Shown: piece after piece, positions 1 to 64,000 of the stretch
Position numbering within the stretch: position 1 is the stretch's first letter
Layout of the letters: every line of letters starts with the position of its first letter
DNA from: Trichocoleus desertorum NBK24
GTDB taxonomy: Bacteria > Cyanobacteriota > Cyanobacteriia > FACHB-46
Direction of reading: 5' to 3'
NCBI RefSeq assembly: GCF_030409055.1
Contig: NZ_CP116619.1
Span: 1,521,628 to 1,585,627, forward strand
Length of the DNA stretch: 64,000 bases
Notes under the pieces: model-generated
The model's database searches: none
The model's input: only the letters and a program-made list of their open reading frames with translations
Told to the model about the DNA's origin: nothing
Position numbers and translations under genes: made by a program

Positions 1-150
1 ACTATGCTGCGGTCAAAGCTAGCCTGATGACAGAGTTTAGCAACGGCCCTGTCGAAGGCTTGAACAACAAATTGAAAATGCTAAAGCGACAGATGTAGTG
101 CGATTCGTTGTGAGGCGAATCACGGTATCCAGTCCGTCAATAACCTCACC

Positions 151-170
151 ACAGGACTTGGAAGGTTAGG
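151..170 (+). repeat. Left terminal inverted repeat of the IS701-like element
   Basis: This is a 20-base repeat, the exact reverse complement of 1592-1611. It is preceded by the target duplication CACC at 147-150. Confidence 0.93.
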
Positions 171-229
171 AGTAGAAGGAGGGGAGGCTAACAAGGTATC
201 GTGATGGTGAATCGCTAGCGGAGCAGCAA

Positions 230-1573
230 ATGATTCCCCTCATCGGTGTTCCTGCCACCATTGCCCAAGGGATGAGTGCTTACCGAGACGTGTTCTGTCG
301 GGAAGCCGGATTCGAGCATGTCAGTCGCTACATCAGTGGGCTGTTGCTGAGCCAGAACAAGACCCTGCAAGGCATTCACGCTCAGCAGGTATATCCAGAG
401 GGCAAAGCCGTCAGTCGACGAGCGATGCATGAGGCGGTGTTTGAGGCTCGATGGGATAGTGAGGCTCTCATGCAGCAGCATCGGCGGCAAGTCGGTCTGC
501 GGCACCAAGGATGTGGGAGAGAAATCATCAGTCTGGACTGGACCCTATCGCATCATGAAGATGGCGAGCACATCTATGGGGTCAAGCGCGCCTACGATTA
601 TGTCAACCACTGCATGAGCCGCTACCAAACGGTCGTCACGGGTGTGATTGCTAATGGCCAGCAGCTTGATGGAATTGCGGTTGAGGTGCAGTTGCCCGAT
701 TTTAGTGAAGCAGAGAGAGGCTACCTGCGCATGACGGCTCAACCGAGTTACGAGCAGATGGAACAAGTGAAGCAACGCTTGGTGGAGTTGTTGCACTATC
801 ACAAGAACCGATTGGCCTATCGCAAACGCACCGAGATGGTCGTGGACTTGGTGCGGCAAATCGAGGCAGAGGGACAATTTCCCCAAGCTGACTATGCCTT
901 TGACAATGGAGTGTTAACCCTGGAATTGACGCAGCTGATTGAGGCATCCGGCAAGCATTGGGTCAGCGAGATTGAATGCTCTCGACTCATTCTGTGGAAC
1001 GGGCAATGGCAGCGGGTCGATGCGGTTGCCACCGAACTGCGCCAAGAGCACCCAGAGAGTTTTCGCTCTCTCCAGGTGCGCGGTCGCAACGGCGAAGTTA
1101 AGTCCTTCTGGACCTTCACAAAAACGGTTCGACTCAAGCGCTACGGGCGTAAACGCCTCGTTGTCGTGCATCAGCAACCCGACCTTAGCGACGCTCCGCG
1201 CTTTTTGCTCAGTGATGCCCTGCATTGGGAAAGTGCCCGAGTGATTCAGACTTGGAGCTACCGCTGGGCTTGCGAGATCTTTCATGAGTTTTGCAAACAA
1301 GTAGCAGGCTTTGAGGCGGCTCAGGTACGCAATCAGGAAGCGGTCAAACGCCACTTCCGTTTAAGTTGTGTAGCGCAGTCGCTACTCCAGCAGGCAACTT
1401 GTCAGGGCAAGAAATCGGAGAGGTTTGCGTTTGCCAAGGACCAGCAAACAGTGGGACAGCGGCTCTACAGTCTGACTCGGGAGGCCTACCGGCAATTGCT
1501 GCATCTGGTTGAGGGGTTGTTTGCTCAGGGGCGATCGTGTGAGCAAGTCCTGGAGGTGATTATGCCTGCTTAG
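230..1573 (+). CDS. DDE transposase of the IS701-like element
   Basis: The protein has 447 aa and catalyses cut-and-paste movement of the surrounding element. The likely DDE residues are the Asp in IISLDWTLSHHEDG (near residue 103), the Asp in ADYAFDNG (near 223) and the Glu in YRWACEIFHEFCKQ (near 350). The last has the conserved spacing to the downstream Gln/Arg-rich helix (AQVRNQEAVKRHFRLS). No frameshift or internal stop is visible. The ATG at 230 lies 79 bases inside the left end and the stop lies 18 bases before the right repeat, as expected for a single-gene IS. It may alternatively be classed in the wider IS4-like group. Confidence 0.85.
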   Translation: MIPLIGVPATIAQGMSAYRDVFCREAGFEHVSRYISGLLLSQNKTLQGIHAQQVYPEGKAVSRRAMHEAVFEARWDSEALMQQHRRQVGLRHQGCGREIISLDWTLSHHEDGEHIYGVKRAYDYVNHCMSRYQTVVTGVIANGQQLDGIAVEVQLPDFSEAERGYLRMTAQPSYEQMEQVKQRLVELLHYHKNRLAYRKRTEMVVDLVRQIEAEGQFPQADYAFDNGVLTLELTQLIEASGKHWVSEIECSRLILWNGQWQRVDAVATELRQEHPESFRSLQVRGRNGEVKSFWTFTKTVRLKRYGRKRLVVVHQQPDLSDAPRFLLSDALHWESARVIQTWSYRWACEIFHEFCKQVAGFEAAQVRNQEAVKRHFRLSCVAQSLLQQATCQGKKSERFAFAKDQQTVGQRLYSLTREAYRQLLHLVEGLFAQGRSCEQVLEVIMPA

Positions 1574-1591
1574 TACTCCGTTCTCTGGGAG

Positions 1592-1611
1592 CCTAACCTT
1601 CCAAGTCCTGT
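1592..1611 (-). repeat. Right terminal inverted repeat of the IS701-like element
   Basis: This 20-base repeat (CCTAACCTTCCAAGTCCTGT) is complementary to 151-170 without mismatch. It is followed by the target duplication CACC at 1612-1615. Confidence 0.93.
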
Positions 1612-2112
1612 CACCAACCAAAGCCAGAAATGGCAACGGTTGAACTCTCGGTCTGATGAGGGTGAAAGTCCCTCCCGCCAGACTCAGGCGTGACTCCTAA
1701 TCTGCCCACACTGAGTAGACTCGGTTTCTACAGGGTGAAGCTGGGAACAGGACTGAACCAGACATCCGTTGCGGGATGACACTGCGGTTAACGGGGAGTT
1801 TCCACGGTGAAATAGAGCCTAGAAAAGCGACTTAGTCGTGAGCGGGGCGCAACATAAAACCCCCGACTTCGCTGGAGAACATTCCCGCCGTATTCTACAT
1901 TAATAACGGCAAGAGTCCAGGGAATCCAGCAGTCGAAGTGGCTACACCTAAAGGAACAAAACAATCGACCGAGGGAACGAAGAGAAACTAGATGTGGGTC
2001 GTGGGGAAGGTCGAACCCAAGTAGGTCGGACGAGCGACGGAAACCCCACCTCTAGGGCAGGATGTAGCGTAACTGCTGCAAGGTGTTCAGAAGACACAAA
2101 CAAGCGTAGAGC

Positions 2113-3621
2113 ATGATTGGACACAGCCCCAAAGCGAGTGAATTGTGGAAACAGAGACCCTGGAGGAAACTCCAGCGCGAACTGTTCCGCCTACAAATGC
2201 GTGTGTACAAAGCTGTTCGGGAAGGAGACAAGCGGAAAGCGAAGTCACTCCAAAAGCTGATACTGAAATCCTATGCGGCAAGAATGTTGGCAGTCCGTCA
2301 AGTAACACAGCTAAACGCTGGTAAAAAGACAGCAGGAATCGATGGTAAAGCCTCTCTAACTCCGTTCGAGCGGTTAAACCTAAGCCAATGGCTGAGCAAC
2401 CACTATAACAACTGGCACCACCAGAAGTTAAGGGAAATTCCCATCCCTAAAAAGGAGGGAAAACGAATCCTCAAAGTCCCCACCATTGCAGACAGAGCTT
2501 GGCAATGCCTGGTGAAGTATGCCCTGGAACCAGCACACGAAGCAACCTTCCACGCTAGAAGCTACGGCTTTAGAACAGGACGCTCGGCGCATGACGCACA
2601 AAAGTACCTTTTCTTGAATCTAAGCTCCAAAGCAAAAGGAATCGATAAACGAGTCATCGAACTTGATATCGAAAAATGTTTCGACCGGATCAGCCACACC
2701 GCAATTCTGAATAAACTCATCGCTCCTAGAAAGATCAGACAAGGAATCGCCCGCTGTCTGAAAGCAGGAGTTAACCCAGAATATCCAGAACAAGGAACCT
2801 CACAAGGCTCAGTGGTCAGTCCCCTCTTAGCGAATGTAGCACTCAACGGAGTAGAGGAAATCCACCCGTCAGTTAGATACGCTGACGACATGGTGATCAT
2901 CCTCAAACCCGAAGAGAACGCAGAACAAATACTTGACAAAATCAGCCAATTTCTTGCAGAACGCGGAATGAATGTCAGCGAAAAGAAGACTAAAATAACC
3001 GCTTCGATAGATGGCTTTAATTTCCTCGGCTGGCACTTCAAGGTGCAGAGCAACGGAAAGTTCCGATGTGTCCCTTCAGTGGACAACTTCAAAGCATTCC
3101 GTCAGAAAGTAAAAGACATTGTCAATAGCTCGAATTATGGGGCTACGGACAAAGCAAGAATGCTAGCACCCGTAGTGAGAGGATGGAGGAACTATCACCG
3201 CTTTTGCAAGATGGATGGGTCACGATTTTCGTTGTACCACACCCAACACAGAGCGTTTAAGGTGTTCAACCGGGAACCCAAACAAAACCATCAGTCGAGT
3301 AAGAAATTACTTGATAAAGCGTTCCCATCGGTTCCCTACTCCGAAAATAAACACGTCAACGTCAAAGGAGACAAATCCCCCTTCGATGGAGACTTAACCT
3401 ACTGGAGTGAACGTAACAGCAAACTCTATGCAGGAGAAACCTCGAGTGCCTTAAAAAGGCAAAACCATACATGCGGATACTGTGGATTAAAATGCCTCAG
3501 TGACGAGAAAGTACATCTACACCACGTAGATGGAAATCATCACAACTGGAAGAGAAACAATCTTCTAGCCGTCCACCGGAGCTGCCACATACTTCATCAC
3601 ATGAGCAAAAGCGAAAGCTAA
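2113..3621 (+). CDS. Group II intron reverse transcriptase/maturase with HNH endonuclease domain
   Basis: The 502-aa intron-encoded protein supports splicing and retrohoming. In order it has the RT0/RT1 region with KKTAGIDGKA (near 75) and the fingers with YGFRTGRSAHDA and IELDIEKCFDR. The palm follows with TSQGSVVSPLLANVALN and the catalytic RYADDMVII (near 257). Next come the maturase X region (FNFLGWHF onward) and a C-terminal Cys/HNH domain (CGYCGLKC, then HLHHVDGNHHNWKRNNL and HRSCH). All catalytic motifs are present. The ORF sits in the usual domain IV position of the intron. The protein could act in trans on related introns even if its own ribozyme is broken (inference). Confidence 0.95.
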   Translation: MIGHSPKASELWKQRPWRKLQRELFRLQMRVYKAVREGDKRKAKSLQKLILKSYAARMLAVRQVTQLNAGKKTAGIDGKASLTPFERLNLSQWLSNHYNNWHHQKLREIPIPKKEGKRILKVPTIADRAWQCLVKYALEPAHEATFHARSYGFRTGRSAHDAQKYLFLNLSSKAKGIDKRVIELDIEKCFDRISHTAILNKLIAPRKIRQGIARCLKAGVNPEYPEQGTSQGSVVSPLLANVALNGVEEIHPSVRYADDMVIILKPEENAEQILDKISQFLAERGMNVSEKKTKITASIDGFNFLGWHFKVQSNGKFRCVPSVDNFKAFRQKVKDIVNSSNYGATDKARMLAPVVRGWRNYHRFCKMDGSRFSLYHTQHRAFKVFNREPKQNHQSSKKLLDKAFPSVPYSENKHVNVKGDKSPFDGDLTYWSERNSKLYAGETSSALKRQNHTCGYCGLKCLSDEKVHLHHVDGNHHNWKRNNLLAVHRSCHILHHMSKSES

Positions 3622-3630
3622 GAACGTCGG

Positions 3631-3707
3631 GAGCTGGATGCACCGAAAGGCGCACGTCCAGATCTAACAGAGAGGGGCGAGGCATAATAGCCTCCCTCGA
3701 CTCTACC
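3631..3707 (+). other. Group II intron domains V and VI and 3' splice site
   Basis: Domain V is the 34-nt hairpin at 3631-3664, starting GAGCTGGATG, with a GAAA tetraloop and the conserved GCACGT return strand. Domain VI follows as a stem from about 3670 to 3704. A candidate unpaired branch-point A lies at 3700, seven bases before the frame-restoring junction at 3707/3708. Confidence 0.85.
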
Positions 3708-3794
3708 CGGCAGGGCTGGTTTAGAGCTACTCGCCAAGCGCTTCATTATGGCTGCATAACGGCAAGCTCAATGGAGTACAGCAATCGTTTTCTC

Positions 3795-3820
3795 GGCTTC
3801 ACCAAAAGCTCAGAAGAGCC
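3795..3820 (-). repeat. Right terminal inverted repeat of the ISL3-family element
   Basis: The 26 bases from GGCTTCACCAAAAG to AGAAGAGCC are the reverse complement of a typical ISL3 end (GGCTCTTC...TTTTGGTGAAGCC). They lie 35 bases after the rebuilt transposase stop. The left partner is outside the window. Confidence 0.65.
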
Positions 3821-3842
3821 CTATTTAATTGTCACTGCATAA

Positions 3843-4840
3843 ACATTTCAACATGAGGTTCCCTGCCACCCCACCAGCTTGCCCAAATGGCGACATCGGG
3901 TTGGCGTGGAGGGGGTGGAGAAACTGCTCAAGCAAGTGTTGCGGACCGCGATGCATCAGCAAGCCTTGAAGCCGTCAGAGATTGCCAAGGTGAATGTGGA
4001 CACGACAGTGCAAGAGAAGGCGATTGCCTTTCCCACCGATGCACGCTTGTACGATAAAGCCAGACAAGCCTTGGTGCGGGTGGCCCGAAAACATCAGCTC
4101 AAGTTGCGGCAGAGCTGTGTGCGCTTGGACAAACAGGCTTTATTTCGGCAAAGTCGTTATGCGGCAGCTAGACAAGGCAAGCGAGCAAGGCAACAAACTC
4201 GCAAACTCCGCACGTACTTGGGTCGAGTCATGCGCGACATTCAACGCAAAGTGACGCAGATGCCCAAAGACCTACAAGCGCTGCTGGAGATTGCCCAACA
4301 GATTCACCGACAACAGCCGCAGGACACAGGAAGCTCTACAGTGTGCATGCGCCTGAAACTGAGTGCATCGCCAAAGGCAAAGCTCACAAACGCTACGAGT
4401 TCGGTTGTAAAGTTGTGCTGGTGACGACCCAGAGTAGCAACTGGATTGTGGGTAGTGATGCGGTGCATGGCAACCCCTATGACGGAGCAACCCTGAAGGA
4501 TGCCCTGGCTCAAACCGAACGTCTCACTGCCACCAAACCGAAGCAAGCTGCGGTAGACAAAGGATTTCGCGGTGCGACCTATCATCCTGCTGATGTAGAA
4601 GTATTGGTTGCAGGCACCCGCAAACTGACGACAGCCCTCAAGCGTCTGGTCAAACGTCGCAGTGCGATTGAACCCGTCATTAGCCACACCAAGCAAGACC
4701 ATGCACTGGAGCGCAACTACTTACAAGGCAAGGAGGGCGACCGCATGAATGCTTTCCTGGCTAGCTGTGGTTTCAATTTGCGGAAGCTGTTTCGCTTCTT
4801 CTCAACCTCTCCTTTGGTTCAACCCCTCACGATCGCCTAA
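3843..4840 (+). pseudogene. IS5-family transposase remnant, N-terminally truncated and frameshifted
   Basis: The recognisable protein starts at TFQHEVPCHPTSLPKWRHRVG (3843 onward) and lacks roughly the first 100 residues of the family. It runs through VNVDTTVQEKAIAFPTD, with the first catalytic Asp, to about 4330. There the frame shifts by one lost base just before KLYSVHAPETECIA. It then continues from 4331 in the next frame through DKGFRGATYH (second Asp) and RRSAIEPVISHTKQDH (the Glu) to a stop at 4840. The ISL3 end lies immediately upstream, which explains the missing N-terminus. It is dead by truncation and frameshift. Confidence 0.85.
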
Positions 4841-4953
4841 GGGTAGTTTTTCAGGGACGACGAATTAGGGTGAGGTTTGCTTAAGCGCCGTACTTCAGGC
4901 GCGTCTGTTTGCGGCTCATCCAAGTTAGGGCAAATAATTCTCGAAAGTTTAAG

Positions 4954-5880
4954 TTAGAGACTGACGTGCCAGTTAGGCACCTTACCCATAAAATCTCCCT
5001 TTCTCAAGAAATGTATGACCAGCATTGAGGCTACGGTAAGTTTTCTGAACCAAGATGTACCTGAGTGTTTGATTAAACTCAAATAGAGCCTGAACTCTTT
5101 GTAGCGGGGTTCAGGAATCGTTTTAAACTCGTGATAAATCTGCTCCCATAGGTTACATTCGTTTTGATTTTTTTGAGATAGAAATTGAAACAAGCGCTTC
5201 AAATGCTCTAGGTTTCTTTCTTTTTTGATGCTATAAAAGTTATTTTTTCCATGTACTCTATATTTAACTAGAGACTGAGATAAGTAAAACTTCCTGGCTC
5301 CTACCAGTGAAGCCCCAAATACCAAACAATCATCTGCACGGGTTCGCCAATCCTCTAAATAAGGAATTGGTAAAATCTTTTCGAGCGTAGCTCTACTCAT
5401 TGATAAAGTTGAAGTGGGTGAACCCAGCCATCTTCTACGATGAAGAGTTGAAATGGCAGAACACCCTAAGTCGCGATCGCGTTCATAATAAAATACAAAT
5501 TGGGTCTCGTCGCCAAAGCGCTCAAACGCACAGAACAAAAAATCGCACTTTTCGTTCTGCTCGTAAAACTTCAATCCTTCTTCGATATAGTTTTCTTCAT
5601 AAATATCATCGGCATCCAAGAAAAATATGATGTCACCTGTGGACACCTCAAATCCTACGTTAAAACACGAAAGTTGCCCTTGATTTTTATCTTTTAGGAC
5701 TAACTTAATGTTATTGTAATCCAAAAAATTATCTTGTAAAAGTTGTTGAGAATTATCGATTGAACAATCATCTACAATAATAATTTCATCAACTTTTACG
5801 GATTGTTTTAGAACACTTTCTATAGCATTTAGTAAATACTGTTGATAATTGTAATTACTAATTAAAACAGAGACTTTCAT
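4954..5880 (-). CDS. Family 2 glycosyltransferase
   Basis: The 308-aa cytoplasmic GT-A enzyme probably adds a sugar to a surface polysaccharide. It opens with the GT2 nucleotide-binding strand VSVLISNYNYQQYL, has IIIVDDCSIDNS, then the metal-binding DxD in IIFFLDADDIY (near residue 95). A likely acceptor-site region follows (RRRWLGSPTSTLSMSR). No membrane segment is visible. Base composition is clearly more AT-rich than the nucleotide-sugar operon, which suggests separate acquisition. Donor and acceptor cannot be told from the sequence. It is transcribed away from the mobile-element stack, in the same direction as the next gene upstream. Confidence 0.85.
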   Translation of the reverse strand: MKVSVLISNYNYQQYLLNAIESVLKQSVKVDEIIIVDDCSIDNSQQLLQDNFLDYNNIKLVLKDKNQGQLSCFNVGFEVSTGDIIFFLDADDIYEENYIEEGLKFYEQNEKCDFLFCAFERFGDETQFVFYYERDRDLGCSAISTLHRRRWLGSPTSTLSMSRATLEKILPIPYLEDWRTRADDCLVFGASLVGARKFYLSQSLVKYRVHGKNNFYSIKKERNLEHLKRLFQFLSQKNQNECNLWEQIYHEFKTIPEPRYKEFRLYLSLIKHSGTSWFRKLTVASMLVIHFLRKGDFMGKVPNWHVSL

Positions 5881-5942
5881 GAAAAATACTTTAATTATTT
5901 GACTGAAAATCCGATCCTCATCGCAGCTGACTACCTTAAATA

Positions 5943-6890
5943 TTATGAGGTTGCAAAAACATTCTGCAAAATCTTTTTAGCTTTTCTTCTCGCTCGCAAA
6001 GCCAATCCGGGTTGGGAAACTTTTGCAAGCCTCCTTTGTATTAATCTGTCCGCTTGTGCATCCCGAATTAAAAACTCTGGATGCTTAAGCGGAAAAATCA
6101 TTTCTTCGAGTGGAACTTTAGCCCGCCAGTCATCACTGTTTCTTGTATTAGTTGCTTCAGGACCAAACCCAATATTTCTGATCATGTTGCTATTAGGGAG
6201 AATGCTAAGACCACTTTGAATCCAGCAGGCGAATCGCCACTGATAGTCCCATGTCGCTCTATATTTACCATCTACACAGGATTGAAAAACCTTGGTCCAG
6301 AACTTCACAGTTTCTGGATCTTGAAGTAAATCTGTCAACCAGTCCGAATCTCGAATTTCTGGCCACGATTTCATTTCAATATCTGAAAACTGGAGCCAAG
6401 CACGACGCCACGAAGCCCATCCCCAACAACTACCGTACCGAGAAAAGCGATAGCTATATCCACCTCGCTCACTTTTAACTTGTTGGTTATTTCCAGAAAT
6501 GGTCATAACCCGCTCATCATCTCTATACTGTTCGAGAAGTTCTTGGCAGAAGCGGAAAAATGTTAGATCTGGCAAGGTGTCATCCTCTAAGATGATCGCT
6601 TCATCTACTGTTTGAAAAGCCCAATCTAAACCTGTTGTAAATCTCTCCCTTAAACCTAGATTAGTGTCCGAGTAGTTTTTCAGGACTTCGCAATCCCAAT
6701 CGACTTGATCGACAATAGCACGGGTCAAGGCACATTGCTCCGCTTCCTCAGGACGATTTTCCCGAGGACCATCCGCAATCACCAAGAGTTTGAGTGGCTT
6801 CGCTTGACGAATGACTTCAAAAACTTTTTCGCTAGTATTGGGCCGCTTAAAGATAATAAAGACAACTGGAGTTGTTAACTGCCAATCCAT
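5943..6890 (-). CDS. Glycosyltransferase of the HlpA-like/GT2-GT13 type, copy 1
   Basis: The 315-aa protein has a GT-A fold start (TTPVVFIIFKRPNTSEKVFEV), a donor-site strand KLLVIADGPR and the metal motif AIILEDDTLPD. The region SCWGWASWRRAW is typical of this family. Databases often label the family 'hemolytic protein HlpA-like', but the motifs are those of a nucleotide-sugar transferase. The ATG at 6890 is preferred over a GTG at 6905 because the paralogue at 16163-17164 begins at the same point (MADWSLKTPV against MDWQLTTPV). The two paralogues flank the sugar operon and share long matching blocks, indicating gene duplication. Confidence 0.8.
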   Translation of the reverse strand: MDWQLTTPVVFIIFKRPNTSEKVFEVIRQAKPLKLLVIADGPRENRPEEAEQCALTRAIVDQVDWDCEVLKNYSDTNLGLRERFTTGLDWAFQTVDEAIILEDDTLPDLTFFRFCQELLEQYRDDERVMTISGNNQQVKSERGGYSYRFSRYGSCWGWASWRRAWLQFSDIEMKSWPEIRDSDWLTDLLQDPETVKFWTKVFQSCVDGKYRATWDYQWRFACWIQSGLSILPNSNMIRNIGFGPEATNTRNSDDWRAKVPLEEMIFPLKHPEFLIRDAQADRLIQRRLAKVSQPGLALRARRKAKKILQNVFATS

Positions 6891-7098
6891 TAAGTCGCTC
6901 CTCACAGCTTTTTATCGCTACAAAATAAGTTTTTCAAGGCGTAATTCTTGAAAGTCAGCTATTCTAATCCTTAGATTACTGCTACATAGTTCGTAGCGTA
7001 AACCGCTTTGCTGAAATGCATTCACGCAACTTTTAATCAATTCTTTTCAATTGAGGTTTGAGTTCACGTACTGTAATCTATTCGGAATGTTGTTGTAA

Positions 7099-8421
7099 TT
7101 AAGCCCTAGCTCCAACATTTGTGGGAATTTTATTCATGCCAAAGTATGAGCTTTGCTCAGTTCGCAGTTTATCGCACAGTCTTCCGTTAGGTAGCTCAAC
7201 GTCGTCGTAGGTGAGCACTTGGTCTTTGGGCACGTCTCGCTTCAGGCGACAACCTTCCGCTAAGCCCATTGGTAGGAGGTTTTGGACTTGTACGACATCG
7301 GAGTTCTCGCACTGGCCGTAGGTCATGTAGAAGCCAATGCCATCTAAAGTTTCTCCCGCTTTCAGGTCAATCTTGGCAGTCGTGACTACATCTACAACAG
7401 GACCACCTGGAGGAGCCATGACGGGATCTTGGAACAGCACTGCACGAGCTACGGAGAGGGGTACTTCAAAGTGGCAGAGGTGGTAGGGCGTGTAGAAGCT
7501 GTAGAGCGGACCTTCACCCAACTTGTAGAGATTCAGGTAGTGCTGTTGTTTGGGATCATCGTGAGTACCAAAGACAAAGACGCCTGGGCCTGGTTTGGTA
7601 CCTACCACATAGTCCACAATGCCGCCCAGTTCTTTCAGTTGGTCTACGTCATACATGTGGGTCATTTCGTCCACATGACCTGAGTAGTCGTAGCCCAACA
7701 TACCCCGCTTGGCGACTTTCATGTCCGTTGCGTTAGCCACGATCGCCTGCTCAAAGGAGATCTTGCTACCATCGGCGAAGCTAGTTACCATATGGGCTTT
7801 TTGACCCCAGCGCTTAGCAAAACCTTCTTGAGTGGTGGGGTTGCGGTAGGGGTCTTGCAAACCTTTGATGTTGCCACATAGTAGGGGAGTCAGACCAATG
7901 CTCTTAACGAAGCGGTACAGGTTCATCTGCACGCCCGGTTGGTCGCCATCACAGGCAGAGAGAATCACACCTTCCCGGTCGGCATAGACTTTGAGGATGG
8001 GGCCGATAGTGCCATCGAGTTCGGCGTTCATCAAGATCACATGCTTGTGGTGGGCGATCGCTTCTAGCACCACTTGAGCGCCAAATTCGATCGTGCCTGT
8101 GACCTCAATCAGGGCGTCAATGCCTTCGGCTTGGCACAACAGCATTGCGTCTTCGGTGACGGCATACTGACCTTGGGCGATCGCAGCTTCTAGATCAGCC
8201 ACTGTATTCACCACTTTAAAGTCAGTGATGCCTGCTTCGGTGTAAGCGCGTTTGGCTCCATCCAGGTTGCGGTTGAAGATAGCAACCAATTCCATCCCTG
8301 GCACCGAGTTAGCAATTTGGTTGGCAATGCCTCGGCCCATGAAGCCAGCCCCAATCATGCCGACTCGGACGGGGTTGCCAGCTTCGGCGCGGGCTTGTAA
8401 CGCGCGATCGACAATAATCAT
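7099..8421 (-). CDS. NAD(P)-dependent oxidoreductase with C-terminal SAF domain
   Basis: The 440-aa protein has an N-terminal Rossmann fold (RVGMIGAGFMGRGIANQI, near 20-37) of homoserine-dehydrogenase or Gfo/Idh type. A catalytic-like middle region includes DGDQPGVQMNLYRF. A SAF domain follows from about residue 350 (AKIDLKAGETLDGIGFY to LPNGRLCDKL), a fold shared with sialic acid synthase and antifreeze-like proteins. It is the last gene of the rfbF operon and its start overlaps the rfbC stop by four bases (ATGA), implying translational coupling. It probably oxidises or reduces a sugar or a branched sugar precursor; the substrate is unknown. Confidence 0.75.
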   Translation of the reverse strand: MIIVDRALQARAEAGNPVRVGMIGAGFMGRGIANQIANSVPGMELVAIFNRNLDGAKRAYTEAGITDFKVVNTVADLEAAIAQGQYAVTEDAMLLCQAEGIDALIEVTGTIEFGAQVVLEAIAHHKHVILMNAELDGTIGPILKVYADREGVILSACDGDQPGVQMNLYRFVKSIGLTPLLCGNIKGLQDPYRNPTTQEGFAKRWGQKAHMVTSFADGSKISFEQAIVANATDMKVAKRGMLGYDYSGHVDEMTHMYDVDQLKELGGIVDYVVGTKPGPGVFVFGTHDDPKQQHYLNLYKLGEGPLYSFYTPYHLCHFEVPLSVARAVLFQDPVMAPPGGPVVDVVTTAKIDLKAGETLDGIGFYMTYGQCENSDVVQVQNLLPMGLAEGCRLKRDVPKDQVLTYDDVELPNGRLCDKLRTEQSSYFGMNKIPTNVGARA

Positions 8422-8969
8422 GCCTGTGCTCCTACCATTACCGTTTCAAACAAGGGCCAAGATTGATCTTTTTCCGAAATTTCCGTGACGGGCAAAGGCC
8501 ATTCAATTTTAAAAAATGGGTCGTTATACCGCAAACCCCGCTCGTAGCCAGGAGTGTAGAATTCCCCCACTTGGTAGATCACCTCAGCTCCATCGGTCAA
8601 TGCTTGATAGCCGTGGGCAAACATTTCTGGCACATACAAGGCGCGACGGTTTTCTGCGGTCAATTCAATGCCAAAGTGCGCCAAGTAGGTGGGAGAGTCT
8701 GGACGCATATCGATGATTACGTCGTAGATCCCCCCTTGGGTGCAGCGAATTAGCTTGGTTTCAGCGGCGGGAGGGGTTTGATAATGCATCCCCCGCAATG
8801 TCCCCTGCTTGTGGTTGTAGGAGAGATTGCATTGCGCTACGGTGGGCTTGAGGCCGTGGTCTTCAAACTCTTTGGCACAGAAGGTGCGAGCAAAGAAACC
8901 GCGATGATCGCTCCGCTGTTCTAGGTCAATGACAAAGGCACCCTTGAGTGGCGTTTCGGTAAATAGCAT
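8418..8969 (-). CDS. rfbC: dTDP-4-dehydrorhamnose 3,5-epimerase family protein
   Basis: The 183-aa cupin-fold epimerase is of normal family length. It has FARTFCAKEFEDHGL near the start. The catalytic His region is TLRGMHYQTPPAAETKLIRC (near 60), and the second active-site segment is YVPEMFAHGYQAL (near 125). It epimerises C3 and C5 of a 4-keto-6-deoxy hexose nucleotide. In this operon, led by a CTP-type nucleotidyltransferase, the true substrate may be a CDP- rather than dTDP-linked sugar (inference). It overlaps the upstream epimerase by one base and the downstream gene by four. Confidence 0.85.
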   Translation of the reverse strand: MLFTETPLKGAFVIDLEQRSDHRGFFARTFCAKEFEDHGLKPTVAQCNLSYNHKQGTLRGMHYQTPPAAETKLIRCTQGGIYDVIIDMRPDSPTYLAHFGIELTAENRRALYVPEMFAHGYQALTDGAEVIYQVGEFYTPGYERGLRYNDPFFKIEWPLPVTEISEKDQSWPLFETVMVGAQA

Positions 8970-9994
8970 TACTGTCTCCAGAAGAAATCTTGGTCAATTT
9001 GCTGCGTCCGCAGGAGATATTCCAACTGTTTTAGGCGGGTGAAACCTCTAGATAGGAAGGTGGCTTCATCCATGTCGATTTGATTGAACAAATCAAACAG
9101 TTGTTGGGCACCGCGTGGGGCATCCCACTCACACTTAAAGCCAGGGAGGATAGAGTTGATTTTCTCGAAGGAGACGCGGTAGCTGCGGTTATCTGCCACA
9201 TTGGCTCCAAAGCTGAGCTGACAGCCCGTAAAGATATCCGCCACGATTTCTGCGATCTCTTTGACGCGGTAGTTGTGAGCCGTATCGCCGACGTTAAAGA
9301 TCTGTTTATGGATAATATCGCGGGGAGCTTCTAGGACACAAAGCAAGGCTTTGGCAATATCCAAAGCATGCACCAGAGGTCGCCAGGGAGTGCCATCGCT
9401 GATCATCTTGATCTCTTTGGTGGTCCAAGCCAGACCCACCAAGTTGTTCAGCACGATGTCGAAGCGCATCCGAGGCGAGGCACCAAAGGCTGTGGCGTTC
9501 CGCATGAATGTGGGGGAGAAGTTGTCGTCCGCCATCGGCTGCAAATCGCGCTCTACCAAAGTTTTGCAGATGGCATAAGCGGTCTGCGGATTCACTTCTG
9601 ATTCCTCCGTAACATCCTGACCTGTTGCCACGCCGTAGACGCTGCAAGAAGACATATAGACAAAGCGGCGCACGCCAGCAGCTTTAGCCAATTCTGCCAA
9701 ACGCACAGAGCCTTTGTGGTTGATGTCGTAGGTGATGTTGGGGGAAAGCTGCCCAGTAGGGTCGTTAGACAATTCCGCCATGTGAACCACTGCATCTACG
9801 TCTTGCAAATCTTCGGCGGTGATGTGACGGATATCTTTATTCAGGGTTTTGGCGGTGAGATCAGTAGCATTGTAGAGCCAGCCAACTTTGTAATATCCGG
9901 TGTCTACCCCAATCACTTCATGACCGTGCTTCATCAGCAGCGGCGCAAACAGAGAGCCAAGATATCCTTCTGTGCCAGTGACCAATACTTTCAT
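8969..9994 (-). CDS. NAD-dependent nucleotide-sugar epimerase/dehydratase (extended SDR)
   Basis: The 341-aa extended short-chain dehydrogenase has the NAD-binding motif VLVTGTEGYLGSLFAP at the N-terminus and DAVVHMAELSNDP. The catalytic Ser region is MSSCSVYG (near 117), and the Tyr/Lys pair is in YAICK (near 143). It likely acts on the nucleotide sugar made by the neighbouring rfbF product, taking the role a CDP-glucose 4,6-dehydratase plays in other rfb clusters. Epimerase and dehydratase cannot be separated from motifs alone. It is tightly packed in the operon, with 9 bases to lhgO upstream. Confidence 0.8.
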   Translation of the reverse strand: MKVLVTGTEGYLGSLFAPLLMKHGHEVIGVDTGYYKVGWLYNATDLTAKTLNKDIRHITAEDLQDVDAVVHMAELSNDPTGQLSPNITYDINHKGSVRLAELAKAAGVRRFVYMSSCSVYGVATGQDVTEESEVNPQTAYAICKTLVERDLQPMADDNFSPTFMRNATAFGASPRMRFDIVLNNLVGLAWTTKEIKMISDGTPWRPLVHALDIAKALLCVLEAPRDIIHKQIFNVGDTAHNYRVKEIAEIVADIFTGCQLSFGANVADNRSYRVSFEKINSILPGFKCEWDAPRGAQQLFDLFNQIDMDEATFLSRGFTRLKQLEYLLRTQQIDQDFFWRQ

Positions 9995-10003
9995 GTGAAA
10001 ATC

Positions 10004-11218
10004 CTATACGCTTAACGCTGCCTGAAGATGTTGCGGTTGGGGAATTTGAGCGGCGATCGCTTTACCAATTTCGAGAGAAGAGGTAGCCGCCGGAGAAGGT
10101 GCATTGCAGACATGAATGGAATTGGGGCCAGAGATAATCAGAAAATCATCCACCAGTTTCCCATCGTCCATCAGGGCTTGAGCCCGGACGCCTGCATGGG
10201 TAGGAATCAAATCCTCAGAGCGCACTTCCGGAATTAGCTTTTGCAAACTGCGAACAAAGGCAGCTTTACTAAAGGAGCGAATAATCTCCTGAATCCCTTC
10301 ATCGGCATGTTTAGCTGCCAACTTCCAGAAAGCGGGGTAGGTCATGACTTCGGCAAAGTCGCGCAAGTCAAAATCGGTTTTCTTGTAGCCTTCGCGTTTG
10401 AGGCTGAGAACTGCGTTGGGGCCAGCATGCACGGTACCGTCGATCATCTTGGTGAAGTGAACCCCTAGGAACGGAAACGCTGGGTTAGGCACAGGATAGA
10501 TCAGCGTTTTGACTAGGTAACGCTTTTCGGGCACCAGTTCGTAATACTCACCCCGAAAGGGCACAATCTTGGCTTTGGGGTCAGCTTGGCCCATTCTGGC
10601 AACGCGATCGCTATGTAACCCTGCACAGTTAATTACAAACTGAGTCTCGAATTCGCCTTGAGTTGTTTCGAGCACTTGGCGATCGCCTGCCTGGACAATC
10701 TTGGTCACCTTGGTATTCAGCCGTAAGTCCCCGCCTTGCAGCCGAATCAGCTCAGCATACTTGAGGCAAACCTGTTTGTAGCTGACAATGCCTGTCGTGG
10801 GAACGCGAATCCCAGCGATGCAGCTTACATGCGGCTCAACTTCCCGGACTTCCTCAGCCGTGATCTTAGTGACATTCAAGCCATTCTCTAAACCACGTTG
10901 GAAGAGGTTTTCCAGCCGAGGAAGCTCGCTCTCGTCGGTTGCGACAATTACCTTGCCACAAACTTCGTGAGCGATGCCGTGCTCTCGGCAAAATTCCACC
11001 ATCGAGCGGCTACCGTCCCGACAGAATTTCGATTTAAAGCTGCCTGGCTTGTAATAGATGCCAGAGTGGATGACTCCACTGTTATTGCCCGTTTGGTGAA
11101 AGGCCCAATTACTTTCTTTTTCTAAAACTAAAATCTTGGCATCTGGATATTTTCGGCCTAATGCCATCCCGGTAGAAAGGCCAGCAATGCCGCCGCCAAT
11201 GATCGCGAAATCATACAT
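10004..11218 (-). CDS. lhgO: L-2-hydroxyglutarate oxidase family FAD enzyme
   Basis: The 404-aa FAD-dependent oxidase is of the DAO fold. It has the dinucleotide motif DFAIIGGGIAGLSTGMALG at the N-terminus, and QTGNNSGVIHSGIYY, the flavin-side motif typical of LhgO/YgaF. C-terminally it has THAGVRAQAL and ISGPNSIHVCNAPSPAATS. LhgO normally oxidises L-2-hydroxyglutarate to 2-oxoglutarate at the membrane. Here it lies inside a nucleotide-sugar operon, between rfbF and the SDR epimerase, with short gaps. A role in making a modified sugar or acid substituent is possible but unproven. Confidence 0.85.
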   Translation of the reverse strand: MYDFAIIGGGIAGLSTGMALGRKYPDAKILVLEKESNWAFHQTGNNSGVIHSGIYYKPGSFKSKFCRDGSRSMVEFCREHGIAHEVCGKVIVATDESELPRLENLFQRGLENGLNVTKITAEEVREVEPHVSCIAGIRVPTTGIVSYKQVCLKYAELIRLQGGDLRLNTKVTKIVQAGDRQVLETTQGEFETQFVINCAGLHSDRVARMGQADPKAKIVPFRGEYYELVPEKRYLVKTLIYPVPNPAFPFLGVHFTKMIDGTVHAGPNAVLSLKREGYKKTDFDLRDFAEVMTYPAFWKLAAKHADEGIQEIIRSFSKAAFVRSLQKLIPEVRSEDLIPTHAGVRAQALMDDGKLVDDFLIISGPNSIHVCNAPSPAATSSLEIGKAIAAQIPQPQHLQAALSV

Positions 11219-11277
11219 AAAGCTATTTGCCCCTGAGCTGAGCCTTGAACGTCTTCATCTATAAGGTAAGAAGTGGC

Positions 11278-12051
11278 CTACCACACTTTCCAAGGAGCCT
11301 TACCACTCTTCCACAGCTCTTCCAGATATTGCTTGTCACGCAGCGTATCCATCGGTTGCCAAAAGCCATTGTGTCTGTAAGCGGAAAGCTCTCCATCGGA
11401 AGCCAGTTTCTGGAGCGGCTCTTTTTCCCAAACTGCCGAGTCTCCGTGGATGTAGTCAATCACTTCTGGCTCTAGAACAAAATAGCCACCATTAATCCAA
11501 GCACCATCCCCTTCCGGCTTTTCCTGAAAACTCTCAATTTTGTTTTGCTCCGAACCTAAGCAAATGGCACCAAAGCGTCCGGGTGGTTGGGTAGCAGTTA
11601 GAGTGGCTAGGGTTTTCTGGGATTTGTGAAACTCTACTAACTCCTGAACATTGACGTTGCTCACACCATCCCCATAGGTAAAGCAAAAGGTTTCGTTGCC
11701 AATGTGCTCTCTCACCCGTCTTAGCCGCCCGCCTGTAAGCGTCTCCTCTCCCGTATCTACCAGGGTCACTCGCCAAGGCTCGGCATAGCCACAATGCACA
11801 TTCATTTGGTTAAAGCGCATGTCAAACGTGACATCTGACATGTGTAAAAAGTAATTGGCAAAATATTCTTTAATGACGTAGCCTTTGTAACCACAGCAAA
11901 TGATGAAGTCATTGATGCCATGAGCCGAGTAAGTCTTCATTATGTGCCAGAGTATAGGCCGACCACCAATTTCCACCATCGGTTTGGGCTTAATGGTCGT
12001 TTCCTCACTGAGACGAGTTCCGAGTCCGCCAGCCAATATCACGGCTTTCAT
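11278..12051 (-). CDS. rfbF: Glucose-1-phosphate cytidylyltransferase
   Basis: The 257-aa nucleotidyltransferase makes CDP-glucose from CTP and glucose-1-phosphate. The signature [18 protein letters not shown] and [18 protein letters not shown] are at the N-terminus. [12 protein letters not shown] carries the metal-binding Asp (near 130). The insert with [17 protein letters not shown] and the C-terminal [18 protein letters not shown] are typical of RfbF rather than RfbA. It is the first gene of the five-gene minus-strand operon. The 271-base gap upstream, shared with the divergent GMC gene, should hold the promoter. Confidence 0.92.
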
Positions 12052-12322
12052 AGGATAACCCTGTAGTTTTCAAGGAGACGGTTAGTGCGTTTTTGTGCTT
12101 TTACGTAGACCGAGGAGCGTTGAGGCGGGAACACGGACTGAAGCACTATGCCTCTACGTAGTAATACTAGCCAAAGGTAAAGCGATCCACTGTAAAAATC
12201 TGATAAATCAGGCTAGGGTTTCTGTAAAAACTCAAAGAAACCATTTACATGAGCTTGCAATTCTATGTAGAACCTATAAGTAGTCGCTCTAACTTGAAAC
12301 ACTGTCACAAGGTGATTGTTGA

Positions 12323-13990
12323 ATGCTAATTGATGCGCGTACCCTGCCTGCAGGCACAACGATTGAGTCTGATGTCTGCATTATTGGTGCTGGACCCGCA
12401 GGGATTACACTGGCACGCGAATTTATCGGACAGGACTTTCGAGTTTGTCTACTGGAGAGTGGCGGCGCTGATCCGGATCAAGCCACGCAGTCCCTTTGCC
12501 AAGGGGAGAACAGCGGTGACTTGTATCAGGACTTGTGTAAGTCGCGCCATCGCCAGTTCGGCGGGACGGCCAATGAATGGCATATCACCATTACGCCAGA
12601 AGAAATTGGGGGGCGTTGTGGCCCTTTGGAGGCGATCGATTTCGAAAAGCGGGACGGCATTCCCTATACTGGTTGGCCTTTCGATCGCGCCTACTTAGAC
12701 CCCTTCTATCGACGGGCGCAGCAGCTCTGTAGGATGGGGCCGTTTACCTATCAGGCTGAAGATTGGGAAGAAGCCCAAAGTCCTCGCTTGCCTTTCCTTG
12801 AAGGTAAGGTAGCGACAGCAGTTTATCAATTCACCCCTCGTAATGTGTTCACGCAGGAATACCAAGAAGATCTGCGACGAGCCGATAACATTACCACTTA
12901 TCTCCACGCCAATGTGCTGGATATTGAGACTAATGAAGTCGCCAAAACCGTGACTCGCTTGCAGGCTGCTTGTTTAGAAGGCGATCGCTTTTGGGTGACA
13001 GCAAAACTATTTATTCTGGCTACAGGCGGCATTGAGAATGCTCGTTTAATGCTGCTTGCCAACCAGAATCAAAATGTAGGATTGGGCAATCAAAATGACC
13101 TAGTTGGCCGATTCTTTATGGATCATCCTGGTCTCAGCTACATGTTTTTTCCTAAGCAGCGGCAAATCTTTAACTCCACAGGCTTGTACGACCTGCGAAA
13201 AGTTAAAGGATTTGCGATTAAAGGCAAGCTAGTGCTGACTGAAGAGGTCAAGCGGCGGGAGAAACTGCTAAATAGTGGCGCATTGATTCATCCTAGACCT
13301 CAAGGTTTCCGTTCTCAGGCGGTGAGTTCCTTGAAAACACTGCTTTCCTCCGCCCAAAAAGTCAAAGTTCCCTTCCAACCCTTTAAACACTTAGGCAATG
13401 TTGTCAGCGGAGCCGATGAGCTAGCCCTATCTGCTTATCGGCGGCTCAGGAAGATTCAGCCAATTCTACCGAACGATATTGAGGGCGGTTGGTCGCATCT
13501 TCCGAATAAAGAAAAACTGTTCGCGTCTTTCCAGATTAGCCAGATGATCGAACAGGCTCCGAATCCGGATAGCCGCGTCATGTTAAGTGATGAACACGAT
13601 CGCCTAGGCCGCAGAAAGGTAAAACTGCACTGGACCTGGCACGAGCTAGATGTCTACAGCGTCAAGCGTACTTACGAAATTCTAGATGCAGAGCTAAAAA
13701 GGTCAGGCATTGGTAGATTAGAAAGCGATTGGCAGTTTGAAGGGAAAGACTTAACTGACACTAGTGCCCACCATCATATTGGTGCGACCCGTATGCATAA
13801 TGACCCCAAGCAAGGGGTTGTGGATGAGAATTGTCAAGTACATGGCATTTCTAACTTGTTTATCGCAGGTAGTTCTGTGTTCCCCACAGGCGGTTACGTC
13901 AACCCCACCCTAACAATCATTGCGCTGGCACTGCGTCTAGCCGACCATGTCAAGCAACACATGGCTACCAAGGTCGCAAATATTAATTAA
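12323..13990 (+). CDS. GMC-family FAD-dependent oxidoreductase
   Basis: The 555-aa protein has the ADP-binding motif DVCIIGAGPAGITLAREF at residues 18-35. The flavin contact is at RHRQFGGTANEWHI. An ATGGIENARLM segment lies near 232. The GMC C-terminal block is HHIGATRMHNDPKQGVVD, then IAGSSVFPTGGYVNPTLTI, with the catalytic His in the HHHIGA region. Family members oxidise alcohols or sugars (glucose dehydrogenase, pyranose oxidase type). It is divergent from the rfbF operon across a 271-base gap, so it may oxidise a polysaccharide precursor (inference). No signal peptide is visible. Confidence 0.85.
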   Translation: MLIDARTLPAGTTIESDVCIIGAGPAGITLAREFIGQDFRVCLLESGGADPDQATQSLCQGENSGDLYQDLCKSRHRQFGGTANEWHITITPEEIGGRCGPLEAIDFEKRDGIPYTGWPFDRAYLDPFYRRAQQLCRMGPFTYQAEDWEEAQSPRLPFLEGKVATAVYQFTPRNVFTQEYQEDLRRADNITTYLHANVLDIETNEVAKTVTRLQAACLEGDRFWVTAKLFILATGGIENARLMLLANQNQNVGLGNQNDLVGRFFMDHPGLSYMFFPKQRQIFNSTGLYDLRKVKGFAIKGKLVLTEEVKRREKLLNSGALIHPRPQGFRSQAVSSLKTLLSSAQKVKVPFQPFKHLGNVVSGADELALSAYRRLRKIQPILPNDIEGGWSHLPNKEKLFASFQISQMIEQAPNPDSRVMLSDEHDRLGRRKVKLHWTWHELDVYSVKRTYEILDAELKRSGIGRLESDWQFEGKDLTDTSAHHHIGATRMHNDPKQGVVDENCQVHGISNLFIAGSSVFPTGGYVNPTLTIIALALRLADHVKQHMATKVANIN

Positions 13991-14435
13991 GCAGTGCTCA
14001 AGCAGTTAGGAGGGTTGGTCAACTGCCAATTCGACAGACGGGTGTAGGGGCAAATGGCTAGTCATCCTACGGAACTTACATTTACATCTGAGTAATCAAG
14101 TTTTCTGTCTACATGAATTTGCTGAAAATGTGAAGACCGCAACGAAAATTGTGGACGATCAAAAAGAGTGAGTAAGTTTACGTCATTCTTGCTAATAAGA
14201 ATGACGTACATAAATTAGCATCTGACAGATCAACTTCACAAAAGTGAACTCAACCTCAAAGACATTCATTACGACCTAGCAACTTCAGATGGATGATACC
14301 TCCAAAGCTTCTAGGGCAACCATACTAATTTTATGAAGTTCGCTATAGACCTAGGTGCAATCTGTGTGTAAACCCAACCAATAGGGCTACGTGCACTGGA
14401 CACAAAATTATTACATCAAATCAAAAGGAGTTTAT
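13991..14435. other. Noncoding gap between the GMC oxidoreductase and the GDSL hydrolase
   Basis: This 445-base stretch has no supported gene or tRNA. It contains the perfect hairpin at 14179-14208 and an AAAGGAG ribosome-binding site at 14424-14430 that decides the start of the next gene. Confidence 0.6.
14179..14208. repeat. Perfect 12-bp inverted repeat with 6-nt loop
   Basis: TACGTCATTCTT and its exact complement AAGAATGACGTA are separated by GCTAAT. No T-run follows on either strand, so a classic Rho-independent terminator is unlikely. A palindromic operator or a structured RNA are alternatives. Confidence 0.6.
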
Positions 14436-15206
14436 ATGAATGAACGGGTTGTTTTCTTTGTATTTGCAATTTCTATTTTTATAAACATTGCGTTTTCTTC
14501 GTTAGCAATTTACCTGCTAATCAAAAAAGGTGGTATTGGTTATACAGCGAAAAAGTTAAATCAATTCATGAAATCGAGCTTTTCACTACAGCATGGAGAG
14601 TCAGACAGTTCTGTAGTGTATCCGCCAAGTTATTTTCACCGCAAAAGCGTTTTTGGTGCTCTGAATCTATCCAAAAATAAAATAGTGTTTTTAGGGGATA
14701 GCATTACAGAGAGCTGTGAATGGTCAGAACTATTTAATAATACAAACTTAATAAATCGTGGCATAGGAGGTGATACAACAGACGGAATTTTAGGCCGCTT
14801 AGATGAGATACTCGAATCTTATCCTTGCCAGATATTCTTAATGGTTGGCATCAATGACTTGAATGCCGCACGAACGCAAGAACAGGTAGTATCCTATTAC
14901 AAGGAAATCTTGAGGCAGATTCAAACAACGTCACCTACGACTCAAGTATTTGTACAAAGTGTTTTACCTATAAATAAAGATTTTGATCGCAAAACATTTA
15001 AAGCTAACAATAAAGCCATCAGAGCGCTAAATTCTAAACTTCAGAGTTTGGCTGCAGACTTCTCCTTTCAATATTTAGACTTATTTTCTCACTTTATGAA
15101 TTCTCATCAAAAACTAGACACATGCTATACATTTGATGGGATTCATTTGAATGGGAAAGGATACATTGTTTGGAAACAGTTAATTGAGAAGTGGATAGTG
15201 GAGTAA
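14436..15206 (+). CDS. Membrane-anchored SGNH/GDSL hydrolase
   Basis: The 256-aa protein starts with an N-terminal membrane anchor (VVFFVFAISIFINIAFSSLA) followed by an SGNH hydrolase domain. Block I is IVFLGDSITESCEW with the nucleophile Ser. Block II is the Gly of NRGIGGDTTDG, block III the Asn of MVGINDLNA, and block V is DGIHLNGKGY with catalytic Asp and His. The ATG at 14436 is chosen over an upstream in-frame start because AAAGGAG lies 5 bases before it. Such enzymes remove acyl groups, often acetyl, from glycans. Acting outside the membrane on the local polysaccharide would fit the acetyltransferase next door. AT-rich compared with neighbours. Confidence 0.85.
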   Translation: MNERVVFFVFAISIFINIAFSSLAIYLLIKKGGIGYTAKKLNQFMKSSFSLQHGESDSSVVYPPSYFHRKSVFGALNLSKNKIVFLGDSITESCEWSELFNNTNLINRGIGGDTTDGILGRLDEILESYPCQIFLMVGINDLNAARTQEQVVSYYKEILRQIQTTSPTTQVFVQSVLPINKDFDRKTFKANNKAIRALNSKLQSLAADFSFQYLDLFSHFMNSHQKLDTCYTFDGIHLNGKGYIVWKQLIEKWIVE

Positions 15207-15219
15207 AAATTTCCTCACC

Positions 15220-16095
15220 TTAACTTCTAATAGCACAACTACTTTCAGGCACCATTTTAGTTATTTCAGGTACGACTTTAGTTGTCTCAGGTACGACTTT
15301 AGTTGTCTCAGGTACGACTTTAGTTGTCTCAGGTACGACTTTAGTTGTCTCAGGTACGACTTTAGTTGTCTCAGGTACGACTTTAGTTGTCTCAGGTGCC
15401 ATTTTAGTGACTGTTCCTATATCTATCGAGCGTTGCCCTACTACCTTAGCCGGAACTCCTACAGCGATCGAATAAGGAGGGATATCCTTCGTTACCACTG
15501 CGCCAGCCCCAATCACACTGCCCTGGCCGATCGTAACTCCATCCACAACCTTTACCCCCGTCCCTAGCCAACAATCATCTCCGATCACAATTCCCTCACA
15601 AGTCAGACCTTGTTCACGAATTTTATGATTCTGATCAGCAAAGATATGATTGTTCGCATAGATACCCACATGTGAGGCAATCAAACAATCCTTACCAATG
15701 GTAATCGGGCCAGGACCATGAATACAGGTATAGGGATTCACAGCGGTATGTTCGCCAATCTCAATCTGGCAGTTATCACCAGTTGTACGGATGTCTACCC
15801 CTCTATCTAGATGAACCCGATCTGCTAGAGAAATGCGATTATTTCGCCCCTTACTATCTACTCTGACCCCACGTTGAATGCTAACTCGATTTCCTATTTC
15901 GATACAGTCAGCCCCGACAAATTCTGCTCCCGGTCGAATGAAGACTGGGCTGCCCAGTTTTGCAAAGATAGATTGATAAAGTCTTTGACGGAGCACAAAA
16001 CCAGGAGATAATGGCACCCAACCCACAAGCGTGGTGATGAGAGCTTCTTGACGGTACGATCGCTGAGAAGTAAATGGAGCGGAGTCGAGGTTCAT
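15220..16095 (-). CDS. Hexapeptide-repeat acyltransferase with heptapeptide-repeat tail
   Basis: The 291-aa protein has residues 1-230 forming a left-handed beta-helix acetyltransferase of the WbbJ/maltose acetyltransferase type. It shows repeated [IV]G..[VC] hexapeptides, the catalytic His in YANNHIFAD, and IGAGAVVTKDIPPYSIAVGVPAKVVG at the helix end, an unmistakable family signature. The last 55 residues are tandem copies of VPETTKV, absent from normal family members. The ATG at 16095 is chosen; a TTG at 16110 is in frame. It likely O-acetylates a polysaccharide subunit. It is convergent with the SGNH hydrolase, 13 bases between stops, suggesting add/remove partners (inference). Confidence 0.85.
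   Translation of the reverse strand: MNLDSAPFTSQRSYRQEALITTLVGWVPLSPGFVLRQRLYQSIFAKLGSPVFIRPGAEFVGADCIEIGNRVSIQRGVRVDSKGRNNRISLADRVHLDRGVDIRTTGDNCQIEIGEHTAVNPYTCIHGPGPITIGKDCLIASHVGIYANNHIFADQNHKIREQGLTCEGIVIGDDCWLGTGVKVVDGVTIGQGSVIGAGAVVTKDIPPYSIAVGVPAKVVGQRSIDIGTVTKMAPETTKVVPETTKVVPETTKVVPETTKVVPETTKVVPETTKVVPEITKMVPESSCAIRS
15262..15409. repeat. 21-bp tandem repeat inside the acyltransferase gene
   Basis: The unit TCAGGTACGACTTTAGTTGTC is repeated at a 21-base period with six copies of the TACGAC core (15271, 15292, 15313, 15334, 15355, 15376). Diverged units lie at both ends. It is in frame and encodes the heptapeptide VPETTKV. Near-identity of the copies implies recent expansion by slippage. 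Confidence 0.92.
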
Positions 16096-16162
16096 AATCT
16101 TTGCTCTCAAGTGCTAAAAAGCTAGATGTAGGTGAGAAACTCCAGATGGGCTACAGGCAAAA

Positions 16163-17164
16163 CTACTCCCGAATCAACTGGGTAATTAGCGATCGCATAT
16201 CGCCTTGGGTTTCTCCTTGGCGGAAATCTTGCAAGATTTTCTTGGCACGGCGGACTTTCCGTTTGGCCCGCTCCACTAACGTGCGCTGCTTGGCCAACCA
16301 GTTATAGTATTTCTCTTGAATGGCTTTATCTGCCAAAGCATCTCGAATCACAAATTCTGGATGCTTTAAAGGAAACGACATGGGCTCTACAGGCATTGCC
16401 GCCCGCCAATCAAAGCTGTCTTTGGTATGCGTCGATTCATTACCAAAACCAATGTTTGAGACCAGATTCACATGAGGAACGATGCTAAGACCGCTTTGAA
16501 TCCAGCAATTCAAGACCCATTGATCATCCCAAGTGTCAAACCCGTTGTAAGTTCGTTCAAAGGCTCGGCTCCAATGGTCTGCCGTCTGCTCATCTCCTAG
16601 ACAATCTACTAACCAGCCAGAATCACGGATTTCTGGCCAGAGTTTCATGTTCACATCGTAGTGCTGCCAAACGCGCCGCCAAGTAGCCCAACCCCAAAGC
16701 AAGTTGTAGTGGGAGAAGGAGTAACTATACTGCGATCGCTGTCGCTGCACTTGATAACTGGTACCCGCAATACTCGTCACTCTTTCGTCGTCTTGATAGC
16801 GCTCTAGCAACTCATCGCAGAACCGGAAAAAGGTAGGGTCGGGCACACAGTCATCTTCCAAAACAATGGCGCGATCGACCGTGTCAAAAACCCAATCTAA
16901 ACCGCTGGCTATCCGAGCTTTACAACTCAAAAAACTATCTGCGTAGTTTTTGAATACTTGACAGTCCCAGTCAACCTGGTCAATAATGGCGCGAGTTTCA
17001 GCGCATTTCTCCGCTTCACCAGGTTGGTCGGGACGAAGGGCATTAGCAATCACTAATAGTTGAGGTGGCTTCGCTTGGCGAATTGCCTCAAACACCTTCT
17101 GCGTCGTACTAGGCCGCTTGTAAATTAAGAGAGCAACGGGTGTTTTTAAAGACCAGTCAGCCAT
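16163..17164 (-). CDS. Glycosyltransferase of the HlpA-like/GT2-GT13 type, copy 2
   Basis: The 333-aa protein is a paralogue of the gene at 5943-6890. It shows the same start region (KTPVALLIYKRPSTTQKVFEA), the donor strand LLVIANALRPDQPGEAEKC, the metal motif AIVLEDDCVPDPTFFRFC and a LLWGWATWRRVWQHY block. WIQSGLSIVPHVN and FPLKHPEFVIRDA are also shared with copy 1. The C-terminus is basic (RAKRKVRRAKKIL), perhaps for membrane contact. The ATG at 17164 matches the paralogue; the longer frame would need a TTG. It likely transfers a sugar to a surface glycan. Confidence 0.8.
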   Translation of the reverse strand: MADWSLKTPVALLIYKRPSTTQKVFEAIRQAKPPQLLVIANALRPDQPGEAEKCAETRAIIDQVDWDCQVFKNYADSFLSCKARIASGLDWVFDTVDRAIVLEDDCVPDPTFFRFCDELLERYQDDERVTSIAGTSYQVQRQRSQYSYSFSHYNLLWGWATWRRVWQHYDVNMKLWPEIRDSGWLVDCLGDEQTADHWSRAFERTYNGFDTWDDQWVLNCWIQSGLSIVPHVNLVSNIGFGNESTHTKDSFDWRAAMPVEPMSFPLKHPEFVIRDALADKAIQEKYYNWLAKQRTLVERAKRKVRRAKKILQDFRQGETQGDMRSLITQLIRE

Positions 17165-17288
17165 TGGAAGTTCCACCAATCACGATTCAAGACAACTGAG
17201 TTTACGCAACCGATCAATACTGAAGAAACATCGCTGAAGTTTAGATACCCTTCTCTCGAGAATCAACTTCATGAAATCTAAACCTTCC

Positions 17289-18473
17289 CTACCCACTTTT
17301 AGCTAGGACGCTATCATAAATAGCTTCCAGCTTGGCTGTATTATGCTTCAAGTTGAAGTGTTGGGTCATGCGCTGTCTACCCGCAGCCGCAAAGCGCTGC
17401 CGCACTTGGGGTTCTTGCAACAAGGTCAACAGATACTTAGCTAATGTCTCCCAGTCTCCTTCTGGAGCAAGAAACCCTGTTTCGCCGTGGGCGACTGCTT
17501 CAGGCACACCTCCCGTAGCAAAGCTCACCACAGGCAATTCCATCGCTTGGGCTTCGGCAAACACCATGCCAAATCCTTCTGCATCTCCGGTACGAGCTGT
17601 AATACTAGGCATGCTAAACACTGCTGCTCGGTTCATCCAGCCTTGTACTGCTTCTGGAGACTGGGCTCCCAAGAAGCGATAGTGTTTGAGTGAGTTGGCT
17701 GCTTGCTGCTCCAAAGTAGACCGCAAAGGGCCATCGCCAATCACTACAAGTTCCACATCGGGCAGGATAGTTTGGACTTGAGCGATCGCTCGAATTAGAT
17801 ACTCACAGCCTTTCTTCTCCACCAAGCGGCCCACAAATAGCACTACAGGTTCTCGGGCGATCGCTGGGTTTGGAGTAAATTTGTTTACATCCACACCAAT
17901 GTAATGAACTGTGACTTTATCGGCTGGGCACCCTTTTTTAATCAATTGCTCGCGGATAAACTCCGAGACGGCAATCACGCAACTTGCTTCGGCAAATAAC
18001 TGACCGCGCCTGCTTACGTAAAGATCTCGAAAGAATTGCCCGCGTTGAAATAAAAAGTCCCGTGGATTAACCCGTACCTGGCCTGAGGGGTTGCGGTCCA
18101 TGCCTGTAGCATCGTTGCCATGAAACGTCACAACTAGAGGTAAGCCTAACTTTCTGGCTAGAAATAGGCCCCAAATACCATCAATACCAAAGTGGGCATG
18201 AATGAGATCAGCCGATAACTCTTGCAGCGATCGCAACCATTGTGGCTGAACTACACTACCCAACTTGAGGGCCATCTTCCAAATGGCGGGAAAGGAGACG
18301 CAATCGCTTAAAGTGAGACTTCTACTGACTGGAATTAAAGCCGCTGCATTGGCAGTGCGTGAGGTGCCTACGTAGAACCCTGTATAGGCAGTCAAACTTT
18401 CCACTTGAGCAGGAATAAAGGTTTCCGAGTAGGGAAGTAGCAGATCCCGATAGATGATTACTTTTCGCTGCAT
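17289..18473 (-). CDS. Family 4 glycosyltransferase
   Basis: The 394-aa retaining GT-B enzyme has an N-terminal acceptor domain with AHFGIDGIWGLFLARKL and VTFHGNDATGM. The C-terminal donor domain starts at VLFVGRLVEKKGCEYLI (near 213). It has the E-x7-E motif in DAEGFGMVFAEAQAMELPVV (near 308) and SFATGGVPEAVAHGETGFL. It fits a hexose or hexosamine transferase of polysaccharide assembly. It is on the minus strand with the neighbouring transferases, but the gaps of 124 and 262 bases leave it unclear whether they form one operon. Confidence 0.9.
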   Translation of the reverse strand: MQRKVIIYRDLLLPYSETFIPAQVESLTAYTGFYVGTSRTANAAALIPVSRSLTLSDCVSFPAIWKMALKLGSVVQPQWLRSLQELSADLIHAHFGIDGIWGLFLARKLGLPLVVTFHGNDATGMDRNPSGQVRVNPRDFLFQRGQFFRDLYVSRRGQLFAEASCVIAVSEFIREQLIKKGCPADKVTVHYIGVDVNKFTPNPAIAREPVVLFVGRLVEKKGCEYLIRAIAQVQTILPDVELVVIGDGPLRSTLEQQAANSLKHYRFLGAQSPEAVQGWMNRAAVFSMPSITARTGDAEGFGMVFAEAQAMELPVVSFATGGVPEAVAHGETGFLAPEGDWETLAKYLLTLLQEPQVRQRFAAAGRQRMTQHFNLKHNTAKLEAIYDSVLAKSG

Positions 18474-18735
18474 GACATAGGCTCCAACTCGCAGGCTCCT
18501 CTTCTGCCATTAAATCGGCAACCGTGAGCAACTGGCTATGACTTGACCCGTCAGCCTGGCAACTTTTAACAAAACCACCCCCTCTTTCAGATTTGCATGA
18601 AGCGGTTGAGCGATCGCCATTCTTAAAAGCTGCCTAAAGCGATTGCCAAAACGTCAGCTTAAAAAGTACTCCCTTATGGCTTAGAGGCGCTCACCTCAAG
18701 TAGATCCACCCATCGACTTTGAAGTGTGGTTTTAG

Positions 18736-19725
18736 CTAAACCGAGGTCGAAAGCGAACCAGAGTATTTGCTGGGTACTTTCACTTCTAAATACTTTTCTC
18801 GCCAGAGAAAGAACGGACTAATCAGAATCCCCAGCAATAATTCCATTTCGCAGGCTGCAACTACATCCGTTTTAATGACTTGGTAGTACTTAATGAAGTG
18901 CAAAACTACCTTGCGGATATCATTCGCTAGGTAAACAGGAAAGATCAACGGTCTTTGCCAGCGCTTGAAGCCAATCATGCGAATGTGATGACGACCCAGA
19001 CCTGCTCCCCGGCATAAGTTGAGCAAGTAAGCTTTCTCTAACCGAGACTTGGGAATTTCGTGATAAATGCACATGGCTGGATTGTGCCAAATTTCCCAAC
19101 CCGCTTTCCTAAGATAGGCTAGGGCTTCAATATCTTCACTTTTAGCGGATAGTGATGTACCCACAGGACCGCGTAATAGGAGGCGGGAAGGTACGTTCTG
19201 TAACCAAGCTTGCTTACGCACGACCAAGCCTGCACCGGGGGGTAGCACCTTGTCACCGTAGCGAAACACTTGCTGACCTCGGTCAATAATGGCTAAGAAA
19301 GTGGCGATCCGTTCAAAATTTTGTGGCGGTGCAACTTCAAAATTGCCCCGAACCTGCCCACCATAAGCTCCTGCTTGAGGATGCTGCTGACCAAACGTGT
19401 AGGCGTTGGCTACCCAGTCTGGAGTCGGCAAATTATCGTCGTCCAAAAAGCCAATAAAGGTACCTTGGGCTTCTCGAATCGCGCGCTGTCTGGCAAAGGC
19501 TGCACCTTGCTCTGCTTCAAAAGCGTATCTGATGGGAAAAGCTTGGGGCCAGTCGGCTTGGTAAGCTTGAACAACCTTTTTAGTGTTGTCGCTACTGTTG
19601 TTATCAACAATTACTATTTCCCAGGAAAAACCTTGAGTCCCTACTTGCGATCGCAACCGATCCAAAACTGCAGGTAGGCGCTTTTCCCCGTTATAAGTGC
19701 GTATGGCGACAGTGAAGTCAATCAT
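18736..19725 (-). CDS. Family 2 glycosyltransferase, HpsE-like
   Basis: The 329-aa GT-A enzyme begins IDFTVAIRTYNGEKRLPAVL. It has EIVIVDNNSSDNTKKVV, the metal motif FIGFLDDDNLPTPDW (near 90) and a C-terminal hydrophobic segment (LLLGILISPFFLW). The N-terminal VAIRTYNGE style and overall length resemble HpsE of the hormogonium polysaccharide locus in filamentous cyanobacteria, but the other hps genes are not in the window, so the name is tentative. The ATG at 19725 is used; an upstream TTG at 19761 would add 12 residues that do not look like the family. Confidence 0.8.
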   Translation of the reverse strand: MIDFTVAIRTYNGEKRLPAVLDRLRSQVGTQGFSWEIVIVDNNSSDNTKKVVQAYQADWPQAFPIRYAFEAEQGAAFARQRAIREAQGTFIGFLDDDNLPTPDWVANAYTFGQQHPQAGAYGGQVRGNFEVAPPQNFERIATFLAIIDRGQQVFRYGDKVLPPGAGLVVRKQAWLQNVPSRLLLRGPVGTSLSAKSEDIEALAYLRKAGWEIWHNPAMCIYHEIPKSRLEKAYLLNLCRGAGLGRHHIRMIGFKRWQRPLIFPVYLANDIRKVVLHFIKYYQVIKTDVVAACEMELLLGILISPFFLWREKYLEVKVPSKYSGSLSTSV

Positions 19726-20298
19726 GATGGTTTGCGATCGCTCTAGGTGTAACTGTCTCAACTTAAATAGAACCTGAATAGCCTTAAGCTCGCTTGTCCC
19801 TGACTCACCCCTTGCTCCCTAAACTAATAGGCTGAACCAAATCGCGATCAAACCGTATAGCTTTATACTTAACCTGCGACAGACACGTAGACTGGAGCGA
19901 TAAAATTGGGATGTTGAGAGGCTATAGGCTATAAATCTGTTCTAAGTACGGATAAGTGCAGGAGATCCCTCTAAAGGTGGATTCAAGCTTACGTAAATCT
20001 GCGGATGTGTAACGTAACTATATTCCAAATATTTAAGCTGCTGCTACTCATAAATCTGTATCTTCATCTCAAATTTAAACTTGTAGAGTCGCTCTAGTAG
20101 CAATATAAAGCTTGAGTGAAAGCTCTCCACCCAACTCTAATCGCTCACTGCGCCCCTGGTAACTACACTTAAGAAGTAAACAGCTTCCTTGGGATAGGAA
20201 AACTGTTTACTTAAAGTCTTCATCTTCGTAGAACGCAGGCCGAATGCTAGCTCAACACTCGATAGGGCTGCTAGGCTCTACTATCCAACCGACTTGAG
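19726..20298. other. Noncoding gap between the HpsE-like gene and pepA
   Basis: 573 bases with no convincing gene. It holds the hairpin at 20174-20212 downstream of pepA and should hold the promoter of the glycosyltransferase on its left side. Nothing else is recognised. Confidence 0.55.
20174..20212. terminator. Strong hairpin downstream of pepA
   Basis: AAGTAAACAG (20174-20183) pairs perfectly with CTGTTTACTT (20203-20212), and TTCCT/AGGAA extends the stem inward after a bulge. It lies 87 bases past the pepA stop. No clear T-run follows, so termination is likely but not textbook. Confidence 0.5.
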
Positions 20299-21771
20299 CT
20301 AAGCCACAACCCAGTTCACCAAAGTACGCACTCCATAGCCAGTCGCGCCCGCACTGTTGTAGCCATTTTCTTTGTCAGACCAGACAGGCCCAGCCACATC
20401 TAAGTGCGCCCAGGCGGTCTCTTTAACAAACTGTTTCAAAAAGAGGGCTGCGGTAATGGAGCCACCCGGACGAGGGCCAGTGTTTTTCATGTCTGCAACC
20501 ATCGATTTCAGACCATCAAAGTATTTTTCTTCCATCGGCATTTGCCATAGCTTTTCGCCTGCTGACTCCGCTGCTGCTAAGAGTTCTGAGGCGAGGGCGT
20601 CATCGCTGCTCCACAGCCCTGCAATGTCATCCCCTAAAGCAATGACACAAGCCCCGGTGAGAGTGGCTAAATCTACGATCGCATCTACCCCTAGTTTCTC
20701 GGTAAACACTAAGGCATCGGCTAGGGTGAGACGACCTTCCGCGTCGGTGTTGTTCACTTCAATGGTTTTGCCATTAGAGGCAGTCAGCACATCTCCAGGA
20801 CGTAAGGCTCGACCGCTGATCATGTTTTCAGTGGCGGCGCTGATGAAATGCACTTCTACATCGGGTTTGATTTGGGCGATCGCCTTAGCAGCCCCCAAAG
20901 TGGCGGCGGCACCTCCCATATCGGTTTTCATCATCTCGATGCCACTCCCTGGCCCTTTAATGTTGAGACCACCGGAATCGAAGGTCAACCCTTTACCCAC
21001 GATCGCGACTTTACGCCGGGAAGCGCCATTGGGCTTGTAGGTGAGGTGAATGAACTTGGGCGGAATATCAGAAGCTCTAGCCACACCGAGGAAGGCCCCC
21101 ATGCCCAGCTTTTCGCAGTCTTCTTGCTCTAGAATCTCAATTTCTAGGCCGTATTCTTGGGCGATCGCTTGAGCCGTTTCTGCCAGCGTAATCGAAGTCA
21201 CCACATTGGGAGGAGCAGCGACCAGTTCCCGTGCCAGGATCACTCCGGAGCAGATTTGCTGTGCCCGCTGAATGGCTGCGCTTTGGTCGCCCACAGCCAA
21301 AATTTCAAGGTGTTCTAATTGCGAGTTTTTGTCTTCCGACTCGGACTTAAAGCGATTGTCTTGATATCCTGCTAGCTCCGCCCCTTCGGCGATCGCTTGA
21401 GCACTAGCATCAGCTTGACTATTCCACACCGGAAAGTGAATGGCTAAAATTTTAGCCTTTTCCTTGCGAGCTTGCCGCACACTCGTCGCTGCTGCCCGCC
21501 GTAAGCTCTCTAACTTTAATGAGTCTGGTTTGCCTAAACCCACTAGAAGCACCTTACGAATGGCACTGCCACCCCCCACACGAGTTAGGGCGCTGCTCCC
21601 TTCTTTTCCTTTAAACTCAGCTTCAGCAATCAATTCTTTCAGGGTGCCTGCGAGTTTCTCATCTAGGGTCGCCAGATCACCCGTCAGTTCCACCTCATCT
21701 TCAAACAACCCTAGAGCTAAAATGTCTCCTGCCCAGTTGAGGCATGAGGTATCTGTCGCACGAACATCCAT
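20299..21771 (-). CDS. pepA: Leucyl aminopeptidase (M17)
   Basis: The 490-aa cytosolic M17 metallopeptidase removes N-terminal residues in peptide turnover. The active site carries the exact family signature [14 protein letters not shown] (near residue 340). It also has [16 protein letters not shown] with metal-binding Lys and Asp (near 260), [13 protein letters not shown], and [15 protein letters not shown]. The variable N-terminal domain (residues 1-170) is of normal size. It is a housekeeping gene that stands alone on the minus strand. Confidence 0.95.
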
Positions 21772-22020
21772 CCCTTCTTATCCTTATCAATCAAAGATTT
21801 CTCTTCTCTTCAGGCTACTAGTTAGGAGGGAAAATTTTTGGAGTTAGGCTCAAAAAAGTGCTGATTTTTGGCTGATTTCTAGCTGATTTACTGAGGGCTT
21901 TGGCACAATTGTCGGATCTGAAAAGATTTCTGTGTTTAAAGGAACAAGACTTAGGGCGGAAACTTAACTAAAAATGCTAGAGTCTCATGGGATTCGGTCC
22001 AAATCTTCAAGCGAGGACGC

Positions 22021-24234
22021 ATGCTAAAGCAACGAAGCACGCAAGTTTCTTTGGCCATTGGCGCAGGGCTGTGTGCTTTGCTACTGGGGGCAACGTTGTC
22101 GGTGACGACCAGCGGGTTTACACGCAAGTGGCAGAGCTGGATTCAACCGCAGTCCTCGTCTGCGCCCGTGGGAAAGCAAGCCGTGGATTCTGCCATCCCT
22201 GCCTTGACGGGGCTATCTCCAGCCCAACGAGCCACCAAACTAGAGGCGATCGCTCAAGGGAGCCAGGGGCTAGATCGCGCTCGGGCTCGCTATTTGCTTG
22301 CTAGCGACTTAATTCAGCAGCGCCAAGGAGAGCCAGCCCTAAAGTGGCTGCAAAACTTGGAATCCGATTATCCAACGCTCGCGCCCTACATTGTCTTTAA
22401 ACGCGCCCAAGCTTATACCGTCAGTGGCAATCTTGCCCAGGCAGAAGCCACTTGGAAAGCCTTGTTGCAGAAGTACTCGGATCACCCAGTGTCAGCCGAA
22501 GCATTATCCGCACTGGGCCGTCAGAATCGGCAGTATTGGGACCAAGCGATCGCCAAGTTTCCGACTTATCCCCGGACTCAAGACATTATTCGACAACGCC
22601 TCCGCCAAAATCCCAATCAGCCAGAACTCCTGTTGATTTTGGCTAAGTATGGGGTTAATGCACCAGGCATCGTCCCCGTGCTAAATCGGCTCACCGACAA
22701 CACCAGCTTTAGCGCTCAACTGCAACCCGAAGACTGGGAAGCGATCGCCTTTAACTATTGGGAACAGCAAGAATATGGCAAAGCCGCAGAAGCTTATGCC
22801 CGTGCCCCCCGAACTCCTCTTAACGCTTACCGAGTTGGGCGTGGTTTACAACTCAGTGGGCTAGAATCTCAGGCTTATCGAGCCTACCAACTGCTAGCCA
22901 TTGCTTTCCCGAAGGCAGAGGAAACAGCCACAGCATTGATCCGCATGGCTAAGCTGACACCCAAGCCCATTGATGGCATTCCCTATCTAGATCGAGTGAT
23001 TAGCCAATTTCCCGATCATGCGGCAGAAGCACTCATGGTCAAAGCCGATATTCTAGAAAGTCTCAATAGCGGTAAATCAGCCGCTCAAGCTCGCCAATCC
23101 GTTTTAACTCAGTATCCTAAATCAAACGCCGCCGCCGAGATTCGCTGGAAACAAGCCCAACGTCAAGCCGCTACTGGAAACTTTTTAGCAGCTTGGCAGT
23201 GGGCAGAACCGATCACCAAATACAATTCCGAGAGTGAATTTGCTCCAGAAGCCGCTTACTGGGTAGGTAAATGGGCAACCCAAATTGGCCAAGAACAGGA
23301 TGCCAAAACTGCCTATGAGTATGTATTAGCCAAGTACCCAGAGTCCTACTATGCTTGGCGCTCTGCGGTGCAGCTCGGCTGGAATGTGGGTGATTTTGAC
23401 AGCGTCCGTCAATTCCAGCCTCAAGTGGTACGCTCTAGCCAACCCGCTCCCTTACCCGTAGGTTCGGCTACTTTGCAAGAGTTATATCAACTGGGGCAGA
23501 GTCAGGATGCTTGGGCACTGTGGCAAGTGGAGCTTAAAACCCCAACGAAGCCAACTGTGGCCGAGCAATTCACGGATGGCGTGTTGCGCTTGGGGATAGG
23601 CGACCATCTAGATGGCATTTTTATGGTGTCGAGCTTGGCTTGGCGCGAAACCCCAGAGGAGCGATCGCAATACCAAACCTTGAAGCAACAACCTGCTTAC
23701 TGGCACGCTCTCTATCCTTTTCCTTTCTTACAACCCATTGAGGCGTGGTCCCAAGAACGACAGCTCAATCCCCTACTAGTTACGGCCTTAATCCGCCAAG
23801 AATCCCGCTTTGAACCAAAAATTCGTTCTGTCGTCGGGGCCACTGGGTTGATGCAAGTCATGCCCGAAACAGCTGCTTGGATCGCCTCTCAAATTAAGCT
23901 GAAGCAGTACAAACTGGACAAGCCTGAAGACAACATCAAGCTGGGCACCTGGTATTTGGCCTATACTCACCGCGAGTACGACAACAACTCACTCTTTGCG
24001 GTTGCTAGTTACAATGCGGGTCCCGGTGCGGTGGCTGGCTGGGTAGATAAAAACACCTTCCGCGATCTCGATCAGTTTGTAGAAGCAATTCCCTATGGCG
24101 AAACTAAGGGCTACGTGAAGTCAGTGTTTGAAAACTATTGGAACTATCTACGGCTCTATAACCCAGAAGTTTCTCAGCAGGTCGCTCAAGCTTCCAAAAA
24201 TCACCAACCTGCATTCAAGTTCTCATTAAAATAG
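22021..24234 (+). CDS. Soluble lytic murein transglycosylase-like protein
   Basis: The 737-aa protein has an N-terminal signal/anchor (VSLAIGAGLCALLLGATLSV). A long alpha-helical superhelix of TPR-like repeats (about 70-560) follows, for example YLLASDLIQQRQGEPALKWL. It ends in a C-terminal SLT catalytic domain. The catalytic Glu is in LIRQESRFEPKIRS (near residue 588), followed by GATGLMQVMPETAAWI and NIKLGTWYLAYTH, then AVASYNAGPGAV. It cleaves the MurNAc-GlcNAc bond of peptidoglycan with anhydro-ring formation. Architecture matches E. coli Slt70, which is about 620 aa mature. Confidence 0.92.
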   Translation: MLKQRSTQVSLAIGAGLCALLLGATLSVTTSGFTRKWQSWIQPQSSSAPVGKQAVDSAIPALTGLSPAQRATKLEAIAQGSQGLDRARARYLLASDLIQQRQGEPALKWLQNLESDYPTLAPYIVFKRAQAYTVSGNLAQAEATWKALLQKYSDHPVSAEALSALGRQNRQYWDQAIAKFPTYPRTQDIIRQRLRQNPNQPELLLILAKYGVNAPGIVPVLNRLTDNTSFSAQLQPEDWEAIAFNYWEQQEYGKAAEAYARAPRTPLNAYRVGRGLQLSGLESQAYRAYQLLAIAFPKAEETATALIRMAKLTPKPIDGIPYLDRVISQFPDHAAEALMVKADILESLNSGKSAAQARQSVLTQYPKSNAAAEIRWKQAQRQAATGNFLAAWQWAEPITKYNSESEFAPEAAYWVGKWATQIGQEQDAKTAYEYVLAKYPESYYAWRSAVQLGWNVGDFDSVRQFQPQVVRSSQPAPLPVGSATLQELYQLGQSQDAWALWQVELKTPTKPTVAEQFTDGVLRLGIGDHLDGIFMVSSLAWRETPEERSQYQTLKQQPAYWHALYPFPFLQPIEAWSQERQLNPLLVTALIRQESRFEPKIRSVVGATGLMQVMPETAAWIASQIKLKQYKLDKPEDNIKLGTWYLAYTHREYDNNSLFAVASYNAGPGAVAGWVDKNTFRDLDQFVEAIPYGETKGYVKSVFENYWNYLRLYNPEVSQQVAQASKNHQPAFKFSLK

Positions 24235-24254
24235 CTGGCACAGAAATAGCTGAC

Positions 24255-24296
24255 ACAAAAAAGACACCCCTGCTGAATGCTCAAACAGAGGTGTCT
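24255..24296 (-). terminator. Rho-independent terminator of petC-petA
   Basis: On the minus strand a stem (AGACACCTCTG with its partner CAGGGGTGTCT, one mismatch, about 13-nt loop) is followed directly by TTTTTT. It lies 42 bases after the petA stop, between the convergent petA and transglycosylase genes. Confidence 0.8.
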
Positions 24297-24337
24297 CACA
24301 GCCATGATCTCACAGCCCTGATTTGTGAATCGCTGCT

Positions 24338-25318
24338 TTAGAAGTTCATTTCAGCAGCTTGCACTTTCTCAACTTGCTTCTTCTTCAGGACTAGCATGAT
24401 TTGAGAGAGGGTTACAGCCGCAAAGAAGGCAATCAATCCTTGAATGCGAGCAGGGCTTTGGAGCACGATTTCTGTGTCAACCTGACCGAAACCACCCACA
24501 TTCGGATCAGAAGTCAGCGCTTCACCCGCTTTAACTTCCTGACCTTCAGCCGCCACTAGCTCAGGGCCAGCGGGAATATTGTCTACAGTTGTGTTGCCAT
24601 CTGCGGTTTGAATCGTGACCGCATAGCCACCGCTTTCCGCCTTGGCAATTTGGGTGATTTTGCCTGCCACAGAAGCGTTGTAGATGGCGTTGTTGCTCTT
24701 GTCGCCTGTGGGGTAAACCTGTCCACGACCCCGGTTGCCACCCACGTTGATTTGGTACTTACCAAAGTGCACAGACTTATCGGTATTGGGGTTGGGGGAG
24801 AGAACGGGGAAGGTCAGCTCTTGGTACTGCTCACCTGGCAGCGGCCCCACCACCACAATGTTGTCTTTTTCAGCACTGTAGGGTTGGAAGTACAGCCCAC
24901 CAATTTTTTCCTTCATCTCCTCTGGGATTCTGTCCTCAGGGGCGATCTTAAAGCCTTCGGGCAAGATCAACACAGCACCCACATTTAAGGGGCCTTTTTC
25001 ACCGTTGCCCAACACCTGTTGTACGTTGGTGTCGTAAGGAATTTTGACGACGGCCTCAAACACGGTATCGGGTAGAACGGCTTGAGGCACTTCTACTTCA
25101 GTCCGCTTAGCGCCCAAGTGACAGTTGGCGCAAACAATTCGTCCGGTGGCCTCACGAGGATTTTCGTAGGCTTGCTGCGCATAAACCGGATAAGCGGCGG
25201 CAGACTGGGGCAGTACCAGATCACTCCCCAGGAAAATGGCGATCGCACTAATAGCGGCAAACGTAACGCGCCAGAGGTATCGCGGAGCGAATATCGCTGA
25301 CAAAAAAGTTTTCTTCAT
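24338..25318 (-). CDS. petA: Cytochrome f
   Basis: The 326-aa c-type cytochrome of the thylakoid cytochrome b6f complex passes electrons from the Rieske protein to plastocyanin or cytochrome c6. The signal peptide ends at [12 protein letters not shown], where the mature N-terminal Tyr also ligates heme iron. The heme-binding motif is VCANCHLG (near 58). The lumenal domain holds the family blocks [18 protein letters not shown] and [10 protein letters not shown]. The single C-terminal anchor is [20 protein letters not shown]. It is cotranscribed with petC, which lies 88 bases upstream, and ends at a strong terminator. Confidence 0.98.
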
Positions 25319-25406
25319 CTGTAGTGAGTCTTCAATAGCAAAGGATCAGGCAGTCAATACACAAGACAGGATTCAACGTCTCACGATTGGTAAAAACGAT
25401 CAATTC

Positions 25407-25946
25407 CTAGGACCACCAGGGGTCATCACCTGTACGGAAGTCAGTTTCGGTCCAAGGGGTAAAGGCGACTTTGTCATCCTGAACCGTGGCGTGAACTAGA
25501 GCGAGAGACAGCGGTGCTGGACCCCGGACCACCTTGCCAGTGTTGTCATACTGCGAACCATGACAGGGGCAGATAAACTTGTTTTCTCCACTATTCCAGG
25601 GCACGACACAGCCCAAGTGAGTGCAGACCGCATTGATGCCGTAGCTAGCGAGCGCTTGATCGCCTTCTACCACGATATAGGTGGGATCGCCTTTGAGACC
25701 TTGAGCTAAGGCACGCTCACCAGTCTTGTGGCTGGCTAGGAAATCACTCACGAGGATGTCATTGCCGAGCGCATCCTTCGCAGTAACACCACCACTACCA
25801 CTGCCACTAGAGGGCGGGATGAAGTATTTAACCACAGGATAAAGTGCGCCCAAGGCTGTGCCTGTGACTGCACCAAACGTGAGGAAATTCATAAATTGGC
25901 GACGACCCATGCTAGGTACGTCTGCAGATCCAGAGACTTGAGCCAT
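25407..25946 (-). CDS. petC: Rieske iron-sulfur protein of cytochrome b6f
   Basis: The 179-aa protein oxidises plastoquinol at the Qo site and passes electrons to cytochrome f. An N-terminal arginine-containing region ([10 protein letters not shown]) precedes the membrane segment ([17 protein letters not shown]), consistent with Tat-type insertion and retained anchoring. The glycine-rich hinge is SSGSGSGG. Cluster-binding boxes are [10 protein letters not shown] (near 108) and CPCHGSQYD (near 126). It is first in the petC-petA operon. tatC itself lies 6 kb away in this window. Confidence 0.98.
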
Positions 25947-26240
25947 GACCTATGCTTACGTATGTGTTAAGTTATGTGTCTTAGCCAACAGTTTGGGCTA
26001 ATCTTAGAACCCTGTTAACCCCGCATTTTTAAGTCTGTACGCCTAGACAGCAACCATATCGATAAGTGAGTCTAATGCAACAGGCACGGCGTTACAGTCC
26101 CTTTGAAGCAGCGGTTTTACCGCTTCATGGGTATTATTACATTTCTTGACGCTAGCATCATATCTGAGTCGGGGAGCGTCATTGCTATACGAAATGTAAA
26201 CAGAAGGCTTGATTCTAGATCGGCTGATCCAGAGTAAATC

Positions 26241-26558
26241 ATGACAGGACAAGATTTACATCAACTCATTCTCCGTAAATGGGGCCGCTCCTACGATGTC
26301 CAGGTGCGACGGACGCAGGGCAAAATCTTTGTTCAAGTTATGTGGAAGTATTTAGAACAGGCTTCTTTCCCCCTCACAGAAGCTGAGTATTTTGCCCATC
26401 TGGAAACCATCAGCAGTTACTTAGAGGCTTGGGGTGGTTCCAGCCAAGTGCAGCAGTTTATTGAACAGACTAAAGAGCGACCTCGCTTAGGTAAGGCTGT
26501 GAGTATTCCCCTCGATCTAGGCGATCGCGCGTCTGAGTGGTTGCTAGAAGAATTTTAA
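26241..26558 (+). CDS. DUF3067 family protein
   Basis: The 105-aa small soluble protein belongs to a family of cyanobacteria and plastid-bearing eukaryotes. The conserved pattern LILRKWGRSYDVQVRR and VMWKYLEQASFPLTEAEY are readable. The C-terminus GKAVSIPLDLGDRASEWLLEEF is also typical. It is divergent from petC across 294 bases, a neighbourhood that suggests a link to photosynthetic electron transport, but the function is not established from the sequence. Confidence 0.8.
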   Translation: MTGQDLHQLILRKWGRSYDVQVRRTQGKIFVQVMWKYLEQASFPLTEAEYFAHLETISSYLEAWGGSSQVQQFIEQTKERPRLGKAVSIPLDLGDRASEWLLEEF

Positions 26559-27416
26559 GGTTTATTTTTCGATCTCACTCTTTTGGGTGATATTCGATCC
26601 CTCTTTGGCTAGATGGCTGGAGAAGGCGATCGCGAAACACTAAGAACATCGGTAGTGAAAATATATCAATTGATATTCTCAACTACTGGACGCTAAGTAT
26701 TGAATAGTTTCTAGAACGTTTCTGAAGCTCATTTTTCTAGTTATAAAGTCAATCTTTAGGCCTAAAGCTAGAGCTTGATTGTGTTTTTAAATACCGCAAC
26801 GCCTCAGTGGTTTCACTAAAACATAATGGCTTACCTAGCTATTTCATTAGTTATTTAAACTACAGTTAGTACTAATAAAAATCCCCGCATTAATAGAGTA
26901 CTAATTTTTACAGAATTGTATTTTTTATTAAAAGCATTATAAGGTCAGAACTAGCCTGAGATTCTTTACTAGGGGCTGTTCTGGAAGATAATTATATTTG
27001 TATTTCATTTAGCTCTAGTTTTATTTCATATTCATAAATTCATACTTCCTTTAAGAATTACTCCTTGCACTTTACAGGCTCTATACGAAAGTTTACAGGC
27101 ATCTCTACTAGAGTTTGTAAGTAGCAAACCTTCTATTCCGTAATTATCCTGTAGTCCAAATTCCAAAAGTCAAACGAATCAGGTTAGCAACAACAATGTT
27201 CCTGATTGAAGCTTGATCAAATCTCAAGTAAACACCCTTAGGTTTAGCTGCATGTTTCTGCTGTTTAATGATGTGTTTGCCTAATCTCAGAACCCAAAAA
27301 AGCCTCTATTGATTTGTGTTTAGGCTACTTGCAGACAACCTGAATCCTCACACTCAGGGCTCCTCGGTAGTCATTTGCTCACCCAGTCTTGCCCTTTCGT
27401 CACTCAAAAAGCCTCC
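26559..27416. other. Long AT-rich noncoding region upstream of the exopolysaccharide locus
   Basis: 858 bases without a supported ORF, rich in A/T runs. No tRNA or clear terminator with T-run was found. Given its place before the Alg44-like gene it may hold an extended regulatory region or a small RNA; nothing specific can be named. Confidence 0.5.
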
Positions 27417-28721
27417 ATGGTAAAAACCCCAACTAAGCCCCTTGGCCTCCAAGAGTTCGTTGCAGTTCCTCCTGATGCCGATTACAGGTTGCCTGATTTT
27501 CAGAAAAAGCGGATTTGGCAAAGGTTACTTGTCGGGGCAGCATGCCTGGGGTTAGGAGCCACGGCGATCGCCTTTGGCCTGTCCTCAGTTACCTATCGCC
27601 TCACCCACGCCACGGTAGATGGTGGCCTGATCAGCGGTCGGACAGTGCGATTGCGGGCTCCCATTGATGGCAAAATCAAAGCGTTTTACGCTCGTCCAGG
27701 TGCCCCAGTTAAGTCAGGCCAAGTTTTGGCTCGCCTAGAAAGCACCGCCCAGGTAGAGCAGAATCTGTTGCAGTTGCAAGGTGAAGTGCAAACTAAAACA
27801 GCACAATTGGTCGCTGCCAAGCAATCCTTAGCCTTTTTGCAGCAGCAGCTAGGCAGTTTAGAAATTCAAGACAAGACCTTGCAGACAGTCAACACAGGGC
27901 TTTCGGCAAGAGAAGTCACCCATCAGCAAGCTGCGGTTGAGGCAGCGATGGCTAAGGAAAAAGCTGCTCGCCTAGACTACCAGCGCTACCAGCAGTTATT
28001 GGGAGAAGGCGCGATTTCTCGCCAGAAAGTAGAGCAGCTGGAGTTCGTCTGGAAAGCGGCTGAGGCAGAAGTCAAGCAAGCTCAGGCTGAGTTGTCTTCA
28101 GCTCAAGCCTCCTTGAGTGCTTTGCAAGACGGAGTAGCACTGACCCCAGGGGCAACTTTAGCTGACCAACGGATGAACTTGATGCGTAGCGTTCAAGGCC
28201 AAGCGACTCAAATCGAAACGCTCGAAGCTGAGTTGGACAGTAGCCAAAAACAACTGAAAAAAGCCCAAGCTGAGTATAGCGATCGCCAAGACATTGAAAT
28301 TTCAGCTCCTTTTACGGGCGTGGTCTACAGCACCGAGCATGACCAAGGAGAGCAAGTAAATCGCCCCGACACCCTGATGACCTTGCTGGACTGTAATGAC
28401 CTCTGGGTAGAAACGCTGGTCTCCACTCAACAAGCGAATCAGATTGACAGTAGTAAGCCCGTGAGAGTCCAACTGGCTGGAGCCGAAGATACTTTCGTGG
28501 GCGAGGTCGAGTTGATTGAGGCGATCAACCGAGCTGAATTGGCGAAAGACCAGGCTCAAGCTTTAGTTCCTGCGGTTGCTTCTAATTTAGTCGGTCAACC
28601 TTTATCTAAGGTAACTGTACGAATTCCACCAACCCTTCAACAGTCGCAGACTAACCAATTTTGTGGAGTAGGGCAGTCAGCTCGCATGACCTTTGGCACC
28701 AAGCTGTTTGCCGCTAAGTAG
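27417..28721 (+). CDS. HlyD-type membrane fusion protein, Alg44-like periplasmic subunit
   Basis: The 434-aa protein has a single N-terminal membrane segment (LLVGAACLGLGATAIAFGLS, near 40-60). Next is a lipoyl/barrel-sandwich half (VRLRAPIDGKIKAFYARPGAPV). A long coiled coil follows (about 110-295, rich in Q, E, A). Then come the second lipoyl half (ISAPFTGVVYSTEHDQGEQV) and a beta-barrel. The ATG at 27417 is preferred to a TTG at 27375. It precedes the Alg8-like synthase by 167 bases. In alginate systems Alg44 has this fold plus a c-di-GMP-binding PilZ domain. No PilZ domain is visible here, so regulation must differ. Confidence 0.85.
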   Translation: MVKTPTKPLGLQEFVAVPPDADYRLPDFQKKRIWQRLLVGAACLGLGATAIAFGLSSVTYRLTHATVDGGLISGRTVRLRAPIDGKIKAFYARPGAPVKSGQVLARLESTAQVEQNLLQLQGEVQTKTAQLVAAKQSLAFLQQQLGSLEIQDKTLQTVNTGLSAREVTHQQAAVEAAMAKEKAARLDYQRYQQLLGEGAISRQKVEQLEFVWKAAEAEVKQAQAELSSAQASLSALQDGVALTPGATLADQRMNLMRSVQGQATQIETLEAELDSSQKQLKKAQAEYSDRQDIEISAPFTGVVYSTEHDQGEQVNRPDTLMTLLDCNDLWVETLVSTQQANQIDSSKPVRVQLAGAEDTFVGEVELIEAINRAELAKDQAQALVPAVASNLVGQPLSKVTVRIPPTLQQSQTNQFCGVGQSARMTFGTKLFAAK

Positions 28722-28888
28722 TTTTGAATGGCAGTGGGTTGCTTTAGGTTGCAATGGGCGATCGCCCACTCCAGTAGCCTGCAATACCTTCAATAACTTG
28801 CAGTACCTTCAATCCAAGCATCAGGGTGCAAGGGGTCAGTTTCTTTCAAGCTTTGTGCTGCTTACTTGCAGGAATCATTTGAGTCATT

Positions 28889-31087
28889 ATGAAATCTACT
28901 GCATCAGCTCCCAAAACCCTCAGTGCTCAACTTAATTTGTTGGCATTTCTGTTTTTCCCAGTCCTAGGTCTGACGGGTCTCTATGTCTTACAAAACCCTG
29001 GCAACCTAGCGATTTGGGATGTGTTTGGTCTCATCAGCTTAGGTGCAGTGGGTCTATGGCGCTGGGCTTGGTTTCTCTTCCGCTTGGTGCGATCGCGGGT
29101 TTACCTGCATTGGGTGTTTCCCCGTTGGCGGCGCTGGGCCAATAAGGTTCCGGTCGAGCATTTGCCCCACGTTTGTTTGCTTGTCCCAACTTATAAAGAG
29201 AAGCCTTGGATTACAGAGCGGGTGTTTCGGGCGATCGCGCGAGAAGCCAGAGATATGGCACAACCGATCACCGTTCTGGTCAGTAGCAGCAGCGATGAAG
29301 AAAATGCCTCGGTTGTAGAAATTCTGAAGTCTGAAGATCCAGAACTCAAAACGGTTCGCCTCGTCTTAATGACGCAGAAGGATGGAAAGCGCAAGGCGAT
29401 GGCTGACGGCTTGCGAGAACTAGCCCAGCTAAATCTGCCCACAGATACGATTGTCGCCTTGATGGATGGTGACTCAGAACTCGCTCCAGGCACGCTACGC
29501 CAGTGTCTACCCTTTTTCCGCATGTTCCCCAAGATGGGAGCCTTAACCACCGACGAGTTGCCAGTAGTCGAAGGCTCTTACCTATTTTCGGAGTGGTTTC
29601 ACCTACGATTTGCCCAACGCCACAACCAAATGTGCTCAGACTCGCTCTCACGCAAGGTGATGTGCTTGACAGGGCGATTTTCTCTATTTCGAGCCGAGGC
29701 GGCGTTGCATCCCACCTTTGCCATGCAGCTCGAAAACGACACCCTAGATGACTGGCTGTGGGGACAATTTAAGTTTCTGTCTGGAGACGATAAGAGCACT
29801 TGGTTCTGGCTACTGCAACGCGGCTACGAAATGCTCTACATCCCCGATGTCATTGTTTACTCAATTGAGACGATTTCGGGTTCCTTTATCGATCGCGCCT
29901 ACCAAAATATGCGTCGCTGGTACGGCAACATGCTACGGAACAACAACCGAGCGATCGCCCTTGGGCCTCATCGGATTGGTTGGGCTACTTGGTACAGCTT
30001 GCTCGATCAGCGCATTAGTATTTGGACTTCGCTGATTACCCCCGGTCTTTTACTGATTTCGTTTCTGCAAGGTCATTGGGTCGCGGTTGGCATTATTTCG
30101 TCTTGGATTTGTTTTAGCCGCCCGTTGATGTTGCTACTGATTTTCTGGGGTCGCAGTTCTGAGCTACGTCCGATTCACTTCCCAATTTTGCTGCTGTCTC
30201 AGTGGGCTTCAGCCGTAGTCAAGGTGTGGACGCTAATGAATCTGGCTAAGCAGAATTGGTCGAACCGGGGAAATCAAAGTATTTCGGCAGAAGGCTCTGG
30301 TTTGGAAAGAGTCGCCAAGCTGAGCACTTCTCGATTCCTGCTGGGAGCTCAAGCTTTTAGTTTCATTATTTTCCTCTTATGGTTATCTGGCTCTATTAAC
30401 CCCGTTTGGGATTTGGAAGGCTGGTGGCTTAACCGTCAAGTAGTAGCCCAGCAAATGCCGTTGGAAATTGTGGAAGCGATCGATCGCGGGATAATTCCTA
30501 ACGACAATCAAGATGATTCTGCCGCTTTACAGGCGTTAATTGCTCGTTTGCCCCAATCCAGCCAGGTGCAGATTAATTTGCCAATCGGTGAAATCGATCT
30601 ATTCAAGCCTGTAGAAATCAATCGGGGTGACATTAAGCTCAAGGGCCAAGGCATGTCGCGGACCATTTTGCAGGCTCATTTCGATCGCGAAGCTGGGGAA
30701 GCGGTGCTTTCTATTCAGCCGAAAGGAGAGGGCGATCGCAACACCAAATCTACAGCTCAGCCTGTATCTCACACCGCCAAAGCCGTTGTAGACAAGCTGA
30801 GAAATGTGGAGCTGAGTGGCTTCACGATGCGGCAGATTCTGCCTAAGTCTGCGGTTGTTTCTGAATACGCGATCGATAGTATTTACTTACGACAAGTTGA
30901 GCAAGCCACTGTGAGGAATTTACATCTGGAGCGGAGTGGCCGCAATCCCTTAGTCCTGAACTCAACTCAAGATGTAACGGTGGAATATGTGGCAGTGGAT
31001 GGCAGTTTGAATCGGGGTGAGATTGTCATGCAGGATGCGGTCAATACCCAAACGAAAGGGGTGACTTTGCCGACTTCTTTGTCTTAG
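28889..31087 (+). CDS. Alg8-like processive glycosyltransferase fused to a parallel beta-helix domain
   Basis: The 732-aa protein starts with two membrane segments (residues 10-60). The cytosolic GT2 domain has VCLLVPTYKEKPWI, the metal motif IVALMDGDSELAPG (near 195) and QLENDTLDDWLWG as acceptor-site acid. AYQNMRRWYGNMLRNN is the QxxRW-type motif of processive enzymes. The phrase RRWYGNMLR...DQRISIWTSL closely resembles alginate polymerase Alg8. More membrane segments follow (about 385-500). After the last, residues 530-725 read as a pectate-lyase or AlgG/AlgE-like beta-helix (DDSAALQALIARLP, NVELSGFTMRQI, ATVRNLHLERSGRNPLVL), likely outside the membrane. This fusion is unusual. Confidence 0.85.
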   Translation: MKSTASAPKTLSAQLNLLAFLFFPVLGLTGLYVLQNPGNLAIWDVFGLISLGAVGLWRWAWFLFRLVRSRVYLHWVFPRWRRWANKVPVEHLPHVCLLVPTYKEKPWITERVFRAIAREARDMAQPITVLVSSSSDEENASVVEILKSEDPELKTVRLVLMTQKDGKRKAMADGLRELAQLNLPTDTIVALMDGDSELAPGTLRQCLPFFRMFPKMGALTTDELPVVEGSYLFSEWFHLRFAQRHNQMCSDSLSRKVMCLTGRFSLFRAEAALHPTFAMQLENDTLDDWLWGQFKFLSGDDKSTWFWLLQRGYEMLYIPDVIVYSIETISGSFIDRAYQNMRRWYGNMLRNNNRAIALGPHRIGWATWYSLLDQRISIWTSLITPGLLLISFLQGHWVAVGIISSWICFSRPLMLLLIFWGRSSELRPIHFPILLLSQWASAVVKVWTLMNLAKQNWSNRGNQSISAEGSGLERVAKLSTSRFLLGAQAFSFIIFLLWLSGSINPVWDLEGWWLNRQVVAQQMPLEIVEAIDRGIIPNDNQDDSAALQALIARLPQSSQVQINLPIGEIDLFKPVEINRGDIKLKGQGMSRTILQAHFDREAGEAVLSIQPKGEGDRNTKSTAQPVSHTAKAVVDKLRNVELSGFTMRQILPKSAVVSEYAIDSIYLRQVEQATVRNLHLERSGRNPLVLNSTQDVTVEYVAVDGSLNRGEIVMQDAVNTQTKGVTLPTSLS

Positions 31088-31121
31088 GGGCTGCTAGATT
31101 TCATTTGCTAAAACTAAGCCC

Positions 31122-31168
31122 TTGGGGGCGCTTGCCCCCAAACCCCCGCTGAGGGACGGTTGCGTCCC
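31122..31168. repeat. Tandem perfect hairpins after the Alg8-like gene
   Basis: TTGGGGGC-GCTT-GCCCCCAA (31122-31141) and GGGACG-GTTG-CGTCCC (31153-31168) lie in the gap between the convergent synthase and lyase genes. This GC-rich double-hairpin style (CTTGGGGGCGCTTGCCCCC...) resembles dispersed intergenic repeats of cyanobacteria (from memory, not searched). It may serve as a bidirectional terminator. Confidence 0.7.
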
Positions 31169-31282
31169 CCAGACCCCCTCCAAACGAACCTGGGTGGGGG
31201 TATTTCGATAGCTTTGTTTCCTCAGTTGCGTACTTCCTCTCCTCACCCCTCACCCCTCTCTCCTCACTTTTCAAGGAGAGGA

Positions 31283-32236
31283 CTAGTTTACTGCTGCAAC
31301 GGCAAAGTCAGCGAAGTCTACGTATACGTCTTTGCGTGTGGCCCAGGAGGGGTCGTTGCCGCCAAAGAAGGTGGAGAAGAAGATGCCGTCTATCTTAAGT
31401 TTGTCGGTGGAGCGGAAGGTGAGTCCTTCTTGATTGAGTACTTGTTTGCCATCGAGCCACACGCGGACTTGTCCATCTTTACGACCCGGTTGGTTGAGTA
31501 CAACTTCTTGCTCTAGGCGATGCCAAACTCCCGGCTTAAAGCGCCATTTGCCGCGCCCAATGGAGGTGCCATATTTGTCGCTGGTGGGGAGGTAGGCGTA
31601 CAGTTCTCCTGCACCATTTTTGCGCCACATGAAGCGAGTGGAAAAACCATCCGTGCCGTCGGGAGTATCCCCGCCACTCTTGCTGTCACCGCCAAACAAG
31701 CCTGGAAGTTTCCCTCCCCGGATGTAATCAAAATTGTCTGAGAACCGGACGGAGTAGCTGAGTCGTAATGTATCTCTAGGAGCCAAGTTAAGATCCGCGA
31801 GAAACTGAGCACCACCCAAAGGGGCACGGTACTTGCGAGCAACGGTAGGGCTAGCGGAACGAGCTGGATATTTGACACGCAGCACTTTACTAAACTTTCC
31901 GGTCGGGTCTGAAATAACTTCAATGTTTTCGAGTCCCCAATCCTTTTGTTTACGAGTGCCCCAATGCTGCTGCCAGTCGCCTTCGTCAAAGCGACTAGAC
32001 CAAAGAAGATTGCTAAAGTTTTGGGCAATTTGAGGACTAGTTTGAGCAATATCGATTGGAACAGGGGAGGAATCTACTTTTACCGGATCGAGGAGGGCAC
32101 AGCCGCTCAGCACCAAGAGGGCTGAAACAGTACCGAGGGCGGCGGGTCGCTGGAGAAGTCGTAAAAACGTCAATTGTCGGTGTAGTCGCTGAGCTAGCTG
32201 CTCTGATTTGTGAAGCTGAGACAATTTTAAGTTCAA
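31283..32236 (-). CDS. Polysaccharide lyase family 14-like lipoprotein
   Basis: The protein has about 317 aa. The N-terminus has basic residues, a hydrophobic stretch and the lipobox LVLSGCALL (near 45), so it is a lipoprotein. The rest is a beta-jelly-roll domain with RVKYPARSASP, SYSVRFSDNFDYIRGGKLPG and the catalytic-style FSTRFMWRKNGAGELYAYL. IDGIFFSTFFGGNDPSWA is characteristic of alginate/glucuronan lyases of family PL14. The start is a TTG; the true start may lie slightly downstream. It is convergent with the Alg8-like synthase, so it probably trims the same polymer outside the cell or in the periplasm (inference). Confidence 0.8.
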   Translation of the reverse strand: MNLKLSQLHKSEQLAQRLHRQLTFLRLLQRPAALGTVSALLVLSGCALLDPVKVDSSPVPIDIAQTSPQIAQNFSNLLWSSRFDEGDWQQHWGTRKQKDWGLENIEVISDPTGKFSKVLRVKYPARSASPTVARKYRAPLGGAQFLADLNLAPRDTLRLSYSVRFSDNFDYIRGGKLPGLFGGDSKSGGDTPDGTDGFSTRFMWRKNGAGELYAYLPTSDKYGTSIGRGKWRFKPGVWHRLEQEVVLNQPGRKDGQVRVWLDGKQVLNQEGLTFRSTDKLKIDGIFFSTFFGGNDPSWATRKDVYVDFADFAVAAVN

Positions 32237-32353
32237 AACGATCGCACCAATAGAATCGACGGCACAGTGCTAACTCATCAATTCCTGTTTAGTCAAGGGT
32301 GATGCCGCTGTTTTAGGGGCGATCGCGCCTACTGAAGCCTCACTACCAACTCC

Positions 32354-33193
32354 TTAACGACCGAGCAGTTTTACGCAACCGATGCCACTAAAGTAAAGGC
32401 CCACGACTGCACCCCCCAAGAGGCTCTGAGTCAGCGGATCGGTGGAGGGGGTTAGCACAGCACCGAGAACGGCAGCGCCTAGAATGACATATCGCCAACC
32501 CGAAAGCATCTGAGCTGAAGAAACAATGCCTATTAAACCCAGAAGCAATTGGATCACAGGAATCTGAAAAGCCAAGCCAGTGCTAAACATCAACAGCAGC
32601 ACAAACTCAAAATAGCGATCGATCGACCACAGTTGCTCAACTACATCTGCACCATAGCTAATAAAGAAATTGAGGGCGGCAGGAATCAAGGCAATGTAGG
32701 CAAAGACAAGCCCTGCCGCAAACAAGCCACTCGAACCAAGCACAATCGGCCCAATGAATCGACGTTCGCGCCTTGTCAAACCGGGCAAAACAAACTGAAT
32801 AATTTGGTAGAGGATGAAGGGACTGGCCACTAGCAACCCGCTGTAACCCGCAACTTTAATGGAAACAAAAAAGTATTCACCGGGAGCCAGTTGAAGAAAT
32901 TTGACCCCTTGAGCAGGAACTTCAAGTAACTGGACGATGGGCTTGACTGTGGCGAAGCAACCGATAATCCCGACAACTGCGGCAATTAAGGAGTAGAAGA
33001 TCCGTTGTCGCAACTCTTCTAAGTGATCGAACAAAGACATTTCGACTTCATCGGGTAACTCATCGAAATAGTCAGTTTCATCTTCACTAGCAGAGGTTTT
33101 GGGTGCAACGCTCAGGTCTTGTGAGGCTGCGGGGTCTGAATTAAGGTCCAAACGCTGCTCGGATGCAGTCTCTAGTTCTGAGGGAGCCGTCAT
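32354..33193 (-). CDS. tatC: Sec-independent (Tat) translocase subunit TatC
   Basis: The 279-aa polytopic core receptor of the twin-arginine pathway has six membrane segments. The signature [19 protein letters not shown] lies near residue 53. [13 protein letters not shown] and the Pro-rich turn segments of the family are present. The first 50 residues form an acidic soluble extension ([16 protein letters not shown]), longer than in E. coli TatC. In cyanobacteria it serves export to the thylakoid lumen and periplasm; the Rieske protein PetC in this window is a likely client. Confidence 0.95.
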
Positions 33194-33488
33194 GGGTTTG
33201 CGTCAGTTCAGGGTTTGTTGACTATTGTATCTGGGGGATTCGCAGGGTGGAACTTTGGGGCGGTATGTGTTGAATTTGTTGAAATCCGAGCCTTGGGGCG
33301 ATCGCCCGCCGACCCTCTCCAGAACCTAGCAATTCGTTACTCACCAGGAAGCATTGCGCTGCACAATTGCGATGAGATTTCGTGTATCTAGACCAACCGC
33401 CTAAAGGGAAGCGATCGCCTGAGAGTGGGTAGACTATGTAGCAACAGAAATTGATACTGCGAACAAAACACGTATTCGGTTCTAGAAA

Positions 33489-35060
33489 ATGCTCCAATTT
33501 AGTTCTAAGAAGCACGAGTACTTAACGGCACTACTCGTCTTTTTTACATTTTGGTTTTCACTATTTATAATGAGTGGCTCGTTGTTTTCAGGCTATCACT
33601 TCACTGATGACCATGAGATTACAGCAATTCACTATGACTTTGTGCATCATCACTCTAATTTATTTGAAATTATAAAGCAGTGGCTTTTAGCAGATCACCT
33701 ATCTGGGAGATTTCGGCCTTTTTATTATGCTCATCGTATTGTTGAGACCAGGCTTTTTGGAGTCAACCTTTTCCTATGGTCAATATATACAGGGATGCTA
33801 GCTGTCCTGACAACTTTTTTTCTGTTTATCTTCGGAAAATTCTTAAATCTCTCATTTTCAGCAGCAATTGCATTGGCTTTTCTAACTACTTTTGGTGCTC
33901 AGTCTGCAATTTGGTGGCAGCTTGGACCCGCCGAAACAGTTGGGTTATTTTTATTGTCATCATCTCTATTTTTTGCGGGATTAAGTGCGACCACGAACCA
34001 ACACAAAAGATTTTGTCAAAGTGGTTTTGTAATTTCTACTGTTTTAATGTCTTTATGTAAGGAAAGTTTAGTAGTAGCCATTCCAGCGATCGCTTTCATT
34101 CAGGTCTGGCTATCTTATAGGAACAGTGCTAAAACTTGGCGACGCGCCATCCAAGATAATCAGTTGTCCCTCGCGGTGCTGGGCTTGGTTGGCTTGACAG
34201 AGCTGTTTTTTATTAAATACTTTTTAGGACTCAGGGGGACTGGATACGCTGGTGTTGAGAAAACAGACTTCTCCAAGCTCTCGCTAGTAGCCAAAACACT
34301 GAATCATTATGGTTCGGGATGGATCATTTTACTTGCAATTGCTTTGATTCTGATTGCTAACCGTAAATCTAATCTTCAGCAATCTACTTGGTCATTACTG
34401 AAAACAGCTTATGCTCCGATTTTATTATTCATTCTTCTAGTAGTACCACAGCTAGTTGTTTATGCAAAATCTGGTATTTCTCAACGCTATTTACTGCCCG
34501 CAGTTCTTGGTTATTCGCTCTTAATTGCATTGCTCTATCAGCATTTTCAAAATAATCACAAAAGCCTAAGTGATATTGTATTAGGACTGATCACAGTCAG
34601 CCTTGCGATCAATCTTAGCTTGGCATGGAATGCTGCTCGTATATTTGCTGCGGAAGGCCAATCCACCCAAGTGCTTCTAGAAACAATTGAGAAAAACACT
34701 GAAATCAATGAGCCAATCTTACTAATTACTCATCCTTTGGCATATGTAGAATGGAATTTATCAATTAAGCGGTATCTCAATTACATTTCTAAGCGCAATA
34801 ACTTATATCTAGGAATCTACAGCCCCCGAAAAGATCAATACTTTACGAAGGCAGTAGAAATATACGAACAAAAAACGCTAGAGCAGCTCTCAAACAAAGA
34901 CCAGATCCAGTGCATCATTGTCTTTCCTGAGTTAAATAATGCTTTTTTGAGGCGTTCAGCTGACTGGTTTGTCAAAACGAACTATCAAGCTTATGCCTTT
35001 GGAAATTTCAACCGTAATTTGAATCCCAACTCTGAAATCCATCTTTACTGCAAAAAGTAG
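33489..35060 (+). CDS. Polytopic membrane protein, possible GT-C glycosyltransferase
   Basis: The 523-aa protein has about ten hydrophobic segments spread over residues 15-390, then a soluble C-terminal domain of about 130 residues. The first extracytoplasmic loop contains FTDDHEITAIHYDF and SGRFRPFYYAHRIVE. Acidic residues in loop 1 and an RFRP-type motif are seen in membrane GT-C transferases that use lipid-linked sugars, but no signature is decisive. The gene is clearly AT-richer than tatC and sbcC on either side, a sign of horizontal transfer. Function unknown. Confidence 0.6.
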   Translation: MLQFSSKKHEYLTALLVFFTFWFSLFIMSGSLFSGYHFTDDHEITAIHYDFVHHHSNLFEIIKQWLLADHLSGRFRPFYYAHRIVETRLFGVNLFLWSIYTGMLAVLTTFFLFIFGKFLNLSFSAAIALAFLTTFGAQSAIWWQLGPAETVGLFLLSSSLFFAGLSATTNQHKRFCQSGFVISTVLMSLCKESLVVAIPAIAFIQVWLSYRNSAKTWRRAIQDNQLSLAVLGLVGLTELFFIKYFLGLRGTGYAGVEKTDFSKLSLVAKTLNHYGSGWIILLAIALILIANRKSNLQQSTWSLLKTAYAPILLFILLVVPQLVVYAKSGISQRYLLPAVLGYSLLIALLYQHFQNNHKSLSDIVLGLITVSLAINLSLAWNAARIFAAEGQSTQVLLETIEKNTEINEPILLITHPLAYVEWNLSIKRYLNYISKRNNLYLGIYSPRKDQYFTKAVEIYEQKTLEQLSNKDQIQCIIVFPELNNAFLRRSADWFVKTNYQAYAFGNFNRNLNPNSEIHLYCKK

Positions 35061-35147
35061 ACAGAATTGCTTGGGCAACCGCTAGACTATGAGACAGTGC
35101 AAATGTACTCTGACTCTCCAGTAAATGAGTGTTGCATTGCCGTTTGA

Positions 35148-38100
35148 ATGATTCCGCTGCAACTTAGCCTCAAAAACTTTCTCAGTTACCGTGAAGCGAC
35201 TCTGGATTTTCGGGGTCTGCATACGGCTTGTGTCTGTGGTCCCAATGGGTCGGGGAAGTCGTCGCTATTGGAGGCGATCGCTTGGTCTCTGTGGGGGCAG
35301 AGCCGTGCTAGCTCTGAGGATGACATTATTCACTTGGGCGCGAAGGAAGCTCAGGTGGACTTTACGTTTCAGAATCATCAGCAGATCTATCGGGTGATTC
35401 GGACGCGATCGCGGGGGCAGGCGAGTTCTTTAGAGTTTCAGGTGGCGATCGCAGGGCTAAATGGTGATAGTGCCGCCCCGATGTTTCGGCCTTTAACGGA
35501 GCGGGGGATGCGGGCGACGCAGCAGTTGATCTTGGATCACCTGAAGCTGGACTATGAGACGTTTGTGAATTCTGCTTATTTGCGGCAGGGTCGAGCCGAT
35601 GAGTTTATGCTGAAGCGGCCCAGTGAACGCAAGCAGATTTTGGCAGACTTGCTGAAGCTGGATCAGTATGATGAGTTGGCGGAGCAATCGAAGGATTTAT
35701 CGCGGCAAGCTAAGGGGCAGATTGAGCTACTAGAGCGCAGTCTGGAGTCGATTCAGGAGCAGTTGCAGCAACGGGAGACGATCGCTCAGGAACAAGCGGT
35801 TCTGGAAGCAGATTTAGCGGCGATGCAGGCGACACAAACGGCGAACCAAGAGCAGTTGCAACAATTGCAAGCGATGCAACACCAGCGCCGTACTTGGGAA
35901 CAACAACTGACTTGGCAGCAGCAACAACAACGCAACCTCAGTCAGGATTATCGGCGGCTCCAGCAAGATCTAGCCAGTGCTCAGCATCAGGAGCAGGAGT
36001 TGGTAGCGCTTCTAGGGCAAGAGGAGGCGATCGCAGCAGGTTACGCCCAGTTTCAAAGTTTGCAGGTGCAAGAGGAGGAGCAATCGGCTAAGTTTCAGGC
36101 GCATCAGTCGGCTCAGACTCAACGGCAACGGTTGCAGCAGCAGCAAGCGCAGCAGATTGGTGAAATTAAAGACCAATTGCGCCAAGTGGAAGCTCAGCTA
36201 GAGGCGTTGCGGCAACAAGAGCAAGATGTGCAGCATACCTTGAGTAAGGCGGCTGAGGTAGAAACTGCGATGGAGCGCCTACGGCAGGCTCGTGCAAGGC
36301 TGACAGAAATGGATCAGCTGCAAACTCAGGTGGCACCACTGCTCCAGCGCCAACACCAACTCCAAAGCCAGATCGATCGTGCTCAAGACCGCCTCACCGC
36401 TCGTTTGGAGGAGTTGCGAACCACAGCACGACAATTGCAAGCGCAGCAGGCTCGTCAACCGCAGTTGCAGCAGTCAGTTCTGGAAGTGGCGGAACAGATT
36501 GACTATCTAGAGAAACGGCAAGTTTACCAACAACGGGTACGGGAGAAGGGACTGGAACGGCGCAGTTTTCTGGAACGGTTGCAGGTGCATCAGCGCGACT
36601 ACGAAGCGCAATTGGCAGAGCTAGAGAACAAAGTCCAACTGTTGCAGCAACCCAACGCGGCTTGCCCCCTCTGCGATCGCCCTTTAGATGAGCATCACTG
36701 GCATCTGGTACAGCAGAAAAACCAAACCGAGCATCAGGAAATTATTGATCAGCTTTGGGTGGTGCGGGAGCAGCTCGCCGTCTCAGACCGTGAGATTCAT
36801 GTGCTACGTCAGGAATATCGCGACTTAGATCGAGAACTAGCGGAGCACAAGAGTTTGCTAGAGCGCCGGGGGCAACTGCAAGAGCAATTGCAGGTCAGTT
36901 TGGAAATGCAGGAAAAGCTGCAACAGGTGCTCTCGGAGCAGGAAAAGCTGCAACAAGCCCTTAGCGCCGGAGACTACGCCACGGAACTCCAGGAAGAATT
37001 AGCGGCATTGGAGCAGAGCCTACAGCAGCTCAACTACGACGATCGCAACCATGCTTTAGCTAAAGGAGAGGCAGAACGCTGGCGTTGGGCAGAAATCAAG
37101 CAAGCCGAGATTAAGCAAGCGCAACGTCGCCAAGCCAACTTAGCGGCTCGCCAACCAGAGCTAGAAGCCCAAATTGCGACCCTACAACAGCAATTAGAGC
37201 GACAGCAAACCGACTCACCACTACAGCAGTCGCTGAATGACCTCGACCAAGCGATCGCGGAAATTGATTACAACTTGGATCATCACAACGCTCTGCGGAC
37301 TCAGGTGCGTCAAGCGCAAGCGTGGCAGTTTCGTTATCAATCACTGTGCCAAGCACAGCAGCAGCATCCCCAAGTGCAGCAACGCATTGCCGAATTGAGC
37401 GAATTGCTAGAAGTGCGATCGCAGCATCTCCAGCAAGCTACGACTCAACTAGAGCAACTAATTCAGCAACTAGAGCAAATGGCTGATCCGGCGGAGCAAA
37501 TTCGCAGCCTGGAGCAACAGATTCAACAGCAGCAAGCTCAACTGAATGGTCAATTGGCTCGCTTGGGTCGCTTACAACAACAACAGCAGCACTTAGAAAC
37601 GTTGCAAGTCCAGGCAGAAGCGCAACAGCAACAACTCCAGACCGCGCGACGGCAATATCGGGTTTATCACGAGCTATCTCAAGCCTTTGGCAAGAATGGC
37701 ATTCAAGCGTTGATGATTGAGAATGTTTTGCCGCAATTGGAAGCAGAAACGAATCAGATTCTGGCTCGCCTCAGTGCCAATCAATTGCATGTGCAGTTTG
37801 TGACGCAGCGGGCAGGACGCGGTAAGGGCACCAAAGCTAGCTCCAGGCTAATCGATACTCTAGATATTTTGATTGCAGACATTCGGGGCACCCGTCCCTA
37901 TGAAACCTATTCAGGGGGTGAAGCTTTCCGGGTTAACTTTGCTATTCGCCTTGCTTTGGCCAAACTCTTAGCGCAACGCTCTGGCACCGCTTTGCAGATG
38001 TTGATTGTGGATGAAGGCTTTGGGACTCAAGACAGTGAAGGTTGCGATCGCCTGATTGCCGCGATTAATGCGATCGCCTCTGACTTTTCCTGTATTTTGA

Positions 38101-38195
38101 CCGTCACCCACATGCCCCACTTCAAAGAAGCCTTTCAAGCTCGGATTGAGGTGCATAAAACTGAGTCCGGTTCTCAGATACATTTGTCACTCTAA
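35148..38195 (+). CDS. sbcC: SbcC/Rad50-type nuclease ATPase subunit
   Basis: The 1015-aa protein is the ATPase half of the SbcCD complex that opens hairpins and processes DNA ends. It has N-terminal Walker A CGPNGSGKSSLLEAIAW (near 31). A very long Gln/Glu-rich coiled coil (170-880) is split by the zinc hook CPLC (506-509). The C-terminal ATP lobe has the ABC signature TYSGGEAFRVNFAIRLAL, Walker B MLIVDEGFGTQD and the switch His in VTHMPHFKEAF. The partner nuclease sbcD is not next to it. Length matches the family. Confidence 0.95.
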   Translation: MIPLQLSLKNFLSYREATLDFRGLHTACVCGPNGSGKSSLLEAIAWSLWGQSRASSEDDIIHLGAKEAQVDFTFQNHQQIYRVIRTRSRGQASSLEFQVAIAGLNGDSAAPMFRPLTERGMRATQQLILDHLKLDYETFVNSAYLRQGRADEFMLKRPSERKQILADLLKLDQYDELAEQSKDLSRQAKGQIELLERSLESIQEQLQQRETIAQEQAVLEADLAAMQATQTANQEQLQQLQAMQHQRRTWEQQLTWQQQQQRNLSQDYRRLQQDLASAQHQEQELVALLGQEEAIAAGYAQFQSLQVQEEEQSAKFQAHQSAQTQRQRLQQQQAQQIGEIKDQLRQVEAQLEALRQQEQDVQHTLSKAAEVETAMERLRQARARLTEMDQLQTQVAPLLQRQHQLQSQIDRAQDRLTARLEELRTTARQLQAQQARQPQLQQSVLEVAEQIDYLEKRQVYQQRVREKGLERRSFLERLQVHQRDYEAQLAELENKVQLLQQPNAACPLCDRPLDEHHWHLVQQKNQTEHQEIIDQLWVVREQLAVSDREIHVLRQEYRDLDRELAEHKSLLERRGQLQEQLQVSLEMQEKLQQVLSEQEKLQQALSAGDYATELQEELAALEQSLQQLNYDDRNHALAKGEAERWRWAEIKQAEIKQAQRRQANLAARQPELEAQIATLQQQLERQQTDSPLQQSLNDLDQAIAEIDYNLDHHNALRTQVRQAQAWQFRYQSLCQAQQQHPQVQQRIAELSELLEVRSQHLQQATTQLEQLIQQLEQMADPAEQIRSLEQQIQQQQAQLNGQLARLGRLQQQQQHLETLQVQAEAQQQQLQTARRQYRVYHELSQAFGKNGIQALMIENVLPQLEAETNQILARLSANQLHVQFVTQRAGRGKGTKASSRLIDTLDILIADIRGTRPYETYSGGEAFRVNFAIRLALAKLLAQRSGTALQMLIVDEGFGTQDSEGCDRLIAAINAIASDFSCILTVTHMPHFKEAFQARIEVHKTESGSQIHLSL

Positions 38196-38203
38196 TGGCC
38201 GCT

Positions 38204-38551
38204 TCAAGAAGGTGCGATCGCGCTGGGTAAGGCAAAGGAGCCATTGGGTTGCGCTGTCCAGGGTAAGACTTGGCTGACAGCATCTAAGTTGAGAGGGCCG
38301 TAAATGTGGGGGTACGCTTCGTCGCCAACCAGCGCTTCGTATTTAATCTCGGCTTGAACTTGTTCGGAAACGATACAGAGCAGCAGTAAATCAGTTTGTC
38401 CTGCGAAGTAGCGATTTGCCACTCCTACAACTTGCGGAAGTGTGGAGCAGTGGATAAACCCTTCTGAGGCTAGGGTATCGCCTTGGTAGATTCCCTCAAG
38501 TTGGGCTTGCTCCCACTGAGGGGTTGAGGTGATGTGGAAAATGACTGGCAT
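38204..38551 (-). CDS. DUF952 family protein
   Basis: The 115-aa small soluble protein has the family blocks IFHITSTPQWEQAQLEGIY, FIHCSTLPQVVGVANRYF and YPHIYGPLNLDAV. The conserved His and Cys (FIHCS) and the pattern EG.I..S look like a catalytic pocket, and the fold is related to ADP-ribosyltransferase-like domains. The substrate is unknown. It ends 8 bases from the convergent sbcC stop. Confidence 0.85.
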   Translation of the reverse strand: MPVIFHITSTPQWEQAQLEGIYQGDTLASEGFIHCSTLPQVVGVANRYFAGQTDLLLLCIVSEQVQAEIKYEALVGDEAYPHIYGPLNLDAVSQVLPWTAQPNGSFALPSAIAPS

Positions 38552-38587
38552 CGCGATCGCGGCTGAGTGCTCTCCTGGAGGGTTGGC

Positions 38588-38761
38588 CTAAATATTATCC
38601 ACCACGACTAAAGCGCCCAAGCCCAAACCCAAAACTCCCACTAGCAACAACACCAGGGTGAACAGGGGATTGAAGATCCACAACGCATTCACCAACCAAC
38701 ACAGTAAGCAAGTCAGCAGGAACAGGATTACCAGTTCCATCAAAAATGTGAAGTACACCAT
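38588..38761 (-). CDS. Small two-segment membrane protein, 57 aa
   Basis: An ATG at 38761 opens a 57-codon frame ending in TAG at 38588. The product is almost entirely hydrophobic: FLMELVILFLLTCLLCWLVN and FTLVLLLVGVLGLGLGALV form two likely membrane helices joined by an ALWIFNP turn, ending in a short acidic VVDNI tail. It lies upstream of the DUF952 gene on the same strand, 36 bases from it. The family is not recognised; the balanced hydrophobic pattern and fit in the gap support a real gene. Confidence 0.6.
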   Translation of the reverse strand: MVYFTFLMELVILFLLTCLLCWLVNALWIFNPLFTLVLLLVGVLGLGLGALVVVDNI

Positions 38762-38855
38762 AACCTAAATTCCGTACCAGCTAAAAGGCTGGAAAGAGAA
38801 CTATCTACGATCCTAGGAATGGATTAATGGCAACGCCTTCATCTGAATGGGGGAA

Positions 38856-39356
38856 TTACTCAGACGATTCTGGAACTTGCTGCTCTGGTAGATACTCTGG
38901 TGGAATGGGTTTGTCGCTTTGCTCATCGTCCCATAGCAAGTTAGTAATCCACCAGCGATCGCCGTAGCGCATCAACTGAATGCTATGAATGCCACGAGCC
39001 GAGGACGAGCGGTAGTCGGTAACTAAGCGGGTTTCAAAGGTGCTGAAGACTTGAGCAATATTGCCAAAGGTTTCGGTGCAGCGAGCTAACTCTGCTTCGA
39101 CAAACTCAGTCAAGATACCAGCTTGAATTTGCTGGAGCAAACGGGATATGAAGGTTTCCACATCCATCGTATCTATGACATCTGTTTTGACATGAATCAG
39201 ATGGGCTCCAGGCATAAACAAGGAGCGTAGACGATTCGAGTCAGGCTGGCTCCCATCACCAAAAGAAATCGCTTCATAAAGTGCTCTAACAACACTGTCC
39301 ACTGATTCGACATCAGCAGACTCAGAAGTTGGGATGGGCTCTGGTTCCTGCAACAT
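38856..39356 (-). CDS. NTF2/SnoaL-like protein
   Basis: The 166-aa protein has a core (about residues 20-150) with the cone-shaped NTF2 pattern. A helix has VDSVVRALYEAISFGDG, then LRSLFMPGAHLIHV, VETFISRLLQQI, and strands with AQVFSTFETRL and IHSIQLMRYGDRWWITNLLW. Such proteins bind small ligands or act as isomerases, but no catalytic residues can be assigned. Both termini are acidic and proline-rich. It stands alone. Confidence 0.65.
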   Translation of the reverse strand: MLQEPEPIPTSESADVESVDSVVRALYEAISFGDGSQPDSNRLRSLFMPGAHLIHVKTDVIDTMDVETFISRLLQQIQAGILTEFVEAELARCTETFGNIAQVFSTFETRLVTDYRSSSARGIHSIQLMRYGDRWWITNLLWDDEQSDKPIPPEYLPEQQVPESSE

Positions 39357-39466
39357 AGTTTTAGTTCACACTTGTAGTCCGATAGATTTTGGCCGCTAGG
39401 CTGGTTAGTTCTGTTCTATCTCTTCCATCTGCAATTAGCCAAACCGGATGAACAAAATTATCAATG

Positions 39467-39595
39467 TCATTGGTCTTTAGAGGGAACAGAAAAGTAAACG
39501 CTGGCATCGTTGATCAGCACATCAATCTGGCCAAAGTGAGCGATCGCCTTCTGCACCAAATCCTCCACTTGCTGGAAATCACGCACATCCGTGTA
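39467..39595 (-). pseudogene. Short-chain dehydrogenase remnant
   Basis: On the minus strand 43 codons read YTDVRDFQQVEDLVQKA then IAHFGQIDVLINDASVYF, the centre of a classical SDR (normally DVRD...FG.IDVLINNAG). Neither the glycine-rich NAD site nor the catalytic YxxxK is present, and a TGA follows at 39467. The gene has been reduced to about 130 bases. The rest of the 365-base gap (39357-39721) holds no recognisable feature. Confidence 0.75.
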
Positions 39596-39721
39596 ACTTC
39601 CAATAGCGAATTTGCTTAACTGAAAGGATTAAATCGAGATATGAGAAGTGGTCGCAGGCTCCAGTAGCGACTCTTTAGGAAGACGTGACATTTACAGACA
39701 ATACCGCTTGAGAGCAGAATT

Positions 39722-41350
39722 TTACTGTGTGCTGATGATGGTGAGGCTACCTGACGCGATCGCCACTGTAATGCTCTGGGCATCAATCAGGCGGGTTTCA
39801 GCAGGAAAAGCCCCTGTACCAGGATTGACTGGGTAGGCTGGGAAGCAAGCTGCACTGATGCTAAGGCGGAGAGCATTGCCTTGGGCGATTTGTACACAAG
39901 TAGCTTGCAGTGGAATCGTGAGGGGAGCAGTTGTTTGGCCTGGATGCACCCGGATGTAACCTTGGGTCAGATTGTAGGCACTGCCGTTCGGCTTGACCTC
40001 CGACAGCACGACATAAAGATCAAAACTGGATTGGTCAGCGGTGCAGTAGATTTTAGCGATCGCCTGCCCAACCAAATGCAAATCTTCGGTTAACGGGGCA
40101 GAGGTGTAGGTGACGATATCGGTACGGCAATCCAAAGTAGAGCGATCGCACGAACCCGCAGGAATAGAAGCGTGGCCGCCTAAAGCAGGGACAGGTCGCC
40201 ACGGATCATGCACAAAGACATCAGGGGCGATCGCGTCTGGCGGAGTTTCTACTAAAGTGCCTCCTTGGTCGTCCAAATTCGCAAGACCATTGCTGGCGAG
40301 AAAATAGGCTTTTGGTTGACCTTCGGGCCACTGCTCAAAAAAGCTCCACTCATTACTGCCCATCTCAAACAAGCGCACAGGCAGTTCGTTCAGCAAGCCT
40401 GTATCGATGCCTTTGAGGAATTGGTCAAACCAACGGATTTGTAAGGTATCTATTGGGCTATTGGCTTCTGGGCCATAATCGATCGCGCCTAACTTGCGAC
40501 CCCAAGGCAAATGTGCCCACGGCCCCACCACCAAATGCTGAGGATATTGACTCCGAACCGCTAAATCTCGATAGAGATGAAGCGTTCCTCGCAAGTAGGG
40601 GTCAAACCAGCCACCAATATGCAACATTGGCAAATCAATATCCTGATTTTGCATATAGGTTTTAGGCGATAGCTTGGCCCAGTAATCGTCTGGTGTGGGG
40701 TGCTCTAGCCAATCGTGGTAGAAAGAATCGGGCGCTAAGTCTTTCAGGATATGGGGACGAGCAGGAATCGGATCATGCAGAGGTAAATTTCGAGCTGCCG
40801 CATAAAGCTTTTGAAAGGCTGCTTCATCTCTTCGTAATCGGGCAGTCTCGGCGGCTAGCTGAATCGCCCAGCCTAGATTCGCTTGCAAGCAGAAGGCTCC
40901 ATTTTCATAAGCCCAATCGCTGTAGAGGTCGTAGCCAATCATGCTAGGGCACAGGGTTTTCAAGGCAGAGGGACGGGCGATCGCCGCATAGAGCTGAGTC
41001 ATCCCCTGATACGAAAAGCCATACATCCCAACTTGGCCGTTATTTCCAGGTAATTCTGCTGCCCAATTGACCGTATCAAATCCATCCTCAATTTCGTGGG
41101 CAAATAAATCAAACTCACCTTCAGAAGTACCGCGCCCCCGCACATCTTGAATCACCACGATATACCCGTGGGCCGCATACCAAGTGGGATGAGCGTACAC
41201 CACAGTCGAAGCGATCGCCCGCCCATACGGTTGCCGCATCAATAAAACCGGAAACTCACCCGTTGCATCTGGATAGTAAACATCGGCATCCAAACGGACG
41301 CGATCGCGAGTCAGCATTGAAGCGGTTTCTTTGGGACGAACAGAAAACAT
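39722..41350 (-). CDS. CocE/NonD-type alpha/beta hydrolase (X-Pro dipeptidyl-peptidase family)
   Basis: The 542-aa protein has an N-terminal alpha/beta hydrolase domain with PVLLMRQPYGRAI and VIQDVRGRGTSEGEF. The nucleophile elbow is MYGFSYQGMTQLY (Ser near 118). The acid lies in LHIGGWFDPYLRGTL and the catalytic His in VVGPWAHLPWG. A C-terminal jelly-roll begins near residue 325, as in cocaine esterase and X-Pro peptidases. It cleaves an ester or amide; the substrate is unknown. It is last in a three-gene minus-strand cluster with 8 bases to the cupin gene. Confidence 0.9.
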   Translation of the reverse strand: MFSVRPKETASMLTRDRVRLDADVYYPDATGEFPVLLMRQPYGRAIASTVVYAHPTWYAAHGYIVVIQDVRGRGTSEGEFDLFAHEIEDGFDTVNWAAELPGNNGQVGMYGFSYQGMTQLYAAIARPSALKTLCPSMIGYDLYSDWAYENGAFCLQANLGWAIQLAAETARLRRDEAAFQKLYAAARNLPLHDPIPARPHILKDLAPDSFYHDWLEHPTPDDYWAKLSPKTYMQNQDIDLPMLHIGGWFDPYLRGTLHLYRDLAVRSQYPQHLVVGPWAHLPWGRKLGAIDYGPEANSPIDTLQIRWFDQFLKGIDTGLLNELPVRLFEMGSNEWSFFEQWPEGQPKAYFLASNGLANLDDQGGTLVETPPDAIAPDVFVHDPWRPVPALGGHASIPAGSCDRSTLDCRTDIVTYTSAPLTEDLHLVGQAIAKIYCTADQSSFDLYVVLSEVKPNGSAYNLTQGYIRVHPGQTTAPLTIPLQATCVQIAQGNALRLSISAACFPAYPVNPGTGAFPAETRLIDAQSITVAIASGSLTIISTQ

Positions 41351-41358
41351 GGAGGGAC

Positions 41359-41808
41359 CTAACGCGCTACCAACACATCCGATCGCTGCAAAACCGCCAA
41401 ATCCTCCTCGTCTAGTTCCACTGAGGTACCACTGCGAATCAGCTCGGCAAAGTCCTCGTTAGGTACCATGATACAAAGAGCGTACAGCCGACCCGTGCCT
41501 ATGTTTTCAATGGCATGGGTACCTGTGGGCGGAACCAAAATACTGTCTCCTGTCCGAATCGCGACGACTTTGCCATCGCAGTGGGCTAGCCCTTCCCCTT
41601 TCAAAATAAAAAACATCTCTACAGCAAACTGATGACGGTTGGGTGGAGTTTTGCCACCAATGTCAAAAATCTCGACACACATGGTCACAGAGGTATTGGC
41701 AATATTGGGATCAAACACGATCGCCAAGCGATTAGTATCCTGGGGACTGATGCGAAAGGCTTGATAGTCACTGGGAGTTTTAGCAACCGGAATCACACAA
41801 GCATTCAT
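41359..41808 (-). CDS. Cupin-domain protein
   Basis: The 149-aa single cupin has metal-site motif 1 HQFAVEMFFILKGEGLAHCDG (here with Glu and the first His conserved) and motif 2 PPTGTHAIENIGTG with the second His. The ATG at 41808 is used; the TTG at 41823 is in frame. It may be a small dioxygenase, isomerase or sensor. Its place between an esterase-like and an isochorismatase-like hydrolase suggests a role in the same degradation route. Confidence 0.8.
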   Translation of the reverse strand: MNACVIPVAKTPSDYQAFRISPQDTNRLAIVFDPNIANTSVTMCVEIFDIGGKTPPNRHQFAVEMFFILKGEGLAHCDGKVVAIRTGDSILVPPTGTHAIENIGTGRLYALCIMVPNEDFAELIRSGTSVELDEEDLAVLQRSDVLVAR

Positions 41809-41856
41809 GACGTTAGACTCCAAGGTTGAGTGGGGAAGGTAGCTCTTAACTAATTG

Positions 41857-42636
41857 CTAGCTGCTAATCGTTTTAATGCCATCAATCAAGGCGTGAGAGT
41901 TACTGACAAACCCGAAGCATTGCTTGACGTTGTAGAGGGTGGCTTGCCAACAGAATTCGGGAGAGGTAGTGGCCGTACAGTCTTGTAGCAAGATGCAGTC
42001 ATAACCTAGAAAGTTGGCATCTTGCAGCGTTGCCATGACGCATTGGTCGGCATTGACTCCTGCAAAGAACAGAGTAGTTCGACTCAGATTTCGCAGGATA
42101 CTATCGAGCGGAGTATCCCAGAAGCCACTCATGCGGTATTTATCAACAGCAATATCTTCTGGTTTGGCTTCTAGTTCATCCACTACGGCGGCAGCCCAAC
42201 TGTCTTTCATCAGCACTGGGGCACCGTTGGGCAGGCGATCGCCCAAGCCGATTCCATCACCCGTGGGGTTGTAGACGTGGCGGGTGGCAGGACTAATGTT
42301 CATCAAGTCGGGTCGATTGCCCCAGTTTAGCCAAATCACTGGAACCTGAGCGTTGCGTAAAACAGGCAGCAACCCTTGCAGCGGGGCGATCGGCTGTCGC
42401 GCTGGGCTGACATCCACGCCAATAGAAGCCAGCCAGCCATCAGGGTGACAAAAATCATTTTGCATGTCGATCACCAAAATTGCCGCTTTAGCTAGGTCTA
42501 AGCGTAAAGTTTTGGGGGCAGTGGCCAGCGTAATCGGTTGGGGATCAAGCGGGGGACGGGTGAGGTCAGCGATCGCCGCGTCTACATACCAAGCATTAGG
42601 TGGGACTCCGAGCGATCGCAACGATGGATGATGCAT
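41857..42636 (-). CDS. Isochorismatase-like cysteine hydrolase
   Basis: The 259-aa protein carries the D-K-C triad: ILVIDMQNDFCHPDGW (Asp), VDKYRMSGFWDTPLD (Lys) and FAGVNADQCVMATLQDA (Cys). A cis-peptide style VNADQC precedes the Cys, as in N-carbamoyl and ureidoacrylate amidohydrolases. It probably hydrolyses a small amide or carbamoyl compound. The ATG at 42636 is taken; a TTG at 42666 would add ten residues. It is the first gene of the minus-strand cluster and divergent from the amidohydrolase. Confidence 0.88.
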   Translation of the reverse strand: MHHPSLRSLGVPPNAWYVDAAIADLTRPPLDPQPITLATAPKTLRLDLAKAAILVIDMQNDFCHPDGWLASIGVDVSPARQPIAPLQGLLPVLRNAQVPVIWLNWGNRPDLMNISPATRHVYNPTGDGIGLGDRLPNGAPVLMKDSWAAAVVDELEAKPEDIAVDKYRMSGFWDTPLDSILRNLSRTTLFFAGVNADQCVMATLQDANFLGYDCILLQDCTATTSPEFCWQATLYNVKQCFGFVSNSHALIDGIKTISS

Positions 42637-42934
42637 AAATAGGGAGCTATCAAGATAATTTGCCAATAGCCTGAGCAGCTTTACCTGAGCCGAATCGGTA
42701 TAGCCTCACCTTAGACGGCTTTTGCAATTGAGACAGCACTTTTTAATACAGGTTGATGTTTGCCAAAGACTGGATTCTATCTTTTGGCCCTATAGGTAAC
42801 GAATTACGCTTCTCTAGGTAAAAAAGCATGGAGTCTAGCGTCTCAATAGGCAACGAGAAAGATACATTCCTGATTCTCATTCCTTAAGATTGAGGAGAAA
42901 TCAAGTCCCCTCAAAACATCATTGGGTCAGGTCT

Positions 42935-44356
42935 GTGAGCTTTACAATTCAAAATGTTTTAATCCCGGTTAATCAAAATTATGAGACCGTTGATGTTCAA
43001 GTGAGTGCAGGACAAATCACTGCGATTGGTTCTCAGTTAGAAGTTTTGGGGACGGTAATAGAGGGTCAAAATAAACTGCTCTTACCAGGTTTTTTTAACG
43101 CTCATACCCACTCTTCGGAAATGTGGCAGCGCGGTATCATTCCGCCCGTTCCATTAGAGTTGTGGATTGCTGAACTTTACGAGTTTTCTCCACTCAACCC
43201 AGACCAAATTTATTTGAGTGCTCTAGGCACTGCCGTCGAAACCTTGCTCTCTGGCGGCACCAGTGTCGTTGACCACCTCGTTTTAATTCCAGGGCAAGAG
43301 TTGGAAACAGTAGCTGCGGCAGTCCGAGCCTATCGAGAAATTGGCATCCGAGCTTTTGTTGCGCCTCTAATTCAAGATGAAGCTCTTAGCTCTGGGGTGC
43401 CTTCTGGAGGAAAAGCCATTGAGCACGACTCCTACCTCCGCTCTACAGAAGCAACGTTGGCGTTGGTTGAGGAGATAGTGCAGCAGTTTCATCGACCGGA
43501 ATCGGGGATCAATATTTTGGTTGCGCCAACCGGGATTCAACTCTGCTCGGATGCTTTGTTCAAGGGCTGCATTGAGCTAAGCGATCGCTACAATCTTTGT
43601 CGCCACGCTCACTTGCTAGAAACCAAAGCCCAAAAACTACTAGCTCAAGAAAAATATGGCTGTAGTGCTGTCGAACATCTACAACAGATTGGCTACCTCA
43701 GCGATCGCACTTCCTTAGCTCACTGTGTCTGGTTAGAGGATGCCGATATTAAAATTCTGGCAGAAACGCGATCGACCGTGGTTCATAACCCCTTGAGCAA
43801 CCTGCGTTTAGGTAGCGGCATTGCGCCCTTACTTAAATATCTTCAGGCTGGGATCAATGTCACCTTTGGTTGCGACGGTGCAGCCAGTAACGATTCGCAA
43901 GATTTGCTCGAAGCAATCAAAATTGGTTCCCTCCTCCACAACATCACCGATCTGGACTATCAGCACTGGATTACCCCTCGCCAAGCGGTCGAAATGGCTT
44001 CCCTAGGCGGCGCAAAAGGGTTAAATGTCAGCGATCGCCTCGGTTCTTTGACTGTAGGCAAGCAAGCAGATTTAGTCATGTACGACCTCACTAGCTTGTC
44101 CTTGTTACCCCGCACTGATCCCGTCGGGTTGCTGATTCTAGGGCGACCTACAAATGCGGTAGATAGCGTCTGGGTGCAAGGCGATCGCATTGTGTCCGCA
44201 GGCCAAGTGACCACGATTGATGTGAACCAACTGCGGCAAGAGTTATTTCAACAGAGTGAATGGATTACCCAACGGCGATCGCAGAGTTTGCAACAAGTAG
44301 AAGCTCGTTATCGCTCAGTCATGGGACTTTCGGAGTCATCCCCAGGTTACTCCTGA
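42935..44356 (+). CDS. Amidohydrolase of the ATZ/TRZ (SAH/MTA/cytosine deaminase-like) group
   Basis: The 473-aa TIM-barrel metal hydrolase has the first metal pair in GFFNAHTHSSEMW. The third His is in CRHAHLLETKAQK, the fourth in SLAHCVWLED with VVHNPLSNLRLGSG, and the catalytic Asp in FGCDGAASNDSQDL. SLTVGKQADLVMYD closes the small beta domain. It hydrolyses a C-N bond, deaminating or dechlorinating a ring compound in known relatives. A GTG at 42935 is the likely start; a TTG at 42890 also opens the frame. It is divergent from the isochorismatase-like gene. Confidence 0.85.
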   Translation: MSFTIQNVLIPVNQNYETVDVQVSAGQITAIGSQLEVLGTVIEGQNKLLLPGFFNAHTHSSEMWQRGIIPPVPLELWIAELYEFSPLNPDQIYLSALGTAVETLLSGGTSVVDHLVLIPGQELETVAAAVRAYREIGIRAFVAPLIQDEALSSGVPSGGKAIEHDSYLRSTEATLALVEEIVQQFHRPESGINILVAPTGIQLCSDALFKGCIELSDRYNLCRHAHLLETKAQKLLAQEKYGCSAVEHLQQIGYLSDRTSLAHCVWLEDADIKILAETRSTVVHNPLSNLRLGSGIAPLLKYLQAGINVTFGCDGAASNDSQDLLEAIKIGSLLHNITDLDYQHWITPRQAVEMASLGGAKGLNVSDRLGSLTVGKQADLVMYDLTSLSLLPRTDPVGLLILGRPTNAVDSVWVQGDRIVSAGQVTTIDVNQLRQELFQQSEWITQRRSQSLQQVEARYRSVMGLSESSPGYS

Positions 44357-44926
44357 TTTATTTCTACTAGCCCCTAGCCCACTGCTAAGGCGGGAACGAA
44401 GTTCTAACCCGAACTCAGCCCAAAATTCAACTCATCCTAATCTTTGCAGCGCTCAAAAAATATATCTTTAGGTAGTAGCAAGATCACATAAATATAGTCG
44501 CTTGAAATTCAGGCTGCTTATTTCAATTCCGTATTTTCTCGTACAATTTTGAGCCAAGTCTCTCCGGAAGTTACTTATCTTGCACGTGTATCTATAACTA
44601 TCTTGGTGCAGAGCTTGGTTAGGGTAAAACTTTCTCTAGCTACTTCTACGACTAGCACAACTGCCAATCTAGAATAGCGATCGCGGTTCAGACTGAGTTC
44701 AGGATTTTTCTTATCGCATTTTGCGGGTCGAATCTCTCTCCGTGTAGGTGTATTCGTAAAGTATCCTAAGGCATTCTGAGTCTGTGCAAGTTACATACCA
44801 TACTGACTGTAATGACGTAGAAGGAATGCGGAATCTTCAGCGCTTCTACGAATGTTTCTGTCAAGCTTTCGGTGCTTGTTTCTGTAAATTCTATTAACGA
44901 TTGCCTCTCATTCGACCTTGCCACTT
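44357..44926. other. Noncoding gap before the phospho-signalling genes
   Basis: 570 bases with no supported gene, tRNA or hairpin of note. It must contain the promoter of the FHA gene. No recognisable operator was found. Confidence 0.55.
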
Positions 44927-45607
44927 ATGATTAACTGTCCGAATTGTGCTCACGCCAATCCAGATGGAACAACTCAGTGCGAGGCTTGTTACACACCCTT
45001 GCCTGAAACCATAGCTTGTCCCAACTGTCAGGCTGCTGTTTCTGCGGGAGCTGAGTATTGTGGTCAGTGCGGCTATGCCATGCAAAGTGCTAATCCCGCT
45101 AACCAACCTGTGCCTCAAACCATTGTGAACCCACCAGCGCCAGTTTCAGTCGCTGAAATACAGCACAATCCGGTGACTCCTGCTATGGTTCCACCACCGC
45201 CGATTGCAGTTATGCCCGATGCTACCTCAGCGCCACCCCCCTTTACTCCGCCTGCGACGGCTGCTAAAACTCAGTTACAGCAGTTTATGGCGCGGTTGCT
45301 CCATGTCCAAAGTGATACGGTGCTAGAATTGCCCCTCCACTTGGATGTCATCCACATCGGGAAGCCCAACGATCGCATTCCTCCAGATTTAGATATATCG
45401 GGTTTTGCAGATTCTGATATTGTGTCCCGTATTCACGCGGATATCCGGGCTGAGGGAGATGCCTACTATATAGAGGACGTAGGCAGTTCTAACGGTACCT
45501 ATGTCAACAACTTGCCTCTGCGCCCTGGCGATCGCCATCGGTTACGGGCAGGCGATCGCATCTCGCTGGGTAAAGGTGATCGAGTCACCTTTCTGTTTCA
45601 GACGTAA
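44927..45607 (+). CDS. Double zinc ribbon and FHA-domain protein
   Basis: The 226-aa protein has two N-terminal zinc ribbons (CPNCAHANPDGTTQCEACYTPL and CPNCQAAVSAGAEYCGQC). A Pro/Ala-rich linker (about 65-120) follows. The C-terminal FHA domain reads phosphothreonine (IHIGKPNDRIPPDLDIS, VSRIHADIRAEGDAYYIEDV, SSNGTYVNN). The ATG at 44927 is used; a TTG at 44918 is in frame. It is probably an adaptor that binds proteins phosphorylated by the kinase encoded 2.4 kb downstream. First of three linked signalling genes. Confidence 0.9.
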   Translation: MINCPNCAHANPDGTTQCEACYTPLPETIACPNCQAAVSAGAEYCGQCGYAMQSANPANQPVPQTIVNPPAPVSVAEIQHNPVTPAMVPPPPIAVMPDATSAPPPFTPPATAAKTQLQQFMARLLHVQSDTVLELPLHLDVIHIGKPNDRIPPDLDISGFADSDIVSRIHADIRAEGDAYYIEDVGSSNGTYVNNLPLRPGDRHRLRAGDRISLGKGDRVTFLFQT

Positions 45608-45728
45608 CCTTTCCACAGGTAGGGGTTGCAACCTAAATTAGGAGGAGTTAGGAAGCTAGGTAGCCACAGTCCCATTTACGGCATCCTAGAGCTTGGCAGC
45701 AATGACGGGAATTTGAGGCAGTTTGATC

Positions 45729-47894
45729 ATGCTTGTTTGTCCCCAATGTCAGTTTGAAAGCCCCGATAGTAATAATTTCTGTCAGAAATGCGGTACTTCT
45801 CTAACTCAAAAAACTTGCCCTGAGTGTGGTAGCTCAGTTCCATTTGATGCCAAGCAATGCCCATCTTGCAGCACGACGACTGCAACTGTGTGGCAAGCGA
45901 TCGTTTGCGGACAAACAGCAGCCAAAGCCAAAACCGAAACAGATGATGTCCCAACTTGGGGCTACCTAGATGCAAAACAGCGTTACCAACTGCTAGAGCC
46001 TTGGCCCGCTAAAAGTGGGTCGCAACAGAATGTGGCCGTGAAGGTACTAGACTGTCAACCGTTTCAGATGTCGATCTTGGAAACGCTGTTTTATCAGGTT
46101 TACAGTGAAACTGAGAGTGACGCTGAGAGTGGCACTAAGGCCAATTCCGCAGCGACTGAAACTGCTGCTGAAATCAATACCGACGCAGCTTCTGAGATGT
46201 GGGTAGACGAGAACCAGCCCATAACTAGCGCTGTCACGAAAACCCCAACGAATCCAGAAGCTGATCTAGAAGCTGATCCAGAAGACACAGCCGCGATCGC
46301 AATTCCGGCGATCGCCGAACCCTATCTAGCGCTACAAGCAGAGTTTTATCACACCCTGCCTGGAGTACATGACGCTTGGCAACAAGACCAGCAGTCTGTA
46401 TTGCTGCTAGAAGATCGCTCTCACCTGCCGCTACTCGCTGATTTATGGTGTGAGAGCCAAATTTCGCCATTACAGATTTTGTATTGGCTGCGCGAGATTT
46501 CTGAGATTTGGGATGTCTTAGCAGCTTGGCATTGCTGTCAAAGCTTACTAGAACTGAGCAACTTGCGAGTCGATGAAGACCAAGTATTCTGTCTACAGCG
46601 CTTATACGGCGACCTTGACGGCACCTCTCCCACACTGCAAGATTTAGGCAAGTTCTGGCAGGAGTTGTTTGACCAATCGCAGCGCACTCAGGTCGCTTCA
46701 TTAGCCCTTTTGTTGCGTGACTTGCAAGAAGCTAGTATTCAAACAACCAACCAGCTCCGTGTCCGCTTACAAGCGATCGCCCAAGAACTCCAAAGCGCCT
46801 TTACCGCACCTATGATGAATCCCGAATTGTCTGCTCCTGACTTCATAGATGATGCTAGCCCAGAGAACCCAGCGGATAGTGTTTCCCCTCACACCCTGGC
46901 AGCAGACCCAGATAGCACCTTAGAGAGTACTCACAGCAGCCCCCCCAACCAGCTGTCTACTCTAACAGACTTGGAAGACAGTAGTGCCGATGACGCACCC
47001 ACCGTGGTCTTACCTATGCAACTAGTGAGCCTCGAAGATGCAGGCCGCACAGATATTGGTCGGCAACGAGAGCACAACGAAGACTATTTCGGCATTCATA
47101 CCAAACTGCACAAAATTGAGAGTCCTCAAGGATGCACAGTGCAAGCGAAGGGGCTGTACATCCTATGTGATGGCATGGGGGGTCATGCTGGCGGTGAAGT
47201 TGCCAGTGCGCTAGCAGCCAATACATTACGAGATTATTTCCAAGCTCTTTGGCTAGAGCCACAAAGTTCAGTAGCAGAAGTGGAGCGACGAGAGCAATCA
47301 CTACCGACAGAAGCAGAAATTCGAGAGGCCGTTCGTCTCGCCAACCTAGCTCTGTATGACATCAATCAACAAAATGCCCGCTCTGGCAGCGGTCGCATGG
47401 GAACCACCCTCGTTTTAGTTTTGATTCAAGGGACAACCGCAGTAGTTGCCCATGTCGGTGACAGTCGGCTCTATCGCTTGAGCCGCCGCCAAGGGTTAGA
47501 GCAGGTCACTGTTGACCATGAAGTCGGCCAACGAGAAATTCAACGAGGTGTTGAACCAGACATTGCCTATGCTCGCCCCGATGCTTATCAACTGACTCAA
47601 GCTTTAGGGCCACGAGATGAAAACTTTATTAATCCTGATGTGCAATTCCTTGACCTGACTGAAGATACCTTGCTGTTACTCTGCTCAGATGGTCTCTCAG
47701 ACCATGATTTGCTAGAGACCCACTGGCGTAGTCACTTAGAGCCTCTACTCAGCTCTCAGGCCAACCTAGAGCGTGGGGTGACTCAGTTAATCGATCTAGC
47801 AAATCAATACAATGGGCACGACAATATTACGGCGATCGCTATTCGCCTCAGAGTACGGCCTAATCTTGCCCAACTACGCCAATCTGCTAGTTGA
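45729..47894 (+). CDS. Zinc ribbon-PP2C-type Ser/Thr phosphatase
   Basis: The 721-aa protein has two zinc ribbons at residues 1-55 (CPQCQFESPDSNNFCQKC and CPECGSSVPFDAKQCPSC). A long acidic middle region (60-435) of unclear fold follows. The PP2C domain comes after it: TDIGRQREHNEDYFGI, YILCDGMGGHAGGEVAS, TTLVLVLIQGTTAVVAHVGD and SRLYRLSRRQGL, then LLCSDGLSDHD and NGHDNITAI. All metal-binding Asp residues are present. It should reverse phosphorylation by the adjacent kinase. The ATG at 45729 is used. Confidence 0.92.
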   Translation: MLVCPQCQFESPDSNNFCQKCGTSLTQKTCPECGSSVPFDAKQCPSCSTTTATVWQAIVCGQTAAKAKTETDDVPTWGYLDAKQRYQLLEPWPAKSGSQQNVAVKVLDCQPFQMSILETLFYQVYSETESDAESGTKANSAATETAAEINTDAASEMWVDENQPITSAVTKTPTNPEADLEADPEDTAAIAIPAIAEPYLALQAEFYHTLPGVHDAWQQDQQSVLLLEDRSHLPLLADLWCESQISPLQILYWLREISEIWDVLAAWHCCQSLLELSNLRVDEDQVFCLQRLYGDLDGTSPTLQDLGKFWQELFDQSQRTQVASLALLLRDLQEASIQTTNQLRVRLQAIAQELQSAFTAPMMNPELSAPDFIDDASPENPADSVSPHTLAADPDSTLESTHSSPPNQLSTLTDLEDSSADDAPTVVLPMQLVSLEDAGRTDIGRQREHNEDYFGIHTKLHKIESPQGCTVQAKGLYILCDGMGGHAGGEVASALAANTLRDYFQALWLEPQSSVAEVERREQSLPTEAEIREAVRLANLALYDINQQNARSGSGRMGTTLVLVLIQGTTAVVAHVGDSRLYRLSRRQGLEQVTVDHEVGQREIQRGVEPDIAYARPDAYQLTQALGPRDENFINPDVQFLDLTEDTLLLLCSDGLSDHDLLETHWRSHLEPLLSSQANLERGVTQLIDLANQYNGHDNITAIAIRLRVRPNLAQLRQSAS

Positions 47895-47971
47895 GTCACA
47901 AGCCTAAAACATAGCTCTTACCTTACAATAAAAGCCTAGATTGCTACCTGTCGCGGCAAGGATTTCCCGAT

Positions 47972-49204
47972 GTGGTTACCTTGACCTTATTAGACCTCCA
48001 AGCTCTGGTTCCCCCGCAACGCTGGTGTTTTGAGAACGAGTCAATGATTCGCATTGGCCGCTCTCCTGACAACCACGTAGTGCTCAATAGCACCCTTGTC
48101 TCTCGCTATCATCTAGAACTGCGACGAACAGACACGGCTGATCCCAACAGTTCCTGGGAAATAGTGAACCAAGGCAGAAATGGTACCTTCCTCAACGGAA
48201 TTTTAGTAACCCAAGGGCTGCTGCTAGATGGGTCTGTGTTGCAGTTGGCTCAGGGTGGTCCTACGCTAAAGTTTCAAATTCAAACCACCACCGCTCAACC
48301 CCATCGTCCTGCGCTGCTGGGGTGTCCTCACTTGGGCAATCCGCCGGACAACCTTTTTTGCATCTACTGCGGGCAGCCTTTGCAAGTAGAGCGGCAGATT
48401 CGCCAGTATCAGCTTCTGCGTCCTCTAGGGCAAGGAGGCATGGGGACTACGTATTTGGTCTGGGACGCAGCTCAAGCTGCGATCGCTCAAACGGCTCAAG
48501 GCCAAGCCAAGCAATCGCCTTTGCGGGTGCTCAAGGAAATGAATGCTGATATGGCCACGATCGCTAAAGCGCAAGAATTATTTGAGCGCGAAGCCCGAAT
48601 CTTGCAAACTTTACGTCACCCTGGGATTCCACAATTCTTTGATTACTTCGTGGAGGGTGGCAGCAAATACCTGGTCATGGAAATGATCCAGGGGCAAGAC
48701 TTAGAAAAACAAATTTATCAGCAAGGCCCGGTGAAACTCAGCCAAGCCCTAGAATGGATGATTCAAACCTGTCAAGTTCTGGACTATATACATAGCCAGC
48801 ACCCTCCCATCATTCACCGAGATATTAAGCCTGCGAATTTGATGGTGCGCCATCACAACCAACAAATTGTGGTATTGGACTTTGGCGCGGTTAAAGAATT
48901 TGGCACCCCGTTGGGCACCCGAATTGGAGCAGAGGGCTATAGTGCTCCAGAGCAAGAGCGAGGGCACCCCGTTACCCAATCGGATTTGTATGCGATCGCT
49001 CCAACTTTAGTATTTCTGATCACCGGAGAACCTCCCTATGGGTTCTATCGGAAGCGAGGCTCTGAGTACCGCTTTCGACCCGAAGGAATTCCCACGCTTA
49101 CACCCCGCTTACAAGCGGTGCTGGAACAAGCCACTCACCCGAAAGCAAGCGATCGCTACCAAACAGCCCTAGAATTGGCACAAGCGTTGGCTAGGTGTCT
49201 TTAG
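47972..49204 (+). CDS. FHA-zinc ribbon-Ser/Thr protein kinase
   Basis: The 410-aa protein starts with an FHA domain at about residues 20-105 (IRIGRSPDNHVVLNSTLVSR, GRNGTFLNG). Next is a zinc ribbon (CPHLGNPPDNLFCIYCGQ, near 115). The kinase domain has the glycine loop LLRPLGQGGMGTTYLVWD, the Lys in RVLKEMN, catalytic IIHRDIKPANLMV, the metal-binding DFG in VLDFGAVKEF, and YSAPEQERG. It is a complete active-looking kinase of bacterial Hanks type without a membrane segment. The start is a GTG at 47972. With the phosphatase and FHA adaptor it forms one module. Confidence 0.93.
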   Translation: MVTLTLLDLQALVPPQRWCFENESMIRIGRSPDNHVVLNSTLVSRYHLELRRTDTADPNSSWEIVNQGRNGTFLNGILVTQGLLLDGSVLQLAQGGPTLKFQIQTTTAQPHRPALLGCPHLGNPPDNLFCIYCGQPLQVERQIRQYQLLRPLGQGGMGTTYLVWDAAQAAIAQTAQGQAKQSPLRVLKEMNADMATIAKAQELFEREARILQTLRHPGIPQFFDYFVEGGSKYLVMEMIQGQDLEKQIYQQGPVKLSQALEWMIQTCQVLDYIHSQHPPIIHRDIKPANLMVRHHNQQIVVLDFGAVKEFGTPLGTRIGAEGYSAPEQERGHPVTQSDLYAIAPTLVFLITGEPPYGFYRKRGSEYRFRPEGIPTLTPRLQAVLEQATHPKASDRYQTALELAQALARCL

Positions 49205-49236
49205 TCGATTGCTCTTCGCCTATCAGTCTTTATTTA

Positions 49237-49470
49237 TCAATCTTCGTCCCAAGCTTCAACCTCTAATAGGTCGTTGACTGGATCTTGCATAGTGAAGTCG
49301 TAAGCTTGGAGTTCTTGCTTCCAGTAGGGCCACTCGTCGCCATAAAGAAAGGCAATTTTCCATATGCTGTCCGTTGGTTTAATCAGATTCGACTCCACCA
49401 GCGAGCGCACCTGACGCTGCAACTTCACCATCGGCTGAATAACCTGTTGGTTCATAACACTTTTCGTCAT
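49237..49470 (-). CDS. DUF4327-like small protein
   Basis: The 77-aa soluble protein has a helix VKLQRQVRSLVESNLIKPTD, then IWKIAFLYGDEWPYWKQEL and FTMQDPVNDLLEVEAW, the layout of DUF4327 found in cyanobacteria. The ATG at 49470 is used; a second at 49455 is possible, while the frame extends to a TTG at 49485. Function unknown. It is convergent with the kinase gene, 32 bases apart. Confidence 0.7.
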   Translation of the reverse strand: MTKSVMNQQVIQPMVKLQRQVRSLVESNLIKPTDSIWKIAFLYGDEWPYWKQELQAYDFTMQDPVNDLLEVEAWDED

Positions 49471-49630
49471 CGATAAATTTTGCAAATACTTCTAATCAGC
49501 AACTTCCCAGATAAAATCAGCACCTACGCGTAGATCTCCGTGCTGAGGGAAAGTCTTATTCCAATTTCTTAATATAGCACAAGTGTTAGAAAGCGCCAGC
49601 CCTTAGCGAAAAATTTTCAAGTGACCTAAC

Positions 49631-50548
49631 TTAATTGGCAATCGCAGTATCTTCTGGATAAGTGCGAGTGCTGGGAGCCAGTGTAATTAAGTCTTCGATA
49701 TTGAGGAGCATGGTGCTACAAATAGCGTCTAGCGGTAGGTCATTGGGATCGCGACCAAAGGGATTCTCAATTTCGATGCCAATTTCTTCAATACCAAACA
49801 AAGTAAAGCTAATCAGCGCCACGATGGGGCCTGTAAACCAGCCAATCTCTCTCACAAGGGGGAAGGGCAACAAGAGGCAATAAATTAGTAGCAACTGTTT
49901 TAAGTGAATGGCATAAGCCAATGGGATCGGAGTTTTAAGAATCCGCTCGCACCCCCCTAAGGCGATAACCATTTCATCGAGTAGCCGATGCATATTAGCC
50001 AGTTGGTAAGGGTTCAGGCGATCGCAACTGAATTGGTCTTGGAGATAATCCCCAATCCAGAAGGCAACCTCTAGCGGGGGATGGTTCATTTCCTGAAGCT
50101 TGAGGTATTGCGATCGCTGCATCAAAGGCTCTAGTTCGCTGTTAACGGGTTCTTGGCGCAGATGCAGTTTAGTGGTTACGGCGAAAGCAACGAGTAGGCG
50201 TAGAGCCGCAACTTTGTTGGTACGGTCTTGCGGACTTTCCTCCACCACCCCAATCCAAATTTGACGGGCCAGATTTCGCACCGTATTGACCAGACTACCC
50301 CAGCACTTACGCCCTTCCCAGAAGCGCTCGTAGGCAGTGTTTGTCCGAAACACCAGCAACAAGCCCAGGACAATGCTAGGAATTACATTGGCAAAAATTG
50401 GCTGGGCGACGGGTAAACCGAAGTAAAACAAAATAGAAATGAAAACGCCAAAAAAACCACATAATAGGGTGCGAGGAAAGACAGACGGAATGACTGAACC
50501 TTTAAGCTGCAAAGCCATTCGCAGCCAACGTCGCTTTTCCATTGCCAT
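49631..50548 (-). CDS. Bestrophin-family anion channel
   Basis: The 305-aa integral membrane protein has family blocks LRMALQLKGSVIPSVFPRTL, VLGLLLVFRTNTAYERFWEG and RKCWGSLVNTVRNLARQ. The C-terminal signature is FTLFGIEEIGIEIENPFGRD, then NDLPLDAIC, which places it in the bestrophin/UPF0187 family. These assemble as pentameric chloride/bicarbonate channels; in phototrophs some sit in the thylakoid and tune ion balance. Four hydrophobic segments are seen. It starts 31 bases downstream of the rnhA stop. Confidence 0.9.
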   Translation of the reverse strand: MAMEKRRWLRMALQLKGSVIPSVFPRTLLCGFFGVFISILFYFGLPVAQPIFANVIPSIVLGLLLVFRTNTAYERFWEGRKCWGSLVNTVRNLARQIWIGVVEESPQDRTNKVAALRLLVAFAVTTKLHLRQEPVNSELEPLMQRSQYLKLQEMNHPPLEVAFWIGDYLQDQFSCDRLNPYQLANMHRLLDEMVIALGGCERILKTPIPLAYAIHLKQLLLIYCLLLPFPLVREIGWFTGPIVALISFTLFGIEEIGIEIENPFGRDPNDLPLDAICSTMLLNIEDLITLAPSTRTYPEDTAIAN

Positions 50549-50579
50549 GCAGCTTTAACGTTGTAATAGTTACATCCAG

Positions 50580-51521
50580 CTAGTCTACCCGTTCTAACTG
50601 CCAAAGAATCTGGTTGCCTTCCCGACGCACCCGTGAGACCACCCAGTTGCGCCAAACCCAGTTATCACCTCGGCTGGTGACGGCGCTGGCATTGACATCC
50701 ATTAAGTCTGCCAACTCGGAACTACTAATTAGATAGCCTTGCTTGGCGATCTCATCTGAGATGCGGAGCGTTTCAATTAAGTTGCGGAGTTGGGCAACGC
50801 GAACCTCGCGGGGCAAGTTATCGAGGTTTTCTACAGGAGCGGGGGCAATGGAATCGGTCATGGTCACATCCATCGTAGAAAGCTCAGCAAGATTGACACT
50901 GGATTGTACGGTGTTGGGGCTAGCAATGTCAGTTGTGTCTGATTCAGATGTGGTAGTTGTGGGCAACCCTGAGGCTGTAGTCGCGACTAAGGCTAATTGT
51001 CGATCTTTCGCATCATGAGAAGCATTATGAGAGTTGGATGTTTGCGGCGATCGCTGCTTGAGGGCAACGGGCTTGCCTAAGGAAAAGCTACGAGCGATCA
51101 CATCGCAGCGCTCATTCCCTACATCTCCGGCATGACCGCGAACATATCGCCACTCTACCTGTTTCGAGTTCAGTTCATCTAGGGTTTGCCACAAATCTTG
51201 GTTCAAAACGGCTTTGCCTTGCGCGGTTTTCCACCCTTTTTTCTTCCAACCTGCGACCCATTTGGTCACGCCGTTCTTGACGTATTCGCTATCGGTGTAG
51301 AGGGCGATCGGTTCTGACTGTTTGGCGGTGGCAAGAAATTCTAAAGCGGCGATCGCGGCTTGCATTTCCATGCGGTTGTTGGTGGTCGCTGCTGCTCTGC
51401 CGCCGAGTTCTTGCAGTGAGCCGTCGGTGAAGTAAACGACAACGCCCCAACCCCCAGGCCCAGGATTGCCAGAGCAAGCTCCATCGGTGTAAATGCTTTG
51501 AATTTTGGCAGAGTCAGGCAT
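50580..51521 (-). CDS. rnhA: Ribonuclease HI with a C-terminal DNA-binding-like extension
   Basis: The 313-aa protein has RNase HI at residues 5-150. It has the first catalytic Asp in IYTDGACSGNPGPGG, Glu in NNRMEMQAAIAAL, Asp in IALYTDSEYVKNGV, and HAGDVGNERCD with the last His and Asp. It degrades RNA in RNA-DNA hybrids. E. coli RNase HI has 155 aa. Here a linker rich in S/T (160-225) and a C-terminal helical domain (VRVAQLRNLIETLRISDEIA, SSSELADLMDVNASAVTSRG) follow. The extension resembles a winged-helix or helix-turn-helix unit. The ATG at 51521 is used; a TTG at 51539 is also in frame. Confidence 0.9.
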   Translation of the reverse strand: MPDSAKIQSIYTDGACSGNPGPGGWGVVVYFTDGSLQELGGRAAATTNNRMEMQAAIAALEFLATAKQSEPIALYTDSEYVKNGVTKWVAGWKKKGWKTAQGKAVLNQDLWQTLDELNSKQVEWRYVRGHAGDVGNERCDVIARSFSLGKPVALKQRSPQTSNSHNASHDAKDRQLALVATTASGLPTTTTSESDTTDIASPNTVQSSVNLAELSTMDVTMTDSIAPAPVENLDNLPREVRVAQLRNLIETLRISDEIAKQGYLISSSELADLMDVNASAVTSRGDNWVWRNWVVSRVRREGNQILWQLERVD

Positions 51522-51610
51522 GAGAAACGCACAACGCAAAGGATGATCTTAATCGAAGATCTGACCAATTCTGAACAATAGAGATGGGCGATCGCACCCC
51601 ACCTGATCTT

Positions 51611-54481
51611 CTATCGCTCTCTTGCCGTTTGGCTTAAGGGAATCTCGATCACAAGTTCGGTGCCTTCGCCGGGAGCTGAGATGCACTTCAGATTGCCACC
51701 GTGTTTCTCAGTGATGATGCCATAGCTAATTGATAAACTTAAGCCAGTACCTTTGCCGATCGCTTTGGTTGTAAAGAAAGGATCGAAGAGCCGAGACTGG
51801 AAATGCAGTGGAATTCCTGGCCCATTATCAGCAATGCTAATTTGCACTTGTTGATTTTCTGTCATCCGGGTGCGAATGCGAATGGTGCTAGGCTTTGGTT
51901 CTCGCGTGGCTAAGGGGTGTTGCTTGTCATACTCCTCTAAAGCATCGATCGCATTGGTCAGAATATTCATAAACACTTGGTTGAGCTGCCCCGCATAGCA
52001 TTCCACCAAGGGCAAATCGCCGTAATCTTGCTCAATTTGGATCACAAACTGGTCAGACTTCGGCTTTAAGCGATTTTGCAAAATCATCAGCGTACTTTCC
52101 AGGCCAGTATGAATATCAATCGCTTTCATATCCGCCTCGTCCATGCGCGAAAAGTTTCGCAAAGCTAAGACAATTTTTTGAATTCGCTCTGTGCCTACCT
52201 GCATCGAATTCAGCAATTTGGGTAAATCTTCAACCAGAAACTCCAAGTCGATCGTGTCGATCTCAGCCTCAATCTCTGACACCGGATGCGGATAATGTTT
52301 TTGGTAAAGTCGAATTAAATCGAGCAAGTTTTGGGTGTAATCATCAGCATGGCGCAGGTTGCCATGAATAAAATTCACGGGGTTATTGATCTCATGGGCC
52401 ACCCCTGCCACCAGTTGCCCTAAAGAAGAGAGCTTTTCGGTTTGAATGAGTTGAGCTTGGGTTCTTTGCAATTCCCGCAGCGTCTTTTCTAGGGCTTGGT
52501 TCTGCTGTCTAGATTGCGCTTCTGACTGGCGCAGAACTACTTCAGCTTGCTGACGCTCCGTGATGTCTCGCAAAATCACTACATACTCTCTGAGTTGAGA
52601 ATTAACGCGATCGCTAACGGAAACATCTAACAACTTGGTTTGGGCAGCCTGTATCAACCTTTGCTCACTGCGAATCGCCCAATGCTGCGGATACTCAGCT
52701 AGACCCGCCAAATATTGGCTCAAAGGATGCCCTAACACCTCTCGTGGCTTCATTTCGAACAAACCTGTAGCGGCTGGGTTCAAGCGCTGAATCACCCCAG
52801 CTTCATCTACGACCACGATGGCATCTTGAGCAATATTAAAGAAATGCTCTGCCGCTTCCTGCGCTTCCATCACCTCTGCCACTTGTGGCAAACTAGTCCA
52901 GCAAGCGATCGCAACTCCGACAAAGGCGATCGCCAGCAGCAGTACCACAAACAAATTGGCATTACTTTCAAAAGCAATACCATCCAGTAAAGCCCGCACT
53001 CCCCAACCAATCGTCAGCGCACTACAAATGAGCAAGATCAGAACACAGATCTGCGTCAGCATCAAGTCTGAGACTTGCCGATTGGGCCGCCTTTGATAGC
53101 GCCGTATCCACCATTCCGCTCGTAACCCAGGAATTGCTGTCCGACGTAGCCCTTGATCCAGTAGCAAAATACTGATGGGCAACAGCAGCCCCATAAACAG
53201 GTCTTGCCCATTCCAGGCCAGCCCCCCTATCACTAACACCAAAGCTTCTACGATGCAAAAGACCAGAGACCAGCGCGGCCACAAGGCTTCTGGATGTCCT
53301 TGCCGTAGCCACATGCCCAAATGAATGCCAATCATGCTGCTCAGGTAGCCTGTCCCCGTCACCATGACCACTCTGGTCACATCTCCCCAGATCAGGCAGG
53401 CCACACTCAAAAGCCCTGTAAAAGCCAAACTCGGCCCCAATACACCCCGCCGAGAAACCACCCCGAACACAGGAGCCAAGTAGCCATCTAAGGAAAGTTG
53501 ATATAAAACTCGCGGCGCATTAGAGACAGCAGTCGCAGAACTGAGTAAACATCCAGAGGCGATTAGAAAGGTGACTAAAACTTGGGCTTTTTGACCCCAA
53601 AAAGGTTGAGCCGCTGCAACTAAATTCAAAAAGGCGCTGTCTCCCACGCCTGTTGCAGGGGTCAAGCGCATCAGAACCCAGGAGCCACCGATATAAACAA
53701 TGGGTAGAAACCAAGCTGCAAACGACAACCATCGCAGCGTAGAAGCAGGACGACGGCTATCTGCCACAAAAGAAGAAGCAGTCTCGCAACCATACACCGC
53801 ATAGATCGCCACAAAAACCCACTTAGTCCAATCTCGCAGATCCAAGCTAGACCACTCTGTTGGCAACAGCCCTGGCGTATTGGGAGCGAGGGTTAACCAG
53901 CCACAGCCTTGGACACAAAACGCCAACAAGAAACCAATAGCGGGTAGCACAAAAAATAGATGCAGAATGCCTAAAGCCCGCGTGCCACTGAAGGCCACAA
54001 TAAAGGGAATAGCTGTAAAAATTATTTTTAGAGCGGTTTCTGGACAAACCAGACCCAGCGGTTCTAAGTTAGTTTTGATTAAATCGGTCAGAATGATGGC
54101 ATTCATAGCGGGCACCGATACCCAACCCAGCCAATAGCCGATCGCTACATATTGAGCTAAGCCCGGATAATGCTTCAGGAGCCGAGTTGTATAGTTGGGC
54201 GTCCCACCCGAAACGTCGGGCCAGCGAGTGCCCAAATGCTTCACCTGGAGATTTAGCATCACACCCACAAGGGCAGTGGGTATCCACACCCAAAGGGCTT
54301 GGGGACCTAAGGCTAGATGCATAGCAGGAGCCGTCCCTAACCACAACAGCAGCCCACTAAGGCCAAATCCCCCTGTTTCGAGAGAACTCAGACTACGGGT
54401 GAGGCGAAAAGAGGCATTTAAGCTGGGATCGGTACGACCAGAACTGTCCATGAAACACTGCTTAATCAACAGGCGAAACAT
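51611..54481 (-). CDS. APC-family permease fused to a PAS sensor histidine kinase
   Basis: The 956-aa protein has residues 25-460 forming a complete amino acid/polyamine permease-like domain (LSSLETGGFGLSGLLLWLG, GGTPNYTTRLLKHYPG, VFVAIYAVYGCETASSFVAD, SNAPRVLYQLSLDG). Two more membrane segments follow at about 475-535. A PAS domain comes next (HFFNIAQDAIVVVDEAGVIQ, near 550), then a coiled coil, HisKA with the phospho-acceptor in AGVAHEINNPVNF (near 695), and HATPase_c (NQVFMNILTNAIDAL, DNGPGIP, GKGTGLSLSISYGI). It likely couples substrate binding or transport to phosphorelay, as CbrA does with a different carrier family. No response regulator is adjacent. Confidence 0.88.
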   Translation of the reverse strand: MFRLLIKQCFMDSSGRTDPSLNASFRLTRSLSSLETGGFGLSGLLLWLGTAPAMHLALGPQALWVWIPTALVGVMLNLQVKHLGTRWPDVSGGTPNYTTRLLKHYPGLAQYVAIGYWLGWVSVPAMNAIILTDLIKTNLEPLGLVCPETALKIIFTAIPFIVAFSGTRALGILHLFFVLPAIGFLLAFCVQGCGWLTLAPNTPGLLPTEWSSLDLRDWTKWVFVAIYAVYGCETASSFVADSRRPASTLRWLSFAAWFLPIVYIGGSWVLMRLTPATGVGDSAFLNLVAAAQPFWGQKAQVLVTFLIASGCLLSSATAVSNAPRVLYQLSLDGYLAPVFGVVSRRGVLGPSLAFTGLLSVACLIWGDVTRVVMVTGTGYLSSMIGIHLGMWLRQGHPEALWPRWSLVFCIVEALVLVIGGLAWNGQDLFMGLLLPISILLLDQGLRRTAIPGLRAEWWIRRYQRRPNRQVSDLMLTQICVLILLICSALTIGWGVRALLDGIAFESNANLFVVLLLAIAFVGVAIACWTSLPQVAEVMEAQEAAEHFFNIAQDAIVVVDEAGVIQRLNPAATGLFEMKPREVLGHPLSQYLAGLAEYPQHWAIRSEQRLIQAAQTKLLDVSVSDRVNSQLREYVVILRDITERQQAEVVLRQSEAQSRQQNQALEKTLRELQRTQAQLIQTEKLSSLGQLVAGVAHEINNPVNFIHGNLRHADDYTQNLLDLIRLYQKHYPHPVSEIEAEIDTIDLEFLVEDLPKLLNSMQVGTERIQKIVLALRNFSRMDEADMKAIDIHTGLESTLMILQNRLKPKSDQFVIQIEQDYGDLPLVECYAGQLNQVFMNILTNAIDALEEYDKQHPLATREPKPSTIRIRTRMTENQQVQISIADNGPGIPLHFQSRLFDPFFTTKAIGKGTGLSLSISYGIITEKHGGNLKCISAPGEGTELVIEIPLSQTARER

Positions 54482-54825
54482 CTAGGTAGTGTTCCCTAAG
54501 CTCGCAAGCCCCAACATGAAAGTTGTCAAAGAAACTTAATTTAGTTGCTTGCCACTGCGATCAAAATGAGATCAAAACTGGTAGCTATTCTAAGCGGGGC
54601 GATCGCACCTCTCACACAATCTCGAAATCACCACGATAAAATAAACTAAAACGCTTGTACTACTAAACTCTTCAAACCATCTTCTGTGGCTTACCGTTTG
54701 GCCACACGGAAACCTTACGCTCAAACTGTAGGATTGCAGTGGTTAGAGTATAGAACTCTATATAATATCTGCTCTGCCCTTACCGCAAATTTTGACTCCA
54801 GAGCTTTGGGACTGCCCTTAAATCG
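54482..54825. other. Divergent promoter gap between the permease-kinase and dnaX
   Basis: 344 bases between divergent genes. Short in-frame ORFs are present but lack family features. No specific promoter motif or RNA gene is recognised. Confidence 0.5.
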
Positions 54826-57800
54826 ATGCCCTACGAACCGCTACACCACAAATATCGTCCCCAAACTTTTGCAGAACTGGTGGGGCAAGAAGCGATCGCA
54901 ACCACGCTGACCAACGCGCTACGACAACAGCGGATTGCACCTGCTTACTTATTCACCGGGGCTAGGGGAACGGGTAAGACCTCCAGCGCTCGAATTTTGG
55001 CTAAATCGCTGAACTGCCTGCAAAGTGACGCACCCACAGAAACTCCTTGCGGCAAATGTGAAGTCTGCCGTGCGATCGCCAACGGTTCCGCCCTAGATGT
55101 CATTGAAATCGACGCAGCCAGCAACACCGGGGTAGACAATATTCGCGAGTTGATCGAGCGATCGCAATTTTCACCTGTCCAGTGCCGCCACAAAGTTTAT
55201 GTGATTGACGAGTGCTTAACTGGAGACTCGCTCGTTCAAACCAGTGAAGGACTGATGCGCATTGATAATCCTGAGATTCAGGGCAAACAAGTTCTCAGCT
55301 ACAATGACCAAACCGGAGCCTGGGAATTCAAAAAAGTCTTGCGCTGGTTTGATCAAGGCGTCCACCCCACATACTTGATCAAAACTACTAACCGAGAAAT
55401 CCGCTGTACCGGAAATCACCTGATTCGGACAGATCAAGGATGGAAACCAGCCGCCGAACTACAGCCAGGGATGAAAATCTTCTCGCCCAACCCAGCGCAA
55501 GATTACAGGCCAAATGGGCAGAGTTGGAGCCACTCAGACCAGAATGCGGTTGTGGCTGTGGCGAAAAATTGGCCATCCCCACGATCGCTCGCAAAACCAG
55601 CGTCGAGTACATCCAACGCTATTGGCAGAAACACCCTACAAAACAAAACCACTACAAGGTCCTTAGTCTCACAGAGAAACTCGCAGAACTGGAAAACTCT
55701 AGACCCTGCTGTGCTTGTGGATGCGGCGAGCAACTCGAAATTCCGCACTACATGCTCACGCGATCGCAACCCGCAACCGTTGCAGGTGTCAAAAACCATT
55801 GGCAGCGGCACCCCTATAAGCAAGGCCACGGCATCTGGGCAACTCGCACCCACAACTTCATCAACAACCTCGAACCCTTATCTCCAGACACCTTGGGCCT
55901 TATCTACGGCACCTTACTGGGTGACTGCTCCATCACCTACCCCAACCGCCACAGCAGATTCCCTCGCTTGGCCTGGACTCACGGCATCCCACAACAAGCC
56001 TGGTTGGAATACAAAGCTGAGCGATTGGCAGGATTACGCCCCAAACTCAGAACCGCAACCAATCGAGGGTATGGGCAGCAATCAGCCTGTGGCAGTACTG
56101 CCTGTCACCCCCAACTCGCAGAAGTTTTTCAGGTCGTCAAACCGTCGGACAACCAGAAACAAGTTTCTCAAAACTGGCTCCAGCGACTCACTCCTGAAGA
56201 ATTGGCTTGGTGGTACATGGACGACGGATCACTTACTCTCACCCCTCAAGGTAGCCCTCAAATCCAGCTCCATACAGAAGGTTACTCAGCCAACGAAAAT
56301 CAACTCATTGCCGAGTGGCTTACGGAAAGCGGCTACCCAGCCAAGGTTAGAAGTTACACAAGAGCCAGTAGAGGCACAATCTACTACTACTTGGCAACGG
56401 GAGCAGATACTAGCCGCAAGTGGCTCTCAGACTTACAGCCGTACGCCATCCCATCAATGGAGTACAAATTTGGAGCAGGTCAAGTCTGTCCACCTCGTTG
56501 GTGCTGAAGCGGTTTACGACATTGAGGTTGAAGACAACCACAACTTTGTGGCAAATGGACTGCTGGTTCATAACTGCCATATGCTCAGTACCGCCGCATT
56601 CAACGCACTGCTGAAGACATTGGAGGAGCCGCCCGATCGCGTGGTGTTTGTGTTGGCGACGACCGATCCGCAGCGGGTGTTACCCACCATTATTTCGCGG
56701 TGTCAGCGGTTTGACTTTCGGCGGATTCCGTTAGAGGCGATGGTGCACCACCTAAGCGCGATCGCCCATAACGAATCGATCAATATTGCTCCCGATGCGG
56801 TGCAACTGGTAGGTCAGATCGCTCAAGGTGGGTTGCGCGATGCCGAGAGCTTGTTAGATCAACTGAGTTTGCTAGAAGGGCAAGTAACGGTTGAGCGAGT
56901 CTGGGATTTAGTAGGTGCAGTTCCAGAGCGGGACTTGTTGGCTTTATTGCAAGCGATCGCCACCAATGACCCTGCCCAGGTTCTAGATGGGGCACGCCAT
57001 TTAATGAATCGGGGTCGAGAGCCTCTGATCGTGCTGCAAAATTTAGCCAGCTTTTACCGTGACCTACTCATTGCCAAAACTGCGCCGAGCCGAGGAGATT
57101 TAGTTGCAATTACCCCACCGACTTGGGCGCAATTGTGCCAGTTTGCTCAACAGTTACCGATCGCCCTAATTTTAGAAGGGCAAAAGTATCTCCGAGCGGC
57201 AGAGGTGCAGATTAAAAACTCGACTCAGCCCCGTCTGTGGCTAGAAGTCACGTTGCTGGGTTTGTTGCCTTCTGAGTTGGGAGTAGAACCGCCCGTTGTG
57301 ACTGCTGCTCCTGTTGCACCCCAATGGGTTCCCACTCCAGTAACCATTCCACCCGCCACAACATCCTCAGCTCCCTTACCCGCCAAAACAACAGCCAGCT
57401 CGTCTAATGGCAAAACGCCCAGTGTGGCTAGTCAGTTGCAGCAATTGTTGAGTCAAGTTGCTAGTAAACATCAGCTCTCTACGCCAGCGGCAGACTTGGA
57501 AATACTAGCAGGTGCGATCGCCCAAGCTCTTGTGCATGATCCGGACTTTCGCAGTGCCTTGATTGCATTGATTTCTGCCCCTCAGCCCACTGTTGCATCA
57601 ATTTCAGAAACGGTAGAAACCAGCAGTCATATTCAAGCGGCAGTTGTAGCTGAAACTGTAGTTCATGCAACCACTCAGAACGGCAAAGCCGAAGTAGTGG
57701 AAACAAGCCATGTAGAAGTTGATGAAGCGATCGCCGCGATTGAAACCAGCACAGTAGAATTCAGCGAACCCGCAAAGCCAACTGAAGCCTTTGACGAACC

Positions 57801-58566
57801 TGTTTATCAGCCAGAAGCAGAAGCTGATGAAGTCGCAGACAACGGAATACCAGCGGCTGAAGCGGTACCAGCACTGAACTTAGAGCAATTGTGGCAAAAA
57901 GTTTTAGGTTGCATTGAGCTTCGGGGGACACAGGCTTTACTGGGGCAACAGTGCTACTTGCTAGGACTCGATAAACAGCAAGCCAAGGTTGGGGTGCGAT
58001 CGCAACCTCTGATCAAGATCGCTCAACGCAGTTTGCCAATCGTGGAGGAAGCCTTTCACAAAGCTGTAGGTTATTCTGTCAAAGTATCTTTAGTCGTAGC
58101 CACAGCCGCTGAACCTGCACCTGCCATCCCAGCAGCTCCTGAGGGTCATGCTCAACCCTCTGCGGCGATCGCACCACACCCCCCTCGATTAGTAGAAAGA
58201 ACACCACCGAACAGCTCTCAAGCGCTAGAGGCAAGGCCACAAAGCGCTAGTTCTCCTGTCGTTGCTCCCGAAACAAATCACTCCCAGTCGTCCCCACCTG
58301 CCTCTACAGCGGCTACTCCACCAGAATCGATTACCCCAGTAGATGCGATCGCAGCAATCGACCCTCCATCGCTGCAAAACATTCCTTGGCAAGAAGAAGA
58401 CGAAGTGACACGAGCCGCCAAGCGACTAGCAGAGTTCTTTGGGGGTAAGGTCGTGGATTTAGAAAGCGGTTGGACTTCTGACGGTAACGAGTTAGTCGTC
58501 GCGCCCCCAATCAGCGAGTGGGATGAAACCGACTCAGGCGCAGAAGCAGATGAAGTACCCTTCTAA
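54826..58566 (+). CDS. dnaX: DNA polymerase III subunit gamma/tau with intein
   Basis: The 1246-codon clamp-loader ATPase gene is interrupted by a 454-residue intein (residues 130-583), leaving a 792-aa mature protein. The N-extein has YRPQTFAELVGQEAIATTL, Walker A LFTGARGTGKTSSARILA, the zinc module CGKCEVC and the Walker B strand VYVIDE. The C-extein resumes CHMLSTAAFNALLKTLEEPP, with sensor 1 VLATTDPQRVLPTIISRC and sensor 2 GGLRDAESLLDQ. A long variable tail follows. The intein splits the Walker B/DEC(H) motif, a well-known insertion point. The frame has no stop, so full translation and splicing are expected. Confidence 0.96.
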   Translation: MPYEPLHHKYRPQTFAELVGQEAIATTLTNALRQQRIAPAYLFTGARGTGKTSSARILAKSLNCLQSDAPTETPCGKCEVCRAIANGSALDVIEIDAASNTGVDNIRELIERSQFSPVQCRHKVYVIDECLTGDSLVQTSEGLMRIDNPEIQGKQVLSYNDQTGAWEFKKVLRWFDQGVHPTYLIKTTNREIRCTGNHLIRTDQGWKPAAELQPGMKIFSPNPAQDYRPNGQSWSHSDQNAVVAVAKNWPSPRSLAKPASSTSNAIGRNTLQNKTTTRSLVSQRNSQNWKTLDPAVLVDAASNSKFRTTCSRDRNPQPLQVSKTIGSGTPISKATASGQLAPTTSSTTSNPYLQTPWALSTAPYWVTAPSPTPTATADSLAWPGLTASHNKPGWNTKLSDWQDYAPNSEPQPIEGMGSNQPVAVLPVTPNSQKFFRSSNRRTTRNKFLKTGSSDSLLKNWLGGTWTTDHLLSPLKVALKSSSIQKVTQPTKINSLPSGLRKAATQPRLEVTQEPVEAQSTTTWQREQILAASGSQTYSRTPSHQWSTNLEQVKSVHLVGAEAVYDIEVEDNHNFVANGLLVHNCHMLSTAAFNALLKTLEEPPDRVVFVLATTDPQRVLPTIISRCQRFDFRRIPLEAMVHHLSAIAHNESINIAPDAVQLVGQIAQGGLRDAESLLDQLSLLEGQVTVERVWDLVGAVPERDLLALLQAIATNDPAQVLDGARHLMNRGREPLIVLQNLASFYRDLLIAKTAPSRGDLVAITPPTWAQLCQFAQQLPIALILEGQKYLRAAEVQIKNSTQPRLWLEVTLLGLLPSELGVEPPVVTAAPVAPQWVPTPVTIPPATTSSAPLPAKTTASSSNGKTPSVASQLQQLLSQVASKHQLSTPAADLEILAGAIAQALVHDPDFRSALIALISAPQPTVASISETVETSSHIQAAVVAETVVHATTQNGKAEVVETSHVEVDEAIAAIETSTVEFSEPAKPTEAFDEPVYQPEAEADEVADNGIPAAEAVPALNLEQLWQKVLGCIELRGTQALLGQQCYLLGLDKQQAKVGVRSQPLIKIAQRSLPIVEEAFHKAVGYSVKVSLVVATAAEPAPAIPAAPEGHAQPSAAIAPHPPRLVERTPPNSSQALEARPQSASSPVVAPETNHSQSSPPASTAATPPESITPVDAIAAIDPPSLQNIPWQEEDEVTRAAKRLAEFFGGKVVDLESGWTSDGNELVVAPPISEWDETDSGAEADEVPF
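55213..56574 (+). other. DnaX intein (splicing domains in the dnaX frame)
   Basis: Boundaries are Cys1 (TGC at 55213) and the terminal Asn (AAC at 56572-56574), before the +1 Cys of CHML. Splicing block A is CLTGDSLVQTSEGLMRI. Block B is GNHLIRTDQGWKPAAEL. Blocks F/G are VYDIEVEDNHNFVANGLLVHN, with the expected penultimate His. Between about 55495 and 56500 the dnaX frame encodes only a Ser/Thr/Pro/Asn-rich stretch without endonuclease motifs. In the dnaX frame this is therefore a mini-intein with a long linker, and the endonuclease lies in another frame of the same DNA. Confidence 0.93.
55440..56507 (+). CDS. I-SceI-like LAGLIDADG homing endonuclease, out of frame inside the dnaX intein
   Basis: The 355-codon frame is shifted relative to dnaX. 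It has two N-terminal Cys-rich repeats (PECGCGCGEKLAIP at 34-47 and PCCACGCGEQLEIP at 89-102). Each is followed by an aromatic/His segment (YWQKHPTKQNH, HWQRHPYKQGH), perhaps a zinc-binding unit. LAGLIDADG motif 1 is TLGLIYGTLLGDCSI (acid D162) and motif 2 is LTPEELAWWYMDDGSL (D261/D262). The C-terminus YAIPSMEYKF matches the I-SceI type. All catalytic acids remain. The first ATG is 55440; the frame is open from 55392. No good ribosome-binding site is seen, so internal initiation or frameshifting is needed. Confidence 0.85.
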   Translation: METSRRTTARDENLLAQPSARLQAKWAELEPLRPECGCGCGEKLAIPTIARKTSVEYIQRYWQKHPTKQNHYKVLSLTEKLAELENSRPCCACGCGEQLEIPHYMLTRSQPATVAGVKNHWQRHPYKQGHGIWATRTHNFINNLEPLSPDTLGLIYGTLLGDCSITYPNRHSRFPRLAWTHGIPQQAWLEYKAERLAGLRPKLRTATNRGYGQQSACGSTACHPQLAEVFQVVKPSDNQKQVSQNWLQRLTPEELAWWYMDDGSLTLTPQGSPQIQLHTEGYSANENQLIAEWLTESGYPAKVRSYTRASRGTIYYYLATGADTSRKWLSDLQPYAIPSMEYKFGAGQVCPPRWC

Positions 58567-58647
58567 ACGAAAAGCGGCTGGCTCCACACCAACCGTTTTC
58601 AGAAATCCATTTGCAGCGATCTAGATAGCGATCGCCCTTGAGGCTGC

Positions 58648-60114
58648 TTAGGTTTGCTCCGGTAGATCTAGCCAAACTTCATCTTCAGCACCCTGATGGA
58701 TGGTCTTGATCCACTTCAAGCGCTTCGGTCGCACTGAAATACGCGCTGTCGTACTAGCTACAACCACCAACCAATGGAACATATAGACCGTTCCTTGCAA
58801 AGATTGAGACAGTCTCGTCCAGAAAGAAGCGTCTAAATTTGCCTGAGCCTCCACTGGAGTTGCAGCTAGTTTAGGTTGTTGGTAGCGGCGCAAACCGACA
58901 AACATGCCCATAAACGAGAGCATCACCGTCAAGCTAGCCAGTGGGCTGAGGAGGGGTGAGCTATTACGAGCGATCGCCATCAACAAGTCGGGTACGGAAG
59001 CTGTCGGCAAAATATACTGGATCAGCCAAAAAACGAATAAATCAAACGTCTTTCGAGGGCTGAGCCGACGATTGCGAGCCAGGAAACGCCAGTAATCTAA
59101 ATACCGTTGATAACCACCTTCTGCCCAACGATTGCGTTGATGCCAAAGCGCTAGCGATCGCGTCACCCCTTCTTCGTCAACCGCAGGCACTGCCAGAAAA
59201 TCAATGTCCCACTGATCGAGGTGTAAGCGGAAGGTGAGGTCTAGGTCATCCGTAATGGTTTCCTCGTTCCAACCACCACACCGCTCTAGGGCTAAGCGCC
59301 GGACAAACTGACCATTTCCCCGCAATTCGCCAATGCCACCAATGGCAATCCGTTGTTCTTGAAAAAAGGCATCCAATGCCATTTCAATCGATTGCCCTTG
59401 AGTCAAGAAGTTGGTGCCAGCATTCGCGATCGCCTTTCGTACCTGCACCGCGCCCACTTGAGACCGTTGGAACAGAGGCAACACCCGCTTCAGCAAGTCC
59501 TGAGACACCTGTGCATCTGCATCAAAGACAGCCAGAATTTCCCCTTGGGTTAAGGGTAAAACCTGATTCAAGGCTCCCGACTTGCCACCGCCCGCGCCTG
59601 CCGCGCGGTGCAGAACCTTAAGTTGTGGGTACTCCCTGGCCAACTGATCGAGCAAAATTGGGGTGCGATCGGTGCTGCTGTCATCAATCACCCAAAGCTC
59701 ATAGCGATCGGCTGGATAGTCTAGATTACACAGCGTCTTGACCAGCTTGCCAACCACTACCTCTTCGTTTTTAGCTGCCACCAGCAAAGAAACAAAAGGC
59801 CAATCTGCTTGATCCGCTTCGGCTAGAGGTTTTGGAGCTGGTAGAGGTCGAGCCAGCATAATCCGCAGAGCGTGGATTCCCACCACTGTGGTTAAGCCAA
59901 TTACAACCCAAATGCCCCAAGAAAATAAATGGAGGGCGATCGTGCCACTCCAAACCATTGTGAGCGTAAAAGCTGCTTTCCGTCGCCGCCCTCTAAAACC
60001 CTTATAAGAGGGAGTTTCTAGATCCTCTTCTACCTCCGATAAGTCAGTCAAAAGAGAGCCAAGGGACTCAAGCTCGCTGAAGGAATCGTTTCCGGGCCAG
60101 GAATTCTCCCGCAT
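58648..60114 (-). CDS. Membrane-bound processive-type family 2 glycosyltransferase
   Basis: The 488-aa protein has a soluble N-terminus of about 45 residues and membrane segments at about 48-90. The GT2 domain has FVSLLVAAKNEEVVVGKLVK, LWVIDDSSTDRTP, the metal motif EILAVFDADAQVSQD (near 205), the acceptor-site ETITDDLDLTFRLH and the QxxRW-type HQRNRWAEGGYQRYL. Three C-terminal membrane segments follow. It resembles chitin/hyaluronan/cellulose synthase-like enzymes. Its start overlaps the upstream radical SAM gene by 47 bases, so translation is probably coupled. Confidence 0.85.
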   Translation of the reverse strand: MRENSWPGNDSFSELESLGSLLTDLSEVEEDLETPSYKGFRGRRRKAAFTLTMVWSGTIALHLFSWGIWVVIGLTTVVGIHALRIMLARPLPAPKPLAEADQADWPFVSLLVAAKNEEVVVGKLVKTLCNLDYPADRYELWVIDDSSTDRTPILLDQLAREYPQLKVLHRAAGAGGGKSGALNQVLPLTQGEILAVFDADAQVSQDLLKRVLPLFQRSQVGAVQVRKAIANAGTNFLTQGQSIEMALDAFFQEQRIAIGGIGELRGNGQFVRRLALERCGGWNEETITDDLDLTFRLHLDQWDIDFLAVPAVDEEGVTRSLALWHQRNRWAEGGYQRYLDYWRFLARNRRLSPRKTFDLFVFWLIQYILPTASVPDLLMAIARNSSPLLSPLASLTVMLSFMGMFVGLRRYQQPKLAATPVEAQANLDASFWTRLSQSLQGTVYMFHWLVVVASTTARISVRPKRLKWIKTIHQGAEDEVWLDLPEQT

Positions 60115-61042
60115 AGGTTATTTGATTCAACCACCAATATTTATCGACACCCTTGAAGAAGCTGGGAATGAGATAGCACCAAACCGTACAGCCTTCACAT
60201 ACAGACAGTTTTCCCTGCGACTGGCGATATTCCTCTACCACCTCATTTTGGCGATAGAGTTCATACAGCCGTCCCTCAATTGGGACACCCGTTTGAGAAA
60301 AGTGATAGCAGGGTAAGAGCAATTTGTCGTCGGGTGAAATAGCGATTACAGCATCCACCGCTTTACAGCGAGGATTTTTGGTGTCATTACCACCAGCCTC
60401 AATAAAAGCCAGTGCAGCCTTATTGTAACCAACATTGTTAAATTTCTTAGCAGCCGCTTCGATCGCTGCCACCATATCAGGCGTTGGGTTTTTCTTATCG
60501 TTATAGTTGCTGTGAGCGGTGAAAGCAGGGTTGAGCCAAACACGCGCCCCTAACTGAAGGCCCAGTTCACCCACTTCGCCAATTCGCTCATAATTTTGAG
60601 CTGTTACAGTGTGGTTGAGCACCGGATGCTCTCCCAAGGAATGAGCGAGTTTGACTGACTCGACAAGAGTGTCAAAAATCCTTACACCCCTCGATTGGTC
60701 ATGGGTGTCAGCATCGCCCCCATCCAGTGAAAAATTGAGAAAATCAACCAGACCTTGAATCTCTTTCGCTTTTTTAGGATAGAGAATCGTGTTGGTCGTC
60801 ATGCTGGTCTGGAAACCCTGCCGCTTTGCTTCCGTATAAATCTGCGCTACATCGGCTCGTAGCAGTGGTTCGCCACCCGTAAAGTCTACATACCGCACTC
60901 CCAAGCGTCGCAGATCTTGTAGATTGTGCTGGATGGTCTCAAAACTCGCTTCTTGAGGCGGCTCTAATGCCCAGATATCACAAAAGTGGCAACGGGCATT
61001 GCAGCGGTAGGTCAGGTAGTAATTTGCAACCAGAGGTGCCAT
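60068..61042 (-). CDS. Radical SAM enzyme with SPASM-like C-terminus
   Basis: The 324-aa protein has the CX3CX2C cluster motif in YRCNARCHFCDIW (near 15-25). TGGEPLLRADV is the SAM-binding glycine motif, followed by SMTTNTILYP and NFSLDGGDADTHD. A C-terminal Cys-rich part (NPRCKAVDAVIAI, LPCYHF, VCEGCTVWCYL) likely binds an auxiliary cluster. It probably modifies a peptide or lipid-linked sugar substrate. The ATG at 61042 (MAPLVANYYLTYRC) is preferred to an in-frame start at 61084. It forms an overlapping two-gene unit with the glycosyltransferase. Confidence 0.85.
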   Translation of the reverse strand: MAPLVANYYLTYRCNARCHFCDIWALEPPQEASFETIQHNLQDLRRLGVRYVDFTGGEPLLRADVAQIYTEAKRQGFQTSMTTNTILYPKKAKEIQGLVDFLNFSLDGGDADTHDQSRGVRIFDTLVESVKLAHSLGEHPVLNHTVTAQNYERIGEVGELGLQLGARVWLNPAFTAHSNYNDKKNPTPDMVAAIEAAAKKFNNVGYNKAALAFIEAGGNDTKNPRCKAVDAVIAISPDDKLLLPCYHFSQTGVPIEGRLYELYRQNEVVEEYRQSQGKLSVCEGCTVWCYLIPSFFKGVDKYWWLNQITYAGEFLARKRFLQRA

Positions 61043-61424
61043 AACTTTAATTCTGAAGCAGGTATTAAGTATCAGAATAGGCAATCTTGCTTCCAGATGC
61101 GGAAAAAATTCAGCAGGGGCATCTGGAATCTGGAGAATGTTCGCCTGGATCGAAACGTTTGAATCAAAGTGGGTAAGGTCAACTCAGAATACTACAGCAA
61201 AGCCATAATTAACTGCCAGCTCTGCCGTAATTAGACCGTAATTAGGTAGCGTCTTGGTCGAGTTGTGAGCCAAGTCAACGAAGAGTGGTTGTTAGAAGTG
61301 TTTAAATACTGAGAGGAATCGGGAATACTATCTACTGGCAGTCCTCCACTTATCCAAGAAATTTTCTGGGTATATTGTCTGCCACGGGGTTTGAATAGAA
61401 GCCGAAATTAAGGAAAATTCGAGC
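61043..61424. other. Divergent promoter gap between the radical SAM gene and ebsA
   Basis: 382 bases between divergent genes. Only very short ORFs are present. No tRNA, terminator or recognised operator was seen. Confidence 0.5.
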
Positions 61425-61799
61425 ATGGCCATCGAACAACTCCAGCCAGCTGCTAGCCGGGATGTCAACGTCTACATGCCCTACTATCAGGGCAACAAGC
61501 GAAATGTGCTGCCCCTTGCCATCAGCCTTTATCAAAAGGGAGCTTTAGAAGGACAGCGCAAAATTGAGGGTGGTGACGGGATTCCGTTTATTGCTACTTG
61601 GAACGTATCTATGTTGCCCGCAGACTTAACTCGCTGCCGTATGCAATTTGAAGGCAATGCTGAACTGAGCTACGAAGTCACAATGGCTAACTTTGAGTTT
61701 GTCGATTGCTTGATTGACTTGCTGATGACCTTTAAGCGCAGTCGCAATGCTGATTTCTCGCAAGCCTTTTACCGTAAGCTTTTGCGCCTAGAAGACTAA
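61425..61799 (+). CDS. ebsA: EbsA-like type IV pilus-associated protein
   Basis: The 124-aa cyanobacteria-specific small protein has conserved stretches VYMPYYQGNKRNVLPLAIS, LYQKGALEGQRKIEGG and IPFIATWNVSMLPADLTRC. MANFEFVDCLIDLLMTFKR follows. This matches, from memory, EbsA, which in Synechococcus elongatus binds the pilus ATPase PilB and is needed for pilus assembly and biofilm self-suppression. No membrane segment is seen. It lies 86 bases upstream of the BioD/DRTGG gene on the same strand. Confidence 0.75.
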   Translation: MAIEQLQPAASRDVNVYMPYYQGNKRNVLPLAISLYQKGALEGQRKIEGGDGIPFIATWNVSMLPADLTRCRMQFEGNAELSYEVTMANFEFVDCLIDLLMTFKRSRNADFSQAFYRKLLRLED

Positions 61800-61885
61800 C
61801 CTAATTTCAGAGTTGGGGAATGTATCACCCTACAATGAAGGGGATAGCAAGCGAAGTTCAAAGCGGTTAATTCAGGAGTGAGGAC

Positions 61886-62977
61886 GTGCCAAAGTCCCCG
61901 AAGTATTTGTTAGTCGGATCAACGGAAGCTTACAGTGGTAAGTCAGCCATGATCCTGGGTGTGGCTTACCAATTGAAGGAGCGAGGGCTAGACATCGCCT
62001 ATGGTAAACCTTTAGGCACCTGCTTAAGCGAATCTCGAACAGATGCGCTGGATGAGGATGTGCGGTTCTTCTCTCAAGTCCTGAAGTTGCCTGAAAATCG
62101 CTTGCAGCCGACGTTACTTGCGCTGGACGAACAGACGGTGCAAAACCGCTTGCAGGGGCTGGATCGAACGAACTACCGCCAAACCCTCAACCAATACTTA
62201 CAGATGCAAGGAGGGGACCTGGTGCTTTTGGAAGGGCCAGGTACTTTAGAGGAGGGGAGTCTATTTGATCTCTCTCTGTCTCAAGTAGCAGAAACCGTTG
62301 ATGCGGCTGTGTTGCTGGTGGCTCGTTGTCACTCGTTGTTGCTAGTCGATGGCTTGCTGGCTGCTAAAGAGAAGCTGGGCGATCGCCTGATTGGGGTATT
62401 GATTAACGACATTCCCAAGGAGCAGCTAGAGACGGTGGACAAGGTGGTGCGGCCCTTTTTAGCACAACACGAAATTCCCGTACTAGGGCTATTTCCACGC
62501 AGTGATTTGCTGCGGAGTGTCAGTGTGCGCGAACTGGTGCATCAGCTCAATGCGGAAGTGCTCTGCCGAGGCGATCGCTTAGATCTGATGGTAGAAAGCC
62601 TGACGATCGGGGCGATGAATGTCAGCTCTGCTATGAAGTACTTCCAGAAAGCGCGAAATATGGCAGTAGTAACGGGAGGCGATCGCACGGATATTCAGCT
62701 TGCCGCCCTGGAAACCTCGACGCAATGCCTGATTTTGACTGGGCATTTGCCGCCTACTCGCACCATTATTAGTCGGGCAGACGATCTAGAAATTCCTATT
62801 CTCTCGGTGGATCTCGATACGCTAACCACGGTAGAAATTATTGACCGCGCTTTTGGTCAGGTACGCCTGCATGAGCCGATCAAGATGCAATACGTTCAGC
62901 AAATGGTGGCGGAGCATTTTGACATTGACCAGCTCATGGCGAAACTGAATCTAGAACCCGCTGTAACCGTACAGTAA
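61886..62977 (+). CDS. BioD-like/DRTGG-domain protein (phosphotransacetylase N-terminal family)
   Basis: The 363-aa protein has an N-terminal P-loop domain ([20 protein letters not shown]) of dethiobiotin-synthetase fold, with [13 protein letters not shown]-like [18 protein letters not shown]. It has [15 protein letters not shown], then [19 protein letters not shown] domain follows from about residue 225 ([34 protein letters not shown]). The same pair of domains precedes the catalytic part in long Pta enzymes, but that part is absent, so it is not an acetyltransferase by itself. The GTG start at 61886 has an AGGAG site at 61874-61878. Role probably regulatory. Confidence 0.85.
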
Positions 62978-62987
62978 GTTTTAAGGT

Positions 62988-64000
62988 TTAGGCTGGGTTC
63001 CAGGTGCCGTGGAAGCCCAAGGGAATGATGCTAAGCAATGCTAACCGACAAATTGGAGCCTCATTGAGGCGATCTCTAGCGAAAATTTGGACTTCACTGC
63101 GATCTGCTTTGCTATCAAACACCACAGTTAGAATCCAGCCTTGGTCAGGATTCTCGCGATCAGGAGCGTAGATGGGTTCGGTGGGGTAGCAGCGATCGCC
63201 TAAATCTGCGGTCATGAGTTGCCCAGTTTGGTGATCAAAACGAGCGATCGCCCCAAACATTTCTTGGCTAATATCCGCACCAAGATGATGAGCGGAGAGA
63301 TAGGTAAAGCGAGAGGCTTGCCCAACTTCTTGGGGATTCACCACGGGAAATTCGCAGCCGCGATCGAGCAGTTCTGTCATGGCTAAAACCTTACCTGACT
63401 CAGGCTGGAGTCGGAGTTGCCATAAAGTGCCTTGAGCGATCGTGTGGGTCTGTCCAGTTGCGACTTCTTGTAGATACTGATTCGTTCGAAAATCTGCATA
63501 GCGAACCATATCTACGACAACTGCGCCATCGGTATCTACGTAGCCATTGCCAAAGTGCCACTGATACCAAGGATCTGCTTCACCACGGCTCACTACGGCA
63601 AGAGTCTCCCGATCCAGCACTAAAATTTGGGTGCCTAGCTTGGGCTTCCAGGTCAGGGCATCGCTGTAGCTTTGCAGCTTTAGCAAGACAGAGAAGGGAT
63701 TAAGCCGCACAGGAGGGATGCAAAACACCAAATACGGCCCTGCTAGGACAAAGTCGTGAATTAAGGGAAAACCATCCAGGGCGATCGCGTTGTGCTGGCG
63801 AATCTGGCCTGTTTTGTCACTGCGATAAACGTGCAGCATGCCTGTTTTGCCATAACCCACCCCAAAGTTAAAAATCTCGCCAGTTTGTGGGTCACGTTTG
63901 GGGTGAGCCGAATAGCGCTTTTCCCCACCCAATTGACCCAGGCTCTCTATCCCCAGGGTTTCTAGCGTTTGAAGATTTAGGGCATGAGGCTGTCCCCCTT
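62988..64000 (-). CDS. Carotenoid cleavage oxygenase, N-terminus outside the window
   Basis: The last 337 residues of an RPE65-type oxygenase are visible, and the frame is open to the window edge. Iron-binding His residues appear in KRYSAHPKRDPQTGE, DGFPLIHDFVLAGPY, WQWHFGNGYVDTDG (in DPWYQWHFGNGY) and the C-terminal PLGFHGTWNPA. These are the four family histidines. LHVYRSDKTG and VVDMVRYADF support the seven-bladed propeller. It cleaves carotenoids or apocarotenoids with oxygen. Any start lies beyond 64000. It converges with the DRTGG gene, 10 bases apart. Confidence 0.93.
   Translation of the reverse strand, partial: GGQPHALNLQTLETLGIESLGQLGGEKRYSAHPKRDPQTGEIFNFGVGYGKTGMLHVYRSDKTGQIRQHNAIALDGFPLIHDFVLAGPYLVFCIPPVRLNPFSVLLKLQSYSDALTWKPKLGTQILVLDRETLAVVSRGEADPWYQWHFGNGYVDTDGAVVVDMVRYADFRTNQYLQEVATGQTHTIAQGTLWQLRLQPESGKVLAMTELLDRGCEFPVVNPQEVGQASRFTYLSAHHLGADISQEMFGAIARFDHQTGQLMTADLGDRCYPTEPIYAPDRENPDQGWILTVVFDSKADRSEVQIFARDRLNEAPICRLALLSIIPLGFHGTWNPA

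Follow-up and report, generated by a model that had tools for sequence, protein, structure and literature searches.

The window analysed in our study, a stretch of 64,000 nucleotides from Trichocoleus desertorum NBK24, carries the genes of a polysaccharide synthase, a membrane-fusion protein and a polysaccharide lyase side by side, which the initial annotation read as a compact alginate-like locus. This raises the question of whether the three genes work as a unit in cyanobacteria and, if so, which polymer NBK24 produces with them.

A recurring three-gene module

The three open reading frames described by the initial annotation were confirmed. An HlyD/Alg44-like membrane-fusion protein (MFP; 27417..28721, forward strand), with an ATG start and an in-frame TTG at 27375, is followed by a 732-residue GT2 synthase of the Alg8 clade (SYN; 28889..31087, forward strand) and by a convergent 317-residue polysaccharide lyase of family PL14, a predicted lipoprotein (31283..32236, reverse strand). 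A high-copy dispersed repeat (31100..31268), matched at least about 40 more times in each of two congeners, separates SYN from PL14. One flank of the module is a petA-petC cluster read by eye (24338-25946, reverse strand), beside which the Pfam scan placed a DUF3067 gene (26241-26558); the other is tatC, also read by eye (32354-33193, reverse strand). Elsewhere in the window, we observed a 523-residue membrane protein to which Pfam assigns no family convincingly (33489-35060), at whose site congener G002 has different open reading frames, and a putative second surface-glycan cluster, suggested by eye from its glycosyltransferase, nucleotidyltransferase and epimerase-like genes (4954-19818).

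Chance does not account for the three-gene observation, because dN/dS between NBK24 and G002 is low (0.038 for MFP, 0.041 for SYN and 0.103 for the lyase) and the three genes recur together across many genera. SYN is present in 24 of the 291 sampled genomes of the class (about 8%) and in 29 of the 387 genomes of a larger draw that overlaps the first; order-level sampling yielded just one extra, fragmentary copy (G292). The module of this 68% complete MAG (L106) appears split over several reading frames, by assembly error or decay. All 24 SYN-bearing genomes carry PL14, versus 6 of the 267 without SYN (Fisher 7e-30, with genomes treated as unrelated). These six are G012, G026, G058, G197, G219 and G260, the last of which (78% complete) has a second-type GDP-mannose dehydrogenase. 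MFP lies upstream of SYN in 25 of the 26 distinct cyanobacterial loci besides NBK24, the exception (L052) ending at a contig edge, and PL14 lies on the fetched stretch in 21 of them. Two of the five stretches without PL14 (L004 and L053) stop close by, and PL14 is found elsewhere in the genomes of L034, L046, L052 and L053. L040, which lies on the same contig as L005, and L103 and L104, which are the same as L006 and L007, were left out of these counts, and the proteobacterial L008 was kept apart from them. The orientation of PL14 relative to SYN differs among loci, and the flanks of the module are mostly unrelated between them. In congener G001 the module is gone by a single deletion (27510..32124 in window coordinates), with about 31 first codons of MFP and about 37 codons of PL14 left. 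MFP, SYN and PL14 are a real recurring module; their co-occurrence, recurrence and differing flanks support the initial proposal that the three parts form one functional unit.

Domains and relatives of the three proteins

SYN consists of an N-terminal transmembrane region, a GT2 domain (residues 93-347; Glyco_tranf_2_3, E 7e-34), a C-terminal transmembrane region and a beta-helix-like C-terminal piece, with hydrophobic stretches near residues 10-56 and 376-507. Its motifs include D193-G-D195, TTDE and DDK. A tblastn search of SYN against 72,556 plasmid records gave 14 matches, all of them alphaproteobacterial, and the six loci that we fetched have AlgD directly upstream and Alg44 downstream of the matched synthase. 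The four of these six loci that are annotated also hold nucleotidyltransferase and beta-helix genes, and MBOAT, AlgF, Sel1 or alginate-lyase genes occur in some. On a Tateyamaria plasmid, a PF14099 lyase ("heparin lyase I family"; L075, 7300-8250) is located directly upstream of AlgD in the alg locus. By these plasmid matches, rather than by an outgroup tree, SYN stands nearer to Alg8 than to the other GT2 synthases, which agrees with its initial description as Alg8-like: its closest relatives outside cyanobacteria are Alg8 proteins encoded beside AlgD. L008, a MAG locus titled Methyloligella, bridges the two types by combining a PilZ-HlyD MFP, Alg8, AlgD and PL14.

The C-terminal piece of SYN (residues 515-732; 30431..31084, forward strand), which the initial annotation did not mention, contains the start of a pectate-lyase/RHGA-like beta-helix and is probably periplasmic. 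Pfam gives it a weak Pect-lyase_RHGA_epim match (E 0.0013, residues 530-643), and PF12708 was found in 10 of the 13 family members scanned (best E 5e-9). A beta-helix C-terminus is present in all 27 cyanobacterial SYN examined, with varying length and several of them shortened; the tail of L053 ends at the contig end. Given that hhalign against epimerases returned a probability of 4.5%, we claim no epimerase identity for this tail.

MFP has one N-terminal transmembrane helix and matches HlyD_3 (E 1.7e-16) and HlyD_D23, and the Pfam scan found neither PilZ nor EAL in it. Taking Alg44 as a protein that joins PilZ and HlyD_3, the L008 protein belongs to this type and the NBK24 protein does not. 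Both the initial description of an Alg44-like subunit without PilZ and the suggestion that it does not bind c-di-GMP directly are in line with these results. Across the family, the N-terminus of MFP carries PilZ (L008), EAL (L004, L007, L036 and L047) or neither (NBK24). The DDFGTG and EGVE motifs of the four EAL-type proteins look eroded by eye, which suggests that their EAL domain senses c-di-GMP instead of hydrolysing it. Within the family, the c-di-GMP input thus seems to have been replaced, EAL for PilZ, and, in NBK24, lost.

The lyase matches Polysacc_lyase_14 (PF21294, E 7.7e-65) and carries an LSGC lipobox (residues 43-46), as anticipated by its initial reading as a convergent PL14-like lipoprotein. 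Its top solved folds are 5gmt (an alginate lyase) and 3a0n (the glucuronate-acting vAL-1), and the solved relative that it matches best is the polyM lyase AkAly30. Across 23 family members 46 positions are invariant, including the cleft residues GGKLPG and FS.R...Y.Y, which, like the fold, are shared with AkAly30 and vAL-1; fold, family profile and conserved cleft residues all place the protein among the PL14 lyases. The NBK24 enzyme differs from both in being a predicted lipoprotein tied to a synthase.

Compared with the proteobacterial alginate system (AlgD-Alg8-Alg44-AlgK-AlgE-AlgG-AlgX-AlgL), the NBK24 module shares an Alg8-clade synthase, an HlyD-type partner and a uronate lyase. It differs from that system in the beta-helix tail of its synthase, in the position of MFP upstream of the synthase and in having neither AlgD nor PilZ; AlgK, AlgE and AlgIJF were not seen in the NBK24 locus either, and no outer-membrane partner was identified there. 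Where two roseobacter alg loci have an "alginate lyase family" protein, NBK24 has PL14.

Sugar donor and residue signature

The initial annotation called for a search of the genome for GDP-mannose dehydrogenase. In the one-contig 5.46-Mb genome of NBK24, this enzyme (AlgD) is absent. The only nucleotide-sugar dehydrogenase present groups with UDP-glucose dehydrogenases with 100% support and carries their active-site string, and the NBK24 locus holds no mannuronan C5-epimerase. Alginate proper is not supported for this organism, AlgD being missing. UDP-glucose dehydrogenase is a common gene that also has other uses, so its presence in NBK24 proves little.

Some relatives present a different gene content. 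Linked AlgD was found in 5 of the 31 SYN-bearing cyanobacterial genomes (26 are without it): four have it in one locus (L042, L044, L046 and L047), and in the fifth (G314) the genes lie on two contigs. For AlgD of L042, the best match is 1mfz, a GDP-mannose dehydrogenase of the P. aeruginosa type (9e-118), and the next best stands at 1.8e-68. L046 encodes a cupin of the mannose-phosphate isomerase/GMP C-terminal type, homologs of which occur in L042 and L047. AlgE-like beta-helix proteins accompany AlgD in these relatives, including all four single-locus cases, and one was found to match AlgE4. The PDB matches of the L042 protein are only mannuronan C5-epimerases (four hits; 2pyg, 2.7e-32), YGFDPHE is invariant in three aligned beta-helix proteins (L042, L047 and L102), and the L046 protein ends in RTX repeats. 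AlgD and epimerase-like proteins are thus features that the five relatives share with the proteobacterial system, and the gene content of these relatives makes alginate their most likely product. As far as the available text of three genome surveys goes (PMC4594306, PMC4971617, PMC6256058), no complete synthase-dependent alginate pathway is described in cyanobacteria, and the apparent alginate locus is not among their findings. A locus for alginate or glucuronan in a cyanobacterium did not turn up in our literature search, which mostly stopped short of full texts. We also observed a second subfamily of GDP-mannose dehydrogenases in cyanobacteria (L059, L060 and L090; 40-43% identity), which adjoins glycosyltransferase-like genes in L059 and L060; none was found linked to SYN.

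Residues of both enzymes differ between AlgD-plus and AlgD-minus genomes. SYN position 345, which directly follows RRW in the motif RRWYGNM (codon 29921..29923, forward strand, in NBK24), is F or S in all five AlgD-plus cyanobacterial synthases and in all seven proteobacterial Alg8 proteins, and Y in 23 of the 26 AlgD-minus cyanobacterial synthases, including that of NBK24; the three exceptions, with F345, are MAGs of one genus that are 62-79% complete. G389, with Y345, has an unlinked GDP-mannose dehydrogenase of the second subfamily. In PL14, all 20 AlgD-minus copies have S at position 187, where the four AlgD-plus cyanobacterial copies have N, D, T or D; at position 222, Y is present in 18 of the 20, and the four have H, N, H or Q. 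The PL14 copies of the L046 genome, located outside the locus, were left out. NBK24 has S187 and Y222, in loops that differ in AlgD-plus relatives. By our own alignment, residue 187 falls in the loop described as setting the polyM preference of AkAly30 in the available text on that enzyme (PMC8618178), and the NBK24 loop differs from it by not having the AkAly30 cysteines.

A prediction fixed before the new genomes agreed in four of four cases for position 345 (G314, G309, G369 and G292) and in two of two for positions 187 and 222 (G314 and G309). SYN column 471, which initially set the two groups apart as well and was considered as a second specificity residue, was rejected after G314 presented the "wrong" residue. 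In permutations, two separating columns occurred in 1 of 5000 random SYN sets of four and in 1 of 1540 PL14 triples (the true triple), fractions that are not p-values, given the relatedness of the rows and a criterion set once the data had been looked at. On the SYN tree, two changes suffice for the AlgD-plus synthases, which may have a single origin, so the residue signature represents one or two evolutionary events; an independent-pairs test, which has no power here, was not significant. An AlphaFold model of SYN (six sequences, mean pLDDT 64) was too weak for ranking folds or for placing Tyr345, a putative specificity residue.

Readings of the locus and their meaning

From its sequence, we consider it probable that the module is an Alg8-family system for a uronic-acid polymer, which would be alginate in AlgD-plus relatives and probably a glucuronan-like polymer in NBK24. 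Of the initial reading, the unit of an Alg8-like synthase, an Alg44-like MFP and a PL14-type uronate lyase is supported, and alginate proper in NBK24 is not. At the inner membrane, SYN would polymerize a uronic-acid sugar nucleotide and push the chain outward, where its short periplasmic beta-helix tail may touch the emerging polymer. MFP would span the periplasm and lead to an outer-membrane channel whose gene lies elsewhere, and the lipoprotein PL14 would cleave, by beta-elimination, chains that are stray or finished. Alginate would be the expected product of relatives with AlgD, the mannose-phosphate isomerase/GMP-type cupin and AlgE-like epimerases; in NBK24, where GDP-mannose dehydrogenase is missing, UDP-glucuronate is the most likely donor and a glucuronan-like polymer the most likely product. 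A more specific proposal, which we put forward tentatively and regard as somewhat doubtful, is that one synthase family makes two sister polymers, alginate where AlgD and AlgE-type epimerases are present and glucuronan in the majority, including NBK24, with a donor/acceptor switch in the residue beside RRW and in matching lyase loops.

It seems unlikely that NBK24 makes true alginate or polymannuronate, with GDP-mannuronate coming from an unrecognized enzyme or a promiscuous UDP-glucose dehydrogenase. SYN does belong to the Alg8 clade, whose six plasmid loci examined all pair it with AlgD, and the affinity of PL14 to AkAly30 would also fit, but the sole dehydrogenase of NBK24 falls among UDP-glucose dehydrogenases, and Y345, S187 and Y222 are unlike the residues of AlgD-plus members. 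The layout of GT2 synthase, HlyD-like protein and degrading enzyme is in turn shared with the XcsA/XcsB/XcsC cellulose system of Thermosynechococcus, for which the available text proposes export through TolC (PMC12430437), and SYN could accordingly polymerize a neutral sugar (mannan, cellulose or mixed glucan). We regard this as very unlikely: XcsA has a PilZ domain and QxxRW and XcsC is an endoglucanase (same text), whereas SYN has no PilZ in the Pfam scan, carries QNMRRW and is partnered by a uronate lyase; moreover, none of the six fetched plasmid matches is a cellulose locus. Finally, the varying orientation of PL14 and the six genomes that have it without SYN would suit a lyase with an unrelated scavenging or defensive role that just happens to lie beside the synthase, a reading to which we give hardly any credence in view of the presence of PL14 in every SYN-plus genome and of loop residues that shift with the AlgD status of the locus.

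Under our preferred reading of a uronic-acid polymer system, the module supplies named genes for testing an acidic matrix polymer in cyanobacteria, and the AlgD-plus relatives are a candidate phototrophic source of alginate. The family would also serve as a natural experiment in which sugar specificity changes jointly in a polymerase and its lyase.

Follow-up and report, generated by a model that had tools for sequence, protein, structure and literature searches.

In the alginate system of Pseudomonas and Azotobacter, an Alg8-type GT2 synthase is accompanied by the HlyD-type adaptor Alg44, the beta-helix protein AlgG, a separate polyuronate lyase encoded in the locus (AlgL) and an AlgD-type dehydrogenase. 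Alg44 carries a PilZ domain that binds c-di-GMP. AlgG in Pseudomonas belongs to a scaffold by which nascent alginate is protected from AlgL, and alginate yield is no lower when the catalytic residues of AlgG are disabled (PMC3815931). The scaffold model is itself debated, since AlgG was not found in a complex with AlgK in P. aeruginosa (PMC9734138). In cyanobacteria, a cellulose system described from Thermosynechococcus and others, XcsA–XcsB–XcsC, consists of a GT2 synthase, an HlyD-like adaptor and a cutting enzyme, with a proposed TolC exit (PMC12430437). A 2015 survey reported Alg8/BcsA-like synthases throughout the cyanobacteria. It found the Alg44 architecture nowhere and known partners for modification or export almost nowhere, and its conclusion was that other proteins must take their place (PMC4594306).

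The locus described here lies in a stretch of 64,000 nucleotides (the window) of the chromosome of Trichocoleus desertorum NBK24, a single contig of 5.46 Mb in a genome that is 99.99% complete. It encodes an Alg8-type synthase whose C-terminus continues into a predicted beta-helix domain, with an HlyD-type adaptor and a PL14 polyuronate lyase as neighbours (Table 1). The fusion sets the system apart as a novel form of alginate-type synthase system. The Alg8-type GT2, the HlyD-type adaptor, the separate lyase in the locus and the presence of a beta-helix are shared with Pseudomonas and Azotobacter, as is an AlgD-type dehydrogenase in five to six relatives. Here, however, the beta-helix is fused and lacks a catalytic motif, the lyase belongs to PL14, the adaptor has an EAL domain or nothing in place of PilZ, and the genome of the window is without AlgD. 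AlgK, AlgE, AlgX and AlgI/J/F were not seen among the annotated neighbours of the gene. The plan of synthase, HlyD protein and cutting enzyme is also that of XcsABC, but XcsA belongs to another GT2 subfamily and has PilZ rather than a beta-helix, and its cutting enzyme is an endoglucanase rather than a polyuronate lyase. An Xcs-type cellulose synthase was rejected, as there is no PilZ match and PL14 stands in place of the endoglucanase.

Table 1. Positions and supporting observations for the features of the locus. Coordinates are those of the window, except for the EAL-HlyD proteins, which are numbered within the related loci named.
Feature	Position	Strand	Observations
HlyD-type periplasmic adaptor (membrane fusion protein)	27375..28721	+	448 aa as listed, 434 aa from internal ATG; Pfam HlyD_3 1.7e-16, HlyD_D23 6e-16
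Alg8-type GT2 synthase with C-terminal beta-helix	28889..31087	+	ATG start, 732 aa
GT2 catalytic domain (residues 93-347)	29165..29929	+	Pfam Glyco_tranf_2_3 E 7e-34; Foldseek and VIA-align matches to hyaluronan and cellulose synthases
MDGDS motif (residues 192-196)	29462..29476	+	D193-G194-D195-S196 invariant; identical in all variant classes listed
MRRWYGNMLR, equivalent of QxxRW (residues 341-350)	29909..29938	+	R342, R343, W344, G346, N347, L349, R350 invariant
Basic loop QNWSNRG (part of residues 453-461), putative cytosolic gating loop	30245..30271	+	Charge bias
Last membrane helix (residues 472-499)	30302..30385	+	Hydrophobicity peak at 494; helix in model; proteobacterial relatives end just after
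Predicted right-handed beta-helix domain (residues about 523-732), putatively periplasmic, non-catalytic by sequence	30455..31084	+	AlphaFold2, Foldseek, VIA-align, motif survey
PNDNQDDSAALQ, N-cap motif (residues 537-548)	30497..30532	+	D539, D542, D543 in 28/28 domains
PL14 polyuronate lyase, predicted lipoprotein	31283..32236	-	Lipobox LSGC; Polysacc_lyase_14 7.7e-65
EAL-HlyD	L002 4363-6501; L047 5780-7900; L051 5641-7662		N-terminal EAL on adaptor
EAL-HlyD	L063 12230-14503; L071 11067-13256		N-terminal EAL on adaptor

The DGD and QxxRW-type motifs of the GT2 domain sit between membrane helices, as in Alg8-type synthases, and a GDDK segment (residues 299-302) is likewise conserved among relatives. 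Outside the cyanobacteria, the closest homologues align over their full length with residues 45-500, at 35-40% identity. They come from alphaproteobacterial loci of Salipiger (L022), Jannaschia (L023) and Methyloligella (L006), in which an adjoining nucleotide-sugar dehydrogenase (AlgD), an HlyD or PilZ-HlyD adaptor of Alg44 type, a sugar-phosphate nucleotidyltransferase and an AlgI-like MBOAT acyltransferase are also encoded. Loci of this type include a separate beta-helix protein with a weak match to the AlgG model; in L022 and L023 this AlgG-like protein is a gene of its own, and the synthases differ from that of the window in stopping after the last membrane helix. From this kinship and the synteny of the closest homologues, the reading of the synthase as Alg8-like is well supported, with the alphaproteobacterial loci as the yardstick.

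The cyanobacterial proteins extend for 150-230 residues beyond the last membrane helix, just after which the proteobacterial relatives end. The fused synthase was found in 30 of the 390 sampled genomes of the class, spread over 21 genera, and one more came from a phylum-wide draw. Wherever the C-terminus is complete, in 28 cyanobacterial genomes, the fusion is a single open reading frame; a chance reading frame or mis-joined genes were rejected on these grounds, and the fusion is confirmed as real. No earlier description of it was found in the literature searched (subscription papers lay outside its coverage). Comparison with a sister species gave a dN/dS of 0.047 for the C-terminal part, 0.039 for its distal half and 0.037 for the GT core. 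The beta-helix part is thus under purifying selection in the genus of the window and is not decaying.

Sequence comparison alone leaves the fold of this C-terminal part unsettled, since its score against the Pfam model Pect-lyase_RHGA_epim (PF12708; residues 530-643) is 19.0 bits and below the cut-off of 27. A phmmer search of the part by itself against PDB sequences returned a chance match only, and a profile of its relatives was needed; this matches the RbmB lyase, a phage pectin-lyase-like protein and, weakly, the AlgE6 epimerase, in each case over the N-cap and first coils. An AlphaFold2 model built on 28 homologous domains has beta-helix secondary structure (pLDDT 84.8, pTM 0.79). Foldseek matched the model to right-handed beta-helices, including 4mxn (E 7e-7) and the A-module of AlgE4 (E 1e-6). 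In VIA-align 4mxn had the best Z (21.9), and the A-modules of AlgE4 and AlgE6, RbmB and the alginate epimerase/lyase 8ja4 had Z of about 17.7-18.9 (AlgE and RbmB over 171-179 residues; AlgE4 over 179 residues at Z 17.9 and 2.3 Å). Many beta-helix enzymes reach a similar Z in VIA-align, and assignment to a single beta-helix family from Z alone was rejected. The C-terminal 210 or so residues are predicted with good confidence to form a right-handed beta-helix, and on this basis the initial observation stands confirmed. With AlgE4, AlgE6 and RbmB the domain shares the right-handed helix and the same N-cap; it differs in corresponding to about the first half of their module only, in lacking DPH and in being fused to a synthase. 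The initial annotation had proposed an Alg8-like polymerase carried in one chain with about 200 residues of beta-helix after the last membrane segment, and the kinship and loci of the synthase, the models of the domain and the abrupt end of the proteobacterial relatives all agree with it.

The same annotation had placed the domain outside the cytoplasm. The hydrophobicity profile puts the last hydrophobic segment at about residues 484-502. Over 30 relatives, residues 452-483 contain on average 5.8 K+R against 1.3 D+E, while the chain after the last helix is acidic (22.3 D+E, 15.4 K+R). With the GT domain in the cytosol, a basic loop before the last helix and an acidic chain after it would place the domain in the periplasm, which conforms to the positive-inside rule. 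A full-length model from nine sequences has low confidence over the GT domain and the membrane segments (pLDDT 62), so the topology is read from charge bias and not from the model; by this measure the periplasmic location has support short of proof. In cellulose and hyaluronan synthases, an interface helix precedes the gating loop at a matching position, and by analogy the QNWSNRG loop may be the equivalent of their WGTR/FxVTxK gating loop.

The weak full-length model has four long helices past the GT domain (residues 378-394, 397-419, 427-454 and 472-499). If all four crossed the membrane, rather than three, the C-terminus would return to the cytosol; a periplasmic domain thus requires that one of the four be an interface helix. 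Helix 427-454 is the candidate: a strongly basic loop follows it in every relative, and its position matches that of the interface helix ahead of the gating loop of cellulose and hyaluronan synthases. The domain beyond the last helix is also acidic and has a fold typical of secreted proteins, and a cytosolic position is considered improbable.

The initial annotation had also suggested that the domain could act on the polymer at the exit of the channel, as a C5-epimerase or lyase. The fold, near to the A-modules of AlgE4 and AlgE6 and to 8ja4 (Z 17.9-18.9), and the adjoining polyuronate lyase gene are consistent with this, but the conserved residues are not. A DPH(D/E) catalytic motif is present in none of the 28 domains, and no conserved set of His, Asp, Lys or Arg was found in their coils. 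The strongly conserved residues D539, D542, D543, R579 and R591, together with glycines, form the N-cap and first coil, and residues of this kind are common to many beta-helix proteins, unrelated ones included. Of the polar positions after residue 593, R648 and Y700 alone are retained in 60% or more of the 28 domains, and no conserved polar surface was found past the N-cap. The distal coils are dispensable, as the members keep anything from 58 to 144 residues after Thr592; five have their C-terminus 58-90 residues after it, most of them before coils that are present in the window protein. Lyase activity would in any case be supplied by the PL14 protein. Modification of the polymer by the domain was rejected on the absent motif and is very improbable; by sequence, the domain would be an epimerase fold without catalytic residues. 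The curated AlgG model NF038177 has no match in the window protein or elsewhere in its genome, and a narrow first-pass search for AlgG in this and sister genomes found none. Of the initial annotation, the fusion and the beta-helix fold are confirmed and the Alg8 kinship and the extracytoplasmic location are supported, but polymer modification is not. With no AlgD found in the genome of the window, alginate is no more than a possible product in this species.

Loss or shortening of the distal coils in several lineages would also be expected of a remnant, now without function, of a once complete fused epimerase. Against such decay, dN/dS between the window and its sister species is 0.04 even in the distal half, the N-cap residues are kept in 28/28 domains, and no member is without the domain altogether. 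A decaying remnant was rejected on the dN/dS and is quite improbable.

The HlyD adaptor corresponds to XcsB and to the periplasmic portion of Alg44, and it is encoded upstream of the synthase in every one of the 28 loci with upstream sequence. The PL14 protein, which scores 219 bits against PF21294 (cut-off 27), is the counterpart of AlgL and XcsC. Its relatives with demonstrated alginate lyase activity include 5gmt from Aplysia (2e-33) and the chlorovirus enzyme vAL-1 (3a0n; 2e-7). A PL14 gene is present in 25 of the 30 loci and adjoins the synthase in 24 genomes. Genome-wide, PL14 accompanies the synthase in 29 of 30 genomes, whereas only 8 of the 360 genomes that lack the synthase have it (Fisher p 2e-35, uncorrected for kinship); a congener (G398) has neither. 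HlyD adaptor, synthase and PL14 lyase form a conserved module. For one family of synthases, the module supplies partners of the kind that the 2015 survey had called for: HlyD or EAL-HlyD, PL14 and the fused beta-helix. Several of the genomes with PL14 and no fused synthase (G011, G533, G562, G596, G615, G392, G414 and G070) are incomplete, and the remainder may put PL14 to a different use. Further along the window, a 523-aa membrane protein without Pfam or NCBIfam match is encoded at 33489-35060 (+).

In the proposed mechanism, the Alg8-type GT2 would build the chain from a nucleotide-sugar on the cytosolic side and thread it through its own membrane helices. At the exit, the groove of the periplasmic beta-helix may bind the chain as it emerges and leave it unmodified, pass it to the HlyD adaptor and then to a TolC-type outer-membrane channel, and shield it from PL14, the periplasmic lyase encoded next door, which would clear stray chain. 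The epimerase-independent role of AlgG would in this way be built into the synthase. Such a role fits because a non-catalytic beta-helix is tethered at the synthase exit with a polyuronate lyase as its constant companion. On the other side, the domain is shorter than AlgG or the AlgE A-modules, and a long sugar-binding groove is doubtful in the few members whose 58-90 residues after Thr592 leave few coils. A synthase-dependent system for an acidic, polyuronate-type homopolymer, with the fused beta-helix as a non-catalytic scaffold or shield for the chain, is given about an even chance.

The main rival is that the beta-helix leaves the polymer untouched and is a docking module, fixing HlyD, and with it the outer-membrane channel, over the exit. 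The linkage of HlyD in 28/28 loci agrees with this, as does the pattern of conservation: the N-cap and first coils near the membrane are the most conserved and the distal coils erode, as if the membrane-proximal part sufficed. However, proteobacterial Alg8-type synthases (L006) pair with an HlyD-type Alg44 without any such domain, and the N-cap residues are kept in unrelated beta-helix proteins, so that their conservation may be structural only. Docking alone is considered rather unlikely. If the domain is instead a non-catalytic scaffold, the disputed structural role of AlgG would become directly testable, because nature has here already separated scaffold from catalysis and holds the scaffold at the synthase exit.

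In five loci the HlyD adaptor begins with an EAL domain, at the place where Alg44 has PilZ. Judged by eye from an alignment, these EAL-HlyD proteins seem to have other residues where canonical EAL phosphodiesterases have their EGVE segment, which suggests that they are sensors, as putative c-di-GMP receptors, rather than enzymes. The adaptor of the window consists of HlyD only, without EAL or PilZ, and so differs from the PilZ-plus-HlyD make-up of Alg44.

An AlgD-type GDP-mannose dehydrogenase is linked to the fused synthase in five loci (L061, L062, L063, L048 and L071), and a sixth genome carries one elsewhere (G597, contig 232). The L011/L071 dehydrogenase scores 395 bits with the Pseudomonas GDP-mannose dehydrogenase and 231 with the next structure. 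In the genome of the window, 99.99% complete, no AlgD-type enzyme was found, only UDP-glucose dehydrogenase, and the polymer therefore need not be mannuronan. A tree built from the GT region places the window protein in an AlgD-less clade of 20 (support 82/99), with the AlgD-bearing members outside. Mannuronan made from GDP-ManA is plausible for part of the family and would be no more than a possibility for the species of the window. Loss of AlgD in this clade may mean that the family has changed its donor sugar. PL14 enzymes are known for alginate and for glucuronan, and glucuronan is a possibility for the polymer of the clade to which the window belongs. The fuller picture, of a polyuronate machine with its own scaffold, in which EAL-HlyD replaces Alg44 in part and the AlgD-less clade makes glucuronan from UDP-glucuronate, is unlikely as a whole; were it true, the locus would be a candidate natural glucuronan synthase. 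As of 2023, a paper still listed the genes that direct glucuronan synthesis as unknown (PMC10180729). Outside the cyanobacteria, a PL14-like fragment is present at L006 12263-12883, near the Alg8/Alg44/AlgD locus of the Methyloligella MAG.

Follow-up and report, generated by a model that had tools for sequence, protein, structure and literature searches.

The locus studied here raised the question of whether an amino acid carrier domain joined to a histidine kinase in one polypeptide still transports a solute or has become a sensor. The window, i.e., the whole stretch of DNA that was analyzed, comprises 64,000 nucleotides of Trichocoleus desertorum NBK24 (contig NZ_CP116619.1, positions 1,521,628 to 1,585,627). 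The gene of interest (Table 1) starts with ATG and runs for 956 uninterrupted codons on the minus strand; the plus strand of 51611-54481 contains 45 in-frame stops. In the encoded protein, Pfam matched AA_permease (residues 41-369, 30.9 bits against a cut-off of 24.6), PAS (547-643), HisKA (687-714), and HATPase_c (832-950), in this order, and AA_permease was matched by 25 of 38 homologues (E 0.01). All kinase motifs (H696, N843, DNGPGI at 885, and GTGLS at 911) were intact. A frameshift or assembly artefact as the origin of the fusion was ruled out by a 95% identical copy in the same genus and approximately 120 homologous proteins with the same join. The window protein was confirmed as a one-chain fusion of an APC-type module with a PAS histidine kinase. 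An earlier sequence-only reading had described an APC carrier domain, two membrane segments, PAS, HisKA, and HATPase in these 956 aa, and both Pfam and the structural models agree with it. It had also set the fusion apart from the SSS/SLC5 type of CbrA, which was borne out: AA_permease was found, Pfam gave no SSS/SLC5 match in the window protein, and the fusion is conserved.

Table 1. Features of the APC-kinase gene, with positions in the window
Feature	Position	Strand	Length or basis
Gene for APC-fold sensory module, PAS, and histidine kinase	51611..54481	minus	956 aa
APC (LeuT-fold) 12-TM core, residues 24-463	53093..54412	minus	Pfam, AlphaFold model, structure matches
L-W-L, residues 46-48, at approximately the position of the carriers' TM1 GSG motif	54338..54346	minus	inferred from alignment offsets
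TM6 motif Y227-A-V-Y230-G-C-E233	53783..53803	minus	aligned to AdiC W-S-F-I-G-V-E
TM13 and TM14 (two extra TM helices), residues 473-538, ending in conserved ACWTSLPQ	52868..53065	minus	models and homologue alignment
Helix 531-550, from TM14 to PAS	52832..52891	minus	full-length model; leaves no space for a STAC domain
PAS domain, residues 547-643	52553..52843	minus	Pfam and full-length model
Signalling helix from PAS to HisKA, residues 641-681	52439..52561	minus	linker-spacing analysis and full-length model
HisKA/DHp, residues 687-781; phosphoacceptor H696 in HEINNP (52394-52396)	52139..52423	minus	
HATPase_c, residues 832-950; N box N843, G boxes DNGPGI (885) and GTGLS (911)	51632..51988	minus	

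The AlphaFold model of residues 24-539, for which 38 homologues were used as input, had a pLDDT of 88 and a pTM of 0.88. The closest solved structures were those of y+LAT1, LAT1, AdiC, ApcT, and KimA (Z 33-35, 380-430 residues), and the wider matches (Z 29-35) included further APC carriers, such as Asc1 and CAT, as well as the LeuT-fold proteins KimA and NKCC1. The structure-matched core stopped near residue 463 and was followed by helices 473-500 and 504-538, which the full-length model puts at 473-501 and 507-529. The full-length model, in which the domain arrangement is unreliable (pLDDT 79.5, pTM 0.59), gave the order TM14, helix 531-550, PAS, a 41-residue helix, the DHp hairpin, and the ATPase domain. 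STAC was absent from the Pfam results for the window protein, and the gap between TM14 and PAS was occupied in the full-length model by a 20-residue helix only. The module profile matched seven carriers with an E value of 1.9e-18 and was closest to amino acid permeases (AA_permease, LysP).

The unwound TM1 of APC carriers contains a G(S/T)G motif, the amides of which hold the substrate carboxylate (PMC10998858). G[S/T/A]G was present in TM1 of all seven carriers checked (AdiC, AroP, PheP, ProY, LysP, CycA, and the host genome's own APC carrier), whereas the motif search for G[S/T/A/C]G in TM1 was negative for 149 of 153 module sequences, the window protein among them. A Trp occupied the W47 column of the alignment in 149/153 sequences, and the AdiC alignment offsets put the carriers' TM1 site at approximately residues 45-48, a placement of W47 in TM1 made at ~15% identity and without residue-level superposition. 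The offsets of LAT1 and ApcT agree with residues ~45-48. A by-eye register on G49-T50-A51 was set aside, as the AdiC offsets point to ~45-48; these three residues are semi-conserved, read GTG in 4 sequences, and would occupy the TM1 site in an alternative register. The DSSP string showed no break in TM1, but likewise none at the TM1-TM2 turn, and was left out of the evidence. The TM6 half-site was kept (Y227, Y230, and E233), with E or D at position 233 in 153/153 sequences. At the level of aligned residues, the classical substrate site of the module is half kept (TM6) and half altered (TM1). This combination is better explained by a receptor whose pocket has changed than by an ordinary working carrier, and the module is probably no longer a normal transporter. 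A non-standard TM1 is compatible with transport.

These results bear on what had been claimed from sequence. The "full APC-type carrier" holds for the fold, which is complete with 12 TM helices, but not for the TM1 G-[S/T/A]-G. The sensing of "nutrient flux" was not supported as stated, as the missing carboxylate motif points to a receptor.

To survey the distribution of the module, 388 genomes from the class Cyanobacteriia were searched with its profile, and matches over 540 bits were taken as full-length. Some match was obtained in 83 of the 388 genomes. All 84 full-length copies lay inside frames of 738-1419 aa, the two shortest being copies broken within the kinase, and all came from genomes of ~3.9 Mb or larger. 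No stand-alone module was found among these 84 copies or in a 386-genome phylum survey, where the module was present in 37 genomes and 27 of 143 genera. Separate APC carriers scored just 25-57 bits (frames of 483-540 aa) versus over 540 for the module. The alignment scan of ~85,000 species genomes yielded 229 relatives, the best 80 of which were all cyanobacterial, and the plasmid search gave two distant Rhodococcus matches only (24% identity). Within the genus, the 95% identical copy (genome L179) adjoins dnaX, and the profile search detected no module copy in a second genome. In the host's own genome, the APC half had no paralogue, the kinase half had ~29 relatives (44-67% identity), and the sole AA_permease_2 match was an ordinary 448-aa carrier with a GAG motif. 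Many cyanobacteria appear to use an amino-acid-transporter-like membrane domain as a general sensor, always joined to a signalling enzyme.

Outputs were counted in 120 proteins from two partly overlapping collections, weighted to Nostoc. The PAS and HEINN kinase combination of the window protein was the commonest (53 proteins), and the others were GGDEF-EAL (24), a HEINN kinase without PAS (13), a HEIRN kinase (12), a hybrid kinase with receiver (10), SpoIIE (2), a HisKA_2/HWE kinase (1), and another HisKA kinase (1); four proteins were interrupted or cut off. The survey of cyanobacterial architectures called for in the sequence-only reading returned a module that is never alone and is coupled to several unrelated outputs, and the APC module appears to serve as a general input domain. 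The 13 kinases without PAS show that, judging from domain content, the module can act as the only input. When the outputs were mapped on a tree built from the APC part only (94 rows, quick method, uneven branch support), output type required 16 changes and enzyme class required 4; the SpoIIE and HWE forms fell, on starred branches, within the kinases, and some output groups may have a single origin. The APC core was kept at 46-62% identity across different outputs, and mean identities among the PAS-HEINN proteins were 55% for the APC core, 46% for PAS, and 61% for the kinase core.

Linker lengths were regular. In HEINN kinases without PAS, 48 residues separated WTSLPQ at the end of TM14 from the phospho-His, except in two divergent proteins, where the distance was 55. 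Measured from the PAS DIT motif, the phospho-His lay 51, 58, or 65 residues away in those HEINN forms in which DIT was located, and 53 or 60 residues away in most hybrids. Such steps of seven are expected of a coiled helix held in register. Spacing counted on related sequences, as here, is only suggestive of an in-register helix joining the module to HisKA.

The window gene is followed by rnhA and then a bestrophin gene, with dnaX divergent. In genome L179, extra ORFs of 1190 and 220 aa separate the APC kinase gene from rnhA (10967-15360), whereas the two are adjacent in the window. No response regulator gene adjoins the window gene; receiver and receiver-kinase genes lie directly downstream of HEIRN and hybrid relatives. 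In HEIRN forms, a receiver protein of ~123 aa comes next, overlapping by 4 bases in several cases, and then receiver-kinases; in most hybrid forms, a receiver-kinase of ~410-460 aa comes next. Both gene sets look like phosphorelays in apparent operons. At one locus (L053, 5485-14745), three tandem APC-HEIRN kinase copies precede a receiver protein and two receiver-kinases. A histidine decarboxylase gene (NF002748) is convergent with an APC-GGDEF-EAL gene at L113 (9408-10655) and ~21 similar Nostoc loci, which account for most Nostoc GGDEF-EAL forms, and a hydantoinase/oxoprolinase-type gene lies near some Nostoc kinase forms; the decarboxylase pairing, seen in one clade, and the hydantoinase may reflect plain synteny and not be a clue to the ligand.

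Other features were observed in the window. The dnaX gene (54826-58566, plus strand) holds an intein at residues ~151-583 (Pfam Intein_splicing), within which an ORF in a different reading frame (55440-56507, plus strand) encodes a 355-aa LAGLIDADG_2 endonuclease. Both frames are open in genome L179 (~86-87% identical), and an out-of-frame homing endonuclease inside an intein is unusual. A protein-phosphorylation cluster at 44918-49204 (plus strand) comprises a zinc-ribbon/FHA protein, a zinc-ribbon PP2C phosphatase (NF011149), and an FHA Ser/Thr kinase (by eye). By eye, the ORF at 2113-3621 (plus strand) encodes a reverse transcriptase of the group II intron type that ends in an HNH-like segment; a transposase-like ORF lies nearby at 230-1573.

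With a probability of roughly 0.55, the window protein is a sensor kinase of the membrane that receives its input through an APC-fold module, one that descends from amino acid carriers and now serves mainly as a receptor. This reading is based on the fusion of all full-length copies, the swapping of outputs, the existence of kinases without PAS, linkers that step by seven, the APC core being more conserved than PAS, and the missing TM1 motif, with Ks-Amt5 as a precedent. From these we infer ligand binding, loss of transport, the direction of the signal, and a dimer mechanism. The ligand would be a solute, in all likelihood an amino acid or one of the related amines or amides, that shifts the LeuT-fold core into another conformation; this change would run via TM13-14 into the straight helix and through PAS to the HisKA helices, altering H696 autophosphorylation in the dimer. 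The regulator phosphorylated by the window kinase would be encoded elsewhere. In relatives, the same module would drive hybrid kinases with receiver partners, cyclic-di-GMP enzymes, and a PP2C-type phosphatase.

Three other readings were weighed against the receptor. In a true transceptor of the CbrA kind, the APC domain would still transport a solute, and the kinase would read transport or binding. The complete fold, the TM6 motif with acidic residue 233 in all sequences, the strongly conserved core, and the transport of histidine by the SLC5 domain of CbrA (PMC7918813, PMC13022988) are in line with this, but the lost TM1 motif, the near-invariant Trp close to the site, and a module not once seen as a separate carrier make it unlikely. 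More improbable is a module that reads the membrane or ionic state (proton-motive force, osmotic, or lipid) in place of a solute: NKCC1 (cation-chloride) and KimA (potassium) are among the structural matches and the amino-acid carboxylate motif is lost, but the profile is nearest to amino acid permeases.

The lowest probability was assigned to the APC domain as a mere membrane anchor, with PAS sensing a cytosolic signal. PAS is present in most kinase forms and may do most of the sensing in the window protein, and CbrA lacking its SLC5 domain still phosphorylates (PMC7918813). Against the anchor stand the kinases without PAS, the better conservation of the APC core, and its identity across outputs, which is more than an anchor would need. 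A broader form of the receptor reading is tentative and falls a little short of even odds: the APC module would be a new class of prokaryotic sensory input domain, a carrier fold recruited as a dedicated receptor, through which cyanobacteria pass one common signal to their kinases and phosphorelays, to the turnover of cyclic-di-GMP, and to a PP2C-type phosphatase.

The family is sizeable and provides natural controls: some members have PAS and others lack it, and the same module is paired variously with kinase, cyclic-di-GMP, and phosphatase outputs. This makes it well suited to studying the passage of a LeuT-fold carrier from transport to signalling, and points to a common, possibly nutrient-type, signal among cyanobacteria with large genomes. 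Searches of the openly accessible literature, which takes in few subscription journals, yielded no account of such a protein, and automatic annotation of the architecture very likely already exists. Transporter-derived receptors are already known, with less varied outputs in CbrA and Ks-Amt5 than in the APC form.

Among known systems, the APC carriers (AdiC, LAT1, LysP, and ApcT) share with the module the fold (Z ~30-35), the TM6 motif, and the profile match, but they stand alone and have the TM1 G-[S/T/A]-G, whereas the module is always fused, is without this motif, and has two additional TM helices. Yeast Ssy1 and Gap1 are APC-family amino acid signallers, eukaryotic and without a signalling enzyme in the chain. 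In bacteria, transporter-like receptors have been called rare (PMC11109136, a structural survey; PMC13022988, a recent CbrA structure paper). The 5TMR/S-component-fold sensor kinases also use a transporter-related membrane fold as a prokaryotic receptor (PMC11109136), but of the ECF S-component type and not APC. In CbrA and CrbS (MxtR), a carrier-like multi-TM domain is combined with PAS, DHp, and CA in one chain (PMC13022988, PMC7096432, PMC7918813); their carrier is SSS/SLC5 and they have STAC, whereas the window protein has an APC domain and, in the model, the short helix ahead of PAS. Ks-Amt5, the ammonium sensor kinase of Kuenenia, likewise couples a transporter-derived receptor to a kinase and has neither STAC nor HAMP; since ammonium is bound by it but not translocated, a transporter domain can control a kinase by binding alone (PMC5764959). 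It differs in having the Amt fold, a trimeric state, and a kinase as sole output. The window protein resembles CbrA and Ks-Amt5, yet belongs to neither family.
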